From: Marchantia polymorpha subsp. ruderalis
Taxonomy: Eukaryota; Streptophyta; Marchantiopsida; Marchantiales; Marchantiaceae
DNA: 64,000 nt
Assembly: GCA_037833965.1 (NCBI GenBank)
Contig: AP031357.1
Location: 23,394,001 to 23,458,000 of the forward strand
Direction of reading: 5' to 3'
A program made the position numbers and the translations under genes. Below the pieces are notes generated by a model, which was not told where the DNA came from, searched no databases, and saw only the letters and a list, made by a program, of their open reading frames with translations. Positions 1 through 64,000 of the stretch are shown piece after piece (the stretch's first letter is position 1; each line of letters opens with the position of its first letter).

Positions 1-510
1 ATAGACTGTTATTGTGTTACTGGAATGTTTCTCAGTGAGTCCTTCAGTGCGGACCTGTGTTCTCTGCGCGTTTTGTGAGTTGAGAGTGTTGTTCACCGCG
101 TCTAAGTGACTTCGATCCGAAGTAGGCAGTACAAACCGGGTTTCCTACGCCAGCAGCAAGCTAGCGGAAGTGTTGTAAAAGCCGGAGTTGGGAGTCACTA
201 CCCGCAGCTTCGCTGAGTGTACTCTCGAGAGACTTTTCCCCCCTGAAATCTTGAGTAGAGGTCCTAACGGATCTCTGGGTTGTGTTTCTGTAGTTTCAGG
301 TGTGTGTGTGTGTTACGCTGCACTGTGCGACCTCCGAGTGCGCTCCGAGTGGACACTTGCAGTATTTCTGGGAGTGACAGTCGCCTGAGAATTCAAACTC
401 CTCAATAGTCTGTTAAACGTGACACTTTGTACCCTGTGTGTTCCTCTGTCCCTGTGGGTTCGATCTTTCTACCACTATATTGCAGTTTTAGCCTTTAGTG
501 GGTTATTACA
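1..510 (+). mobile_element. 3' end (R-U5) of an F2-family LTR
   Basis: Sequence enters the window inside a long terminal repeat and ends with ...GGGTTATTACA at 510, the same terminus that other copies here show directly against their target duplications. It matches the right end of the F2 LTR at 57433-57949 closely (same AC/GT-rich tail, same TTTCAG followed by a GT run near 297-311) and differs from the F1 ends. It is read as the 5' LTR of an F2-type element whose leader and gag follow. The rest of the LTR lies outside the window. Confidence 0.8.
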
Positions 511-596
511 TAAGAAGCTGACAACTTCTTTTTGGCGCCGCTGCCGGGGACAGTTGCGTCAACACCGGGGTTTTTACGAGCAGCCATGCTCGGTGA
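511..596 (+). other. Leader with tRNA-Asp-type primer binding site
   Basis: The primer binding site is at 533-550 (TGGCGCCGCTGCCGGGGA). It matches the complement of the 3' end of plant tRNA-Asp except for one base, as recalled from known plant elements. It begins 22 nt after the LTR end, not the usual few bases. A short upstream frame (586-627, 13 codons) overlaps the gag start at 597 and is kept in the other copies. Confidence 0.75.
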
Positions 597-1615
597 ATGT
601 CGACGGGAGCTAGTGGGAGCAACCTAAGTGCGAGAGCTGCCCGCAGGTTCCGACGAGATTCAGAGAAGGCCGTGGAAGAGACACGGCGTCAAAACAAGAA
701 AACACCAAAAAGAGTACCTAAGCCTAGTTCGGCCGACATCCTTGGGGAAACTACCCCCAGTGACTCGGAACCAAACTTGGTGCTTACAGTTCTACTAGAT
801 ATTCCTTGCACGGACTCCCCTCGTGATTTAGAACCGACCGCCCGAGAACCGTCGACAGACACACCGATGGCGGACGGACAAGCCAATGTGCGGCTACCTC
901 AGCCGATTACTAAACATTCCTACCCAAAGTATAAGGGGAGTGGGGATGACGATGATGCAGATTCCTACATCAAGTTGTTTGAATCGGTGTCCATTGCTAA
1001 TCGCGAGATCCAAGACGAGGACCGACTACGGATCTTTCCAAGTCTTCTACGGAAGAAAGCAAGAAGTACAATCACGAGAGCATCGATCCGACTGGGTTGA
1101 CAACATGGGCTCAGCTGAAGGAGAAGTTCCTTTGACGCTTCCGCGAGCTCGGCTACGACAGTCGGGTATTGACAAAGTTGCGTAATCTGCAGCGAGAAAA
1201 GAAGGAGAGTCTGCGTGACTACACTGAGAGATTTCTGGACCTCCTTGACAGAATACCGAAAACAGGACCAGGGTCCCCTTTCTCGGTACAGCAAGCTGTG
1301 GATTGGTACGTGACCGGCTTAACTCGGGAGATGGAGACTTTTTGCCGACGCAGCAAGTGCGATACTATTGAGGATGTGATTGCATCGGCCAAAGCCTTCG
1401 AGACTTCCACTCTCAACCGAAGAGGGAGAGAGAGACGGGAGTCAAAGGAGCGAAAACCGAAGGGAGGGCGAAGACGACGCAGAGGTGCAACTCCGTCATC
1501 GGAAGAACCGTCCTCGGACGAGAACCGTTCCTCATCCGAAGAAGAGGAAACCTCATCATCGGAGGAAGAGAAGAAGAGAAAGAAGCATGGGGCAGCGAAG
1601 AAGAAGGGCACCCGA
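597..1615 (+). pseudogene. gag: gag remnant of the left-hand F2-type element (broken)
   Basis: Retrotransposon Gag, the structural protein that packages element RNA into particles. The start matches the gag start of the full F1 element (30027): MSTG..., then NLSARA. The capsid-like region is recognisable (DDDDADSYIKLFESVSIANR, then RLRIFPSLLR), followed by YVTGL.REMETFCRR and an acidic serine-rich stretch near 1495-1575. It is broken at about two places and its 3' part is inverted (next entry). About 60% similar by eye to the F1 Gag. Confidence 0.8.
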
Positions 1616-1766
1616 CGAGTGACTACGGACAGAGACACTCGGTGTTCGCATGTCCCACCGCTCCGCACGTAGTGCACCACAAGTTCGCCCGCACTCTCCC
1701 GGGTGATTTTCGGCGATCATGGCCGCCTACCACTTGAACTTTGAGGTCGGCGAAGTCCTTCACAAG
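1616..1766 (-). pseudogene. Inverted gag segment (zinc-knuckle part), first half
   Basis: On the minus strand this reads like the part of Gag that should follow on the plus strand: FADLKV.VV...DRRKSP...LWCTTCG.VGHANTEC, a CX2CX4HX4C knuckle, as in the F1 gag at 31120-31250. The segment resumes at 15000-15036 after the F2 solo LTR that split it. Its orientation is opposite to 597-1615, so a local inversion (breakpoints near 1616-1640 and 15036) preceded the LTR insertion. Confidence 0.75.
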
Positions 1767-1964
1767 TGTAATAACCCACTAAAGGCTAAAACTGCAATAT
1801 AGTGGTAGAAAGGTCGAACCCACAGGGACAGAGGAACACACAGGGTACAAAGTGTCACGTTTTAACAGACTATTGAGGAGTTTGAATTCTCAGGCAATTG
1901 TCACTCCCAGAAATACTGCAAGTGTCCACTCGGAGCGCACTCGGAGGTCGCACAGTGCAGCGTA

Positions 1965-1988
1965 ACACACACACACACACACACACAC
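1965..1988. repeat. (AC)12 microsatellite in the F2 LTR U5
   Basis: A pure AC run, the complement of the GT run that follows TTTCAG in the U5 of all F1, F2 and F3 LTRs (for example 299-311, 29690-29707, 36400-36417, 47198-47218). Its length varies between copies. Confidence 0.9.
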
Positions 1989-2583
1989 CTGAAACTACAG
2001 AAACACAACCCAGAGATCCGTTAGGACCTCTACTCAAGATTTCAGGGGGGGAAAGTCTCTCGGGAGTACACTCGGCGAAGCTGCGGGTAGTGACTTCCAA
2101 CTCCGGCTTTTACAACGCTTCCACTAGCTTGCTGCTAGCGTAGGAAACCCGGTTTGGACTGCCTACTTCGGATCGAAGTCACTCATACGCGGTGAACAAC
2201 ACTCTCAACTCACAAAACGCGCAGAGAACACAGGTCCGCACTGAAGGACTCACTGAGAAACATTCCAGTAACACAACAACAGTCTATTGAAGAGTTTGAA
2301 TTCTCAGGCACTTGTCATTCCCAGAAATACTACAGGGGTTACCCTCAAGGCACCTGCTGCAGCGTAACCTGAATTTACAACCAAGGCTTACACGAAGTAG
2401 CAAAACTTCACTTTGGCATTCAGGGGAAAAATCCCAAGGGAGTACAATCAGAAAGGAACACTCGAAGGTGTAGGAGCGAAACTGTTCAAGTATCTAACTA
2501 GTCACTGGCTCTGAGCATCGGCAGTCACCCGCAGGTGCAGTTCCGAACTACTCAAGTCTCTAACCAATGTACTAGCTCTGAAC

Positions 2584-3444
2584 TGTAAGACTGGGTGTTG
2601 CACATATGTACTAAGTCTTAAAAGTGGTCAAGGGAATAAGGATGATTAGCCAAGGCATAGCTAAGACTAGCTAGTTATGACTAAACTAGTTAGTTATAAC
2701 TAAGTTTATCTAGTCATGACTAAGTTTAGCTACAATCTCTATAGTTGGCGGAATAATTAGCGGAGTTCTAGAAGAATGGAGTGAGCACTTCTATTTTGTC
2801 TTTCACAAGGAATGAGCACTTCTATTTTGTCTCATACAAAAGTTCTAGATTCCAAGGGATTAGATATTTGACTAGAAGCTTGGATTTGATTGGTTTGACT
2901 AAATGTATGAAAGATGATTGGCTAGACTAAGTCTAATGTTGACTTAGTGGCTAGGAAGCTTGTAGAAGTTTAAAAGCTTCCAATGGCATGTCGCCACCTC
3001 AACCTTGGATTCCGGAAGCTTCTAGAAGGTTTAGGTAGGCCAATGGCATGTTGCCACGTAGAGAAGGTTAGTCAAACTTACCTAGGTAAAAGTAAGTTAG
3101 GAGAAATTACCACATGTTACTATGGTAACTTCTCAAGTAGTATAAATAGAGAGGTAGAGTAGCACCTCTCAAGCAAGTTTGGAGAGTCATGTGTGAGGAC
3201 TTGTTTCAATAATGAAGGAGTGAAGTTTTCGAGTATCTTGGAGTATCGACGTGTGTTTGCGTTTATGTGAAGAGGGTGATGTGAGGAGAGTTTGTGTGTG
3301 TGAGTTGGAGTGATACATGAGAGTTTGTGAGAGAAGGTGTTTGTGACATGAGTGAGAGTATGAATCCTAGTCTTCTAGAACCATGATGCGCTACCACAAA
3401 GCCATCAGAGGTAGACCTGAGTGAGAGTCAGCCCGGAGGTTGCA
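2584..3444 (+). repeat. F4 5' LTR
   Basis: Begins TGTAAGACTGGG and ends GGAGGTTGCA. A TATA box (TATAAATA) is at 3141-3148, 303 bp before the LTR end. CAATAATGAA near 3207 could serve 3' end formation. The upstream half is rich in short ACTAGTTAG/TAGTCATGACTAAG repeats (about 2655-2735), and a 26-bp motif around GAGCACTTCTATTTTGTCT is tandemly doubled at about 2783-2830. Confidence 0.95.
3141..3148 (+). promoter_or_regulatory. TATA box of the F4 5' LTR
   Basis: TATAAATA in an otherwise mixed context, repeated at 10135-10142 in the 3' LTR. It is the best candidate for the Pol II promoter that makes the genomic RNA. Confidence 0.6.
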
Positions 3445-4121
3445 TTTTTGGTTCCGTTGCCGGGACCTCAATCTAGAAGGCGGAATGTTTAGGATTCGAT
3501 TTCTAGCTCGAGAGAAAGTATCCATGAGGGATCACTTGGTGTTAACATTGGGGAATGAAAGAGCGGAGAGTGTGCTTGAGAGCGAAATTCCCTTTGTTTA
3601 TCCCATAGTCTCATATGATAGCCTAGAAGTGATTTTGTATGTTTTGTTCACGTAAACATGTCTTTTTGAGAGAAAAGTGATTTTAGACACCGAAGAAGTA
3701 TTTTTGAAGTTTTTCTTCAAAGTTTTTATTGATTTTAGATTGGAAGATAGAGAACGTTTACGTTTTTGTTTTAGGTCTAGAGCATGTGTAAACAAAAAGA
3801 TATGAGAGTTAGAAGTTGAGGGGTTTTCACGGGTATCAAAAGTCTGCTCTCTGGAAAGTTTGTACAGAGTTGATTACTTTTTCTGTATTTCAATTTAGGC
3901 TTTGAAACTTCGTACGAGTGTGTATTAGAAGATAAGCTACGTTTGAGTCAAAATTTCACTGAGAGATCACGTCTAGAGACAAAGTTATTATGATTTGAAG
4001 TTGAGGGGGTACAAAAGCAAGATAACAAAGCAAAAGTTTTTGATTTCTTCATTCACAGTTTTCGTCAAGTAGATAGCGTTTCTGGGAGAGATCTTTTGAG
4101 TGGTTTCTGTCTTATGGGAAA
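3445..4121 (+). other. F4 leader with primer site and a small reading frame
   Basis: The primer binding site is at 3449-3466 (TGGTTCCGTTGCCGGGAC), four bases after the LTR. It resembles the tRNA-Asp site but with mismatches, so the primer tRNA is uncertain. A small frame at 3487-3655 (56 codons, MFRIRFLARE...) has a core ESEIPFVYPIVSYDSLEV that resembles a second small frame at 4568-4732. The rest (3656-4121) shows nothing I recognise. Confidence 0.6.
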
Positions 4122-4565
4122 ATGAGTGAACAAGAAGGTTGGAAGATTAGGTTATCCAAAGTACCTCAAGGCTTGGATGTTATAGTGTCTTTAGACTCCA
4201 ATACAAGAGAATTCAAGGTAGAGTTTGAAGAAAGAGTAGTGAGTCAATCTCCAAGAGTCAAACGTGAAACTTGTTTTTATTGTGGAGAGGAGGGCCATAA
4301 GGTTGTCAATTGTTCCCTACGGAACAAAGATAGAAGATTGAGGAGCAAGAGGAACTTGGGAGATTTGAAACTTCACTTGGGACCATCATCGCCACATGAA
4401 TCCCAAAGCACGACCTTCTGTGACAATTGCGGAGTGATTGGGCTACCAGCGGGACACGAATGCAGCGGAGTGAAGGCACTTCTGGAATCACTTGTGAAAG
4501 GGTTTGACGGCAAGCTAAGTGCTGAAACAGAGAAAGTGACCTCAGCGGGTTCAAGCTCCAACTGA
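4122..4565 (+). CDS. F4 small zinc-knuckle protein upstream of gag-pol
   Basis: A 147-codon frame starting MSEQEGWKIRLSKVPQGL. At residues ~48-61 it has a classical retroviral-type zinc knuckle (CFYCGEEGHKVVNC, CX2CX4HX4C). At ~102-115 there is a second cysteine/histidine cluster (CDNCGVIGLPAGHEC). Such knuckles bind nucleic acid. The main F4 polyprotein carries its own, unusual knuckle, so this could be a separate nucleocapsid-like or regulatory protein, or a displaced part of Gag. It lies after a 0.68-kb leader and before the main frame, on the same strand. I do not know a named family for it. Confidence 0.55.
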   Translation: MSEQEGWKIRLSKVPQGLDVIVSLDSNTREFKVEFEERVVSQSPRVKRETCFYCGEEGHKVVNCSLRNKDRRLRSKRNLGDLKLHLGPSSPHESQSTTFCDNCGVIGLPAGHECSGVKALLESLVKGFDGKLSAETEKVTSAGSSSN

Positions 4566-4567
4566 AG

Positions 4568-4732
4568 ATGGAGATCATCATTCGAATGATGGAGAAGATG
4601 ATGATGAGGGTAAGACTCATCGTATGCCTAGGAGAGGAGAGAGCTTTGGCTATCTTGGAACAACCAATTCCTTTTGTGTTTCCTTTGATGAATTACTCAA
4701 GGATGGAGTTAGTGTTGTTTATATTGTATTAG
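4568..4732 (+). CDS. F4 short frame resembling the leader frame at 3487-3655
   Basis: A 54-codon frame starting two bases after the preceding stop (MEIIIRMMEK...). Its second half, ERALAILEQPIPFVFPLMNY and on, aligns without gaps with ERAESVLESEIPFVYPIVSY in the leader frame; both continue with a short hydrophobic tail. The same nucleotides are also open in another frame (acidic, then SFGYLGTTNSF..DELLKDG), so the coding frame is uncertain. Function unknown. Confidence 0.35.
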   Translation: MEIIIRMMEKMMMRVRLIVCLGEERALAILEQPIPFVFPLMNYSRMELVLFILY

Positions 4733-4781
4733 GAAGCCCCATATAAATTTCCAATAAAAATAAAAATAAAAAAAAAATTAG
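4733..4781 (+). other. A-rich spacer before the F4 gag-pol start
   Basis: Contains an A/T-rich run (about 4751-4776, AATAAAAATAAAAATAAAA). No gene seen. Confidence 0.5.
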
Positions 4782-7700
4782 TTGGAAATGGGGAAGCTTC
4801 CGGTATTTTATGGGAGGGAGAATGAGGATGTAGAAGCTTTTGTTAGGGACTTCAAGAGGGCTTGCATAGGAAACAATGAGAGGAAGAAGGACGAGTGGGC
4901 TATGCTTTTGCCGGATTTCTTGGAGGATTCTGCTCTCAAGTGGTACAAGGAGTACAAGAGGGAGCATTCGGAGGACGACACGTGGGAGACATTAACGGAG
5001 AACCTGATCGAAAACTTTCTTCCCAGTGAAAGTTATGAAAAGTTGATGTGTGAGGTCACCTTCTTGAAACAAGGAGAGAACGAGAAGGTGAGGACCTATG
5101 TGGAGAGAACCGAGAAGTTGGAATCTAGATTCCACGTGGTGTTGAGGAAGGGCGGAGACAAAGTGGATGCTACAATGGTGGGGATAAGGGCGATGCTCAT
5201 GAAGAACTTCGTTGGAGGTTTGAGACCTGAGATTCGAAGTAAGGTGAGATACGAGAAGCCCTCTTCTAAGGCTGAAGCCATTCGAATTGCTATTAGAATG
5301 GAGGAGAGCTTAGAAGATGATGATTCTAGCTTGGTGGCTAGAGAAGTAGCTCCACCAGTTGTAGGAAGGTCCATTGTTTCAAACCCTTCTACTTCATCCA
5401 CGATAGCGAATCCTAGTGTGGATTTTCAAAATGAATTGAAATCTATCACGGAGACTCTAGCAGATCTCAAGATCAATGTAGTACAGTTGTGGGAGAAGAG
5501 GAATCAGAACGTAGGAGGAGGCTCTAGGGGGTATGGAAATTATCCTCCAAGAGGAAATCCACCTTCAGGAAACTTTGCGGTTTCTTGCTTTTCTTGTGGA
5601 GGTCCTCATTTCCAGAGGAATTGTCCTAACCCTCGACAACATGATGGAGTTCGGCACAACAACAATGCACCGGCCACGCAACAAGCCAAGGATAAGGGAG
5701 TAGCATCCATTGATGTATTTCCTCATCAATGCACTTTTGAGAAAGGGGAGAGCTCAAAATCGAAAGTGGATATCCTTGCTCATGAGAAGAAGCGTGCCCG
5801 ATTTGCGGACGAGTCGATTTTCATGGAGGACACGCCAAGTCGAAGTACACGGTCAAGTGGAGTGAGTCAACCAAGAGTACCAAGGAAGAAGTTGGGCATG
5901 GATGACTTTTCCATTTCATCTTCTCAAGCTAAGTATGACGTGGTGGAGGATGTAGGAAATCAGAAGGCCAATATAACAGTTGGTCAGCTGATTGCCTTGA
6001 ATCCAGCCATTCGGAAGGAGTTAAGAGGAGGTCTTATCTCCACAAGGACCAAGAAGCGGAAATCTAAGGGGAAGGCTCACATGACCAATGTGGGAGTTGG
6101 GGTGGTGGATGCGGCTGCTTCGGAGGTATGTACACATGCTTCAAAGATCGAAGTGAGGATCAATGGACATGATGTATCAGATGTGTTGGTTGATGGTGGA
6201 TCGGCTGTGAATGCCATGTCTGAGAGGTTGATGCAGAAGTTGGGTATGCAACCTTCTAGACCTTCTAGCATAATTGTTGGTATGGCCAACAAACAGAAGG
6301 TAAGACCACTGGGGGTGGTAGACAAAGTTGTGGTTAGTGTGAGGGGAGTGCAAACTTTGCTTTCCTTCCAAATTCTCAAGGAAGCTAGCTACGACTTGCT
6401 GTTGGGACGTCCTTGGTTGAGGGCGGTAAGGACTACGGACCGATGGCACAAGGGCTATTTGAGGATAGGCCCAAAGAACCATCGAGTTAAGGTTCCTTTG
6501 ACGAGAGGAGGGGAATCCACCACTGACTCAGATAGACCAACTGACGAGTATTGGGAATCTGAGAGTGAAGAGAGTGGTAGCTTTTCAGAAGTTGACACAG
6601 ACATCTCAACTTCTGATCAAGAAACATCATCAGAGTACTCTTCTGATGATAATGTTCAAGTACAAGTCATTGCTGCCATGGAGTTGTTGCCTAGGCCTGG
6701 AGTGAAGAAAGATCCTGACAAAGTGGAGATGAGCGAAGAGGAGGTGTGTCGACGACTGTCCACTCTCAGGTTTGGTCCCAAGGTTACCAAGGAGGAAAAG
6801 GCAAAGTTTCTGGATATATTTCGCAAATATATTCATGTTTTTGCCTTTAGTTACAAGGATCTTAAGCATGTGACGTTGGAGACTCATCGCATCGAGTTGG
6901 AGGAGAAAGCTCGTCCTATTCGGCAAAAGCAACGCCGAATAAATCCACCTACGGCTCTTGTGGTGAAGGAGGAGATCGACAAGCTCAAGGAGGCTGGCTT
7001 CATCTACGAGGTAGAAAATTCTGAATGGGTGTCTCCAATTGTGATAGTGAAGAAGAAGAATGGTAAGCTACGAGTGTGCGTAGATTACAAAAAGTTGAAT
7101 GCTGTCACAAAGAAAGACTACTATCCCTTGCCTTTCATAGATGAGATTCTAGAGGAGGTTGCTGGTCATGAGTGGTATAGTTTTGGAGATGGTTATAGTG
7201 GCTATAACCAAATCCAAATTGCCTTAGAAGACCAACTCAAAACAACTTTTACCACTCCATGGGGAACCTTCGCTTTTAGAGTGATGCCGTTTGGTCTATG
7301 TAATGCTCCTGCCACTTTTCAAAGGTTCATGAATAGAGTGTTTGAACCTTTCATTGGAAAGTTTGTAAGGGATTTCATAGATGATTTTTGTGTTTACGGG
7401 AGGAAAGCGGATCATTTTGATCATTTGATCAAAATACTTCAACGGCTGGAGGAAGCTAAGGCTTCACTCAATCCAGAAAAATGCATTTTTGGATGTGAGG
7501 AAGGCCTATTGTTGGGGCATATCATCTCCAAGAATGGTATAGCGGTGGACCCAGAGAAGGTGACACGGATCATGGAGTTACCTTTTCCGGCGACTTTAAC
7601 CAAGTTGAGGCAATTCCTTGGTATGGTGGGGTACTATCGACGGTTCATCTTGTCCTTCTCCAACAAAGCTCATGCCTTGACGAATTACATGAAGAAGGGA

Positions 7701-9554
7701 GTGGAGTACGAACTCATTTTCAAGGATGAAGCTGCAAAGACGGCGTTCGAAGTTCTCAAGAAGGCGTTGGTGACGGCTCCAATTTTGGCGAAACCGGATT
7801 GGGGTAAACCTTTCATTCTCTACACAGATGCATCAAATATTGCTGTAGGATGCACCTTGAGTCAATTAGATGATGAAAAGCATGATCATCCAATTGCCTA
7901 TGCTAGTAGACAAATGGTTCAAGCGGAGAAGAATTACTCAGTGACAGAGAGAGAGGCCTTAGCTGTAATCTTCTCACTTAAGAAGTTTCGACATTATTTG
8001 TTGGGTGGGAGATTCACTATAGTGACTGATCATAAGGCTTTGAAATACATTTTCAACAAGCCTAATGCTGAAGGGAGGATAGCTAGATGGAAGCTACTAC
8101 TAGCAGAGTTTGATTATACCATTGAGGATAGACCTGGAAAGAAGCATGCTAATGCGGATTTGATGTCGAGAGCATATGATGATGGAGGAGATCAGTCAGT
8201 AGATGACACCTTTCCGGATGAGGACTTGCTAGTCATGGACACGGTGACAACAGTACCGGAGGAGTACAAGGAAATTTGGGATTTCATCTCTAGAGGAGAG
8301 TTTCCTCAAGGAATGCATCAAAGGGAGAAAAATGCATTAGTGAAGAGATGTCAACCTTATATGATCATGGAGAAGGTACTTTTTCATCAAGGAGCTGACG
8401 GACTTCTACGAAGGGCGGTTGGGAGAGGAGAGGCACTACAACTCATGAAGGAGTTTCATGATGGTGCAGTATGTGGAGGACATTTTGCGGGGAAGGTAAC
8501 TGCCTTCAAAATTCTTGATGCTGGTTATCATTGGAAGGGTATTTTTAAGGATTGTGTGGAATATTGCAAAAGTTGTGATGTGTGTCAAGCTTTTGCTAAA
8601 AAGTCCATGAAAACCCCTCCTATGATTTCTGTACCAGTGTTAGGTCCTTTTGAAAAGTGGGGAATAGATTTTGTAGGTCCTTTGAATCTTACTCCTCGAG
8701 GGAATAAGTTCATTGTGATAGCTACAGATTATCTTACGAAGTGGGTAGAGGCAAGACCACTTAAATCTACTAATGAGAAGGAGGTTGGTAGATTTTTATA
8801 TGAGAGAATCATTACTCGATTTGGTTGTCCATTGGAGTTAGTATCAGATAGAGGAGGAGAATTTGTGGGAAGTATGATTCAAGCCATGTTGGAGCACTTT
8901 TCCATCAAGGCTCGAGTGACCACTTCCTACAAACCTAACGCTAATGGGTTGGCGGAGCGGACCAACTACACTTTGTGTATGATGTTGGCCAAGGATGCAG
9001 ACATGGACGGGAGTAAACACAATTGGGACAAGAGGCTCCATGCTATCTTATGGGAGTATCGCACAACATGGAAGACATCTACTGGATACTCACCTTTTCG
9101 GATGGTGTATGGAGTTGAGTCAAAACTTCCCATACAGTTTGACTTGACAACATTCACAACAATCCAGCAAAGGTTGAAGAAATCAAATGGAGCAGAAGCC
9201 ATCAAGTCTCGCCAACAACAATTGATGGAGTTGGAGGAAGCTCGAGCACTAGCCATGGTACGAGTGGAGCGGGCTCAACAGTTGCAGAAGAAGTATCACG
9301 ACAAACGAAGTGGAAACCAGAACTTGAAACCGTTCAAGGAAGGTGATTGGGTGATGCTCTTTGATGCAATTAGATACAAGAGAGCTAGGAAAAAGTTTCT
9401 TCCTAAGTATTTTGGACCTTTCATAGTTGAGAAGGTGTGGGGAAATTTCACTTATGACATCAAGGAGTTAGGAGGACGTCACTTCGATCGAGTCAACCAC
9501 GACAAGTTGAAGTTATTCCATCGAAGATCAGATTCTTTCACTCCGAGGGCGTAG
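4782..9554 (+). CDS. gag-pol: F4 Gag-Pol polyprotein (Ty3/gypsy order)
   Basis: One 1590-residue frame. Gag capsid-like region ~5-120 (FYGRENEDVEAFVRDFKRAC, ALKWYKEY). Zinc knuckle ~268-280 (CFSCGGPHFQRNC), with three instead of four residues before His. Aspartic protease ~450-560 with LVDGGSAVN (Asp-Gly-Gly in place of Asp-Ser/Thr-Gly, also known from plant Athila/Tat elements) and LLGRPWL. Reverse transcriptase ~730-905 with VDYKKLN, MPFGLCNAPATFQR and the catalytic FIDDF at ~864. RNase H ~1010-1130 (LYTDASN, TDHKALKY). Integrase: zinc finger ~1225-1270 (HDGAVCGGH...CKSCDVC), core with WGIDFVGP, SDRGGEF and NGLAERT supplying the D,D,E triad. It ends about 20 residues after KLKLFHRR, with no chromodomain. 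Integrase downstream of RNase H places it in Ty3/gypsy (Metaviridae). Gag and Pol share one frame, so no frameshift is needed. Confidence 0.95.
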   Translation: MEMGKLPVFYGRENEDVEAFVRDFKRACIGNNERKKDEWAMLLPDFLEDSALKWYKEYKREHSEDDTWETLTENLIENFLPSESYEKLMCEVTFLKQGENEKVRTYVERTEKLESRFHVVLRKGGDKVDATMVGIRAMLMKNFVGGLRPEIRSKVRYEKPSSKAEAIRIAIRMEESLEDDDSSLVAREVAPPVVGRSIVSNPSTSSTIANPSVDFQNELKSITETLADLKINVVQLWEKRNQNVGGGSRGYGNYPPRGNPPSGNFAVSCFSCGGPHFQRNCPNPRQHDGVRHNNNAPATQQAKDKGVASIDVFPHQCTFEKGESSKSKVDILAHEKKRARFADESIFMEDTPSRSTRSSGVSQPRVPRKKLGMDDFSISSSQAKYDVVEDVGNQKANITVGQLIALNPAIRKELRGGLISTRTKKRKSKGKAHMTNVGVGVVDAAASEVCTHASKIEVRINGHDVSDVLVDGGSAVNAMSERLMQKLGMQPSRPSSIIVGMANKQKVRPLGVVDKVVVSVRGVQTLLSFQILKEASYDLLLGRPWLRAVRTTDRWHKGYLRIGPKNHRVKVPLTRGGESTTDSDRPTDEYWESESEESGSFSEVDTDISTSDQETSSEYSSDDNVQVQVIAAMELLPRPGVKKDPDKVEMSEEEVCRRLSTLRFGPKVTKEEKAKFLDIFRKYIHVFAFSYKDLKHVTLETHRIELEEKARPIRQKQRRINPPTALVVKEEIDKLKEAGFIYEVENSEWVSPIVIVKKKNGKLRVCVDYKKLNAVTKKDYYPLPFIDEILEEVAGHEWYSFGDGYSGYNQIQIALEDQLKTTFTTPWGTFAFRVMPFGLCNAPATFQRFMNRVFEPFIGKFVRDFIDDFCVYGRKADHFDHLIKILQRLEEAKASLNPEKCIFGCEEGLLLGHIISKNGIAVDPEKVTRIMELPFPATLTKLRQFLGMVGYYRRFILSFSNKAHALTNYMKKGVEYELIFKDEAAKTAFEVLKKALVTAPILAKPDWGKPFILYTDASNIAVGCTLSQLDDEKHDHPIAYASRQMVQAEKNYSVTEREALAVIFSLKKFRHYLLGGRFTIVTDHKALKYIFNKPNAEGRIARWKLLLAEFDYTIEDRPGKKHANADLMSRAYDDGGDQSVDDTFPDEDLLVMDTVTTVPEEYKEIWDFISRGEFPQGMHQREKNALVKRCQPYMIMEKVLFHQGADGLLRRAVGRGEALQLMKEFHDGAVCGGHFAGKVTAFKILDAGYHWKGIFKDCVEYCKSCDVCQAFAKKSMKTPPMISVPVLGPFEKWGIDFVGPLNLTPRGNKFIVIATDYLTKWVEARPLKSTNEKEVGRFLYERIITRFGCPLELVSDRGGEFVGSMIQAMLEHFSIKARVTTSYKPNANGLAERTNYTLCMMLAKDADMDGSKHNWDKRLHAILWEYRTTWKTSTGYSPFRMVYGVESKLPIQFDLTTFTTIQQRLKKSNGAEAIKSRQQQLMELEEARALAMVRVERAQQLQKKYHDKRSGNQNLKPFKEGDWVMLFDAIRYKRARKKFLPKYFGPFIVEKVWGNFTYDIKELGGRHFDRVNHDKLKLFHRRSDSFTPRA

Positions 9555-9577
9555 TGAAATCTTGGTCCGGGGGTAAA
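9555..9577 (+). promoter_or_regulatory. F4 3' spacer with weak polypurine tract
   Basis: 23 bases between the polyprotein stop and the 3' LTR. GGTCCGGGGGTAAA directly before the LTR is the expected plus-strand primer position. It is interrupted by pyrimidines, so this is a poor polypurine tract compared with the F1 tract GAGGAGGGGGGCA. Confidence 0.5.
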
Positions 9578-10438
9578 TGTAAGACTGGGTGTTGCACATA
9601 TGTACTAAGTCTTAAAAGTGGTCAAGGGAATAAGGATGATTAGCCAAGGCATAGCTAAGACTAGCTAGTTATGACTAAACTAGTTAGTTATAACTAAGTT
9701 TATCTAGTCATGACTAAGTTTAGCTACAATCTCTATAGTTGGCGGAATAATTAGCGGAGTTCTAGAAGAATGGAGTGAGCACTTCTATTTTGTCTTTCAC
9801 AAGGAATGAGCACTTCTATTTTGTCTCATACAAAAGTTCTAGATTCCAAGGGATTAGATATTTGACTAGAAGCTTGGATTTGATTGGTTTGACTAAATGT
9901 ATGAAAGATGATTGGCTAGACTAAGTCTAATGTTGACTTAGTGGCTAGGAAGCTTGTAGAAGTTTAAAAGCTTCCAATGGCATGTCGCCACCTCAACCTT
10001 GGATTCCGGAAGCTTCTAGAAGGTTTAGGTAGGCCAATGGCATGTTGCCACGTAGAGAAGGTTAGTCAAACTTACCTAGGTAAAAGTAAGTTAGGAGAAA
10101 TTACCACATGTTACTATGGTAACTTCTCAAGTAGTATAAATAGAGAGGTAGAGTAGCACCTCTCAAGCAAGTTTGGAGAGTCATGTGTGAGGACTTGTTT
10201 CAATAATGAAGGAGTGAAGTTTTCGAGTATCTTGGAGTATCGACGTGTGTTTGCGTTTATGTGAAGAGGGTGATGTGAGGAGAGTTTGTGTGTGTGAGTT
10301 GGAGTGATACATGAGAGTTTGTGAGAGAAGGTGTTTGTGACATGAGTGAGAGTATGAATCCTAGTCTTCTAGAACCATGATGCGCTACCACAAAGCCATC
10401 AGAGGTAGACCTGAGTGAGAGTCAGCCCGGAGGTTGCA
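9578..10438 (+). repeat. F4 3' LTR
   Basis: 861 bp, the same length as the 5' LTR and with no difference that I could find by eye. TATA copy at 10135-10142. Followed by the second copy of the GAAC target duplication. Confidence 0.95.
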
Positions 10439-10600
10439 GAACATTCGGCCGCAGGCCTTTAGCTACAAAATGCGGAACGCTAAGTTGTAACTCCTCGTGC
10501 GTGGTGACAGAACTCAAGGACACAAACACGCAAAGGAAATGGGTTCCTGATCTATACTTCTGAGTTTGGGAAAGAACCCCAGGCAAAACGCCTGGAACTA

Positions 10601-10607
10601 TTTTATA
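10601..10607 (-). promoter_or_regulatory. TATA box and adjoining inverted repeat of the F2 solo LTR
   Basis: TATAAAA on the minus strand, just downstream of the end of the long U3 frame. At 10579-10595, still on the minus strand, follows CCAGGC-GTTTT-GCCTGG, a 6-bp stem with a 5-base loop. The same arrangement occurs at 56977-57005 in the other F2 LTR and, with a changed base pair, in F1 LTRs. Confidence 0.6.
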
Positions 10608-10643
10608 CCTTCAAAATCCTACCTAGCACTACACTGCACTACG

Positions 10644-13600
10644 CTACACGCCTGCACGGAACCACGCTACACTACACTCCGCGGAACCTGTACTACGTCT
10701 CCTGCGCGGCGGACTGCCGCGCACTAACTCCCTACCCTGCCAATCTTCCGCTCGACTGCGCAGTCCCAAACGCTGCAACGCCGCGGACACCTCCACTTCG
10801 AGGGCGGACATGGTATCCTGCGCCTTCGACAGACTAGCATCGAGCTTCTTTGCTACCTTCCGCCGACTCCTACTGTCGCCTGACAACAACCCGGCTGCGC
10901 GCAATTCAAACTCACGCAGTGTGAGTTTCTCCTGCGCCTTCACTTCCCAGTGGGCGTAGCCCTTGAGACAGTGGGCGACACGCCTCGCCGTCTCCACCTT
11001 CGTGCGATCCGCCTCCTTCCTGCAATCCTCTTCAATTATCACTAATTGCGATTCGGCCTCAGCACGTTGCGCTCTCAATTCGCCACACTCTAACTGTAAC
11101 CTGCGGATTAACTCCTCATCCGCCTGCCGTGCGAGCTGACATTGTTCCAACAACCGCGTCTGTCGCACGAGCTCCTCTGACAAAATCCGATTCTGGGCCT
11201 GCTCAGAAATAAGTGCTTCCTTGACCTTCACCTGCTCCTTGGTGAGCTCGTCCAGTTTCTCATCCTTCACCTTCTCGGAGTACTTGTAGAATTTCTGATT
11301 AAGTTTATACTGACCCCACAAGCATGCATGCTTCTCCTTCAATTCCCTCAACTCCTGGTCCACTCTAGCTAACAGCTTGCTGGTGTGGACTTTAGTGCGA
11401 GTCCGCCTGCGCACTAACTCGATGTAAGATCCCGGCTGAAGTGGGTCGGCGTATTTATCGACCTTGCGATCCAAGTACCTCAGCAACGGAATCACCTGCT
11501 CAGAGAGCGCCGCCGCCGGCGCTCCAACAATTTCCTCCTCCTCCTCCTCGGTGTCCTCTGCTCCTGACATTTCTTCGGTGGAGCCTCCGTCGTCATCATC
11601 CGAGTGGAGAATTTCAGTCGCCATTGATTGCGTCGGCGACTGCCCCGAGTGGGGCTGCACGTCGTCGACGCGTGCTGCCTGCGAAGGCACGGCTGCAGCC
11701 TCGCTGCTCTTCGCCAAAATGTCTAAGGCGGTAGGCGAATGTGCCCGTGCGGCATCCCCGCCGCTCGCTTGTTGGTCGTCTACCGTGTCCTCTCTGCCGC
11801 CGACGCCCGCCGCCGAAGGCGATCGAGCGGACGGTGGCTGCGCGGGGTTTGATTGCGCATCGCGCATCGAAATTTCATCCCGCGGACAGTCACTCCGCTC
11901 CTCCGTATGTTGCTGCTCCCTTGATCGGTCCGTGGGGGCTGTGCTCGGCCTGTGCGCAGGCGCAAATGCCGGCGCCTTGTCCGCCGCAGGCGTAGCGCCG
12001 CGGACATCCATCGCCAAAGGCGACATGGACGGGGGCCGCTCGCCCAATGTCCCTTGGCCTATAGGCCCTACCGCCGAAGGCGCATCTATCGGCGGACTAC
12101 CCGCCGATGGTGCGGCCTCCGCACGCTCCCTGCTCGTATCTCCTCGGCTCGAAGGCCCTGGCGCCGAAGGCGCAAATAGCGGCGCGTGGTGCGCCGGAGG
12201 GTCTGGCCCCGAGGGCCGGTGTCTCGTAGGCGGTTCTTCCGCCGGCTCCTTCCCCTTCCTACGTTGGAACGGGGGTGATTCTTGTCTGTGCACAGGCGGC
12301 ACGTGTGGAGGTGTCCTGTGCACAGGCGGACTGCTCCTTCCCACGCGTAAGCGTAGATCCACGTCCACTTGTGATCGCCTGTCCGCGGAGGCTCGTCCGT
12401 CCGCGGAGTCTCGTCTGTGCGCAAACGGAACATCTGTCCGCAACGCACGTGGTAACTCCGGAGGCCCTTGGCCCGTAGGCGGCCTCTCTCCCGTCGAGGT
12501 TGCAGCGTGGCCCGTTGCTCCTGCGGTCGTCCGCGCTTCCTCATGTTTCTGTGGCGACGCACTTCCTTTCTCCGTCGCAATCGTCGCCGTGTCCGCACTG
12601 TCGGCTGGTAACACCAGTCTGCGTGCCTTCTGCTTCGGCCGGCTGTATGACTCGTACAGCGGCCGCGGTCGAATGGGAGCAGAGGGTTCTTGATGCTGCT
12701 CCTCTTCGGACTCTTCTCTCCATCGCCGCTTCCGCGGCACTCGTGCTGCAGGAGTGTTTCTCCCTTCGTCCCTCCGCCTTGATGGGGTAGAAGTCGGTGA
12801 CTCCTCTGCATCAGTGTCGACCTCATTCTCCCGCACATACTTCCCGGGATGGTCGACGGACAATGGCGGAAAATGCTCAAGCTCCGCCGCTGTCAAACAA
12901 TTCCGCTGTCGATAAAAATTGATGAGGAAAGGAGAAAGATGGTTTAGAGTTCCCCCCTTCTCCTCAAAAGCGTGCTGTCGCATCACCCTGTGCAGGATGC
13001 TCGCCCAGTGAATTGGAGTTCCCTCGATGACGCACTCCACAAAAGAGACCTGCCACAATGTGATGTAGCAGGCGCGGTGTGGCTGCAGTAATTGCATCAG
13101 CGCCGCGGACAAGGTCCGGCGAAATCGATCCTTGTAATCACGGGTCCTGTACCCATACTTGGTAGACCTCCCGGTCTTGAACAGCTCCACAAATTGCGCC
13201 TCTTCCTGCTTGGTCACCTTGATGCTCTCACTGTCGAAAAGGAGATGCCCTGGCATGCCAGCACATCTTCCCAACGCCTGCGCCCAATCTTGGACTGTCC
13301 ACCGATCAACATGCGGACGCAATCCGCGCGAGGGTGGTCCCTGTGGCTCTAGCCACTCGCGCACCATATTCGCACAGATGTAGTTCCATCCCCATAGCAA
13401 GAAATCGAGCTTTCTTGCTATTAAGCGCTCCTCGAAAGCGCGCAGCCCGTTCTGTGGTAGGCGAAGTGGCACCATCCGCAATCTGCCCGGTCTCGTCATT
13501 GCGTTCCTGGGGTTCGCTCGCCCGCTCATTCTACTTCCGCACCGCCCGAGCTCCTTTCTCTCTCGGCAAACTCTAATCGCCCTCAATTCCAAATCACGCG

Positions 13601-13751
13601 CATTCACTTCTCCCTCAATCAACAAGAAATCTCTTGTGCGGCGACGTCGAGAATGTTTAGCAGCCAGCAGATGGATGCGCGCAGCGCGCACAAGAGATTG
13701 GAATCGCGAATTCAAGAATGGGACGCTCTCCGCCGCCCGGTCGAAGGTCAT
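10644..13751 (-). CDS. F2 U3-encoded protein (1035 aa), function unknown
   Basis: An uninterrupted 1035-codon frame inside the LTR, upstream of its TATA box. Residues ~1-84 are a basic N-terminal extension. Residues ~85-300 form a globular domain with LDFLLWGWNYICANMVREWL, the DWAQALGRCAG motif and GGTLNHLSPFLINFYR. Residues ~310-745 are low-complexity Pro/Ser/Arg/Ala-rich and probably disordered. Then come VIPLLRYLDRKVDKYADPL, a long coiled coil (~790-925, heptad Leu/Glu/Arg/Gln) and a basic tail (PPRRRRSTGSAECSVAWFR). It is homologous along its length, except the middle, to the F1 U3 protein; the F1 start Met aligns with Met85 here (NAM[S/T]). It is not Gag, Pol or a recognisable Env: no signal peptide and no membrane span. 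The N-terminal domain loosely recalls the plant 'putative transposon protein' domain found in Athila-type elements, which is inference. Start chosen as the first Met; Met85 is an alternative. Confidence 0.7.
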   Translation of the reverse strand: MTFDRAAESVPFLNSRFQSLVRAARIHLLAAKHSRRRRTRDFLLIEGEVNARDLELRAIRVCRERKELGRCGSRMSGRANPRNAMTRPGRLRMVPLRLPQNGLRAFEERLIARKLDFLLWGWNYICANMVREWLEPQGPPSRGLRPHVDRWTVQDWAQALGRCAGMPGHLLFDSESIKVTKQEEAQFVELFKTGRSTKYGYRTRDYKDRFRRTLSAALMQLLQPHRACYITLWQVSFVECVIEGTPIHWASILHRVMRQHAFEEKGGTLNHLSPFLINFYRQRNCLTAAELEHFPPLSVDHPGKYVRENEVDTDAEESPTSTPSRRRDEGRNTPAARVPRKRRWREESEEEQHQEPSAPIRPRPLYESYSRPKQKARRLVLPADSADTATIATEKGSASPQKHEEARTTAGATGHAATSTGERPPTGQGPPELPRALRTDVPFAHRRDSADGRASADRRSQVDVDLRLRVGRSSPPVHRTPPHVPPVHRQESPPFQRRKGKEPAEEPPTRHRPSGPDPPAHHAPLFAPSAPGPSSRGDTSRERAEAAPSAGSPPIDAPSAVGPIGQGTLGERPPSMSPLAMDVRGATPAADKAPAFAPAHRPSTAPTDRSREQQHTEERSDCPRDEISMRDAQSNPAQPPSARSPSAAGVGGREDTVDDQQASGGDAARAHSPTALDILAKSSEAAAVPSQAARVDDVQPHSGQSPTQSMATEILHSDDDDGGSTEEMSGAEDTEEEEEEIVGAPAAALSEQVIPLLRYLDRKVDKYADPLQPGSYIELVRRRTRTKVHTSKLLARVDQELRELKEKHACLWGQYKLNQKFYKYSEKVKDEKLDELTKEQVKVKEALISEQAQNRILSEELVRQTRLLEQCQLARQADEELIRRLQLECGELRAQRAEAESQLVIIEEDCRKEADRTKVETARRVAHCLKGYAHWEVKAQEKLTLREFELRAAGLLSGDSRSRRKVAKKLDASLSKAQDTMSALEVEVSAALQRLGLRSRAEDWQGRELVRGSPPRRRRSTGSAECSVAWFRAGV

Positions 13752-14994
13752 GGTCGGCTCTTGCTCGTGGAGAACGTCTCACTTGATGGCCGCGCCGGCT
13801 CTACGCTGGAACGGTCTCCGTTCTCACGCGCGGCTTCACGCTCCGCCGTCGCCGATTAAACTCTCACGCTCGAATTGGCGGATTTGAACTCCGCGAGCGT
13901 ATTCCCCCGCGGACATGGGGGCGTAGCGCCGAAGGCGAGTTTTCCGCCTTGCGCGGTACACTTGTTCGTACCGCCCCTCGGCCAATCCCCCTCTGCCTTG
14001 ACGCGTGTGTCCGCATGTCGGACAAAAGTTCAACTCCTGCCTGTGCGCAGGCAGACTCCTCGGCGGATTCTCCGCCGGCGCGGAACTTCATCCTCCTGTG
14101 CACAGGCGCTCGCCTGTGCGCAGGCGAATTCCGTGCGCGGCGTCGCGCTGGCGCGGAAGGCGTTGACCGTGGTCAGCCGTCTCCGTCCAGTCTGTCCGTT
14201 CCTTGTCTCTTCGTCGGCGCTTCCGCCGCCGCAACTCCGTCCGTCCAAGAGCGCATCCACCCGTCCCGTCCGCATGGTCCGTACAGATTTGATTACTCTG
14301 GCGGCTCTTCCGCCGTACGCGGCGCTGCGCTGGCGCGGAAGGCGCCGTACACTTTCTACCTCACAAGGCGCATTTCTAGGGCCCAAGACGGATTTTCCGC
14401 CGACGCCGAAGCGCCTGTGCACAGGTGAACGCCTGTGCGTAGGCGGACTTCGCGCCTCCCCAAACCCTACTTCGCCTGTGCACAGGCGAACGCCTTCGTC
14501 CGCGCATAGGACAAAACTTGATTCCCCCTTCCGCGTAGGCGGAATTCCCGCCGGTGGCGAACTCCTTCCGCCGAAGGCGACCGTCTCCGTATCTTCCAAT
14601 AGTGATAACTCCCTAAGTCCTCATCCGTTCCAAGCGTTCTTGGGCTCGTTGGAATCAGTGCGTCGAGCTCTTTCCAACGAGACCCTAACTTGGTCAAGGC
14701 GCCCGAGGGTTGATCTAATTATGGAGGATTTCCCTACCGCCGCGGACGCAACCTCCGAAGGCGGGTTTTGCGCCTTGCGTCGTAGGGGTCCTAACTGCAG
14801 AGCTCGCAGGGAGGGTGGTGCCTGTCCTTACTGCTGCACCCCAAATCCTAGATTCTACAAGATCCCTCGAGAATCCCCGCGATCTTCCGGATTCACTCCG
14901 TTTTGATGTACCGAAGGCTATTTAAATGCTGCCAGGGTACAGTTTTCCAAAAATGTTTTAATTTCCTCAAAATTGCCAAAAGTGGGGTACCACA
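13752..14994 (-). repeat. F2 U3 upstream region packed with short GC-rich palindromes
   Basis: About 1.24 kb with no convincing gene. It holds many copies of a 16-bp palindrome of the form CGCCTRYGCRYAGGCG (perfect at 14473-14488, CGCCTGTGCACAGGCG; variants near 14038-14053, 14095-14130, 14411-14442) and of the 11-bp hairpin CGCCTTCGGCG or its complement CGCCGAAGGCG. GC-poor stretches near 14630-14720 and 14880-14994 resemble the start of other F2 LTRs. Confidence 0.75.
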
Positions 14995-14999
14995 ACAAG

Positions 15000-15036
15000 G
15001 GTCTTCATCTTCGAGGCTATGTCTCCCGCCCGCGAG
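15000..15036 (-). pseudogene. Inverted gag segment, second half
   Basis: Continues the minus-strand gag piece from 1766 across the F2 solo LTR. Minus-strand codons match the region before the zinc knuckle (GDIA.KM.TLVK). Beyond ~15036 the sequence switches abruptly to a truncated F2 LTR. Confidence 0.6.
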
Positions 15037-16660
15037 TGGCTATGGCTCTAGCCACTCGCGCACCATATCCACACAGATGTAGTTCCATCCCCATAGCAAG
15101 AAATCGAGCTTTCTTGCTATTAGGCGCTCCTCGAAAGCGCGCAGCCCGTTCTGTGGTAGTCGGAGCGGCAGCATCCGCAATCGGCCCAGTCTCGTCATTG
15201 CGTTCTTGGAGTTTGCCTGCTTGCTAATTCTCCTTCCGCTCCGCTCGAGCTCCTTTCTTCCCCGGCAAACTCTAATCTCCCGCAATTCCAAATCACGCGC
15301 ACTCACTTCTCCCTCAATCACCAAGAAATCCTCTGCGCGGCGATGTCGAGAATGCTTAGCAGCCAGCAGGTGGACGCGCGCAGCTCGCACTAGAGAATGG
15401 AATCGCGAATTCAAGAATGGGACGCTCTCCGCCTCCCGGTCGAAGGTCATGGTCGGCTCTTGCTCGTGAAGGACGACTCAATTGATGGCCGCGCCGGCTC
15501 TACGCTGAAACGGTCTCCACTCTCACGCGCGGCTTCACGCTCCGCCGTCGCCGATTAAACTCTCACGCTCGAATTGGCGAATTTGAACCCCGCGAGCGTA
15601 CTACGCCGCGGACATGGGTGCGCAGCGCCGAAGGCGGATTTTCCGCCTTGCGCGGTACACTTGTTCGTACCGCTCCTCAGCCAATATTCCTCTGCCTCGG
15701 CGCGTGTGTCCGCATGTCGGACAAAAGTTCAACTCCCGCCTGCGCGCAGGCGGACTCCTCGGCGGACTTTCCGCCGGCGCGGAACTTCACCTGCCTGTGC
15801 ACAGGCTGCCTGTGCGCAGGCGAAGTCCGTCCGCGTCGATGCGCTGGCGCGAAAGGCGTTGACCGCGGTCAACCGACCCCGTCCAGACTGTCCGTTCCTT
15901 GTCTCTCCGTCGGCGCTCTCGCTGCCGCAACTCCGTCTGTCCAAGAGCGCATCCATCCGTCCCGTCCGTACAGTCCGTACGGTCCGTACGGATTTTACTA
16001 TTTTGGCGGCTCCTTGCTCGTCCGCGGCGTTGCGCTGGCGCAGAAGGCGCCGTACAGTTTCTACCTCACAAGGCGCGTTTCTAGGGCCCAAGGCGGATTT
16101 CCCGCCGACGCCGAAGCGCCTGTGCACAGGCGCACGCCTGTGCGTAGGCGAACTTTGCGCCTACCTCAAAACCCTATTTCGCCTGTGCGCAGGCGAACTT
16201 CCTTCGTCCGCGCATAGGACAAAACTTCTCCGCCTGTGCGTAGGCGAAGAGCTGAGTATCTTACAACCTTCATAACTCCCGGAGTCCTTATCCGTTGTTG
16301 GCGTTTTTGGGCTCGTTGGAATCAGCGCGTCGAGCTCTTTCCAACGAGACCCTAACTAAGTCAAGGTGTCCGGGGGTTGACCTAAATATGAAGGATTTCC
16401 CTACCGCCGCGGACGCAGCGCCGAAGGCGGATTTTGCGCCTTGCGCCGTAGGGATCCTAACTGCAGAGCTCGCAGGGAGGGTGGTGCCCTTCCTTACTGC
16501 TGCACCCAACTCCTAGATTCTACGAGGTTCCTCGAGAATCTCTGCGATCTTCCGAATTCACTCTGTTTTGATGCACCGAAGGCTATTTTCATTGCTGCCG
16601 GGGTATAGTTTTCCAAAAATGTTTTAATTTCCTCAAAATTACCAAAAGTGGGGTACCACA
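15037..16660 (-). mobile_element. Truncated F2 LTR (U3 start side), minus strand
   Basis: Ends GGGGTACCACA at 16660, the F2 LTR start in reverse. On its own strand it runs through the palindrome-rich U3 and the first ~136 codons of the U3 frame (15450-15040, MTFDREAESVPFLNSRF...MVREWLEP), then stops at a junction with the inverted gag piece. A small inverted repeat (GAGTGGC...GCCACTC) sits at that junction near 15042-15062. The rest of the LTR is missing. Confidence 0.85.
15040..15450 (-). pseudogene. N-terminal fragment of an F2 U3 protein
   Basis: 136 codons matching the first part of the 1035-aa F2 protein at roughly 90% by eye, including LDFLLWGWNYIC. It is a fragment because the LTR itself is truncated. 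Confidence 0.75.
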
Positions 16661-16753
16661 TCTGCGTACCGATTACTATTTCAGCTGCTACCACGGTACT
16701 TACTATTCAAAAATGTTTTAGTTCCGACGAAAAACAAAAAGTGGATTACCACA
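16661..16753 (-). mobile_element. First ~90 bp of an F3-type LTR, minus strand
   Basis: Closely matches 51541-51631 and 54772-54862, the start ends of the two LTRs of the F3 element, and ends TGGATTACCACA at 16753. It is a scrap left between the truncated F2 LTR and the pol tail that follows. Confidence 0.8.
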
Positions 16754-16966
16754 AGAATCAAACCAGTACTACTACAGAAGGGCGACTTGGCCCTGCTCTA
16801 TGACAGCAAACATGCCCGATTTCCAGGCAAGCTACACTTGAGATGGATGGGGCCCTACAAGGTGATCGAAGTTTTCTCCAATGGCTCGATCCAGCTCGTA
16901 GAATTGACAGGGAAATGGCTAGGCACCCGTGTGAACGGGTGGCGTCTGAAGAAATACCACGTGTAA
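16754..16966 (+). pseudogene. pol: C-terminal tail of an F1 pol (integrase end)
   Basis: 71 codons matching the last part of the F1 Pol at 41222-41434 (KPVLLQKGDLALLYDSKHAR, LHLRWMGPYKVIEVF, GTRVNGWRLKKYHV). This is the integrase C-terminal region. Everything upstream is missing because the F3 scrap adjoins it. Confidence 0.9.
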
Positions 16967-17003
16967 ATGTTCGCGTGGGCGCTCACAATTGAGGAGGGGG
17001 GCA
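16967..17003 (+). promoter_or_regulatory. F1 3' spacer and polypurine tract
   Basis: Short spacer after pol, then GAGGAGGGGGGCA (16991-17003) directly before TGTGGTAACAC. This is the plus-strand primer site and fixes the left edge of the 3' LTR. Confidence 0.85.
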
Positions 17004-20000
17004 TGTGGTAACACACTTTTTGTTTTTTCGCAGAATTTAAACAATTTTGAAAAAGAAGTACCAAAGCAGTGTTTGTAGTTAGGAAATGGTACGTTAAATA
17101 GAGTGAATTGAGGAGATCGCGGGTCACGAAGAATCACGGAGTTGGGCGTAACGGCGCCAAACGCCTTCGGCAAGATCTCCTTTGCTGAGGTGTTTTTACC
17201 CACGCGCCTCCGGCGCTTAGGGAAGGTACGCTTCCGGCACAGACACCTCCGGAGGAGATGTCGCTGAAGACGTCAGAAGCCGGCAAGGACCTCTGAATGC
17301 TTCCGACCAGGAGTGCGCCTTTGGCGATGCGCCGTTGGCGCGGGAGAGAAACCTTCATAACGATCAGGATTCACAGTAGTTCTATTTGGTTAAGGTCTCA
17401 TTGGAAAGAGCTCGGGACGCTCGTTCTAACGAGCCCAAGAGCGCCGGAGATGGATCAAAGACGAGGAAGTTATGAGCATCGGTAAACTCGCATCCGGCGA
17501 TGCGCTTTTCGCGCTAGGATTCACCTTCGGGAAGGACCCCCGTACGCCTTCGGCGATGCGCCTTGGGCGGAACCACACGCTCATGAGAGGAGATCAAGTC
17601 GGAGGCGGAAGCGCCTTCGGCGGCTATGCGGCGGAAGAGAAGCGCCGACCTGATGTACGCCTCTGACGTGGCGCGGACAGGCGGATGCGCCGGCATAATT
17701 CGCGCCGGCGGGATACGCGCCGTCGGCGATATGCGGGGCAGAACGGACAAAAGAAGTTGTACAAGTACGTGTCGGCGTAATTTGCGCCGACTTGATGTGC
17801 GCCTCCAGCGAGGCGCCGACGGAGAAGGAGTACGCCTTTGGCGATACGCCTCCGGCGATGGGCAGGTTGGGAAAAGACAACATAGTCGGAGCGTACGCTC
17901 CACCGCGGCAAACTCGAGGCCGGAAGCCCTCGGCGATGACAAACTCAGAGTCGGCGGACGATGGCGGCGGGAGAATTCAACGTTCACGCATGCGAATGCG
18001 CGTAGTGCGGAGTCGTGAATTCGAGCATGCGAGGGAGAACCGTTAGGCCGTATAGCCGGCTGCGTAATCAAGTTTGATTGTACCCACTGCCTACGAAGAG
18101 CGTTGTGCGATCTTGATTTCAGAGAAGAAAAGTCTGCTCTCCACTCTCATTCTCTCATTCTTGATTGTGAGTTTTCCAGCTTCAGAGCTTGAGACGTGCA
18201 GCTCAATCGGGCGGAGAGACCTTCAGTGAGTTGGAGAGAGTGCAGGAATCAGTGAGCGGGAAGGAGTGCGTAGCAACCAGGCGCACGGAGGCGAATTGCG
18301 CGAGGATCTTGACGGACCCTGCAGAGAGTTTGAGAGCAGAGAAATTGAGCGCGCAAGGGAGGAGAGAGCGATTTCTGTTAGTGTCTGAGCGGCCGACGCG
18401 CAGCGGCGATTGTGAGAGATCGAGCGGGAGGGAAGAGCGTCTGTGTGTGCAAGGAGAGCAAGAAATATGTCGAAGGTCCCCCAACTGCGAGTGTCTCCAC
18501 TCAGAGTGCCGCAGATCGGTCTGCGCGCATTCCAGGATGTGTTGACAAGGTTGAAGCTTGATTTCCTCCTGTGGGGATGGAATTGGACGTGTCCGAAGAT
18601 GGTGCGTGAATATTTGCGGGAGAAACACCAGCCCGCGCGCGGATTCCGCCCCCACCCAGAGAGGTGGGACATTAGTCACTGGGCGCAGGTATTAGGAAGG
18701 TGTGCAGGCGAGGAAGGGTATCTTCTCTTCGAGGCCGAAAGGTGTCGAAGGAGGAAGAGAACTCCTACAATGATCTTTTCAAGGTTGGCAAGCATCCCAA
18801 GAACGGCTTCCGGACACGGAATTACAAAGATCGATTGCGGAGAAATGTCGCGACGGCATTGCTTCAAATATTGCAGCCGACCAAGACCGCCTACATGCAT
18901 GGTTGGCAAGTGGGATTTGTGGAGCTAGTGTTGTCAGGAGCTCCGGTTCATTGGGCACGGCTCTTGTGGAAGGTGACGCGCCAACATGCGCAAGAAGAGA
19001 GAGGAGGGACCCTCAATCATCTTTCGCCTTACCTGATCGTGTTCTATCGAGCGATGGGATGTTTGACAGCTTAAGAGCGAGCGCGATTTCCGCTGCTGAC
19101 CCGGAGTAATCAGGGTAGATACTTGCGGGAGGCTGAAGTGGACACAGATCCGGACGAAGCGATTGCCAGTCCAGCTCCAACTCCGGCTCCGGCAAGAGCA
19201 GAAGAAGAGCATCGAAGTGAGCGCGCACCGCGGAAGCAAAAATGGGATGAGAGACCTGAAGACAGGCAGACGGAAGCTCCCGCTGCGCCGACTCGGAGTC
19301 GGCCAACCCACGAGCTTTACAGCAGGCCAAAACAGAGGGCACGTAAGATGGTGTTGCCAACTAGCAGTGCGGAGACCGGGCATACTCCGGTCCAGCGGAA
19401 TGTCCTGCCCACGCAGGAGGAGATAATCGCGCAGGTTGTGGGGAGGTCGATGAACCCCTCTGCGCAGAAGGCGCGGATGCCTTCGGAAGAAGTCAGGCGA
19501 ACTGAGAGTCGGCCGACTGCGAGTCGGGCGACTGAAGGTCGGCCAACTGCAGGTCGGCAAGAGCAACGCGTTGAACCGGACAGCAGGCCGGAAGCAGAAG
19601 GGAGTTTGGCTGGAGAGCCAACAACTCTCAGAGGGTCGTCTTCGGCAGACGACGCTTCTGAGAAAACGCCTCCAGCAAAGAGGCCAAGCGGAGTGAAGAC
19701 GTGGAGAGTGGATCCGACTGCCAGTTGGACAACTGCTAGTCGGCCGACTGCGAGTCGGTCAACTGAGAGTCGGCCAGATTCGCCGGCTGCGAATCGGACA
19801 AGACCGGCGACCATTGTGCGGGCGCCTTCGGCGGACACACCTCCGGCGAAGACACCTTCCGCGCAGATCGCGCCGGAAGAGCAGGCAGTAGAAGCGGGCG
19901 GTGCAGGGGTGACAAAAGTAACTGCGGCGCCAACTCCTTCGAGAACCGAAGATCGAGCCGGAACAGAGGCTCAGGCAGTGGGATCCCCCACTGCCTTGAA

Positions 20001-22476
20001 TATTTTAGTAGGGAGTGGAGCGGCAGTCGCGGCGGAAGCTGCCGCGCGCCACAGTTCCAAGGAGTCGCCAAGAGATTCTGTGGCGACTGAAATCCTCGAA
20101 ACAGAGGATGAGACGAGTTCGGAAGAGCAGGAAGCGGACTCTGTGCGGAAGACGCCAACAGGGGTACTGTGCGAGCAGATAGTGCCACTCCTGCGATATT
20201 TGGATCGCAAGACAGCAAAGTACTCGAGTTCCAGAAAATCGCAGTCTTATGTGGAGATTGTCAAGAGCAGGACGAGGAGCAAGGTGGCCACCTGGGCCAC
20301 TAGGTGCCAAACATTGCAGATGAGGAATACTGCCCTCCAACAGCACCTGGCGATCATGAAGAGACTACACCAAACCTTTGTGGTACCCCACTTTTGGTAA
20401 TTTTGAGGAAATTAAAACATTTTTGGAAAACTGTACCCTGGCAGCAATGTAAATAGCCTTCGGTGCATCAAAACAGAGTGAATTCGGAAGATTGCGGAGA
20501 TTCTCGAGGGATCTCGTAGAATCTAGGAGTTGGGTGCAGCAGTAAGGACGGGCACCACCCTCCCTGCGAGCTCTGCAGTTAGGATCCCTACGGCGCAAGG
20601 CGCAAAACCCGCCTTCGGAGCTACGTCCGCGGCGGTAGGGAAATCCTTCATATTTAGGTCAACCCCCGGACGCCTTGACCTAGCTAGGGTCTCGTTGGAA
20701 AGAGCTCGACGCACTGATTCCAACGAGCCCAAGAACGCCAACAGCGGATAAGGACTCCGGGAGTTATGAAGGTTGTAAGATACTCAGCTCTTCGCCTGCG
20801 CACAGGCGGAGAAGTTTTGTCCTATGCGCGGACGAAGGAAGTTCGCCTGTGCACATGCGAAATAGGGTTTGAGGTAGGCGCGAAGTTCGCCTACGCACAG
20901 GCGTCCGCTTGTGCACAGGCGCTTCGGCGTCGGCGGGAAATCCGCCTTGGGCCCTAGAAATGCGCCTTGTGAGGTAGAAATTGTACGGCGCCTTCTGCGC
21001 CAGCGCAGAGCCGCGGGCGAGCAAGGAGCCGCCAGAATAGTCAAATCCGTACGGACCGTACGGACGGGACGGATGGATGCGCTCTTGGACGGACGGAGTT
21101 GCGGCGGCGGAAGCGCTGTGGTAACACACTTTTTGTTTTTTTTGCAGAATTTAAACAATTTTAGAAAACTAGTACCGAAGCAGTGTTTGTAGTTAGAAAA
21201 GGGTACGTTAAATAGAGTGGATTGATGAGATCGTCACGAGGACACAAAGAATCACGTAGTCGGATGTACCAACGCCAATGTCTTTGGCGCCTTCGGCGAA
21301 AGCTCCTTTTCTGAGGTGGCTCTACTCATGCGCTTCCAGCGTATAAGGAAGCTACGCTTCCGGCGCAGACACCTCAGGAGGAGGTTTTGCTAAAGACGTC
21401 AGGAGAAGAGCCCGGACCTCTGAAGGCGTCCGACCATGAGTGCGCCTTCGACGATGCGCCGCTGGCACGGAAGGGGAAAACCTTCATAACGATCAGAATA
21501 CACAGTAGATCCAGTTGGTTGAAGTTGCATTAGAAAGAGCTCGAGACGCTCGTTCTAACGAGCCCAAGAGCGTCGGAGATGGATCAGGGACGGAGAAGTT
21601 ATGAGCGTCGGAAAACTCGTAGCCGGACATGCGCCGTTCGCGCTAGGGTTCACAGCCGGAAAGGATTCCCGTACGCCTTCGGCGATGCGCCTTCGGCGGA
21701 ATCACGCGCTCATAGGAGGAAACCAACTCAGAGTCGGAAGCGCCTTTGGCGGCTATTCATGGAAGGAAAGCGCCGGTCGGATGTACACCTCCGACGTGGC
21801 GCTGACGGCCGGATGCGCTGGCATGAGTTGCGCTGGCGGATATGCGCCGGCAGCAATGGACGAGGCATAAAGGACAAAATAAGCGGTACGACTGCGCGCC
21901 GGCGTAATTCGCTCCGACTAGATGTGCGCCTCCAGCAAGGCGCCGACGGATAAGGAACGCACCAGCGGCGACACGCCTCCGGTGAGGGACGGGTTAGGAA
22001 AAGACAACATGGCCGACGTATACCCTGCGGCATACTCGAGTCCGGAAGGTGGCGGCGGCGGGAGAATTCAACATTTACGCATGCGAATGCGCGCAGTGCG
22101 GAGACGTGAATTCGCGCATGCAAAGGGCGAACCGTTAGGCCGTATAGCCGGCTGCGTACGTTGTAACCAGTAAGAACGTTGGACGTTCTTGAAATCGGAG
22201 AAGAAAAGACTGCGCTCCAGTCTCATTCTCTCATTCTTGATTTTGCGATTTCCAGTTTCCAAGATTACGCGCAAGAGCGGAGCGACCTGCAGTGAGAGGA
22301 GAGAGTGCGGAGACGAGTTGCGCAAGGATCTTGGAAGACCTTGGAGAGAATTGCGAGTAGCGATCTTGAGCGTGAGCGCAGAGAGAGTGAGCAGTCAGTG
22401 CTTGAGCGGCCGACGCGCAGTGGCGATTGTGAGAGAGCGAGCGAAAGGGAGAACGTTTGTGTGTGCAGGCAACGCA

Positions 22477-25032
22477 ATGTCGAAGGTTCTCCAGCTGCGA
22501 GTGTCTCCACTCAGGGTGCCGCAGATCGGTCTACGCGCATTTCAAGATGTGCTGCTGAGGCTGAAGCTCGATTTTCTCCTGTGGGGGTGGAACTGGACAT
22601 GTCCGGAGATGGTGCGCGAGTATCTGCAGGAGAGACACAAGCCCTCTCGCGGATTCCGTCCACATCCAGAAAGATGGGACATTTGCAACTGGGCGCAGGT
22701 GTTGGGCAGGTGTGCCGGCGAAGAAGGGGATCTCCTCTTCGAGGCCGATAGCGTGAAGGTGTCCCAGGAGGAAGAAGTCTCCTACAATGAGCTCTTCAAA
22801 GTTGCCAGGCATCCCAAGAACGGTTTCCGGACACGGGATTACAAAGATCGATTGCGGAGAAATGTCGCGACTGCATTGCTGCAGATATTGCAGCCGACCA
22901 AGACCGCTTACATGCATGGTTGGCAGGTAGAATTTGTGGAGCTAGTGTTGTCAGGAGCTCCAGTGCATTGGGCACGGCTCCTGTGGAAGGTGACGCGCCA
23001 ACATGCGCAAGAAGAGAAAGGAGGAACCCTCAATCATCTATCGCCTTACTTGATCGTGTTTTATCGGGCGATGGGATGTTTGACAAATGCTGAGAAAACA
23101 CGGTTTCCGCAGCTGACCCGGAACTATCCAGGTAGATATTCGAGGGAGGCCGAAGTAGACACGGATCCGAACGAGGAACCTGCCAGTACGCCTCCGGCTC
23201 CGGCTCCAGCAAGAGCAGCAGAAGAACGTCGAAGTGAGCGCATTCCGCGAAAGCGGAAGTGGGATGAGAGACCTGAGGACAGGCAGCCGGAAGTGCCAAC
23301 TGCGCCGACTCGTGGTCGGCCCACCCCCGAGCCTCACAGTCGACCAAAACAGAGGGCACGCAAAATGCCAACTGGTACTGAGGAGACCGGGCGAACTCCG
23401 ACCCGGCGGAATCTCACACAGGAGGAGATAATCGCGCAGATTCTAGGGAAGACGACAAATACCTCTGCACAGAAGGCACCAAGGCCTTCGGGGGGAGATG
23501 GACGGACTGACAGTCGGCCGACTACGAGTCGGACGACTGAAGGCCGACAAGCGGAAGGAAGGCCAACTGAACGGCGCGTTGAACCGGACAGCAGGCCGGA
23601 AGCAGAAGAGAGTTTGGCTGACGAGCCAACAACCCTCAGAGGGTCGTCTTCGGCGGAAGGCACTTCTGGGAAAACGCCACCAGCAAGCAGGCCAAGTGGA
23701 GTCAAGACGCGCAGGGTGTATCCGACTCCCAGTCGGACGACTGCTGGTCGGCCGACTGCGAGTCGGACAACAGAGAGTCGGCCGGATTCGCCGACTGCGA
23801 GACGGACGGGGCCGGCGACCAGTGTGCGGACGCCTTCGGCGGACGCACCTTCAGCGAAGACACCTTCCGCGCAGATTGCGCCGGAAGGACAGGCAGCAGA
23901 AGCGGGCGGTGCAAAAGTGACAAGAGTCACTGCGGCGTCGACCCCTTCGAAGACCGAAGATCGAGCCGGAACAGGGGCTCAAGCAGTGGGATCTCCCACT
24001 GCCCTGGATATTTTAGCAGGCAGTGGAGCAGCAGTCGTAGCGGAAGCTGCTGCGCGCCACAGTTCCAGGGAGTCGCCAAGGGATTCGGTGGCGACTGAAA
24101 TCCTCGAGACTGAGGATGAGACGAGCTCGGAAGAGCAGGAAGCGGATTCGGTGCAGAAAACGCCAACAGGGGTGTTGTGCGAACAGATAGTTCCACTCCT
24201 GCGATATCTGGATCGCAAGACATCCAAGTACGCGAGTACTTTAAAACCGCATTCTTATGTGGAGACTATCAGGCGAAGGACGAGGAGCAAGGTGGCAAAG
24301 TGGGCCTCTAGGTGCCAAGTATATGTGGATAGGAACACCGCCCTCCGACAACACCTGGCGGTCACACAGAAGCTATACCAAGCCTTGCAGCAGCAGAGGG
24401 AGGATGCGGCGACGAAAAGTCAGGCGGATGCCGAGCTAATGCGGGCAAAGATCGAGTCGGAATTGCAGGAAGAGCGGAGACAAAACCACGTCCTAGCGGC
24501 CGAGCTTGCGCGCCAGACGCGCGCCTTAGAAGAAAGTCAAAGAGCCCGCAAGAAGGATGAGGAGTTGTTGCGCAACTTGCAATCCGAGTGCTCGGATTTG
24601 AGGGCACAACGTGCGGAAGCAGAAATGCAGCTGGCAGAGGTGGAGAGCAGCTGCAGGGCGCGAGGAGAGTTGGCGACACGGGTGACTCGTTGTCTAAAAG
24701 GATACGCCCATTGGGAGGTGGCAGCTCAAGAGAGGATCACACTCAGGGAGTTCGAGCTTCGGGCGGCGGCATTGACGGATGGTGACAGTCGGAGTCGGCG
24801 GCGAGTGGCGAGGAAATTAGAAACCTTCTTGTCGGGTGCGCGCGACACTATGGCGCACTTAGAGTCGGAAGTCACTACAGCGCTCCGACGCCTGGGGTTG
24901 CGCAGCCGGTCGGAAGACTGGCAAGGTAGAGACAGCGAGCGGATCAGTCCGGCGCGCAGGAGGCGCAGCACCGGATCAGCCGAGTGCAGTAGAATAGTTT
25001 GGTTTCGCGCAGATGCTGCGAGTAGTAGATAG
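22477..25032 (+). CDS. F1 U3-encoded protein (851 aa), copy in the solo LTR
   Basis: An open frame of 851 codons from MSKVLQLRVS; the frame stays open upstream to 22189, but only the MSK start is shared by all F1 copies. Domain order is the same as in the copy at 26422. It differs at scattered residues from the copies in the full element (for example NYPGRYS and KPHSYVE here), so it is an independent, slightly older copy that is still open. It sits between the GC-rich upstream U3 and the TATA at 46525, although the full F1 element now separates it from that promoter. Confidence 0.7.
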   Translation: MSKVLQLRVSPLRVPQIGLRAFQDVLLRLKLDFLLWGWNWTCPEMVREYLQERHKPSRGFRPHPERWDICNWAQVLGRCAGEEGDLLFEADSVKVSQEEEVSYNELFKVARHPKNGFRTRDYKDRLRRNVATALLQILQPTKTAYMHGWQVEFVELVLSGAPVHWARLLWKVTRQHAQEEKGGTLNHLSPYLIVFYRAMGCLTNAEKTRFPQLTRNYPGRYSREAEVDTDPNEEPASTPPAPAPARAAEERRSERIPRKRKWDERPEDRQPEVPTAPTRGRPTPEPHSRPKQRARKMPTGTEETGRTPTRRNLTQEEIIAQILGKTTNTSAQKAPRPSGGDGRTDSRPTTSRTTEGRQAEGRPTERRVEPDSRPEAEESLADEPTTLRGSSSAEGTSGKTPPASRPSGVKTRRVYPTPSRTTAGRPTASRTTESRPDSPTARRTGPATSVRTPSADAPSAKTPSAQIAPEGQAAEAGGAKVTRVTAASTPSKTEDRAGTGAQAVGSPTALDILAGSGAAVVAEAAARHSSRESPRDSVATEILETEDETSSEEQEADSVQKTPTGVLCEQIVPLLRYLDRKTSKYASTLKPHSYVETIRRRTRSKVAKWASRCQVYVDRNTALRQHLAVTQKLYQALQQQREDAATKSQADAELMRAKIESELQEERRQNHVLAAELARQTRALEESQRARKKDEELLRNLQSECSDLRAQRAEAEMQLAEVESSCRARGELATRVTRCLKGYAHWEVAAQERITLREFELRAAALTDGDSRSRRRVARKLETFLSGARDTMAHLESEVTTALRRLGLRSRSEDWQGRDSERISPARRRRSTGSAECSRIVWFRADAASSR

Positions 25033-25045
25033 GATAGCGTAGTGC
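24891..25045 (+). repeat. 155-bp direct repeat flanking the full F1 element, left copy
   Basis: Matches 46351-46505 with one difference that I can find. Both carry the AGTAGTAGATAGG variant that the other F1 LTRs lack, so they come from one parental LTR. This is the duplicated target of the full F1 element, far longer than the 4-5 bp seen at every other insertion here. Confidence 0.85.
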
Positions 25046-26421
25046 TGGTAACACACTTTTTGTTTTTTTGCAGAATTTAAACAATTTTAGAAAACTAGTA
25101 CCAAAGCAGTGTTTGTAGCTAGAGAAGGGTACGCTAAACATAGTGGATTGATGAGATCGTCACGAGGACACAAAGAATCACGCAGTCGGATGTGCCAACG
25201 TCTTCGGCGCCTTCGGCAAAAGCTCCTTTTTGAGGTGTCTCTACTCACGCGCTTCTAGCGTATAAGGAAGATACGCTTCCGGCGCAGACACCTCAGGAGG
25301 AGGTTTTACTAAAGACGTCCGGAGAAGGGCCCGGACCTCTAAAGGCATCCGACCATGAGTGCGCCTTCGGCGAAGCGCCGCTAGCGCGGAAAGGGAAAAC
25401 CTTCATAACAATCGGGATACACGGTAGATCCAGTTGGTTGAAGTTGCATTAGAAAGAGCTCGGGATGCTCGTTCTAACGAGTCCAAGAGCGTCGGAGATG
25501 GATCAGGAATGGAGAAGTTATGAGCGTCGGAAAACTCGTAGCCGGACATGCGCCGTTCGCGCTAGGGTTCACAGCCGGAAAGGATTCCCGTACGCCCTCG
25601 GCGATGCGCCTTCGGTGGAATCACGCGCTCATAGGAGGAAACCCACTCAGAGTCGGAAGCGCCTTTGGCGGCTGTTCATAGAAGGAAAGCGCCGGTCGGA
25701 TGCACGCCTCCGACGTGGCGCTGACGGCCGGATGCGCTGGCATGAGATGCGCTGGCATGAGTTGCGCTGGCATGAGTTGCGCTGGCGGATATGCGCCGGC
25801 AGCAACGGACGAGGCATAAAGGACAAAATAGGCGGTACGACTGCGCGCCGGCGTAATTCGATCCGACTGGATGTGCGCCTCCAGCAAGGCGCCGACGGAT
25901 AATGAACGCACCAGCGGCGACACGCCTCCGGAGAAGGGCGGGTTAGGAAAAGACAACAGGGCCGACGTATACCCTGCAGCGGACTCGAGTCCGGAAGGTG
26001 GTGGCGGCGGGAGAATTCAACGTTTAAGCATGCGAATGCGCGCAATGCGGAGACGTGAATTCGCGCATGCAAAGGGCGAACCGTTAAGCCGTATAGCCGG
26101 CTGCGTACGTTGCAACCAGTAAGAACGTTGGACGTTCTTGAAATCGGAGAAGAAAAGACTGCGCTCCAGTCTCATTCTCTCATTCTTGACTTTGCAATTT
26201 CCAGTTCCAAGATTACGCGCAAGGGCGGAGCGACCTGCAGTGAAAGTAGAGAGTGCGGAGACGAGTTGCACAAGGATCTTGGCGGACCTTGAAAGAATTG
26301 GGAGTAGCGATCTTGAACGAGCGCAGAGAGAGTGAGCCGTCAGTGCTTGAGTGGCCGACGCGCAGTGGCGATTGTGAGAGAGCGAGCGAAAGGGAGAACG
26401 TTTGTGTGTGCAGGCAACGCA

Positions 26422-28983
26422 ATGTCGAAGGTTCCCCAGCTGCGAGTGTCTCCACTCAGGGTGCCGCAGATCGGTCTACGCGCATTTCAAGATGTGCTGA
26501 TGAGGCTGAAGCTCGATTTTCTCCTCTGGGGGTGGAATTGGACATGTCCGGAGATGGTGCGCGAGTATCTGCAAGAGAGACACAAGCCTTCTCGCGGATT
26601 TCGCCCACACCCAGAGAGATGGGACATTTGCAATTGGGCGCAGGTGTTGGGCAGGTGTGCCGGCGAGGAAGGGGATCTCCTCTTCGAGGCCGACAGCGTG
26701 AAAGTGTCCCAGGAGGAAGAAGTCTCTTACAATGAGCTCTTCAAGGTAGCTAGACATCCCAAGAACGGTTTCCGGACACGGGATTACAAGGATCGATTGC
26801 GGAGAAATGTCGCGACGGCATTGCTGCAGATATTGCAGCCGACCAAGACCGCTTACATGCATGGTTGGCAGGTAGAGTTCGTGGAGCTAGTGTTGTCAGG
26901 AGCTCCGGTGCATTGGGCACGGCTCCTGTGGAAGGTAACGCGCCAACATGCGCAAGAAGAAAGGGGAGGAACGCTCAATCATCTATCGCCTTACTTAATC
27001 GTGTTTTACCGGGCGATGGGATGTTTGACAAATGCTGAGAAAACTCGGTTTCCGCAGCTGACCCGGACTTATCCAGGAAGATATTCGAGGGAGGCCGAAG
27101 TAGACACGGATCCGGACGAAGAACCTGCCAGTACGCCTCCGGCTCCGGCTCCGGCTCCAGCAAGAGCAGCAGAAGAACGTCGAAGTGAGCGCATTCCGCG
27201 AAAGCGGAAGTGGGATGAGAGACATGAGGACAGGCAGCCGGAAGTGCCAGCTGCGCCGACTCGTGGTCGGCCCACCCCCGAGCCTCACAGTCGACCAAAA
27301 CAGAGGGCACGCAAAATGCCAACTGTTACTGAGGAGACCAGGCGAACTCCGACCCGGCGGAATCTCACACATGAAGAGATAATCGCTCAGGTCCTAGGGA
27401 AGACGGCAGAAACCTCTGCACAGAAGGCACCACGGCCTTCGGGAGGAGATGGACGGACTGACGACCGGCCGACTCCCAGTCGGATGACTGAAGGTCGACA
27501 AGCGGAAGGAAGGCCAACTGAACGGCGCGTTGAACCGGACAGCAGGCCGGAAGCAGAAGAGAGTTTGGCTGACGAGCCAACAATCCTCAGAGGGTCGTCT
27601 TCGGCGGAAGGCACTTCTGGAAGAACGCCACCAGCAAGCAGGCCAAGTGGAGTCAAGACGCGCAGGGTGTATCCGACTCCCAGTCGGACAACTGCTGGTC
27701 GGCCGACTGCGAGTCGGACAACAGAGAGTCAGCCGGATTCGCCGACTGCGAGACGGATGGGGCCAACGACGAGTGTGCGGACGCCTTCGGCGGACGCACC
27801 TTCAGCAAGGACACCTTCCGCGCAGATTGCGCCGGAAGGACAGGCAGCAGAAGCGGGCGGATCAAGAGTGACAAAAGTCACTGCGGCGTCGACCCCTTCA
27901 CAAACCGAAGATCAAGCCGGAACAGGGGCTCAAGCAGTGGGATCTCCCACTGCCCTGGATATTTTAGCAGGCAGTGGAGCAGCAGCCGCAGCGGAAGCTG
28001 CTGCGCGCCACAGTTCCAGGGAGTCGCCAAGGGATTCGGTGGCGACTGAAATCCTCGAGACTGAGGATGAGACGAGCTCGGAAGAGCAAGAAGAGGATTC
28101 GGTGCAGAAAACGCCAACAGGGGTGCTGTGCGAACAGATAGTTCCACTCCTGCGATATCTGGATCGCAAGACATCCAAATACGCAAGTGCCTTAAAACCG
28201 CAGTCTTATGTGGAGACAATCAGGCGAAGGACGAGGAGCAAGGTGGCAAGGTGGGCCTCTAGGTGCGGAGTATATGTGGATAGGAACACCGCCCTCCGAC
28301 AACACCTGGCGGTCACCCAGAAGCTGTACCAAGCCTTGCAGCAGCAGAAGGAGGATGCGGCGACGAAGAGTCAGGCGGAGGCCGAGCTAATACGGGCAAA
28401 GATCGAGTCGGACTTGCAGGAGGAGCGGAGACAGAATAAAGTCCTAGCAGCCGAGCTTGCGCGCCAGACGCGCGCCTTAGAAGAAAGTCAAAGAGCCCGC
28501 AAGGAGGATGAGGAGTTGTTGCGCAACTTGCAAACCGAGTGCTCGGATTTGAGGGCACAACGTGCGGAATTAGAAATGCAGCTGGCAGAGGTGGAGAGCA
28601 GCTGCAGGGCACGAGGAGAGTTGGCGGCACAGGTGACTCGTTGTCTAAACGGATACACCCATTGGGAGGTGGCAGCTCAAGAGAGGGTTACACTCCGGGA
28701 GTTCGAGCTTCGGGCGGCGGCCTTGACGGAAGGTGACAGTCGGAGTCGGCGGCGAGTGGCGAGAAAATTAGAAACTTTCTTGTCGGGTGCGCCCGACACT
28801 ATGGCGCACTTGCAGTCGGAAGTCACTGCAGCGCTCCGACGCCTGGGGTTACGCAGCCGGTCGGAAGACTGGCAAGGTAGAGACAGTAAGCGGAGCAGTC
28901 CGGCGCGCAGGAGGCGCAGCACCGGATCTGCTGAGTGCAATAGAGTAGTTTGGTTTCGCGCAGATGCTGCGAGTGGTAGATAG
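26422..28983 (+). CDS. F1 U3-encoded protein (853 aa), 5' LTR copy
   Basis: Open frame, MSKVPQLRVS start. Residues ~1-215: globular domain with LKLDFLLWGWNWTCPEMVRE, NWAQVLGRCAGEEGDLLFEA, FRTRDYKDRLRRN, GAPVHWARLLWKVTRQHA and GGTLNHLSPYLIVFYR. Residues ~225-560: low-complexity Pro/Thr/Ser/Arg/Glu repeats (RPTASRTTES type). Residues ~566-615: conserved block with LCEQIVPLLRYLDRKTSKY. Residues ~618-736: coiled coil (LRQHL..LYQALQQQKEDAA and on). Residues ~745-853: WEVAAQERVTLREFELRAA, then a basic tail with RRRRSTGSAEC. No transmembrane span or signal peptide. It is homologous to the F2 U3 protein. In a genomic RNA this frame would lie 3' of pol, the place where some elements carry env-like or accessory genes. 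Function unknown. CAG-ending pyrimidine-rich stretches upstream (26204, 26413) look like splice acceptors. Confidence 0.75.
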   Translation: MSKVPQLRVSPLRVPQIGLRAFQDVLMRLKLDFLLWGWNWTCPEMVREYLQERHKPSRGFRPHPERWDICNWAQVLGRCAGEEGDLLFEADSVKVSQEEEVSYNELFKVARHPKNGFRTRDYKDRLRRNVATALLQILQPTKTAYMHGWQVEFVELVLSGAPVHWARLLWKVTRQHAQEERGGTLNHLSPYLIVFYRAMGCLTNAEKTRFPQLTRTYPGRYSREAEVDTDPDEEPASTPPAPAPAPARAAEERRSERIPRKRKWDERHEDRQPEVPAAPTRGRPTPEPHSRPKQRARKMPTVTEETRRTPTRRNLTHEEIIAQVLGKTAETSAQKAPRPSGGDGRTDDRPTPSRMTEGRQAEGRPTERRVEPDSRPEAEESLADEPTILRGSSSAEGTSGRTPPASRPSGVKTRRVYPTPSRTTAGRPTASRTTESQPDSPTARRMGPTTSVRTPSADAPSARTPSAQIAPEGQAAEAGGSRVTKVTAASTPSQTEDQAGTGAQAVGSPTALDILAGSGAAAAAEAAARHSSRESPRDSVATEILETEDETSSEEQEEDSVQKTPTGVLCEQIVPLLRYLDRKTSKYASALKPQSYVETIRRRTRSKVARWASRCGVYVDRNTALRQHLAVTQKLYQALQQQKEDAATKSQAEAELIRAKIESDLQEERRQNKVLAAELARQTRALEESQRARKEDEELLRNLQTECSDLRAQRAELEMQLAEVESSCRARGELAAQVTRCLNGYTHWEVAAQERVTLREFELRAAALTEGDSRSRRRVARKLETFLSGAPDTMAHLQSEVTAALRRLGLRSRSEDWQGRDSKRSSPARRRRSTGSAECNRVVWFRADAASGR

Positions 28984-29016
28984 GATAGCGTAGTGCTAGT
29001 TAGGATCTTTTGAGAG

Positions 29017-29023
29017 TATAAAG
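29017..29023 (+). promoter_or_regulatory. TATA box of the F1 5' LTR with following inverted repeat
   Basis: TATAAAG, 34 bases after the end of the U3 frame, followed at 29029-29045 by CAAGGC-GTTTT-GCCTTG (6-bp stem, 5-base loop). Equivalent TATA positions: 35727, 45424, 46525, 58633, 60014. It marks the U3/R border, so the long frame is in U3. Confidence 0.65.
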
Positions 29024-29943
29024 TAGATCAAGGCGTTTTGCCTTGGGACTCTTCTAGTTTCGGAAGTGCAGATCAGGAACTCACTTTCTTGACGTGTTTG
29101 TGCATTTTGGTCCTGGCACCACGTAGAGAAGCTGCAGCATAGCGAAGTTACCGTATGTTGTAGTTGAAGGCCTTCGGCTGAATGTTCAGAGCTAGTACCC
29201 GGTTAGAGACTTGAGTAGTGCGGATCTGCACCTGCGGGTGATTTCTGATGCTCAGAGCCGGCTGCGAGTTAGATACTTGAACAGTTCCCCCTTACTCCTT
29301 CGAGTGACATATCCTGATTGTACTCCTACGGGAAGTTTCCCCTGAATGCCAATGTGAAGTTTCATTACTTCGTGTAAACCTTGGTTTGTAATTCAGGTTG
29401 TGTGTGTGTTACTGGATCGTGTTTTCAGTAAGTTCTCGGTCGGGTCTGCACTCCCTGCGTTTTGTGTGATAGTCGAGGGTGACGTCCACGGCGTACGTAG
29501 AGGCTTCGTTCCGAAGTGAGAAGTCCAGTCCGGGTACCCCCGCTAGTTCCTGGCGGAAGGGCAGTAAGAGCCGGAGTGGGAGGCACTTCCTGCAGAACCT
29601 CTGAGTGAACTTACGAGACACTTTCCCCCTGAAATCCGAAGCGGAGGTCCTGACCGACCTCCGAGTTGCGCTTTTTTGCCAGTTTCAGGTGTGTGTGTGT
29701 GTGTGTTGAGTGACCAAGCTGTACCGTGCATCCTCCGAGCATCCTCCGAGTTGAGATCCTCCTCCGAGTCGAGCCTCCGAGTCGAGCACTGCAGTATTTC
29801 TGGGAGTGACAGTCGCCTAGAATTCAAACTCTACCAAAAGTCTGTTAAACGTGACACTTTTACTCTGTGTGTTGCCTCTGTCCCTGTGGGTTCGATCTTT
29901 TTACCACCATACTGCAAGTTTTAGCCTTTGGTGGGTTATTACA

Positions 29944-30026
29944 TAAGGAGCCGACAACTTCTTTTTGGCGCCGCTGCCGGGGACAGTGCGTCAACACCAG
30001 AATACTTGAGCAGCAATGCTCGGTGA
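29944..30026 (+). other. F1 leader with tRNA-Asp-type primer site
   Basis: Primer binding site at 29966-29983 (TGGCGCCGCTGCCGGGGA), 22 nt after the LTR end. A 13-codon upstream frame (30016-30057, MLGECRRAIVWET) overlaps the gag start; the left element (586-627) has a frame of the same length with the same MLGECRR beginning. Confidence 0.8.
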
Positions 30027-31782
30027 ATGTCGACGAGCGATAGTGTGGGAAACCTGAGTGCGAGAGCCACACGGAAACTCCGTCGAGATTCAGAAAAAGC
30101 CGTGGAAACAAAACGGCGAACTAAAAAGAAGACTCCCGGTGAGGACTCTGCAGAAAGATCGCCATCACCGACTATTGGAAGACACAGGCGTTCCAGTTCA
30201 CCTACTGAGAGCATTGAGCTAACAGTTCTGTTGGACATCCCTCCGACAGGAACTCTTCCTGAGTTTGGCCAACCTAGGATCAGTCCGTCGACAGGATCAC
30301 CGATGGCAGAACATCAAGCCAATCTCCGCCAGGTGTTTTCCCAACCTACCACCAAACATTCGTATCCAAGATACACGGGAACGGGTGACGACGATGATGC
30401 AGATTCATACATAAAGCTCTTCGAGTCTGTCTCCATCGCCAATCGTGAGACCAGTGATGAAGACAGACTACGAATCTTTCCTAGCCTGCTACGCAGACGA
30501 GCGCGTAGCTGGTACAACCATGAGAGCACCGACCCCACTGGCATCCGGACCTGGGCTCAGCTCAAGGAAAAGTTTCTGAGGCGGTTCCGCGAACTCGGAT
30601 ATGACAGTCGAGTTCTGACCCGGCTTCGAAATCTTCGACGCGAGCGGAAGGAGAATCTTCGAGACTACACTGAGAGATTCCAAGACCTCCTAGATCGAAT
30701 TCCGAAGATAGGCCCAGGAGAACCGTATTCGGTACAACAGGCAGTGGATTGGTATGTGACAGGGCTCTCAAGAGAAATGGAGACCTTCTGTAGGAGAGGC
30801 AAGACTGACACAATCCAAGATGTGATAGCTTCCGCGGAGACCTTTGAGACGTCAACCCTTGACACTCGAAGACGCGACCGACGGTCGACGAAGAAGAAGT
30901 CGCAAGGCGGACGTCGGAAGAGAAGGAACTCGCCTTCCTCGACAGAAGAATCAAGCTCCTCCGAATCAAGTTCTTCCTCGGAAGAGGAAGAGGACTCGTC
31001 ATCTTCAGAAGAAGAGAGACGGAAGAAGAAACGCAGTGCGATCAAGAAGAAGGATCGAGGTAAGGGAATCCCAGTGAAGACTCAAGGGGACATCGCAGCC
31101 AAGGTAGACAACCTGGTGAAAAATTTTGCGGACCTGAAAGTTCATGTAGTGGAAGGCCAAGACCGACGTAAATCACCTGCGAGACAACGAGCGAATCTCT
31201 GGTGTACTACGTGCGGACAGGTGGGACATGCCAACACGGAGTGCATGTCCGCGCGGCCATCTTACCCAGTGAATGCGGTCGAATGGGCACCACAGTGGGA
31301 GAACCCCATGTATTATGCTGAGCCACCTATGTATTATGTTGAGCAGGTTGAGGACACCGCCTACTCGGTACAGACAGCTCCAGCTACAACTCCGAACCCA
31401 CCGGTGCATATACCGCGCTTTGTTCCGAGGGAAATGGCGGGTACACTCCCACCAAGACGCATGGCACCTCCAGGCAATCACAACCGACCTCGACCACAAT
31501 TCGATGGTTGCTACAACTGCGGAGACATGGGGCATTACGCGCCAAGTTGTCCCCACCCGAGGAAGCCAATGGGGTATGCACCATTGTGTAGCAATTGCAA
31601 GAAGTCCGGACATACAGCAGCTGAATGTGATCAGCCCCAACTCCCTAGGCCAGCCGTGCGTTTCGTATCGACACCTGGCAAGGAAGAGGTGCAGGTCAAC
31701 CAGGTAGAACTGAGTCTGGACCCAGCTGAAGGAGACGAAGTATGGCCAGAGGAAGAAGTAATGTGCGGTCGGGTAGAAACCC
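30027..31782 (+). CDS. gag: F1 Gag (upstream part, cut by a nested LTR)
   Basis: Frame open for ~585 codons up to the nested solo LTR. N-terminal basic region (SARATRKLRRDSEK); capsid-like domain ~110-290 (HSYPRYTGTGDDDDADSYIK, WAQLKEKFLRRFRELGYDSR, YVTGLSREMETFCRR); acidic Ser/Glu tract ~310-335 followed by basic residues; then three zinc knuckles of CX2CX4HX4C form: CTTCGQVGHANTEC (~392), CYNCGDMGHYAPSC (~495) and CSNCKKSGHTAAEC (~521). Gag forms the particle and binds the RNA through the knuckles. It is followed by a linker cut by the F1 solo LTR. Confidence 0.9.
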
Positions 31783-34700
31783 TGTGGTAACACACTTTTT
31801 GTTTTTTTTGCAGAATTTAAACAATTTTAGAAAACTAGTACCAAAGCAGTGTTTGTAGCTAGAGAAGGGTACGCAAAATAGAGTGGATTGAGGAGATCGT
31901 CACGAGGGCACAAAGAATCACGTAGTCGGATGTACCAACGCCAACGTCTTCGGCGCCTTCGGCAAAAGCTCCTTTTTGAGGTGTCTCTACTCACGCGCCT
32001 CTAGCGTATAAGGAAGCTACGCTTCCGGCGCAGACACCTCAGGAGGAGGTTTTGCTAAAGACGTCAGGAGAAGGGCCCGGACCTCTAAAGGCGTCCGACC
32101 ATGAGTGCGCCTTCGGCGAAGCGTCGCTAGCGCGGAAAGGGAAAACCTTCATAACAATCGGGATACACGGTAGATCCAGTTGGTTGAAGTTGCATTAGAA
32201 AGAGCTCGGGACGCTCGTTCTAACGAGTCCAAGAGCGCCGGAGATGGATCAGGAATGGAGAAGTTATGAGCGTCGGAAAACTCGTAGCCGGACATGCGCC
32301 GTTCGCGCTAGGGTTCACAGCCGGAAAGGATTCCCGTACGCCCTCGGCGATGCGCCTTCGGCGGAATCACGCGCTCACAGGAGGAAACCAACTCAGAGTC
32401 GGAAGCGCCCTTGGCGGCTGTTCATGGAAGGAAAGCGCCGGTCGGATGTACGCCTCCGACGTGGCGCTGACGGCCGGATGCGCTGGCATGAGTTGCGCTG
32501 ACGGATATGCGCTGGCAGCAACGGACGAGGCATAAAGGACAAAATAGGCGGTACAACTGCGCGCCGGCGTAATTCGCTCCGGCTGGATGTGCGCCTCCAG
32601 CACGGCGCCGACGGATAATGAACGCACCAGCGGCGACACGCCTCCGGAGAAGGGCGGGTTAGGAAAAGACAACAGGGCCGACGTATACCCTGCAGCGGAC
32701 TCGAGTCCGGAAGGTGGCGGCGGCGGGAGAATTCAACGTTTAAGCATGCGAATGCGCGCAATGCGGAGACGTGAATTCGCGCATGCAAAGGGCGAACCGT
32801 TAAGCCGTATAGCCGGCTGCGTACGTTGCAACCAGTAAGAACGTTGGACGTTCTTGAAATCGGAGAAGAAAAGACTGCGCTCCAGTCTCATTCTCTCATT
32901 CTTGACTTTGCAATTTCCAGTTCCAAGATTACGCGCAAGGGCGGAGCGACCTGCAGTGAGAGTAGAGAGTGCGGAGACGAGTTGCACAAGGATCTTGGCG
33001 GACCTTGAAAGAATTGGGAGTAGCGATCTTGAACGAGCGCAGAGAGAGTGAGCAGTCAGTGCTTGAGTGGCCGACGCGCAGTGGCGATTGTGAGAGAGTG
33101 AGCGAAAGGGAGAACGTTTGTGTGTGCAGACAACGCAATGTCGAAGGTTCCCCAACTGCGAGTGTCTCCACTCAGGGTGCCGCAGATCGGTCTACGCGCA
33201 TTTCAAGATGTGCTGACGAGGCTGAAGCTCGATTTTCTCCTCTGGGGGTGGAATTGGACGTGTCCGGAGATGGTGCGCGAGTATCTGCAAGAGAGACACA
33301 AGCCTTCTCGCGGATTTCGCCCACACCCAGAGAGATGGGAAATTTGCAATTGGGCGCAGGTGTTGGGCAGGTGTGCCGGCGAGGAAGGGGATCTCCTCTT
33401 CGAGGCCGACAGCGTGAAAGTGTCCCAGGAGGAAGAAGTCTCTTACAATGAGCTCTTCAAAGTGGCTAGACATCCCAAGAACGGTTTCCGGACTCGGGAT
33501 TACAAGGATCGATTGCGGAGAAATGTCGCGACAGCATTGCTGCAGATATTGCAGCCGACCAAGACCGCTTACATGCATGGTTGGCAGGTAGAGTTCGTGG
33601 AGCTAGTGTTGTCAGGAGCTCCGGTGCATTGGGCACGGCTCCTGTGGAAGGTGACGCGCCAACATGCGCAAGAAGAGAGGGGAGGAACGCTCAATCATCT
33701 ATCGCCTTACTTAATCGTGTTTTACCGGGCGATGGGATGTTTGACGAATGCTGAGAAAACTCGGTTTCCGCAGCTGAGCCGGTCTTATCCAGGTAGATAT
33801 TCGAGGGAGGCCGAAGTAGACACGGATCCGGACGAGGAACCTGCCAGTACGCCTCCGGCTCCGGCTCCAGCCAGAGCAGCAGAAGAACGTCGAAGTGAGC
33901 GCATTCCGCGCAAGCGGAAGTGGGATGAGGGACCTGAGGACAGGCAGCCGGAAGTACCATCTGCGCCGACTCGTGGTCGGCCCACCCCCGAGCCTCATAG
34001 TCGACCAAAACAGAGGGCACGCAGAATGCCAACTGGTACTGAGGAGACCAGGCGAACTCCGACCCGGCGGAATCTCACACAGGAAGAGATAATTGCTCAG
34101 GTCCTAGGGAAGACGGCAGAAACCTCTGCACAGAAGGCACCACGGCCTTCGGGAGGAGATGGACGGACTGACGACCGGCCGACTGCGAGTCGGATGACTG
34201 AAGGTCGACAAGCGGAAGGAAGGCCAACTGAACGGCGCGTTGAACCGGACAGCAGGCCGGAAGCGGAAGAGAGTTTGGCTGACGAGCCAACAATCCTCAG
34301 AGGGTCGTCTTCGGCGGAAGGCACTTCTGGAAGAACGCCACCAGCAAACAGGCCAAGTGGAGTCAAGACGCGCAGGGTGTATCCGACTCCCAGTCGGACA
34401 ACTGCTGGTCGGCCGACTGCGAGTCGGACAACAGAGAGTCAGCCGGATTCGCCGACTGCGAGACGGATGGGGCCAACGACCAGTATGCGGACGCCTTCGG
34501 CGGACGCACCTTCAGCAAGGACACCTTCCGCGCAGATTGCGCCGGAAGGACAGGCAGCAGAAGCGGGCGGTGCAAGAGTGACAAAAGTCACTGCGGCGTC
34601 GACCCCTTCACAAACCGAAGATCGAGCCGGAACAGGGGCTCAAGCAGTGGGATCTCCCACTGCCCTGGATATTTTAGCAGGCAGTGGAGCAGCAGTCGCA

Positions 34701-36652
34701 GCAGAAGCTGCTGCGCGCCACAGTTCCAGGGAGTCGCCAAGGGATTCGGTGGCGACTGAAATCCTCGAGACTGAGGATGAGACGAGCTCGGAAGAGCAAG
34801 AAGAGGATTCGGTGCAGAAAACGCCAACAGGGGTGCTGTGCGAACAGATAGTTCCACTCCTGCGATATCTGGATCGCAAGACATCCAAATACGGAAGTGC
34901 CTTAAAACCGCAGTCTTATGTGGAGACTATCAGGCGAAGGACGAGGATCAAGGTGGCAAAGTGGGCCTCTAGTTGCCAAGTATATGTGGAAAGGAACACC
35001 GCCCTCCGACAACACCTGGCGGTCACCCAGAAGCTGTACCAAGCCTTGCAGCAGCAGAAGGAGGATGCGGCGACGAAGAGTCAGGCGGAGGCCGAACTAA
35101 TACGGGCAAAGATCGAGTCGGAACTGCAGGAGGAGCGGAGACAGAACAAAGTCCTAGCAGCCGAGCTTGCGCGCTAGACGCGCGCCTTAGAGGAAAGTCA
35201 AAGAGCCCGCAAGGAGGATGAGGAGTTGTTGTGCAACTTGCAAACCGAGTGCTCGGATTTGAGGGCTCAACGTGCGGATTTAGAAATGCAGCTGGCAGAG
35301 GTGGAGAGCAGCTGCAGGGCACGAGGAGAGTTGGCGGCACGGGTGACTCGTTGTCTAAACGGATACACCCATTGGGAGGTGGCAGCTCAAGAGAGGGTTA
35401 CACTCCGGGAGTTCGAGCTTCGGGCGGCGGCCTTGACGGAAGGTGACAGTCGGAGTCGGCGGCGAGTGGCAAGAAAATTAGAAACCTTCTTGTCGGGTGC
35501 GCGCGACACTATGGCGCACTTGCAGTCGGAAGTCACTGCAGCGCTCCGACGCCTGGGGTTACGCAGCCGGTCGGAAGACTGGCAAGGTAGAGATAGTAAG
35601 CGGAGCAGTCCGGCGCGCAGGAGGCGCAGCACCGGATCTGCTGAGTGCAGTAGAGTAGTTTGGTTTCGCGCAGATGCTGCGAGTGGTAGATAGGATAGCG
35701 TAGTGCTAGTTAGGATCTTTTGAGAGTATAAAGTAGATCAAGGCGTTTTGCCTTGGAACTCTTCCAGTTTCGGAAGTGCAGATCAGGAACTCACTTTCTT
35801 GGCGTGTTTGTGCATTTGGTCCTGGCACCACGTAGAGAAGCTGCAGCATAGCGAAGTTACCGTATGTTGTAGTTGAAGGCCTTCGGCTGAATGTTCAGAG
35901 CTAGTACCCGGTTAGAGACTTGAGTAGTGCGGATCTGCACCTGCGGGTGATTTCTGATGCTCAGAGCCGGCTGCGAGTTAGATACTTGAACAGTTCCCCC
36001 TTACTCCTTCGAGTGACATATCCTGATTGTACTCCTACGGGAAGTTTCCCCTGAATGCCAATGTGAAGTTTCATTACTTCGTGTAAACCTTGGTTTGTAA
36101 TTCAGGTTGTGTGTGTGTTACTGGATCGTGTTTTCAGTAAGTTCTCAGTCGGGTCTGCACTCCCTGCGTTTTGTGTGATAGTCGAGGGTGACGTCCACGG
36201 CGTACGTAGAGGCTTCGTTCCGAAGTGAGAAGTCCAGTCCGGGTACCCCCGCTAGTTCCTGGCGGAAGGGCAGTAAAAGCCGGAGTGGGAGGCACTTCCT
36301 GCAGAACCTCTGAGTGAACTTACGAGACACTTTCCTCCTGAAATCCGAAGCGGAGGTCCTGACCGACCTCCGAGTTGTGCTTTTTGCCAGTTTCAGGTGT
36401 GTGTGTGTGTGTGTGTTGAGTGACCAAGCTGTACCGTGCATCCTCCGAGCATCCTCCGAGTTGAGTTCCTCCTCCGAGTCGAGCCTCCGAGTCGAGCACT
36501 ACAGTATTTCTGGGAGTGACAGTCGCCTAGAATTCAAACTCTACCAAAAGTCTGTTAAACGTGACACTTTTACTCTGTGTGTTGCCTCTGTCCCTGTGGG
36601 TTCGATCTTTTTACCACCATACTGCAGTTTTAGCCTTTGGTGGGTTATTACA
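31783..36652 (+). mobile_element. F1 solo LTR nested in gag
   Basis: 4870 bp, TGTGGTAACACAC...GGGTTATTACA, with the perfect 5-bp duplication AACCC at 31778-31782 and 36653-36657. It shows cleanly that the ~4.9-kb unit moves and recombines as an LTR: no primer site, gag or pol is inside, only U3 with its long frame, TATA (35727-35733) and R-U5. Very similar to the LTRs of its host element. Confidence 0.95.
33138..35693 (+). pseudogene. F1 U3 protein, copy in the nested solo LTR (one break)
   Basis: MSKVPQLRVS start at 33138 and the usual domain order through to the basic RRRRSTGSAEC tail at 35693. About 95% identical by eye to the copies in the surrounding element. It appears to carry one interruption in the coiled-coil region, so it is probably no longer functional. 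Confidence 0.75.
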
Positions 36653-36657
36653 AACCC

Positions 36658-37147
36658 GAAGTTCGAAGAGGAGAGGAGAAGGCCACGAGGACACTCGCCG
36701 CCTCGAGCGTAGGGAAGACAGGCGGAAGTCTAAAGAAGTTAGAGAAGGCCAAAGAAGAAGGCCGGGTACACCTCCGGCGGTGAGAAACACCCAGCCGGAG
36801 CAGAACTCAGAGAAGGCGGACAGGTATTCAGAAGAGTTCCGGACTCGAGATTACCTTCCGGACATCAAAGATGAGGTGAGTCACCTCATCAAGGAAGCAC
36901 TGGGCGCCGGAATGACATCCGACGACCGGAAGGCGGTTAGGCCTCCTACACCACTTCCGACCGCGAGTACAGGGAAGCTTCCGGCTGTGACTTCCAACAC
37001 TTCCTACGACATAGTGAAAGACATGGGGAGCCAGAGGGCAAATATTTCCTTCCACCAGTTGTTGGAAGACAATAAGACGTACAGGAGGATGCTGATGCTT
37101 TCGTTGCGCCGACCACGCAAACCCCGAAAATAGAAACTTCCGGCTGT
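36658..37147 (+). CDS. F1 gag-protease linker between the two nested LTRs
   Basis: Open and basic: RRGEGHEDTRRLERREDRRK, then YDIVKDMGSQRANISFHQLL. The latter matches YDVVEDVGNQKANITVGQLI before the protease in the F4 polyprotein, so this is the stretch leading into protease. Bounded by the AACCC duplication on the left and the F4 solo LTR on the right. Confidence 0.75.
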
Positions 37148-37151
37148 GTAC

Positions 37152-38010
37152 TGTAAGACCGGGTGTTGCACATATGTACTAAGTCTTAAAAGTGGTCAAG
37201 GGAATAAGGATGATTAGCCAAGGCATAGCTAAGACTAGCTAGTTATGACTAAACTAGTTAGTTATAACTAAGTTTATCTAGTCATGACTAAGTTTAGCTA
37301 CAATATCTATAGTTGGCGGAATAATTAGCGGAGTTCTAGAAGAATGGAGTGAGCACTTCTATTTTGTCTTTTACAAGGAGTGAGCACTTCTATTTTGTCT
37401 CATACAAAAGTTCTAGATTCCAAGGGATTAGATATTTGACTAGAAGCTTGGATTTGATTGGTTTGACTAAATGTATGAAAGATGATTGGCTAGACTAAGT
37501 CTAATGTTGACTTAGTGGCTAGGAAGTTTGTAGAAGTTTAAAAGCTTCCAATGGCATGTCGCCACCTCAACCTTGGATTCCGGAAGCTTCTAGAAGGTTT
37601 AGGTAGGCCAATGGCATGTTGCCACGTAGAGAAGGTTAGTCAAACTTACCTAGGTAAAAGTAAGTTAGGAGAAATTACCACATGTTACTATGGTAACTTC
37701 TCAAGTAGTATAAATAGAGAGGTAGAGTAGCACCTCTCAAGCAAGTTTGGAGAGTCATGTGTGAGGACTTGTTTCAGTAATGAAGGAGTGAAGTTTTTGA
37801 GTATCTTGGAGTATCGACGTGTGTTTGCATTTATGTGAAGAGGGTGATGTGAGGAGAGTTTGTGTGTGAGTTGGAGTGATACATGAGAGTTTGTAAGAGA
37901 AGGTGTTTGGGACATGAGTGAGAGTATGAATCTTAGTCTTCTAGAACCATGATGCGCTACCACAAAGCCATCAGAGGTAAACCTGAGTGAGAGTCAGCCC
38001 GGAGGTTGCA
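37152..38010 (+). mobile_element. F4 solo LTR nested in the F1 element
   Basis: 859 bp, TGTAAGACCGGG...GGAGGTTGCA, flanked by the 4-bp duplication GTAC (37148-37151, 38011-38014). It differs at several bases from the F4 LTR pair at 2584 and 9578, so it comes from a separate insertion. With GAAC at the full copy, it shows that F4 makes 4-bp duplications. Confidence 0.93.
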
Positions 38011-38014
38011 GTAC

Positions 38015-38593
38015 AGAGTGGAAGGAGGAGACCTAGGACCTCCAGAGATCGAGGTAGAGATCGGAGGCTGCGTCATACAGAAGGTACCTGTGGACTCCGG
38101 CTCGGGCGTGAATATCATGACCGAGAAGACAGCGAACTCCTTGGGGTTCCAGACCTTCGAGCCTACATCCCGAGTATTGCGACTGGCCGATCAAACACGC
38201 AGAATGCCACTAGGAATGTTGAGCAATGTGAGAACCAACATTGGAGGAGTGGACTTTCAACTGTCCTACATAATACTGCAACCTCTGATGAAGAAAGGTT
38301 ATGATGTGCTGCTTGGCAGACCGTGGCTATACGATGCCAAAGCAAGGTGTGACTGGAGTAAGAAGAGATTACAGTTCCGTAGCCCTGCGGACCCTCCGAC
38401 TGTCATTACCGTACCGTGGACCAAGGTACCCCATGAAGGCGAAACACCTTCCACCACCTCCGGTTACACAACCGGAGGGGAGACCAGCTCATCATGCACT
38501 TCAGAGACCGAAACGTCGGAAGAATTTGTGGGCTACGTCACTTGCTGCTCTATTGAGGAGGAAGGAGACGAGGTGTATCCGGATGACGAATAG
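38015..38593 (+). CDS. F1 aspartic protease region
   Basis: Retropepsin-like protease that would mature the polyproteins. VDSGSGVNIMTEKTANSLG holds the catalytic Asp-Ser-Gly; ILQPLMKKGYDVLLGRPWLY is the second conserved block. An acidic/serine/threonine tail follows (ETSSSCTSETETSEE). RT-integrase follows in a separate frame segment. In related plant elements (Ogre/Tat) gag-protease and pol are likewise separated and joined at expression by splicing or recoding; which applies here is not shown. Confidence 0.8.
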   Translation, partial: RVEGGDLGPPEIEVEIGGCVIQKVPVDSGSGVNIMTEKTANSLGFQTFEPTSRVLRLADQTRRMPLGMLSNVRTNIGGVDFQLSYIILQPLMKKGYDVLLGRPWLYDAKARCDWSKKRLQFRSPADPPTVITVPWTKVPHEGETPSTTSGYTTGGETSSSCTSETETSEEFVGYVTCCSIEEEGDEVYPDDE

Positions 38594-38692
38594 CAACTAG
38601 CAGCCGGACTGGGCAGAAGCGAGATCAGTCACACAGAGGGGATTGTTGACCCGAGTGATTGCTGCGAACTGCAACTCAGTCCAGGTAAAGGC

Positions 38693-41434
38693 TTGAAGGT
38701 GTCAAGCCAGGTACAAGGAGAAGAGTTGAACAGGGTACAGGCGTTTCTTCGCCAGTATGAGGATGTCTTCGCATGGAAGATTGAAGACATGAAAGGCATA
38801 CCTGCAAGGTATGGAGAGCACAGAATCGACTTGTTGGACGAGGCAGTTCCGGTTCGCCAACGCCAATACAGGCTCAACCCAAAATATTCATTATTGGTGA
38901 AGGACGAAATCGATAAGTACCTGAGCGCAGGAATTATCTACCCGGTACTCAGTAGCGAGTGGGTGTCGCCTATCGTGATCGTGCCCAAGAAACTGACGGG
39001 TAAGATCCGGGTGTGTCAGGACTTCCGAAAGCTGAACGCAGCAACGCGGAAGGACCATCACCCTCTTCCTTTCACGGACTCTATTCTGGACCATGTAGCA
39101 GGGCATGAATGCTACAGTTTCCTAGACGGATTCTCCGGCTACAACCAGGTGTCCATCAGGGAACAGGACAAGGACAAAACAACCTTCACGACCGACTGGG
39201 GAACCTATGCTTATCATAAGATGCCGTTCGGTCTGTGCAACGCGCCAGCGACGTTCCAGCGGATGATGACAAACATCTTCCAAGAGCACCTGAGGAAGTT
39301 CCTAGAAATTTTCATCGACGACTTTTGTGTCTTCGGTAAGAGGTCGGAGCACCTTGACCATCTTCGGCAAACGTTCGACAGATGTAGGGAGAGCAGCTTG
39401 TCCTTACACCCTGAGAAATGTTTTTTCTTCATGACCAGCGGAATCCTGCTAGGGCACCGAGTTTCGTCCGATGGCATTGCAGTGGATGTAGAGAAGGTGA
39501 AGATTATTATCGAACTGCAGCCGCCAACGAATCTGCGTGAGTTGAGGGCCTTCCTTGGCCATGTAGGTTATTACAGAAGGTTCATAAATATGTACGCCAT
39601 CTTGGCAGCCGATCTGACGAAGCTGCTTAAGAAGGATGAACCCTATGTGTGGGGCAAGAAGCAACAGCTGGCCTTTGAAACGCTCAAAGCCAAACTGACG
39701 ACTGCTCCGGTTCTGAGAAGTCCGGATTGGAACAGACCTTTCCATGTCTATGTAGACACGTCGGCGTTTGCAATCGGGGTGGTTCTCAGTCAGAAGGACG
39801 ACAACAAGAAAGACTACCCGATTTACTTCGCGAGTCGTCAGTTGTCAGCAGCAGAGAAGAAGTACACGACAACTGAGAGGGAGGCGTTGGGAATGGTGTA
39901 CTCCTGTAAGAAGTTCCGACATTATTTGATCTGCTATGAGTTCGTGTTTCATGTAGATCATTACGCCTTACAGCACCTGGTCAAGAAGGCGGATCTGTCC
40001 GGACGAATTGCCAGGTGGGTACTACTGCTGCAGGAATTCACCTACACTGTACAGACACGGAAAGGCGTTCACCATGAGAACGCGGACTACCTCTCCCGAC
40101 TATGGACCGAACCCATAGAAGAGGAAGTAGTGGATGATTTTCCCGACGAACAACTTTTTCAGTTGTCCGCCAGCCATGAGTCCAGGTACGCAGACTTATA
40201 CAGGTTCCTGCTCACACTCCAATGTCCGGAAGGATTGGATGCGGAGCAGCGCACAGTCTTCGTTCATAAAGCGGGGCCTTACCAGCTTCAACAAGGGGTC
40301 TTGTTCAAGAAAATGGCAGACGAGAGGCTGTGCAGATGTCTAGAGGAGTCTGAAGTCCCGCGAGTTGTCAAAGCCATGCACACGGAAGACGCTGGTGGTC
40401 ACTACGCCACCAGAAATACAGTGACCAAAATTGTGAATGCAGGATACTGGTGGCCGACGATGTTCAAAGATGTACATGACTACGTTCGCAAATGCGACAG
40501 CTGCCAGAGGACGGGAAGGCCGACTCCGACCACGAGATGGCCTCTTACACCAATCATGCCATTGGCACCATTTGAAAAATGGGGGATCGACTTCGTGGGA
40601 CCAATACAACCTGTCACTAAAGGCACGCGCAGGCGCTACATATTGGTAGCAACAGACTATGCGACCAAGATGGTGGAGGCCGAGGCCACAAGGCACGATG
40701 ACGCAGCCGCAGTAGCACGGTTCCTATTCGAATCAATCATCACCCGCTACGGGTGCCCCCTAGAAATAGTCAGTGACAGAGGGACGCACTTTCTGAATCA
40801 GGTGATAAAGAGTTTGACGCGGCACTTCCAGATTAAGCATCGAAAGACTACTCCATACAACCCCAAGGCAAATGGTCTGACAGAGAAGTCCAATGGATTA
40901 CTCTGTAAGATACTCCTCAAGGTGACTGTAAACCATGCTCATGACTGGGACACCAAGCTACCAGCCGCCTTATGGGCATATAGAACGGCAGAAAAAGTCA
41001 CCACCAGGCAAACACCTTACTTCCTAGTTTATGGGCAGCATCCGATCTTACCCATCGAATTTGAGATACCTACCAAAAGGACCTTAGATCAGAGAAGGCT
41101 GGACGCGGAAGAAAGTCAGGCATATCGACTGCACGAGGTAATGGCACTGGAGGAAAGACGTCAAGAGGCCGAAGATCGGACAAAGCAATTACAACTCAGG
41201 CGGAAGGAGAAGTACGATAGAAGGCTCAAACCAGTACTGCTGGAGAAGGGCGACTTGGCTCTGCTATACGATAGCAGACATGCTAGATTTCCAGGCAAGC
41301 TCCACTTGAGGTGGATGGGACCTTACAAGGTGATAGAAGTTTTTCCAAATGGATCCATCCAACTCGCAGAACTGACGGGAGAATGGTTAGGCACCCGCGT
41401 GAACGGATGGCGTCTGAAGAAATACCACGTGTAA
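38693..41434 (+). CDS. pol: F1 reverse transcriptase, RNase H and integrase
   Basis: 913 codons from the first Met (the domain may begin slightly upstream). RT ~35-250: VRQRQYRLNPKY, VCQDFRKLNAATRKD, KMPFGLCNAPATFQRMM and the catalytic FIDDFCVFG at ~206-214. RNase H ~350-470: VYVDTSAFAIGVVL, TTEREALGMV, DHYALQHLVKKA. Integrase: zinc finger ~565-605 (HTEDAGGHYA...CDSCQ); core with WGIDFVGPIQ, VSDRGTHFLNQ and NGLTEKSN giving D,D,E. The C-terminus RVNGWRLKKYHV has no chromodomain. RT copies the RNA, RNase H removes it and integrase inserts the DNA. The gene order defines Ty3/gypsy. Confidence 0.93.
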   Translation: MKVSSQVQGEELNRVQAFLRQYEDVFAWKIEDMKGIPARYGEHRIDLLDEAVPVRQRQYRLNPKYSLLVKDEIDKYLSAGIIYPVLSSEWVSPIVIVPKKLTGKIRVCQDFRKLNAATRKDHHPLPFTDSILDHVAGHECYSFLDGFSGYNQVSIREQDKDKTTFTTDWGTYAYHKMPFGLCNAPATFQRMMTNIFQEHLRKFLEIFIDDFCVFGKRSEHLDHLRQTFDRCRESSLSLHPEKCFFFMTSGILLGHRVSSDGIAVDVEKVKIIIELQPPTNLRELRAFLGHVGYYRRFINMYAILAADLTKLLKKDEPYVWGKKQQLAFETLKAKLTTAPVLRSPDWNRPFHVYVDTSAFAIGVVLSQKDDNKKDYPIYFASRQLSAAEKKYTTTEREALGMVYSCKKFRHYLICYEFVFHVDHYALQHLVKKADLSGRIARWVLLLQEFTYTVQTRKGVHHENADYLSRLWTEPIEEEVVDDFPDEQLFQLSASHESRYADLYRFLLTLQCPEGLDAEQRTVFVHKAGPYQLQQGVLFKKMADERLCRCLEESEVPRVVKAMHTEDAGGHYATRNTVTKIVNAGYWWPTMFKDVHDYVRKCDSCQRTGRPTPTTRWPLTPIMPLAPFEKWGIDFVGPIQPVTKGTRRRYILVATDYATKMVEAEATRHDDAAAVARFLFESIITRYGCPLEIVSDRGTHFLNQVIKSLTRHFQIKHRKTTPYNPKANGLTEKSNGLLCKILLKVTVNHAHDWDTKLPAALWAYRTAEKVTTRQTPYFLVYGQHPILPIEFEIPTKRTLDQRRLDAEESQAYRLHEVMALEERRQEAEDRTKQLQLRRKEKYDRRLKPVLLEKGDLALLYDSRHARFPGKLHLRWMGPYKVIEVFPNGSIQLAELTGEWLGTRVNGWRLKKYHV

Positions 41435-41471
41435 ATGTTCGCGTGGGCGCTCACAATTGAGGAGGGGGGCA
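41435..41471 (+). promoter_or_regulatory. F1 3' spacer and polypurine tract
   Basis: GAGGAGGGGGGCA at 41459-41471 directly before TGTGGTAACAC. It is conserved in the outer F1 element (16991-17003) and, reversed, in the F3 element (51632-51644). The long U3 frame lies downstream of this tract and is therefore copied into both LTRs at reverse transcription. Confidence 0.9.
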
Positions 41472-44400
41472 TGTGGTAACACACTTTTTGTTTTTTTGCA
41501 GAATTTAAACAATTTTAGAAAACTAGTACCAAAGCAGTGTTTGTAGCTAGAGAAGGGTACGCTAAACAGAGTGGATTGATGAGATCGTCACGAGGACACA
41601 AAGAATCACGCAGTCGGATGTGCCAACGTCTTCGGCGCCTTCGGCAAAAGCTCCTTTTTGAGGTGTCTCTACTCACGCGCTTCTAGCGTATAAGGAAGAT
41701 ACGCTTCCGGCGCAGACACCTCAGGAGGAGGTTTTACTAAAGACGTCAGGAGAAGGGCCCGGACCTCTAAAGGCATCCGACCATGAGTGCGCCTTCGGCG
41801 AAGCGCCGCTAGCGCGGAAAGGGAAAACCTTCATAACAATCGGGATACACGGTAGATCCAGTTGATTGAAGTTGCATTAGAAAGAGCTCGGGATGCTCGT
41901 TCTAACGAGTCCAAGAGCGTCGGAGATGGATCAGGAATGGAGAAGTTATGAGCGTCGGAAAACTCGTAGCCGGACATGCGCCGTTCGCGCTAGGGTTCAC
42001 AGCCGGAAAGGATTCCCGTACGCCCTCGGCAATGCGCCTTCGGTGGAATCACGCGCTCATAGGAGGAAACCCACTCAGAGTCGGAAGCGCCTTTGGAGGC
42101 TGTTCATAGAAGGAAAGCGCCGGTCGGATGCACGCCTCCGACGTGGCGCTGACGGCCGGATGCGCTGGCATGAGATGCGCTGGCATGAGTTGCGCTGGCG
42201 GATATGCGCCGGCAGCAACGGACGAGGCATAAAGGACAAAATAGGCGGTACGACTGCGCGCCGGCGTAATTCGATCCGACTGGATGTGCGCCTCCAGCAA
42301 GGCGCCGACGGATAATGAACGCACCAGCGGCGACACGCCTCCGGAGAAGGGCGGGTTAGGAAAAGACAACAGGGCCGACGTATACCCTGCAGCGGACTCG
42401 AGTCCGGAAGGTGGTGGCGGCGGGAGAATTCAACGTTTAAGCATGCGAATGCGCGCAATGCGGAGACGTGAATTCGCGCATGCAAAGGGCGAACCGTTAA
42501 GCCGTATAGCCGGCTGCGTACGTTGCAACCAGTAAGAACGTTGGACGTTCTTGAAATCGGAGAAGAAAAGACTGCGCTCCAGTCTCATTCTCTCATTCTT
42601 GACTTTGCAATTTCCAGTTCCAAGATTACGCGCAAGGGCGGAGCGACCTGCAGTGAGAGTAGAGAGTGCGGAGACGAGTTGCACAAGGATCTTGGCGGAC
42701 CTTGAAAGAATTGGGAGTAGCGATCTTGAACGAGCGCAGAGAGAGTGAGCCGTCAGTGCTTGAGTGGCCGACGCGCAGTGGCGATTGTGAGAGAGCGAGC
42801 GAAAGGGAGAACGTTTGTGTGTGCAGGCAACGCAATGTCGAAGGTTCCCCAGCTGCGAGTGTCTCCACTCAGGGTGCCGCAGATCGGTCTACGCGCATTT
42901 CAAGATGTGCTGATGAGGCTGAAGCTCGATTTTCTCCTCTGGGGGTGGAATTGGACATGTCCGGAGATGGTGCGCGAGTATCTGCAAGAGAGACACAAGC
43001 CTTCTCGCGGATTTCGCCCACACCCAGAGAGATGGGACATTTGCAATTGGGCGCAGGTGTTGGGCAGGTGTGCCGGCGAGGAAGGGGATCTCCTCTTCGA
43101 GGCCGACAGCGTGAAAGTGTCCCAGGAGGAAGAAGTCTCTTACAATGAGCTCTTCAAGGTAGCTAGACATCCCAAGAACGGTTTCCGGACACGGGATTAC
43201 AAGGATCGATTGCGGAGAAATGTCGCGACGGCATTGCTGCAGATATTGCAGCCGACCAAGACCGCTTACATGCATGGTTGGCAGGTAGAGTTCGTGGAGC
43301 TAGTGTTGTCAGGAGCTCCGGTGCATTGGGCACGGCTCCTGTGGAAGGTAACGCGCCAACATGCGCAAGAAGAAAGGGGAGGAACGCTCAATCATCTATC
43401 GCCTTACTTAATCGTGTTTTACCGGGCGATGGGATGTTTGACAAATGCTGAGAAAACTCGGTTTCCGCAGCTGACCCGGACTTATCCAGGAAGATATTCG
43501 AGGGAGGCCGAAGTAGACACGGATCCGGACGAAGAACCTGCCAGTACGCCTCCGGCTCCGGCTCCAGCAAGAGCAGCAGAAGAACGTCGAAGTGAGCGCA
43601 TTCCGCGAAAGCGGAAGTGGGATGAGAGACCTGAGGACAGGCAGCCGGAAGTGCCAGCTGCGCCGACTCGTGGTCGGCCCACCCCCGAGCCTCACAGTCG
43701 ACCAAAACAGAGGGCACGCAAAATGCCAACTGTTACTGAGGAGACCAGGCGAACTCCGACCCGGCGGAATCTCACACAGGAAGAGATAATCGCTCAGGTC
43801 CTAGGGAAGACGGCAGAAACCTCTGCACAGAAGGCACCACGGCCTTCGAGAGGAGATGGACGGACTGACGACCGGCCGACTCCCAGTCGGATGACTGAAG
43901 GTCGACAAGCGGAAGGAAGGCCAACTGAACGGCGCGTTGAACCGGACAGCAGGCCGGAAGCAGAAGAGAGTTTGGCTGACGAGCCAACAATCCTCAGAGG
44001 GTCGTCTTCGGCGGAAGGCACTTCTGGAAGAACGCCACCAGCAAGCAGGCCAAGTGGAGTCAAGACGCGCAGGGTGTATCCGACTCCCAGTCGGACAACT
44101 GCTGGTCGGCCGACTGCGAGTCGGACAACAGAGAGTCAGCCGGATTCGCCGACTGCGAGACGGATGGGGCCAACGACGAGTGTGCGGACGCCTTCGGCGG
44201 ACGCACCTTCAGCAAGGACACCTTCCGCGCAGATTGCGCCGGAAGGACAGGCAGCAGAAGCGGGCGGATCAAGAGTGACAAAAGTCACTGCGGCGTCGAC
44301 CCCTTCACAAACCGAAGATCAAGCCGGAACAGGGGCTCAAGCAGTGGGATCTCCCACTGCCCTGGATATTTTAGCAGGCAGTGGAGCAGCAGCCGCAGCG

Positions 44401-46350
44401 GAAGCTGCTGCGCGCCACAGTTCCAGGGAGTCGCCAAGGGATTCGGTGGCGACTGAGATCCTCGAGACTGAGGATGAGACGAGCTCGGAAGAGCAAGAAG
44501 AGGATTCGGTGCAGAAAACGCCAACAGGGGTGCTGTGCGAACAGATAGTTCCACTCCTGCGATATCTGGATCGCAAGACATCCAAATACGCAAGTGCCTT
44601 AAAACCGCAGTCTTATGTGGAGACAATCAGGCGAAGGACGAGGAGCAAGGTGGCAAGGTGGGCCTCTAGGTGCGGAGTATATGTGGATAGGAACACCGCC
44701 CTCCGACAACACCTGGCGGTCACCCAGAAGCTATACCAAGCCTTGCAGCAGCAGAAGGAGGATGCGGCGACGAAGAGTCAGGCGGAGGCCGAGCTAATAC
44801 GGGCAAAGATCGAGTCGGACTTGCAGGAGGAGCGGAGACAGAATAAAGTCCTAGCAGCCGAGCTTGCGCGCCAGACGCGCGCCTTAGAAGAAAGTCAAAG
44901 AGCCCGCAAGGAGGATGAGGAGTTGTTGCGCAACTTGCAAACCGAGTGCTCGGATTTGAGGGCACAACGTGCGGAATTAGAAATGCAGCTGGCAGAGGTG
45001 GAGAGCAGCTGCAGGGCACGAGGAGAGTTGGCGGCACGGGTGACTCGTTGTCTAAACGGATACACCCATTGGGAGGTGGCAGCTCAAGAGAGGGTTACAC
45101 TCCGGGAGTTCGAGCTTCGGGCGGCGGCCTTGACGGAAGGTGACAGTCGGAGTCGGCGGCGAGTGGCGAGAAAATTAGAAACTTTCTTGTCGGGTGCGCG
45201 CGACACTATGGCGCACTTGCAGTCGGAAGTCACTGCAGCGCTCCGACGCCTGGGGTTACGCAGCCGGTCGGAAGACTGGCAAGGTAGAGACAGTAAGCGG
45301 AGCAGTCCGGCGCGCAGGAGGCGCAGCACCGGATCTGCTGAGTGCAGTAGAGTAGTTTGGTTTCGCGCAGATGCTGCGAGTGGTAGATAGGATAGCGTAG
45401 TGCTAGTTAGGATCTTTTGAGAGTATAAAGTAGATCAAGGCGTTTTGCCTTGGGACTCTTCCAGTTTCGGAAGTGCAGATCAGGAACTCACTTTCTTGAC
45501 GTGTTTGTGCATTTTGGTCCTGGCACCACGTAGAGAAGCTGCAGCATAGCGAAGTTACCGTATGTTGTAGTTGAAGGCCTTCGGCTGAATGTTCAAAGCT
45601 AGTACCCGGTTAGAGACTTGAGTAGTGCGGATCTGCACCTGCGGGTGATTTCTGATGCTCAGAGCCGGCTGCGAGTTAGATACTTGAACAGTTCCCCCTT
45701 ACTCCTTCGAGTGACATATCCTGATTGTACTCCTACGGGAAGTTTCCCCTGAATGCCAATGTGAAGTTTCATTACTTCGTGTAAACCTTGGTTTGTAATT
45801 CAGGTTGTGTGTGTGTTACTGGATCGTGTTTTCAGTAAGTTCTCGGTCGGGTCTGCACTCCCTGCGTTTTGTGTGATAGTCGAGGGTGACGTCCACGGCG
45901 TACGTAGAGGCTTCGTTCCGAAGTGAGAAGTCCAGTCCGGGTACCCCCGCTAGTTCCTGGCGGAAGGGCAGTAAGAGCCGGAGTGGGAGGCACTTCCTGC
46001 AGAACCTCTGAGTGAACTTACGAGAAACTTTCCCCCTGAAATCCGAAGCGGAGGTCCTGACCGACCTCCGAGTTGCGCTTTTTTGCCAGTTTCAGGTGTG
46101 TGTGTGTGTGTGTTGAGTGACCAAGCTGTACCGTGCATCCTCCGAGCATCCTCCGAGTTGAGATCCTCCTCCGAGTCGAGCCTCCGAGTCGAGCACTGCA
46201 GTATTTCTGGGAGTGACAGTCGCCTAGAATTCAAACTCTACCAAAAGTCTGTTAAACGTGACACTTTTACTCTGTGTGTTGCCTCTATCCCTGTGGGTTC
46301 GATCTTTTTACCACCATACTGCAAGTTTTAGCCTTTGGTGGGTTATTACA
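41472..46350 (+). repeat. F1 3' LTR of the full element
   Basis: 4879 bp, TGTGGTAACACAC...GGGTTATTACA. Nearly identical to 25046-29943. TATA 45424-45430; GT run near 46097. Followed at 46351 by the right copy of the 155-bp duplicated target. Confidence 0.93.
42835..45390 (+). CDS. F1 U3-encoded protein (851 aa), 3' LTR copy
   Basis: Open frame, MSKVPQLRVS start, two residues shorter than the 5' LTR copy because a Pro-Ala repeat differs by one unit, otherwise almost identical. In this position it is the last gene of the element, 1.4 kb after the polypurine tract. It could be expressed from the genomic RNA, for example through splicing onto CAG sites at 42617 or 42826. Domain description as for 26422. 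Confidence 0.75.
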   Translation: MSKVPQLRVSPLRVPQIGLRAFQDVLMRLKLDFLLWGWNWTCPEMVREYLQERHKPSRGFRPHPERWDICNWAQVLGRCAGEEGDLLFEADSVKVSQEEEVSYNELFKVARHPKNGFRTRDYKDRLRRNVATALLQILQPTKTAYMHGWQVEFVELVLSGAPVHWARLLWKVTRQHAQEERGGTLNHLSPYLIVFYRAMGCLTNAEKTRFPQLTRTYPGRYSREAEVDTDPDEEPASTPPAPAPARAAEERRSERIPRKRKWDERPEDRQPEVPAAPTRGRPTPEPHSRPKQRARKMPTVTEETRRTPTRRNLTQEEIIAQVLGKTAETSAQKAPRPSRGDGRTDDRPTPSRMTEGRQAEGRPTERRVEPDSRPEAEESLADEPTILRGSSSAEGTSGRTPPASRPSGVKTRRVYPTPSRTTAGRPTASRTTESQPDSPTARRMGPTTSVRTPSADAPSARTPSAQIAPEGQAAEAGGSRVTKVTAASTPSQTEDQAGTGAQAVGSPTALDILAGSGAAAAAEAAARHSSRESPRDSVATEILETEDETSSEEQEEDSVQKTPTGVLCEQIVPLLRYLDRKTSKYASALKPQSYVETIRRRTRSKVARWASRCGVYVDRNTALRQHLAVTQKLYQALQQQKEDAATKSQAEAELIRAKIESDLQEERRQNKVLAAELARQTRALEESQRARKEDEELLRNLQTECSDLRAQRAELEMQLAEVESSCRARGELAARVTRCLNGYTHWEVAAQERVTLREFELRAAALTEGDSRSRRRVARKLETFLSGARDTMAHLQSEVTAALRRLGLRSRSEDWQGRDSKRSSPARRRRSTGSAECSRVVWFRADAASGR

Positions 46351-46505
46351 CCTGGGGTTGCGCAGCCGGTCGGAAGACTGGCAAGGTAGAGACTGCGAGC
46401 GGATCAGTCCGGCGCGCAGGAGGCGCAGCACCGGATCAGCCGAGTGCAGTAGAATAGTTTGGTTTCGCGCAGATGCTGCGAGTAGTAGATAGGATAGCGT
46501 AGTGC
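46351..46505 (+). repeat. 155-bp direct repeat flanking the full F1 element, right copy
   Basis: Begins CCTGGGGTTGCGCAG exactly at the end of the 3' LTR and matches 24891-25045. It encodes the last codons of the parental U3 frame and runs to just before the TATA region. Confidence 0.85.
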
Positions 46506-49500
46506 TAGTTAGGATCTTTGAGGGTATAAAGTAGATCAAGGCGTTTTGCCTTGGGACTCTTCCAGTTTCGGAAGTGCAGATCAGGAATTCACTTTCTTGG
46601 CGTGTTTGTGCATTTTGGTCCTGGCACCACGTAGAGAAGCTGCAGCATAGCGAAGTTACCGTATGTTGTAGTTGAAGGCCTTCGGCTGAATGTTCAGAGC
46701 TAGCACCCGGTTAGAGACTTGAGTAGTGCGGATCTGCACCTGCGGGTGATTTCTGATGCTCATAGCCGGCTGCGAGTTAGATACTTGAACAGTTCCCCCT
46801 TACTCCTTCGAGTGACATATCCTGATTGTACTCCTACGGGAAGTTTCCCCTGAATGCCAATGTGAAGTTTTATTACTTCGTGTAAACCTTGGTTTGTAAT
46901 TCAGGTTGTGTGTGTGTTACTGGATCGTGTTTTCAGTAAGTTCTCAGTCGGGTCTGCACTCCCTGCGTTTGGTGTGATAGTCGAGGGTGACTTCCACGGC
47001 GTATGTAGAGGCTTCGTTTCGAAGTGGGAAGTCCAGTCCGGGTACCCTACGCTAGTTCCTGGCGGAAGGGCAGTAAAAGCCGGAGTGGGAGGCACTACCT
47101 GCAGAACCTCTGAGTGACCTTTTGAGACACTTTCCTCCTGAAATCCGAAGCGGAGGTCCTGACCGACCTCCGAGTTGTGCTTTTTGCCAGTTTCAGGTGT
47201 GTGTGTGTGTGTGTGTGTTGAGTGACTACGCTGTACTGTGCATCCTCCGAGCATCCTCCGAGTCGAGATCCTCCTCCGAGTCGAGCCTCCGAGTCGAGCA
47301 CTGCAGTATTTCTGGGAGTGACAGTCGCCTAGAATTCAAACTCTACAAAAGTCTGTTAAACGTGACATTTTTACTCTGTGTGTTGCCTCTGTCCCTGTGG
47401 GTTCGATCTTTTTACCATCATACTGCAGTTTTAGCCTTTGGTGGGTTATTACAAGCGCCGACGAAGAGACAAGGAACGGACAGTCTGGGCGGAGACGGCT
47501 GACCGCGGTCAACGCCTTCCGCGCCAGCGCGTCGCCGCGGACGGAATTCGCCTGCGCACAGGCGAGCGCCTGTGCACAGGAGGATGAAGTTCCGCGCCGG
47601 CGGAGAATCCGCTGAGGAGTTTGCCTACGCACAGGCGGGAGTTGAACTTTTGTCCGACATGCGGACTCACGCGTCGAGGCAGAAGGGGATTGGCTGAGGA
47701 GCGGTACGGACGAGTGTACCGCGCAAGGCGGAAAACTCGCCTTCGGCGCTGCGCACTCATGTCCGCGGTGTAGTACGCTCGCGGAGTTCAAATCCGCCAA
47801 TTCGAGCGTGAGAGTTTAATCGGCGACGGCGGAGCGTGAAGCCGCGCGTGAGAGCGGAGACCGTTTCAGCGTAGAGCCGGCGCGGCCATCAATTGAGACG
47901 TCCTCCACGAGCAAGAGCCGACCATGACCTTCGACCGGGCGGCGGAGAGCGTCCCATTCTTGAATTCGCGATTCCATTCTCTTGTGCGAGCTGCGCGCGT
48001 CCATCTGCTGGCTGCTAAGCATTCTCGACATCGCCGCACAGAGGATTTCTTGGTGATTGAGGGAGAAGTGAGTGCGCGTGATTTGGAATTGAGGGCGATT
48101 AGAGTTTGCCGAGGAAGAAAGGAGCTCGAGCGGTGCGGAAGTAGAATGAGCGGGCGAGCGAACTCCAGGAACGCAATGACGAGACCGGGCCGATTGCGGA
48201 TGCTGCCGCTTCGTCTACCACAGAACGGGCTGCCCGCTTTCGAGGAGCGCTTGATAGCAAGAAAGCTCGATTTCTTGCTATGGGGATGGAACTACATCTG
48301 TGCGGATATGGTGCGCGAGTGGCTAGAGCCACAGGGACCACCCTCGCGCGGATTGCGTCCGCATGTTGATCGGTGGACAGTCCAAGATTGGGCGCAGGCA
48401 TTGGGAAGATGTGCCGGCATGCTAGGGCATCTCCTCTTCGACAGTGAGAGCATCAAGGTGACCAAGCAGGAAGAGGCGAAATTTGTGGAGCTGTTCAAGA
48501 CCGGGAGGTCTACCAAGAATGGGTACAGGACCCGCGATTACAAGGATTGATTCCGCCGGACTTTGTCCGCGGCGCTGATGCAATTACTGCAGCCACACCG
48601 CGCCTGCTACGTCACATTGTGGCAGGTCTCTTTTGTGGAGTGCGTCATCGAGGGAACTCCAATTCACTGGGCGAGCATCCTGCACAGGGTAATGCGACAG
48701 CACGCTTTTGAGGAGAAGGGGGGAACTCTAAACCATCTCTCTCCTTTCCTCATCAATTTTTATCGACAGCGGAATTGTTTGACAGCGGCGGAGCTTGCGC
48801 GTTTTCCGCCGTTGTCCGTCGACCATCCCGGGAAGTATGTGCGGGAGAATGAGGTCGACACTGACGCAGATGAGTCACCAACTTCTACTCCGTCAAGGCG
48901 GAGGTACGAAGGGAGGAACACTCCTGCAGCACGAGCGCCGCGGAAGCGGCGATGGAGAGAGGAGTCCGAAGAGGAGTGTAATAACCCACCAAAGGCTAAA
49001 ACTGCAGTATGGTGGTAAAAAGATCGAACCCACAGGGACAGAGGCAACACACAGAGTAAAAGTGTCACATTTAACAGACTTTTGGTAGAGTTTGAATTCT
49101 AGGCGACTGTCACTCCCAGAAATACTGCAGTGCTCGACTCGGAGGCTCGACTCGGAGGAGGAACTCAACTCGGAGGATGCTCGGAGGATGCACGGTACAG
49201 CGTAGTCACTCAACACACACACACACACACCTGAAACTGGCAAAAAGCACAACTCGGAGGTCGGTCAGGACCTCCGCTTCGGATTTCAGGAGGAAAGTGT
49301 CTCGTAAGTTCACTCAGAGGTTCTGCAGGAAGTGCCTCCCACTCCGGCTTTTACTGCCCTTCCGCCAGGAACTAGCGTAGGTACCCGGACTGGACTTCTC
49401 ACTTCGGAACGAAGCCTCTACGTACGCCGTGGACGTCACCCTCGACTATCACACAAAACGCAGGGAGTGCAGACCCGACTGAGAACTTACTGAAAACACG

Positions 49501-50003
49501 ATCCAGTAACACACACACAACCTGAATTACAAACCAAGGTTTACACGAAGTAATGAAACTTCACATTGGCATTCAGGGGAAACTTCCCATAGGAGTACAA
49601 TCAGGATATGTCACTCGAAGGAGTAAGGGGGAACTGTTCAAGTCTCTAACTCGCAGCCGGCTCTGAGCATCAGAAATCACCCGCAGGTGCAGATCCGCAC
49701 TACTCAAGTCTCTAACCGGGTGCGAGCTCTGAACATTCAGCCGAAGGCCTTCAACTACAACATACGGTAACTTCGCTATGCTGCAGCTTCTCTACGTGGT
49801 GCCAGGACCAAAATGCACAAACACGCCAAGAAAGTGAGTTCCTGATCTGCACTTCCGAAACTGGAAGAGTCCAAAGGCAAAACGCCTTGAACTACTTTAT
49901 ACCTTCTAAGGTCCTAACTAACACTACACTACCCGCTAGGGTGCGAGCCGCAACAGATCCTACACCTGAGAAGTCGGCGGCTACCTTCCCCTCTAACTTA
50001 CAA

Positions 50004-50040
50004 CCTAAATCTAACCCTAACCCTAAATCTAAATCCTAAG
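50004..50040 (-). repeat. Short telomere-like CCCTAA-type run in the F3 LTR
   Basis: CTAACCCTAACCCTAAATC and neighbouring CTAAATC units. Too short and irregular to be a telomere; duplicated at 53294-53331 in the other LTR. Confidence 0.6.
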
Positions 50041-50550
50041 CCTACTGTACAGAGCCGCCAGCGTCTTTACATCCGAGATCTGAGGCTGAATATTTGCAGG
50101 CATGCGTGGCCGACTGAGATCAACGGCCCCACCAAATTTCAGATCCATCCGACCGTCCATCGCAGAGATATGGACTCCGCAAGATCTCTGAACCGCATCC
50201 GGTTTTCCGACTCCGAGTTTGCCGACTTGAAGTTCGCCGACCTCGAGTTCGCCGACCTCAAGTTCGCCGACTCCGAGTTCTCCGAAGGCGTTGACCGCCG
50301 AAGACGCACTTCCGCACCTTTGCCTATTTGTAACAGTCACTTCCGACACCCATAACTCACAGATCCTTGATCTGTTTCAAGAGTTCTTGGGCTCGTTGGA
50401 ACGAGCGCGTCAAGCTCTTTCTAACGAGACCCTAACTGAGTCAAACCGTTACGAGTTGAAAGAGTTATGCCAGTTTTATCCTTCGCCGAAGGCACACTGT
50501 CGAAGGCTTGTTATCTGTTATCGCCGAAGGCGCCCGCACGATGTTTCGCC

Positions 50551-51176
50551 GACTCCGAGTTCTCTGACCTCAAGTTTTCCGACTTGAAGTTCGCCGACCT
50601 CGAGTTCGCCGACCTCAAGTTCTCCGACCTCGAGTTCTCCGACTTGAAGTTCGCCGACCTCGAGTTCTCCGACTTGAAGTTCTTTGACCTCGAGTTCGCC
50701 GACCTCAAGTTTGCCGACCTCGAGTTTGCTGACTTGAAGTTCTTTGACCTCGAGTTCGCCGACCTCAAGTTTGCCGACTCCGAGTTTGCTGACTTGAAGT
50801 TCTCCGACCTCGAGTTCGCCGACCTCAAGTTTTCCGACCTCGAGTTTGCTGACTTGAAGTTCTTTGACCTCGAGTTCGCCGATCTCAAGTTCTCCGACCT
50901 CGAGTTCGCCGACCTCAAGTTTTCCGACCTCGAGTTCGCCGACCTCAAGTTTTCCGACCTCGAGTTTGCTGACTTGAAGTTCTTTGACCTCGAGTTCGCC
51001 GATCTCAAGTTCTCCGACCTCGAGTTCGCCGACCTCAAGTTTTCCGACCTCGAGTTTGCTGACTTGAAGTTCTTTGACCTCGAGTTCGCCGATCTCAAGT
51101 TCTCCGACCTTGAGTTCGCCGACCTCAAGTTTTCCGACCTCGAGTTCTCCGACCTCGAGTTTGCCGACTTGAAGTT
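50551..51176. repeat. 15/30-bp tandem array in F3 LTR 1 (~626 bp)
   Basis: Units alternate GACCTCGAGTTCGCC and GACCTCAAGTTCTCC types, making a 30-bp higher unit. Because the unit is a multiple of three without stops, several frames on both strands stay open (FADLEFADLK on plus; ELEVGELEVGK and SRSENSRSAN on minus). On the element's own strand the Leu-Glu-Val-Gly frame is open from about 51312 to 50518. A smaller array of the same unit is at 50207-50284. Confidence 0.9.
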
Positions 51177-51631
51177 GACCCGAAGACGTCCGTCGCCGAA
51201 GGCGAACATCTAGGGCCGAAGGTGGATATTCTGCTAACGACGAACTCCTTCCGCCTATCCGTAGGCGTTCTCCTTCGCATCTTCCGACAGTCACAACTCC
51301 CTGAGTCCTCATCCGTTCCAGGCGTTCTTGGTCTCGTTAGAACGAGCGCGTTGAGCTCTTTCCAACGAGACCCTAAGTAACTCAAGGCGTTAAGAATTTA
51401 GGAAGTTATGAGTGATCTACCGCCGAAGGTGCTCGAAGCGAGTCCTGCAGCGTGAACCGCCCGTTCCATTCCAAGCGTTCCACTGTGGCCTAAGCCCAAA
51501 ACCCCTCGACTGTCCTCGATCCTCTTTTTACTCTGGCTTTGCGTACCGATTACTATTTACAGCTGCTACCACGGTACTTACTAATCAAAAATGTTCTAAT
51601 TCCGACGAAAAACAAAAAGTGGGTTACCACA

Positions 51632-52267
51632 TGCCCCCCTCCTCAATTGTGAGCGCCCACGCGAACATTTGGCTTGAGGGTCTGCCATTGGTGATCCTGT
51701 CAACGGACTGCTCCTAGGTTGGCCTGACCCAGGAAGAGTTCCTGTCGGAGGGATTTCCAATAGAATCGTTAGCTCAATGCTCGCAGTAGGTGAACTAGAA
51801 CGCCCTTGGCTCCCAGCAATCGGCGATGGCGATCTTTCTGCAGAGTTCTCACTTTGAGTCTTCTTTGTAGTTCGCTGTTTTTCTTCTACAGCTTCTTTTT
51901 TTTTTTTTTTTTTTTTTCCGAATCTCGACGGAGCTTACGTGTGGCTCTCGCACTCAGGTCCCCCACACCATCGCTCGTCGACATTCACCGAGCATTCATC
52001 TCAAAAGTTCACTCAGAGGCTCTGCAGGTAGTGACTCCCACTCCGGCTTTTACTGCCCTTCCGCCAGGAACTAGCGTAGGGTACCCGGACTGGACTTCCC
52101 ACTTCGGAACGAAGCCTCTTCATACGCCGTGGACGTCACCCTCGACTCACACCAAACGCAGGGAGTGCAGGCCCGACTGAGGACTTAACTGAGATTGCTG
52201 CTCAAGTACTCTGGTGTTGACACACTGTCCCCGGCAGCGGCGCCAAAAAGAAGTTGTCGGCTCCTTA
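51632..52267 (-). other. F3 internal region: primer site, U5 insert, gag start, polypurine tract
   Basis: On the minus strand from 52267: the 22-nt spacer, primer site (~52245-52228), leader to ~52196, a ~195-bp stretch of LTR U5-like sequence (~52195-51997), then gag starting at the same MST... site as F1 (~51980) for roughly 0.3 kb with an A-rich run (51896-51917), then a direct switch to the F1 3' spacer and polypurine tract (to 51632). No complete gene. Confidence 0.8.
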
Positions 52268-54862
52268 TGTAATAACCCACCAAAGGCTAAAACTGCAGTA
52301 TGGTGGTAAAAAGATCGAACCCACAGGGACAGAGGCAACACACAGAGTAAAAGTGTCACATTTAACAGACTTTTGGTAGAGTTTGAATTCTAGGCGACTG
52401 TCACTCCCAGAAATACTGCAGTGCTCGACTCGGAGGCTCGACTCGGAGGAGGAACTCAACTCGGAGGATGCTCGGAGGATGCACGGTACAGCGTAGTCAC
52501 TCAACACACACACACACACACCTGAAACTGGCAAAAAGCACAACTCGGAGGTCGGTCAGGACCTCCGCTTCGGATTTCAGGAGGAAAGTGTCTCGTAAGT
52601 TCACTCAGAGGTTCTGCAGGAAGTGCCTCCCACTCCGGCTTTTACTGCCCTTCCGCCAGGAACTAGCGTAGGTACCCGGACTGGACTTCTCACTTCGGAA
52701 CGAAGCCTCTACGTACGCCGTGGACGTCACCCTCGACTATCACACAAAACGCAGGGAGTGCAGACCCGACTGAGAACTTACTGAAAACACGATCCAGTAA
52801 CACACACACAACCTGAATTACAAACCAAGGTTTACACGAAGTAATGAAACTTCACATTGGCATTCAGGGGAAACTTCCCATAGGAGTACAATCAGGATAT
52901 GTCACTCGAAGGAGTAAGGGGGAACTGTTCAAGTCTCTAACTCGCAGCCGGCTCTGAGCATCAGAAATCACCCGCAGGTGCAGATCCGCACTACTCAAGT
53001 CTCTAACCGGGTGCGAGCTCTGAACATTCAGCCGAAGGCCTTCAACTACAACATACGGTAACTTCGCTATGCTGCAGCTTCTCTACGTGGTGCCAGGACC
53101 AAAATGCACAAACACGCCAAGAAAGTGAGTTCCTGATCTGCACTTCCGAAACTGGAAGAGTCCAAAGGCAAAACGCCTTGAACTACTTTATACCTTCTAA
53201 GGTCCTAACTAACACTACACTACCCGCTAGGGTGCGAGCCGCAACAGATCCTACACCTGAGAAGTCGGCGGCTACCTTCCCCTCTAACTTACAACCTAAA
53301 TCTAACCCTAACCCTAAATCTAAATCCTAAGCCTACTGTACAGAGCCGCCAGCGTCTTTACATCCGAGATCTGAGGCTGAATATTTGCAGGCATGCGTGG
53401 CCGACTGAGATCAACGGCCCCACCAAATTTCAGATCCATCCGACCGTCCATCGCAGAGATATGGACTCCGCAAGATCTCTGAACCGCATCCGGTTTTCCG
53501 ACTCCGAGTTTGCCGACTTGAAGTTCGCCGACCTCGAGTTCGCCGACCTCAAGTTCGCCGACTCCGAGTTCTCCGAAGGCGTTGACCGCCGAAGACGCAC
53601 TTCCGCACCTTTGCCTATTTGTAACAGTCACTTCCGACACCCATAACTCACAGATCCTTGATCTGTTTCAAGAGTTCTTGGGCTCGTTGGAACGAGCGCG
53701 TCAAGCTCTTTCTAACGAGACCCTAACTGAGTCAAACCGTTACGAGTTGAAAGAGTTATGCCAGTTTTATCCTTCGCCGAAGGCACACTGTCGAAGGCTT
53801 GTTATCTGTTATCGCCGAAGGCGCCCGCACGATGTTTCGCCGACTCCGAGTTCTCTGACCTCAAGTTTTCCGACTTGAAGTTCGCCGACCTCGAGTTCGC
53901 CGACCTCAAGTTCTCCGACCTCGAGTTCTCCGACTTGAAGTTCGCCGACCTCGAGTTCTCCGACTTGAAGTTCTTTGACCTCGAGTTCGCCGACCTCAAG
54001 TTTGCCGACCTCGAGTTTGCTGACTTGAAGTTCTTTGACCTCGAGTTCGCCGACCTCAAGTTTTCCGACCTCGAGTTTGCTGACTTGAAGTTCTTTGACC
54101 TCGAGTTCGCCGACCTCAAGTTTGCCGACTCCGAGTTTGCTGACTTGAAGTTCTCCGACCTCGAGTTCGCCGACCTCAAGTTTTCCGACCTCGAGTTTGC
54201 TGACTTGAAGTTCTTTGACCTCGAGTTCGCCGATCTCAAGTTCTCCGACCTCGAGTTCGCCGACCTCAAGTTTTCCGACCTCGAGTTTGCTGACTTGAAG
54301 TTCTTTGACCTCGAGTTCGCCGATCTCAAGTTCTCCGACCTCGAGTTCGCCGACCTCAAGTTTTCCGACCTCGAGTTCTCCGACCTCGAGTTTGCCGACT
54401 TGAAGTTGACCCGAAGACGTCCGTCGCCGAAGGCGAACATCTAGGGCCGAAGGTGGATATTCTGCTAACGACGAACTCCTTCCGCCTATCCGTAGGCGTT
54501 CTCCTTCGCATCTTCCGACAGTCACAACTCCCTGAGTCCTCATCCGTTCCAGGCGTTCTTGGTCTCGTTAGAACGAGCGCGTTGAGCTCTTTCCAACGAG
54601 ACCCTAAGTAACTCAAGGCGTTAAGAATTTAGGAAGTTATGAGTGATCTACCGCCGAAGGTGCTCGAAGCGAGTCCTGCAGCGTGAACCGCCCGTTCCAT
54701 TCCAAGCGTTCCACTGTGGCCTAAGCCCAAAACCCCTCGACTGTCCTCGATCCTCTTTTTACTCTGGCTTTGCGTACCGATTACTATTTACAGCTGCTAC
54801 CACGGTACTTACTAATCAAAAATGTTCTAATTCCGACGAAAAACAAAAAGTGGGTTACCACA
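52268..54862 (-). repeat. F3 LTR at the high-coordinate end (its 5' LTR)
   Basis: 2595 bp. Same as LTR 1 by eye except for the array. TATAAAG on the minus strand at 53192-53186. Ends TGGGTTACCACA at 54862, followed by AGGAG. Confidence 0.92.
53842..54407. repeat. 15/30-bp tandem array in F3 LTR 2 (~566 bp)
   Basis: Same units as 50551-51176 but 60 bp (two 30-bp units) shorter. The smaller companion array is at 53498-53575. Confidence 0.9.
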
Positions 54863-56976
54863 AGGAGCAGCATCAAGAACCCTCTGCTCCCATTCGACCG
54901 CGGCCGTTGTACGAGTCATACAGCCGGCCGAAGCAGAAGGCACGCAGACTGGTGTTACCAGCCAACAGTGCGGACACGGCGACGATTGCGACGGAGAAAG
55001 GAAGTGCGTTGCCAGAGAAGAATGAGGAAGCGCGGACGTCCGCAGGAGCAACGGACCACGCTGCAGTCTCGACGGGCGAGAGGCCGCCTACGGGCCAAGG
55101 GCCTCCGGAGTTACCACGTGCGTTGCGGACAGGTGTTCCGTTTGCGCACATGCGAGCCTCCGCGGACGGACGAGCCTCCGCGGACGGACGATCACAAGCG
55201 GACGTAGATCTACGCCTACGCGTGGGAAGAAGCAGTCCGCCTGTGCACAGGCGCTCGCCTGTGCACAGGTCGCCTCCACACGTGCCGCTTGTGCACAGGC
55301 AGGAATCACCCCCGTTCCAACGTAGGAAGAGGAAGGAGCCGGCGGAAGAGCCGCCTACGAGATACCGGCCTTCGGGGCCAGACCCTCCGGCGCACAACGC
55401 GCCGCGATTTGCGCCTTCGGCGCCAGGGCCTTCGAGCCGAGGAGATACGAGCAGGGAGTGTGCGGAGGCCGCACCATCGGCGGGTAATCCGCCGGTAGAT
55501 GCGCCTTCGGCGGTAGGGCCTCAGGGCCAAGGGACATCGGGCGAGCGGCCCCCGGCCATGTCGCCTTGGGCGATGGACGTCCGCGGCGCTACGCCCGCGG
55601 CGGACAAGGCGCCGGCATTTGCGCCTGCGCACAGGCCAAGCACAGCCCCCGCGGACCGATCAAGGGAGCAGCAACAGGCGGAGGAGCGGAGTGACTGTCC
55701 GTGGGATGAAATTTCGGTGCGCGATGCGCAATCAAACCCCGCGCAGCCACCCTCCGCTCGATCGCCTTCGGCGGCGGACGTCGGCGGCAGAGAGAATACG
55801 ATAGACGATCAACAAGCGGGCGGCGGGGATGCAGCACGGGCACATTCGCCTACCGCCTTAGACATTTTGGCGAAGAGCAGCGAGGCTGCAGCCGTGCCTT
55901 CGCAGGCAGCACACGTCGACGACGTGCAGCCCCACTCGGGTCAGTCGCCGACGCAATCAATGGCGACTGAAATTCTCCACTCGGATGATGACGACGGAGG
56001 CTCCACCGAAGAAATGTCAGGAGCAGGGGACATCGAGGAGGAGGAGGAGGAAATTGTTGGAGCGCCGGCGGCGGCGCTCTCTGAGCAGGTGATTCCGTTG
56101 TTGAGGTACTTGGATCGCAAAGTCGATAAATACGCCGACCCACTTCAGCCGGGATCTTACATCGAGTTAGTGCGCAGGCGGACTCGCACTAAAGTCCACA
56201 CCAGCAAGCTACTAGCTAGAGTGGACCAGGAGTTGAGGGAATTGAAGGAGAAGCATGAATGCTTGTGGGGTCAGTATAAACTCAATCAGAAATTCTACAA
56301 GTACTCCGAGAAGGTGAGGGATGGGAAACTGGAAGAGCTCACCAAGGAGCAGGTGAAGGTCACAGAAGCACTAATTTCTGAGCAGGCCCAGAATCGGATT
56401 TTGTCAGAGGAGCTTGTGCGCCAGACGCGGTTGTTAGAACAGTGTCAGCTCGCACGACAGGCAGATGAGGATGTAATCCGCAGGCTACAGTCAGAGTGTG
56501 GCGAATTGAGAGCGCAACGTGCTGAGGCCGAATCGCAATTAGTGGTAATTGAAGAGGATCGCAGGAAGGAGGCAGATCGCACAAAGGTGGAGACAACGAG
56601 GCGTGTCGCCCACTGTCTCAAGGGCTACGCCCACTGGGAAGTGGCGGCGCAGGAGAAACTCACACTGCGTGAGTTTGAACTTCGCGCGGCCGGGTTGTTG
56701 TCAGGCGACAGCGGGAGTCGGCGGAAGGTAGCAAAGAAGCTTGACGCTTTTCTGTCGAAGGCGCGGGATACCATGTCCGCCCTCGAAGTGGAGGTGTCCG
56801 CGGCGTTGCAGCGATTGGGACTGCGCAGTCGAGCGGAAGACTGGCAGGGTAGGGAGTTAGTGCGCGGCAGTCCGTCGCGCAGGAGACGTAGCACAGGTTC
56901 CGCGGAGTGTAGTGTAGCGTGGTTCCGTGTAGGCGTGTAGCGTAGTGCAGTGTAGTGCTAGTTAGGACTTAGAAGG

Positions 56977-56983
56977 TATAAAA
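56977..56983 (+). promoter_or_regulatory. TATA box and inverted repeat of the plus-strand F2 LTR
   Basis: TATAAAA, followed at 56989-57005 by CCAGGC-GTTTT-GCCTGG. Same layout as 10607-10579 on the minus strand. Confidence 0.6.
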
Positions 56984-59579
56984 TAGTTCCAGGCGTTTTG
57001 CCTGGGGTTCTTTCCCAAACTCAGAAGTGCAGATCAGGAGTCCATTTTCTCTGCGTGTTTGTGTCCTTAAGTTCTGTCACCACGCATGAGGAGTTACAAC
57101 TTAGCGTTCCGCATTTTGTAGCTGAAGGCCTTCGGCCGAATGTTCAGAGCTAGTACATTGGTTAGAGACTTGAGTAGTTCGGATCTGCACCTGCGGGTGA
57201 CTGCCGATGCTTAGAGCCAGTGACTAGTTAGATACTTGAACAGTTTCGCCCCTACACCTTCGAGTGTTTCTTTCTGATTGTACTCCTTTGGGATTTTTCC
57301 CCTGAATGCCAAAGTGAAGTTTTGTTACTTCGTGTAAGCCTTGGTTGTGAATTCAGGTTACGCTGCAGCAGGTGCCTTGAGGGTAACCCCTGTAGTATTT
57401 CTGGGAATGACAAGTGCTTGAGAATTCAAACTCTTCAATAGACTGTCATTGTGTTACTGGAATGTTTCTCAGTGAGTCCTTCAGTGCGGACCTGTGTTCT
57501 CTGCGCGTTTTGTGAGTTGAGAGTGTTGTTCACCGCGTCTGAGTGACTTCGATCCGAAGTAGGCAGTCCAAACCGGGTTTCCTACGCTAGCAGCAAGCTA
57601 GCGGAAGTGTTGTAAAAGCCGGGGTTGGGAGTCACTACCCGCAGCTTCGCTGAGTGTACTCCTGAGAGACTTTCCCCCTGAAATCTTGAGTAGAGGTCCT
57701 AACGGATCTCTGGATTGTGTTTCTGTAGTTTCAGGTGTGTGTGTGTGTGTGTTACGGTGCACTGTGCGACCTCCGAGTGCGCTCCGAGTGGACACTTGCA
57801 GTATTTCTGGGAGTGACAGTCGCCTGAGAATTCAAACTCCTCAATAGTCTGTTAAACGTGACACTTTGTACCCTGTGTGTTCCTCTGTCCCTGTGGGTTC
57901 GACCTTTCTACCACTATATTGCAGTTTTAGCCTTTAGTGGGTTATTACAACCTTGCAACAACAACGGGAGGATGTGGCGACGAAAGCCCAGGCAGATGCC
58001 GAGCTAATGCGGGCAAAGATCGAGTCGGAATTGCAGGAAGAGCGGAGACAAAACCGCATTCTAACAGAGGAGCTTGCGCGCCAGACGCGCGCATTAGAGG
58101 AAAGTCAAAGCACGCGCAAGGAGGATGAGGAGTTGTTGCGCAACTTGCAATCCGAGTGCGCGGAATTGAGGGCGCAGCGCGCAGATGCGGAGATGCAGCT
58201 AGCAGAAGTGGAAGGCAGCAGCCGGACGGGAGAGGAGTTGGTGACGCGGGTGACTCACTGTCTAAGAGGATACGCCCACTGGGAAGTGGCGGCACAAGAG
58301 AAGATCACGCTTAGGGAGTTTGAGCTTCGGGCGGCGGCATTGACGGAGGGTGAAAGTCGGAGTCGGCGGCGAGTGGCGAGGAAATGAGAGGCCTTCTTGT
58401 CGGGTGCGCGCGACACTATGGCGCACTTGGAGTCGGAAGTGACTGCAGTCTTTCGGCGGCTGGGGTTGCGCAGCCGGTCGGAAGATTGGCAGGGTAGAAA
58501 GATAGTGCGAGGAAGTCCGGCGCGCAAGAGGCGCAGTACCGGATCTGCAGAGTGCAGTAGTGTAGCTTGGTTTCGTGCAGGAGTTTAGAGTAGCAGGTAG
58601 TGCAGCGTAGTGTTAGTTAGGACCTTAGAGGGTATAAAGTAGTTCAAGGCGTTTTGCCTGGGGATTCTTCCAGTTTCGGAAATGCAGATCAGGAACTCAC
58701 TTTCTCGGCGTGTTTGTGCATTTGGTCTGGCACCACGTAGAGGAGCTGCAGCATAGTGAAGTTACCGCATGTTGTAGCTGAAGGCCTTCGGCTGAATGTT
58801 CAGAGCTAGTACACCGGTTAGAGACTTGAGTAGTGCGGATCTGCACCTGCGGGTGATTTCTGATGCTCAGAGCCGGTTGCAAGTTAGATACTTGAACAGT
58901 TCCCCCTTACTCCTTCGAGTGACATATCCTGATTGTACTCCTACGGGAAGTTTTCCCTGAATGCCAAAGTGAAGTTTTGTTACTTCGTGTAAACCTTGGT
59001 TATCAATTCAGGTTATGTGTGTGTGTTACTTGATTGTGTCTTAGTTGAGTTCTCAGTCGGGCCTGTACTCTCTGCGCTTGGTGTGAGTCGAGGGTGACGT
59101 CCACTGCGTATGAGTGACTTCGTTCCGAAGTGGGAAGTCCAATCCGGGTTCCCTACGCTAGCAGAAACTGGCGGAAGGGCTGTAAAAGCCGGAGTGGGAG
59201 TCACTACCTGCAGAGCCTCTTAGTGTACTTTTGAGAGACTTTCCCCCTGAAATCCTAAGCGGAGGTCCTGACCGACCTCCGAGTTGTGCTTTCCCAGTTT
59301 CAGGTGTGTGTGTGTGTGTTGAGTGACTTACGCTGCACTGTGCATCCTCCGAGCATCCTCCGAGTCGAGCATCCTCCGAGTGAGCTCCGAGTCGAGCATC
59401 CTCCGAGTGGCCTTCGAGTTAGCACTGCAGTATTTCTGGGAGTGACAGTCGCCTGAGAATTCAAACTCTCCAAAAGTCTGTTAAACGTGACACTTTGTAC
59501 TCTGTGTGTTGCCTCTGTCCCTGTGGGTTCGGTCTTTTTACCACTATACTGCAGTTTTAGCCTTTGGTGGGTTATTACA

Positions 59580-59969
59580 GGCAGCAGCCGGCGCGATGCG
59601 GATCGTACGCGAGAAGAGTTGGTGGCGCGGGTGACCCACTGTCTCAGAGGATACACCCACTGGGAAGTGGCGGCGCAAGAGAAGATCACACTCAGGGAGT
59701 TTGAGCTTCGGGCGGCGGCGTTGACGGAGGGTGACAGTCGGAGTCGGCGGCGAGTGGCGAAGAAATTAGAGGCCTTCTTGTCGGATGCGCGCGATACTAT
59801 GGCGCACTTGGAGTCGGAAGTGACCGGGGTCCTTCGGCGGCTGGGGTTGGGCAGCCGAGCGGAAGACTGGCAGGGTAGGGAGATAGTGCGCGGCAGTCCG
59901 TCGCGCAGAAGGCGTAGTACCGGATCTGCAGAATGCAGTAATGTAGCTTGGTTCCGTGCAGGCGTTTAG
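59580..59969 (+). pseudogene. C-terminal part of an F1 U3 protein
   Basis: About 129 codons: REELVARVTHCLRGYTHWEV, LREFELRAAALTEGDSRSRR, RRLGLGSRAEDWQGR and the basic RRRRSTGSAEC tail. Partial because the outer F1 element was inserted at its left edge. Confidence 0.75.
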
Positions 59970-61048
59970 AGTAGCAGGTAGTGCAGCGTAGTGTTAGTTA
60001 GGACCTTAGAGGGTATAAAGTAGTTCAAGGCGTTTTGCCTTGGGATTCTTCCAGTTTCGGAAGTGCAGATCAGGAACTCACTTTCTCGGCGTGTTTGTGC
60101 GTTTAGTCCTGGCACCACGCAGAGGAGCTACAGCTTGACGAAGGTACCGCATTTTGTAGCTGAAGGCCTTCGGCTGAATGTTCAGAGCTAGTATACCGGT
60201 TAGAGACTTGAGTAGTGCGGATCTACACCTGCGGGTGATTGCCGATGCTCAGAGCCGGTTGCGATTTAGATACTTGAGCAGTTCCCCCTTACACCTTCGA
60301 GTGATTTATCCTGATTGTACTCCTACGGGACGTTTCCCCTGAATGCCAAAGTGAAGTTTTGTTACTTCGTGTAAACCTTGGTTATCAATTCAGGTTACGC
60401 TGCAGAAGGCACACTCATGGCACACCTCTGTAGTAATTCTGGGAATGACAAGTGCCTAAGAATTCAAACTCTTCAATAGACTGTTATGGTGTGTGTGTTA
60501 CTGGATTGTGTCTCAGTTGAGTTTCTCAGTCGGGCCTGTACTCTCTGCGCTTGGTGTGAGTCGAGGGTGACGTCCACCGCGTATGAGTGACTTCGTTCCG
60601 AAGTGGGAAGTCCAATCCGGGTTCCCTACGCTAGCAAAAACTAGCGGGAGGGTTGTAAAAGCCGGAGTGAGAGTCACTACCTGTAGAGCCTCTAAATGTA
60701 CTCTTGAGAGACTTTCCCCCTGAAATCCTAAGCGGAGGTCCTGACCGACCTCCGAGTTGTGCTTTTCTAGTTTCAGGTGTGTGTGTTGAATGACTTACGC
60801 TGCACTGTGCATCCTCCGATTGACCTCCGAGTTGAGCATCCTCCGAGTGACCTCCAAGTTGAGCATCCTCCGAGTGGCCTCAGAGTTGAGCACTTGCAGT
60901 ATTTCTGGGAGTGACAGTCGCCTGAGAATTCAAACTCTCCAAAAGTCTATTAAACGTGACACTTTGTACTCTGTGTGTTGCCTCTGTCCCTGTGGGTTCG
61001 ATCTTTTTACCACCATACTGCAGTTTTAGCCTTTGGTGGGTTATTACA
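59580..61048 (+). mobile_element. Right end of a further F1 LTR (target of the outer F1 element)
   Basis: Starts abruptly inside the coiled-coil part of a U3 frame and runs through TATA (60014-60020) and R-U5 to TTATTACA at 61048. More diverged from the other F1 copies. An extra stretch near 60395-60480 resembles the F2 U5 (compare 57355-57450), so this may be a mosaic. Its left part lies outside the window. Confidence 0.85.
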
Positions 61049-62495
61049 CCAACTCTCGCGCACTCAATTCTCTCTCAACCACCGAGTAATTCTCCGCGCG
61101 GCGATGTCTAGAGTGTCTAACAGCTAGCAGGTGGACGCGCGCAGCTCGCACCAGAAAGTGAAATCGCGAATTCAAGTGCGTGCTCCGTCTCCTTGTTGAA
61201 GGTCATGGTCGGCTCTCGGTCGTGAAGGTCGGATCACTTGATGGCCGCGCCGGCTCCGCGCTATAACGGCCTTCTCTCTCACGCGCGGCTTCACGCTCCG
61301 CCGACGCCGACTTAACTCACACGCTCGAATTGGCGATTTGAACTCCGCTAGCGTACTACGCCGCGGACATGGGTGTGCAGCACCGAAGGCGGATTTTTCG
61401 CCGGCGCGCTACACTCGTTCGTACTTAACTTTGGCCAGTCCCGCTCCGCCGAAGGCGTTCGTCTACGCATAGGACAAAAATCGAACTCTCTTCTGCGTAG
61501 GCAGAATCCCCGGCGGAATCTCCGCCGGCGCAGAACTTCATCTGCCTATGCGTAGGCGCTCGCCTACGCGTAGGCAAATTCCGTCCGCGCATCAGACGTT
61601 CGTCCGCGCAGGTCCCTCGCCGTAGGCGCAGCGCCGAAGGTGGCTGTGCCGAAGGCGTTGATCGCGGTCAACGGACTCCGTCCAGTCTGTCCATTTCTCT
61701 CGCCTCTTCGTCGGCGCTCTTGTCCCCGTAATCCCGACCGGCCGAAGGCGCACTCGTTCGTTCAGTCCGTACGGTCCGTACAAATTTTCTACTCCGTCGG
61801 GTCCTCGCCCGTCCGTGATGCGCTGGCGCCGAAGGCGCTGTACAATTTCCAACCCCGAAGGCGCATTTCTAGGGCCGAAGGCGGGCTTCCCGCCGACGCC
61901 GAAGCGCCTGTGCGTAGGCGGCCTTCGCGTCCGCCTGTGCATAGGTGTCATTCCTCCCCGCCTACGAGTAGGCGACATTCGCGGCGGACATCCCGCCGAC
62001 GTCAAACCCTATTTCGCCTATGCGTAGGCGGACTTCCCTCGTCCGCGCATAGGACAAACTTTCCTCGCCTACGCGTAGGCGAAAATCTGCGTATCTTGCG
62101 ACCTTAACAACTCCCGGAGTCCTCATCCGTTCGTGGCGTTCTTGGGCTCGTTAGAATCAGCGCGTCAAGCTCTTTCTAACGAAACCCTAACCAAGTCGAG
62201 GCGTTTGGGAATTGACCAGGTTCTGAAGGATTTCTCTAGCGCCGAAGGCGCAGCGCCAAAGGCGGATTACGCGCCTTGCGCCGAAGGGGTACTCCTTCAG
62301 AGCCCGTGTTTAGGGCGGTGCCTGTCCCAGACGTTGCGCCCAACTCCTGGATTATACGAGATCTTTTGAGATTCTCCGAGATCATCCAGTTTCATTCTAT
62401 TTTGTTGCACCGATGGCTATTTACACTACTTCCGCGGTACAGTTTTCCAAAAAATATTTTAAATTCCTCAAAAATACCAAAAGTGGGGTGCCACA
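61049..62495 (-). mobile_element. Part of an F2-like LTR, minus strand (outermost element seen)
   Basis: Ends GGGGTGCCACA at 62495, the F2 LTR start in reverse. On its own strand: U3 rich in 16-bp palindromes (for example CGCCTACGCGTAGGCG at 62065-62080) and CGCCTTCGGCG hairpins, then the beginning of a decayed U3 frame (Met near 61206, running to 61049) where the F1 LTR is inserted. It is the most diverged F2 copy and perhaps a separate subfamily. Confidence 0.8.
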
Positions 62496-62528
62496 GTACT
62501 CGAGGTTACCAACTGCAGGTATGATTGT

Positions 62529-62632
62529 TCTTCTACCCTAGCTGTCAAGTGTGTGAATGCATGCACAGTTTGGAGGTCTTTAGACCACAAACTGTGCATG
62601 TATTCACACACTTGCTTGGTAGAGAAGAGGAC
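62529..62632. ncRNA. Long fold-back hairpin, miRNA-precursor-like or mini-MITE
   Basis: Arms 62546-62572 and 62588-62614 pair over 27 bases, with one position that would be a G-U wobble in plus-strand RNA. An inner GGTCT/AGACC pair closes a two-base loop. Weaker pairing extends outwards (TCTACC near 62532 with GGTAGA near 62618). Plant MIRNA genes and short fold-back transposons both look like this. No known miRNA sequence was recognised. Confidence 0.45.
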
Positions 62633-62882
62633 AGAAACAGCATGATCTGGTTATTTGCCATGTACTGTGGTTAATTTCTTGTTACCGCCAAAACGTGTTT
62701 TGTTTTGTCTGGATATGCTCGTTTTCCCTGTTCCAATCGAGATTCCTGTGCAATTGCCAGCACCAACTTCACGACTTTTACGTGCAGTGGCTTTCGGTGT
62801 CGTGTTCCGCTACATTTTGCAGGCCCGACAAGAGACACGACCCTGTCCTAAGACGCGGTTGTCCCACTTTCTATTTTTTCAG

Positions 62883-62929
62883 CTGCGTGCATTTGTACAC
62901 AGTGAAATCAGTGTTGATGAACAGCTGCA
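62883..62929 (+). other. Possible 47-bp exon
   Basis: Preceded by TTTCTATTTTTTCAG (pyrimidine tract and AG) and followed by GTAAGAAC, both good plant-like splice sites. Codes for a short open stretch. Too short to identify. Confidence 0.2.
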
Positions 62930-63217
62930 GTAAGAACAGCAATTCGTATTGATAGCTGACTTAGTCCAATGTATTGAAGTGAGCAGTACTTCAGTGCTAT
63001 AGTGAAAATTACGAATCTTTCTGGAATCTTCACCCCATTATATGACTTTCCAGTTGTGCCTGGCGGACCCACTGATTTTGTTGAATTCGCAAAGTCATAA
63101 TGAATGAACATGCAAACAGATATCACAAGCTCAATTGATGGCAGGCTGTTCACTAGTTCAAAGCTCACCGCATCACCAATCTCGTTACCAGAAACAGGTA
63201 TGCTGCCGTTTCTGCAG

Positions 63218-63378
63218 ACCTGCACGACGTTGCCAGCAAAGCAGATTTCAAAAAATTTTCAAGCATGAAGAATCAAATAAATCACGAACTAAATTGTGTG
63301 CACAACAATGTGCTCAAAATCATGGCATTCAGGAGTACAGGGACTGATCCCTCTCAGTTTTCAAAGGGCATAGGGTGA
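63218..63378 (+). other. Possible exon or gene fragment, 53 codons to a stop
   Basis: After TGCCGTTTCTGCAG an open frame reads LHDVASKADFKKFSSMKNQI and on to a stop at 63376-63378. Composition looks protein-like, but there is no recognised family. Confidence 0.2.
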
Positions 63379-63509
63379 CTTGATATCGCGCTTCATGTCC
63401 TTGAGCCTATTCTTGGGCTGCTTTTACATTTTAAATTGTGTTCTGCCATGTCACGAACGTTGTTCTGCACTAGTCGTAACGTTCTTCTCGGTGGCTCTGT
63501 TTCTTGCAG

Positions 63510-63628
63510 TTTCTGATTAAGGTCCTTCATCATCTGGATACGGTGTATGTGGAAGCCACGAGTAGTGGCCATGGTGGTGCGAAGGCCGCCGCATTCCTCA
63601 AGGAACGTGTTTATCAGACCATGAAAGG
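63510..63628 (+). other. Possible 119-bp internal exon
   Basis: Bounded by CTGTTTCTTGCAG and AAAG|GTGAATG. Open frame FLIKVLHHLDTVYVEATSSG, then HGGAKAAAFLKERVYQTMK. Locally GC-richer than the surrounding sequence, as exons often are. I recognise no family. Confidence 0.3.
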
Positions 63629-64000
63629 TGAATGCAGGTCAATACAGCAGACAGTAATTGCGCCAATATATAATGTATTTCTTGCTGACGAACTCCATCT
63701 GTTAATGTACATCACGTTACAGTCAACGATGAGTTCCTGACATGAGACTAACAAAAAAGATAAGGCTGACAATTATCAAAGTCTGCTCATATTCTCAGAA
63801 AACAATTGATAGTCGCCCAATTGGGCACATAGATCACATGATCTTTTCGTAACCTGTACATTGTTGAAAACGTACCGATGGCCCCTATAACAATTTCCAC
63901 AAAGTTGAGGAGTTAAGTTGATAATTTTTTTAAATGTGATATTTCTAGAGTCACCTCTTTAGGTTAATATGGAATAAGAGTTTGTGCATAAATCTCTTAA

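What the first reader, a model, noticed from the sequence alone, without database searches (positions are those of the whole stretch)
41472..45390. A ~850-codon gene encoded inside the LTR (in U3) of a giant-LTR gypsy element
In the full F1 element the frame lies after the polypurine tract (41459-41471) and before the TATA box (45424), so it is in U3. It is copied into both LTRs (26422-28983 and 42835-45390) and survives in solo LTRs (22477-25032, 33138-35693). Three of these copies are fully open. In the RNA it would be the 3'-terminal gene, the env or accessory position. LTR-encoded genes are rare (MMTV sag is the known case), and I know of none of this size and make-up in a plant gypsy element.
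Basis: partly seen in the sequence, partly recalled or inferred. Interest (0 to 1): 0.92.

Follow-up and report, generated by a model that had tools for sequence, protein, structure and literature searches.

The report
Conserved gene inside retrotransposon LTRs
A jumping element of the liverwort Marchantia carries a third, roughly 850-codon gene inside its long terminal repeats, where genes are almost never found, and sequence comparison shows that evolution has kept it working as a protein.

Summary
Confirmed and extended. The 851-codon frame at 42835-45390 lies wholly in the U3 of a 4.88-kb LTR, 1.36 kb after a polypurine tract that sits 24 nt past the pol stop, and before TATA. It recurs in the 5' LTR and in TSD-flanked solo LTRs. 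A second family in the window (protein 42-45% identical) has the same gene in its LTR. The genome fits Marchantia polymorpha. It holds 2,683 matching U3 starts and 444 PPT-U3 junctions. Of 20 3' LTRs picked by DNA pattern only, 16 have the frame open. Over 21 sequences dN/dS is 0.27, and 0.085 in the N-terminal domain; noncoding U3 shows no codon signal. The protein is a conserved 215-aa domain, a basic NLS-like stretch, a linker and a long coiled coil, with no transmembrane stretch, no convincing Pfam match and no named homolog found outside M. polymorpha. The element is Ty3/gypsy, Tat/Athila-like by domain content. Best reading: a real accessory gene in the position of MMTV sag, probably read from a spliced RNA, making a soluble, probably nuclear, trans-acting protein. 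Expression and function are inferred, not shown. Older related families are mostly decayed.

The parts
41472..46350 (+). 3' LTR of element F1 (4,879 bp, TG...CA)
   Evidence: self-BLAST; ends read
42835..45390 (+). LTR (U3) gene, 851 codons, 3' LTR copy
   Evidence: purifying selection
42835..43482 (+). conserved N-terminal domain of the U3 gene (about 215 aa)
   Evidence: dN/dS of residues 1-240 0.04-0.15, 0.085 in the DNA-picked set; alignment
43603..43722 (+). basic, NLS-like stretch PRKRKW ... RPKQRARK (residues 257-296)
   Evidence: of 37 family proteins that span the site, 26 have a PRKRKW-like and 24 an RPKQKA-like motif, 20 both; coordinates
44614..45138 (+). coiled coil: one predicted helix of about 175 residues (residues 594-768)
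   Evidence: AlphaFold2 model, pLDDT 90 or more in the middle, 65-78 at the ends
25046..29943 (+). 5' LTR of F1 (lacks the first two bases)
26422..28983 (+). U3 gene, 5' LTR copy (853 codons, open)
29966..29983 (+). primer-binding site TGGCGCCGCTGCCGGGGA, 22 nt after the LTR (tRNA-Asp type by recall)
30027..31790 (+). gag, cut by the solo LTR at 31783
   Evidence: Pfam Retrotrans_gag 1.7e-13, zf-CCHC 4e-10
37991..38593 (+). aspartic protease frame, ends at TAG 38591-38593 followed by CAACTA
   Evidence: Pfam; stop read; other copies
38594..41434 (+). RT, RNase H (single, native), integrase; Pfam reports no chromodomain and no second RNase H
   Evidence: RNase H residues read
41459..41471 (+). 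polypurine tract GAGGAGGGGGG plus CA, start of U3; identical in old copy A
42594..42617 (+). candidate 3' splice site CATTCTTGACTTTGCAATTTCCAG, 217 nt before the ATG
   Evidence: kept in F1, mid, B; TTTTCCAG in A; AG absent in F2; in 19 of 20 fetched 3' LTRs
45424..45429 (+). TATA box, after the gene
   Evidence: also in mid, F2 and the nonautonomous LTR
31783..36652 (+). solo LTR (mid), TSD AACCC, in F1 gag; frame 33138-35693 with one stop
21117..25045 (+). left part of solo LTR-B, TSD AGCGC; frame 22477-25032 open; F1 lies inside it
46351..47453 (+). right part of solo LTR-B; its first 156 bp repeat the end of the left part
   Evidence: 99.4% to LTR-B left over 156 bp; 95.8% to F1 over the whole piece
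17004..20378 (+). older 3' LTR (A, about 82% identical), preceded by pol end and the same PPT; frame broken by a frameshift and a stop; continues 57950-59579
10644..13751 (-). second family F2: U3 gene, 1035 codons, open, in solo LTR 1767-14994 (TSD ACAAG)
47924..48976 (+). F2 copy 2, first part of the frame (TGA at 48548-48550), in solo LTR 20379-57949 (TSD ACCTT)
54863..56940 (+). F2 copy 2, second part of the frame after the insert

Best explanation
F1 is a Ty3/gypsy element, Tat/Athila-like by domain content, in the genome of a liverwort (Marchantia polymorpha or very near). Its plus-strand primer, the PPT, lies directly after pol. Everything downstream, a third protein-coding gene of 851 codons included, is therefore U3 and is copied into both LTRs at every round. 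SHOWN: the gene's place in the LTR; its presence in two families; its open frame in most young 3' LTRs sampled; purifying selection on the protein. INFERRED: in the genomic RNA it is the 3'-terminal gene and is probably translated from a spliced subgenomic RNA, with an acceptor about 217 nt before the ATG, as MMTV sag is. INFERRED and less sure: the product is a soluble, oligomeric (coiled-coil), probably nuclear accessory protein that helps its own element, most likely by countering silencing or activating transcription. Loss of gag-pol by LTR-LTR recombination leaves the gene behind in solo LTRs.
For: Position: PPT, U3 start, TATA, PBS, TG...CA ends and 5-bp TSDs. Elsewhere in the genome frame copies are spaced 10.65-10.66 kb (four pairs and one triple), with pol between them at C9:6.19 Mb and C5:9.25-9.27 Mb. 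F2 copies are spaced 11.16-11.17 kb at C4:14.47-14.50 Mb. Selection: F1 vs LTR-B N-domain has 32 synonymous and 5 nonsynonymous changes, codon positions 2/3/32; 0 of 2,000 neutral simulations had as few nonsynonymous changes; noncoding U3 flat in three frames. The DNA-picked set gives 0.27 overall, 0.085 N, 0.44 linker, 0.32 C. Openness: 16 of 20. Family: 43 proteins, 108 with the N-domain profile. Coiled coil; basic stretch conserved, no TM window. Candidate acceptor. A gene model of another Marchantia family (P0090) runs from integrase (68% to F1 pol) into the N-domain (65%).
Against: No transcript or protein evidence was available. The acceptor AG is not kept in F2, and no donor was identified. 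Outside the N-domain the signal is weaker: F1 vs B alone, 474 of 2,000 simulations (linker) and 121 of 2,000 (C part) had as few nonsynonymous changes; F2 copies 5 of 2,000 (residues 1-350) and 24 of 2,000 (351-1035). The N-domain model is poor (mean pLDDT 47), so the fold is unknown. A nonautonomous relative moved with an LTR that lacks the gene, so the gene is not needed in cis. Copies found by protein score are biased towards open frames. Among 10 U3 starts not in the PPT list only 4 are open. The best-scored relatives in two diverged families mostly carry stops.
Confidence: 0.7

Rival explanations
1. Structural or assembly cofactor: the coiled-coil protein works with Gag or the integration complex (particle assembly, nuclear import, target choice) rather than on silencing or transcription.
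For: Long coiled coil; basic stretch; selection in the replicating lineage; a nonautonomous relative that lacks the gene still moved, as expected if the protein is supplied in trans.
Against: gag, protease, RT, RNase H and integrase are all found by Pfam, and the related element 2575-10438 has no such gene. No direct evidence.
Confidence: 0.25
2. Env-like or cell-to-cell movement protein in the env position.
For: 3'-terminal sense gene after pol, the place of env-like additional ORFs in plant elements (PMC7264820, text part 1 of 3 seen).
Against: No hydrophobic stretch: highest 19-residue Kyte-Doolittle mean 1.09 (F1) and 1.14 (F2), no window above 1.6; basic NLS-like stretch.
Confidence: 0.04
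3. A frame kept open by composition or by the youth of the copies, without function.
For: GC-rich sequence with few stops; the F1 LTR pair has dN/dS 0.98 (8 changes); the linker of F1 vs B looks neutral.
Against: Codon-position pattern and neutral simulations, DNA-picked sample, same protein at 42-45% identity in F2, Markov runs at most 345 codons.
Confidence: 0.02
4. A host gene captured recently by one element, or a domesticated host gene seen here only in a repeat context.
For: One intact 902-codon relative at G000:C6:13.71 Mb, while most of its scored relatives carry stops, could be domesticated.
Against: Thousands of LTR copies; the two families whose structure was examined, F1 and F2, both have it in the LTR; no homolog found outside Marchantia.
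Confidence: 0.05

Closest known systems
MMTV sag (gene in the U3 of a betaretrovirus LTR)
   Same: Accessory gene read from the 3' LTR, which it makes exceptionally long; in MMTV the mRNAs use an acceptor just upstream of the frame, and almost all endogenous copies keep sag intact while most lose virion genes (PMC3026287, passages seen).
   Different: No sequence relation seen; plant gypsy host, gene about 2.7 times longer (sag length recalled), soluble coiled-coil protein; expression untested.
Additional ORFs (aORFs) of plant Athila, Grande, RIRE2 and Retand elements
   Same: Extra gene downstream of pol, family-wide, of unknown function (PMC7264820 text part 1 of 3; PMC11963269 passages).
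   Different: Those lie in the internal region between pol and the 3' LTR, often antisense; here the gene is sense and inside U3.
[not shown]
   Same: Reported from both Marchantia genomes examined there; no aRH, native RNase H not degraded (PMC10508981 passages).
   Different: An LTR gene is not mentioned in the passages seen; RT phylogeny not run here.
Retrosat2 / RIRE3 / RIRE8 ORF0
   Same: LTRs of about 3 kb or more and a lineage-limited extra gene (PMC3485330 passages).
   Different: ORF0 lies upstream of gag-pol, not in the LTR.
Cassandra elements (5S-like sequence in the LTR)
   Same: A gene-like sequence inside a plant LTR (PMC10853983, start of abstract).
   Different: A 5S rRNA-type promoter sequence in a nonautonomous element, not a protein gene.

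Membership tests
Ty3/gypsy LTR retrotransposon | gag with zinc knuckles; protease, RT, RNase H, integrase in that order | tested here: met
   Pfam on three frames of F1 (gag; protease; RT-RNase H-integrase)
Ty3/gypsy LTR retrotransposon | TG...CA LTRs, PBS, PPT, 5-bp TSD | tested here: met
   TSDs shown for four solo LTRs; F1 itself is flanked by a 156-bp repeat, not a 5-bp TSD
[not shown]
   Pfam finds one RNase H region; acidic residues read in the sequence (labels recalled)
[not shown]
   no reference RT sequences fetched
Chromovirus | integrase C-terminal chromodomain | tested here: inconclusive
   no Pfam chromodomain; pol ends NGWRLKKYHV
Plant sense aORF (aORF-3S) | gene between pol and the 3' LTR, outside the LTR | tested here: not met
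   gene lies inside U3 in F1, A and F2
LTR-encoded accessory gene (MMTV sag type), by position | complete gene within U3, present in both LTRs | tested here: met
LTR-encoded accessory gene (MMTV sag type), by expression | spliced mRNA with acceptor upstream of the frame | not testable with these tools
   candidate acceptor only
MMTV Sag protein family | sequence homology | tested here: inconclusive
   no Sag family among Pfam matches at E up to 1; no match in solved structures at E up to 1
Env-like protein | transmembrane segment | tested here: not met
   no 19-residue window above 1.6
Plant transposon-protein domains in Pfam (such as gypsy-type Transposase_28) | Pfam match of the N-domain | tested here: inconclusive
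   none for 6 N-domains at E up to 10; among 17 members at 0.1 only single-member matches to unrelated families, most of them long-helix or repeat types

The most novel reading that the evidence does not exclude
In Marchantia the LTR itself is a gene-bearing unit: a lineage of Tat-type elements moved a trans-acting accessory gene into U3, so that many hundreds to thousands of solo LTRs remain as stand-alone copies of it and can supply its protein to full and nonautonomous elements across the genome, uncoupling the copy number of this gene from gag-pol.
Probability: 0.2. Interest if true: 0.9.

Novelty: new variant of a known kind. Interest (0 to 1): 0.76.

Why it matters
A long protein gene under purifying selection inside the LTR of a plant gypsy element breaks the usual rule that LTRs are noncoding control DNA. 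Solo LTRs, normally counted as dead remnants, can then carry a full gene. The system is in a model plant with a small genome, so expression, splicing and function can be tested directly, as can how a gene comes to lie in U3 through the position of the PPT.
Full report
WHERE IT IS. The window is G000:C8:23394001-23458000 of a 241.5-Mb genome in 9 contigs. Every named homolog of the frame is from Marchantia polymorpha (16, 43 and 108 proteins; the rest are unnamed), the closest 96% identical over 59%, so the host is M. polymorpha or very near.

ANATOMY. F1 has a 5' LTR at 25046-29943, a PBS at 29966-29983, gag from 30027, protease, RT-RNase H-integrase to 41434, a PPT 24 nt after the pol stop, and a 3' LTR at 41472-46350. 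The 851-codon frame 42835-45390 begins 1,363 nt into U3 and ends 33 nt before TATAAA (45424). It is therefore entirely U3. The 5' LTR has the same gene at 26422-28983.

SOLO LTRS AND NESTING. Four solo LTRs with 5-bp TSDs carry the gene: LTR-B (AGCGC; F1 sits inside it), the LTR at 31783-36652 (AACCC), and two of the second family F2: 1767-14994 (ACAAG) and 20379...57949 (ACCTT). An older LTR (A, about 82% identical) has the same pol end and PPT in front of its U3. Of the four F1-type frames in the window three are open and one has a stop at codon 680; A has a frameshift and a stop. Of the two F2 frames one is open (1035 codons from ATG) and one has a stop and an insertion.

A SECOND FAMILY. 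The F2 protein is 42-45% identical to F1 over the aligned parts. At the left edge of the window an F2 LTR end (1-510) is followed by a PBS (533-550) and a gag at 597-1453 that is 58-80% identical to F1 gag. In the genome three F2 copies occur at 11.16-11.17 kb spacing (C4:14.47-14.50 Mb), as the LTRs of full elements would.

GENOME-WIDE. By protein score 53 F1-type copies were scored of 13,819 candidates; 44 of 53 have no stop (biased to good copies). For F2, 31 of 44 scored copies have no stop (same bias). By DNA pattern (up to one mismatch in 24 bases) there are 444 PPT-U3 junctions and 2,683 U3 starts, reversed-pattern controls 0. If each junction stands for an element with two LTRs, about 1,800 starts belong to solo or cut LTRs (rough estimate). 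The listing shows 100 of the 444 junctions, all exact; the 20 on contig C2 were fetched. Of these 16 of 20 have the frame open over 849-851 codons, two stop early (364, 490), one is rearranged (698) and one has lost it. Ten U3 starts on C2 that are not among the listed junctions were fetched: 4 of 10 open over 851-853 codons. Two more diverged families, searched with P0016 and P0005, are mostly decayed: most of their 81 and 82 scored places carry stops. Whether those families have the gene in the LTR was not tested.

SELECTION. F1 vs LTR-B: 129 differences, 72 synonymous and 57 nonsynonymous, no stop. Neutral placement keeping base and CpG context gives 40 synonymous, 85 nonsynonymous and 4 stops, and 0 of 2,000 simulations had as few nonsynonymous changes. 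In residues 1-240 the codon positions are 2/3/32 (32 synonymous, 5 nonsynonymous; 0 of 2,000). Taken alone, the linker (474 of 2,000) is not distinguishable from neutral, and the C part (121 of 2,000; codon positions 16/5/27, p = 0.0005) is borderline. F1 vs mid: 0 of 2,000 overall, 1 for the N-domain. F2 vs its second copy: 5 of 2,000 (residues 1-350), 24 of 2,000 (351-1035). The control, U3 upstream of the gene, is flat in all three frames. Domain values of dN/dS for F1 vs B: 0.04, 0.52, 0.35. The DNA-picked set (18 of the 20 fetched, two dropped as lost or rearranged, plus F1 3' LTR, LTR-B and mid) gives 0.27 overall, 0.085 N, 0.44 linker, 0.32 C; shared changes are more synonymous than single ones (N-domain 36:5 against 23:12). 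The 5'-3' LTR pair of F1 gives 0.98 from 8 changes, as expected for drift after insertion.

THE PROTEIN. The N-domain is strongly conserved across 11 family members (30 invariant columns). Next comes a basic stretch PRKRKW...RPKQRARK: of 118 proteins held, 37 span this place; 26 have the first motif, 24 the second, 20 both. A linker rich in Pro, Ser, Thr and Gly follows, then a single predicted helix of about 175 residues. There is no transmembrane stretch. No Pfam family is convincing, and no relative was found in viral or prokaryote contigs. The AlphaFold model of the N-domain is poor and its structure searches say nothing.

HOW IT PROBABLY WORKS. With the PPT directly after pol, reverse transcription starts U3 there and copies the gene into both LTRs (established mechanism; position shown). 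In the genomic RNA it is the last gene. Translation 1.4 kb after the pol stop would need a subgenomic RNA. A pyrimidine-rich CATTCTTGACTTTGCAATTTCCAG, 217 nt before the ATG, is kept in F1 and mid and with small changes in B and in 19 of 20 fetched 3' LTRs; A keeps TTTTCCAG. F2 keeps the motif without the AG. MMTV sag mRNAs use an acceptor just upstream of their LTR frame (PMC3026287, passages). Two Marchantia gene models in the protein database fit: P0090 runs from integrase (68% to F1 pol) into the N-domain (65%; Pfam itself gave no family for it), and P0015 joins part of the U3 frame to gag. Both are models, not RNA evidence. The function is inferred: soluble, oligomeric, probably nuclear, acting in trans, since a nonautonomous relative whose LTR lacks the gene also moved.

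VERDICT. A real, selected, lineage-limited gene in the LTR of a plant gypsy element: a new variant of a known kind. Expression and role are open.

Noticed in passing
38591-38599: In-frame TAG between protease and RT followed by CAACTA, a match to the type I readthrough context UAG-CARYYA (PMC5382211, passages). All 48 scored pol copies have an open frame of exactly 946 codons, as if bounded by a stop at this place, and all 100 listed of 360 pattern matches read TAG there: probably programmed readthrough.
   Followed up: partly
48977-54862 (-): Short nonautonomous element (TSD AGGAG) with 2.6-kb LTRs and F1-like PBS and PPT; its U3 has a 30/60-bp tandem array and no tblastn trace of the gene.
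   Followed up: partly
24891-25046 and 46351-46506: F1 is flanked by a 156-bp direct repeat of its target LTR-B (99.4% identical) instead of a 5-bp TSD, and its 5' LTR lacks the first two bases: a noncanonical insertion or later rearrangement.
   Followed up: partly
2575-10438: Another gypsy element: LTRs of about 865 bp, 99.9% identical, one gag-pol frame of 1590 codons, pol 45% identical to F1, no LTR gene; an LTR copy of it sits in F1 at 37143-38015.
   Followed up: no
22232, 26181, 32897, 42594, 47955 (+); 13698, 15397 (-): A motif of 22 bp (CATTCTTGANTTYGCRATTYCA) upstream of the gene is kept in F1 and F2 copies: 7 matches with up to 3 mismatches, 0 expected; role unknown.
   Followed up: partly
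G000:C6:13709682-13712387: One relative of the gene with a 902-codon frame free of stops, while most of its scored relatives carry stops: last intact copy or domesticated gene.
   Followed up: no
G000:C5:9246393-9270257 and C4:3412641-3433978: Tandem arrays LTR-internal-LTR-internal-LTR with a period of about 10.66 kb.
   Followed up: no
G000:C1 (5.6 Mb): The U3 starts repeat with nearly the same spacing in three blocks around 2.27-2.40, 2.67-2.80 and 3.03-3.15 Mb, so this small contig probably holds large segmental duplications.
   Followed up: no
41472-42834: Noncoding U3 before the gene diverges less (5.5% F1 vs B) than N-domain synonymous sites (dS 0.22), suggesting constraint on regulatory sequence or uneven mutation.
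   Followed up: no
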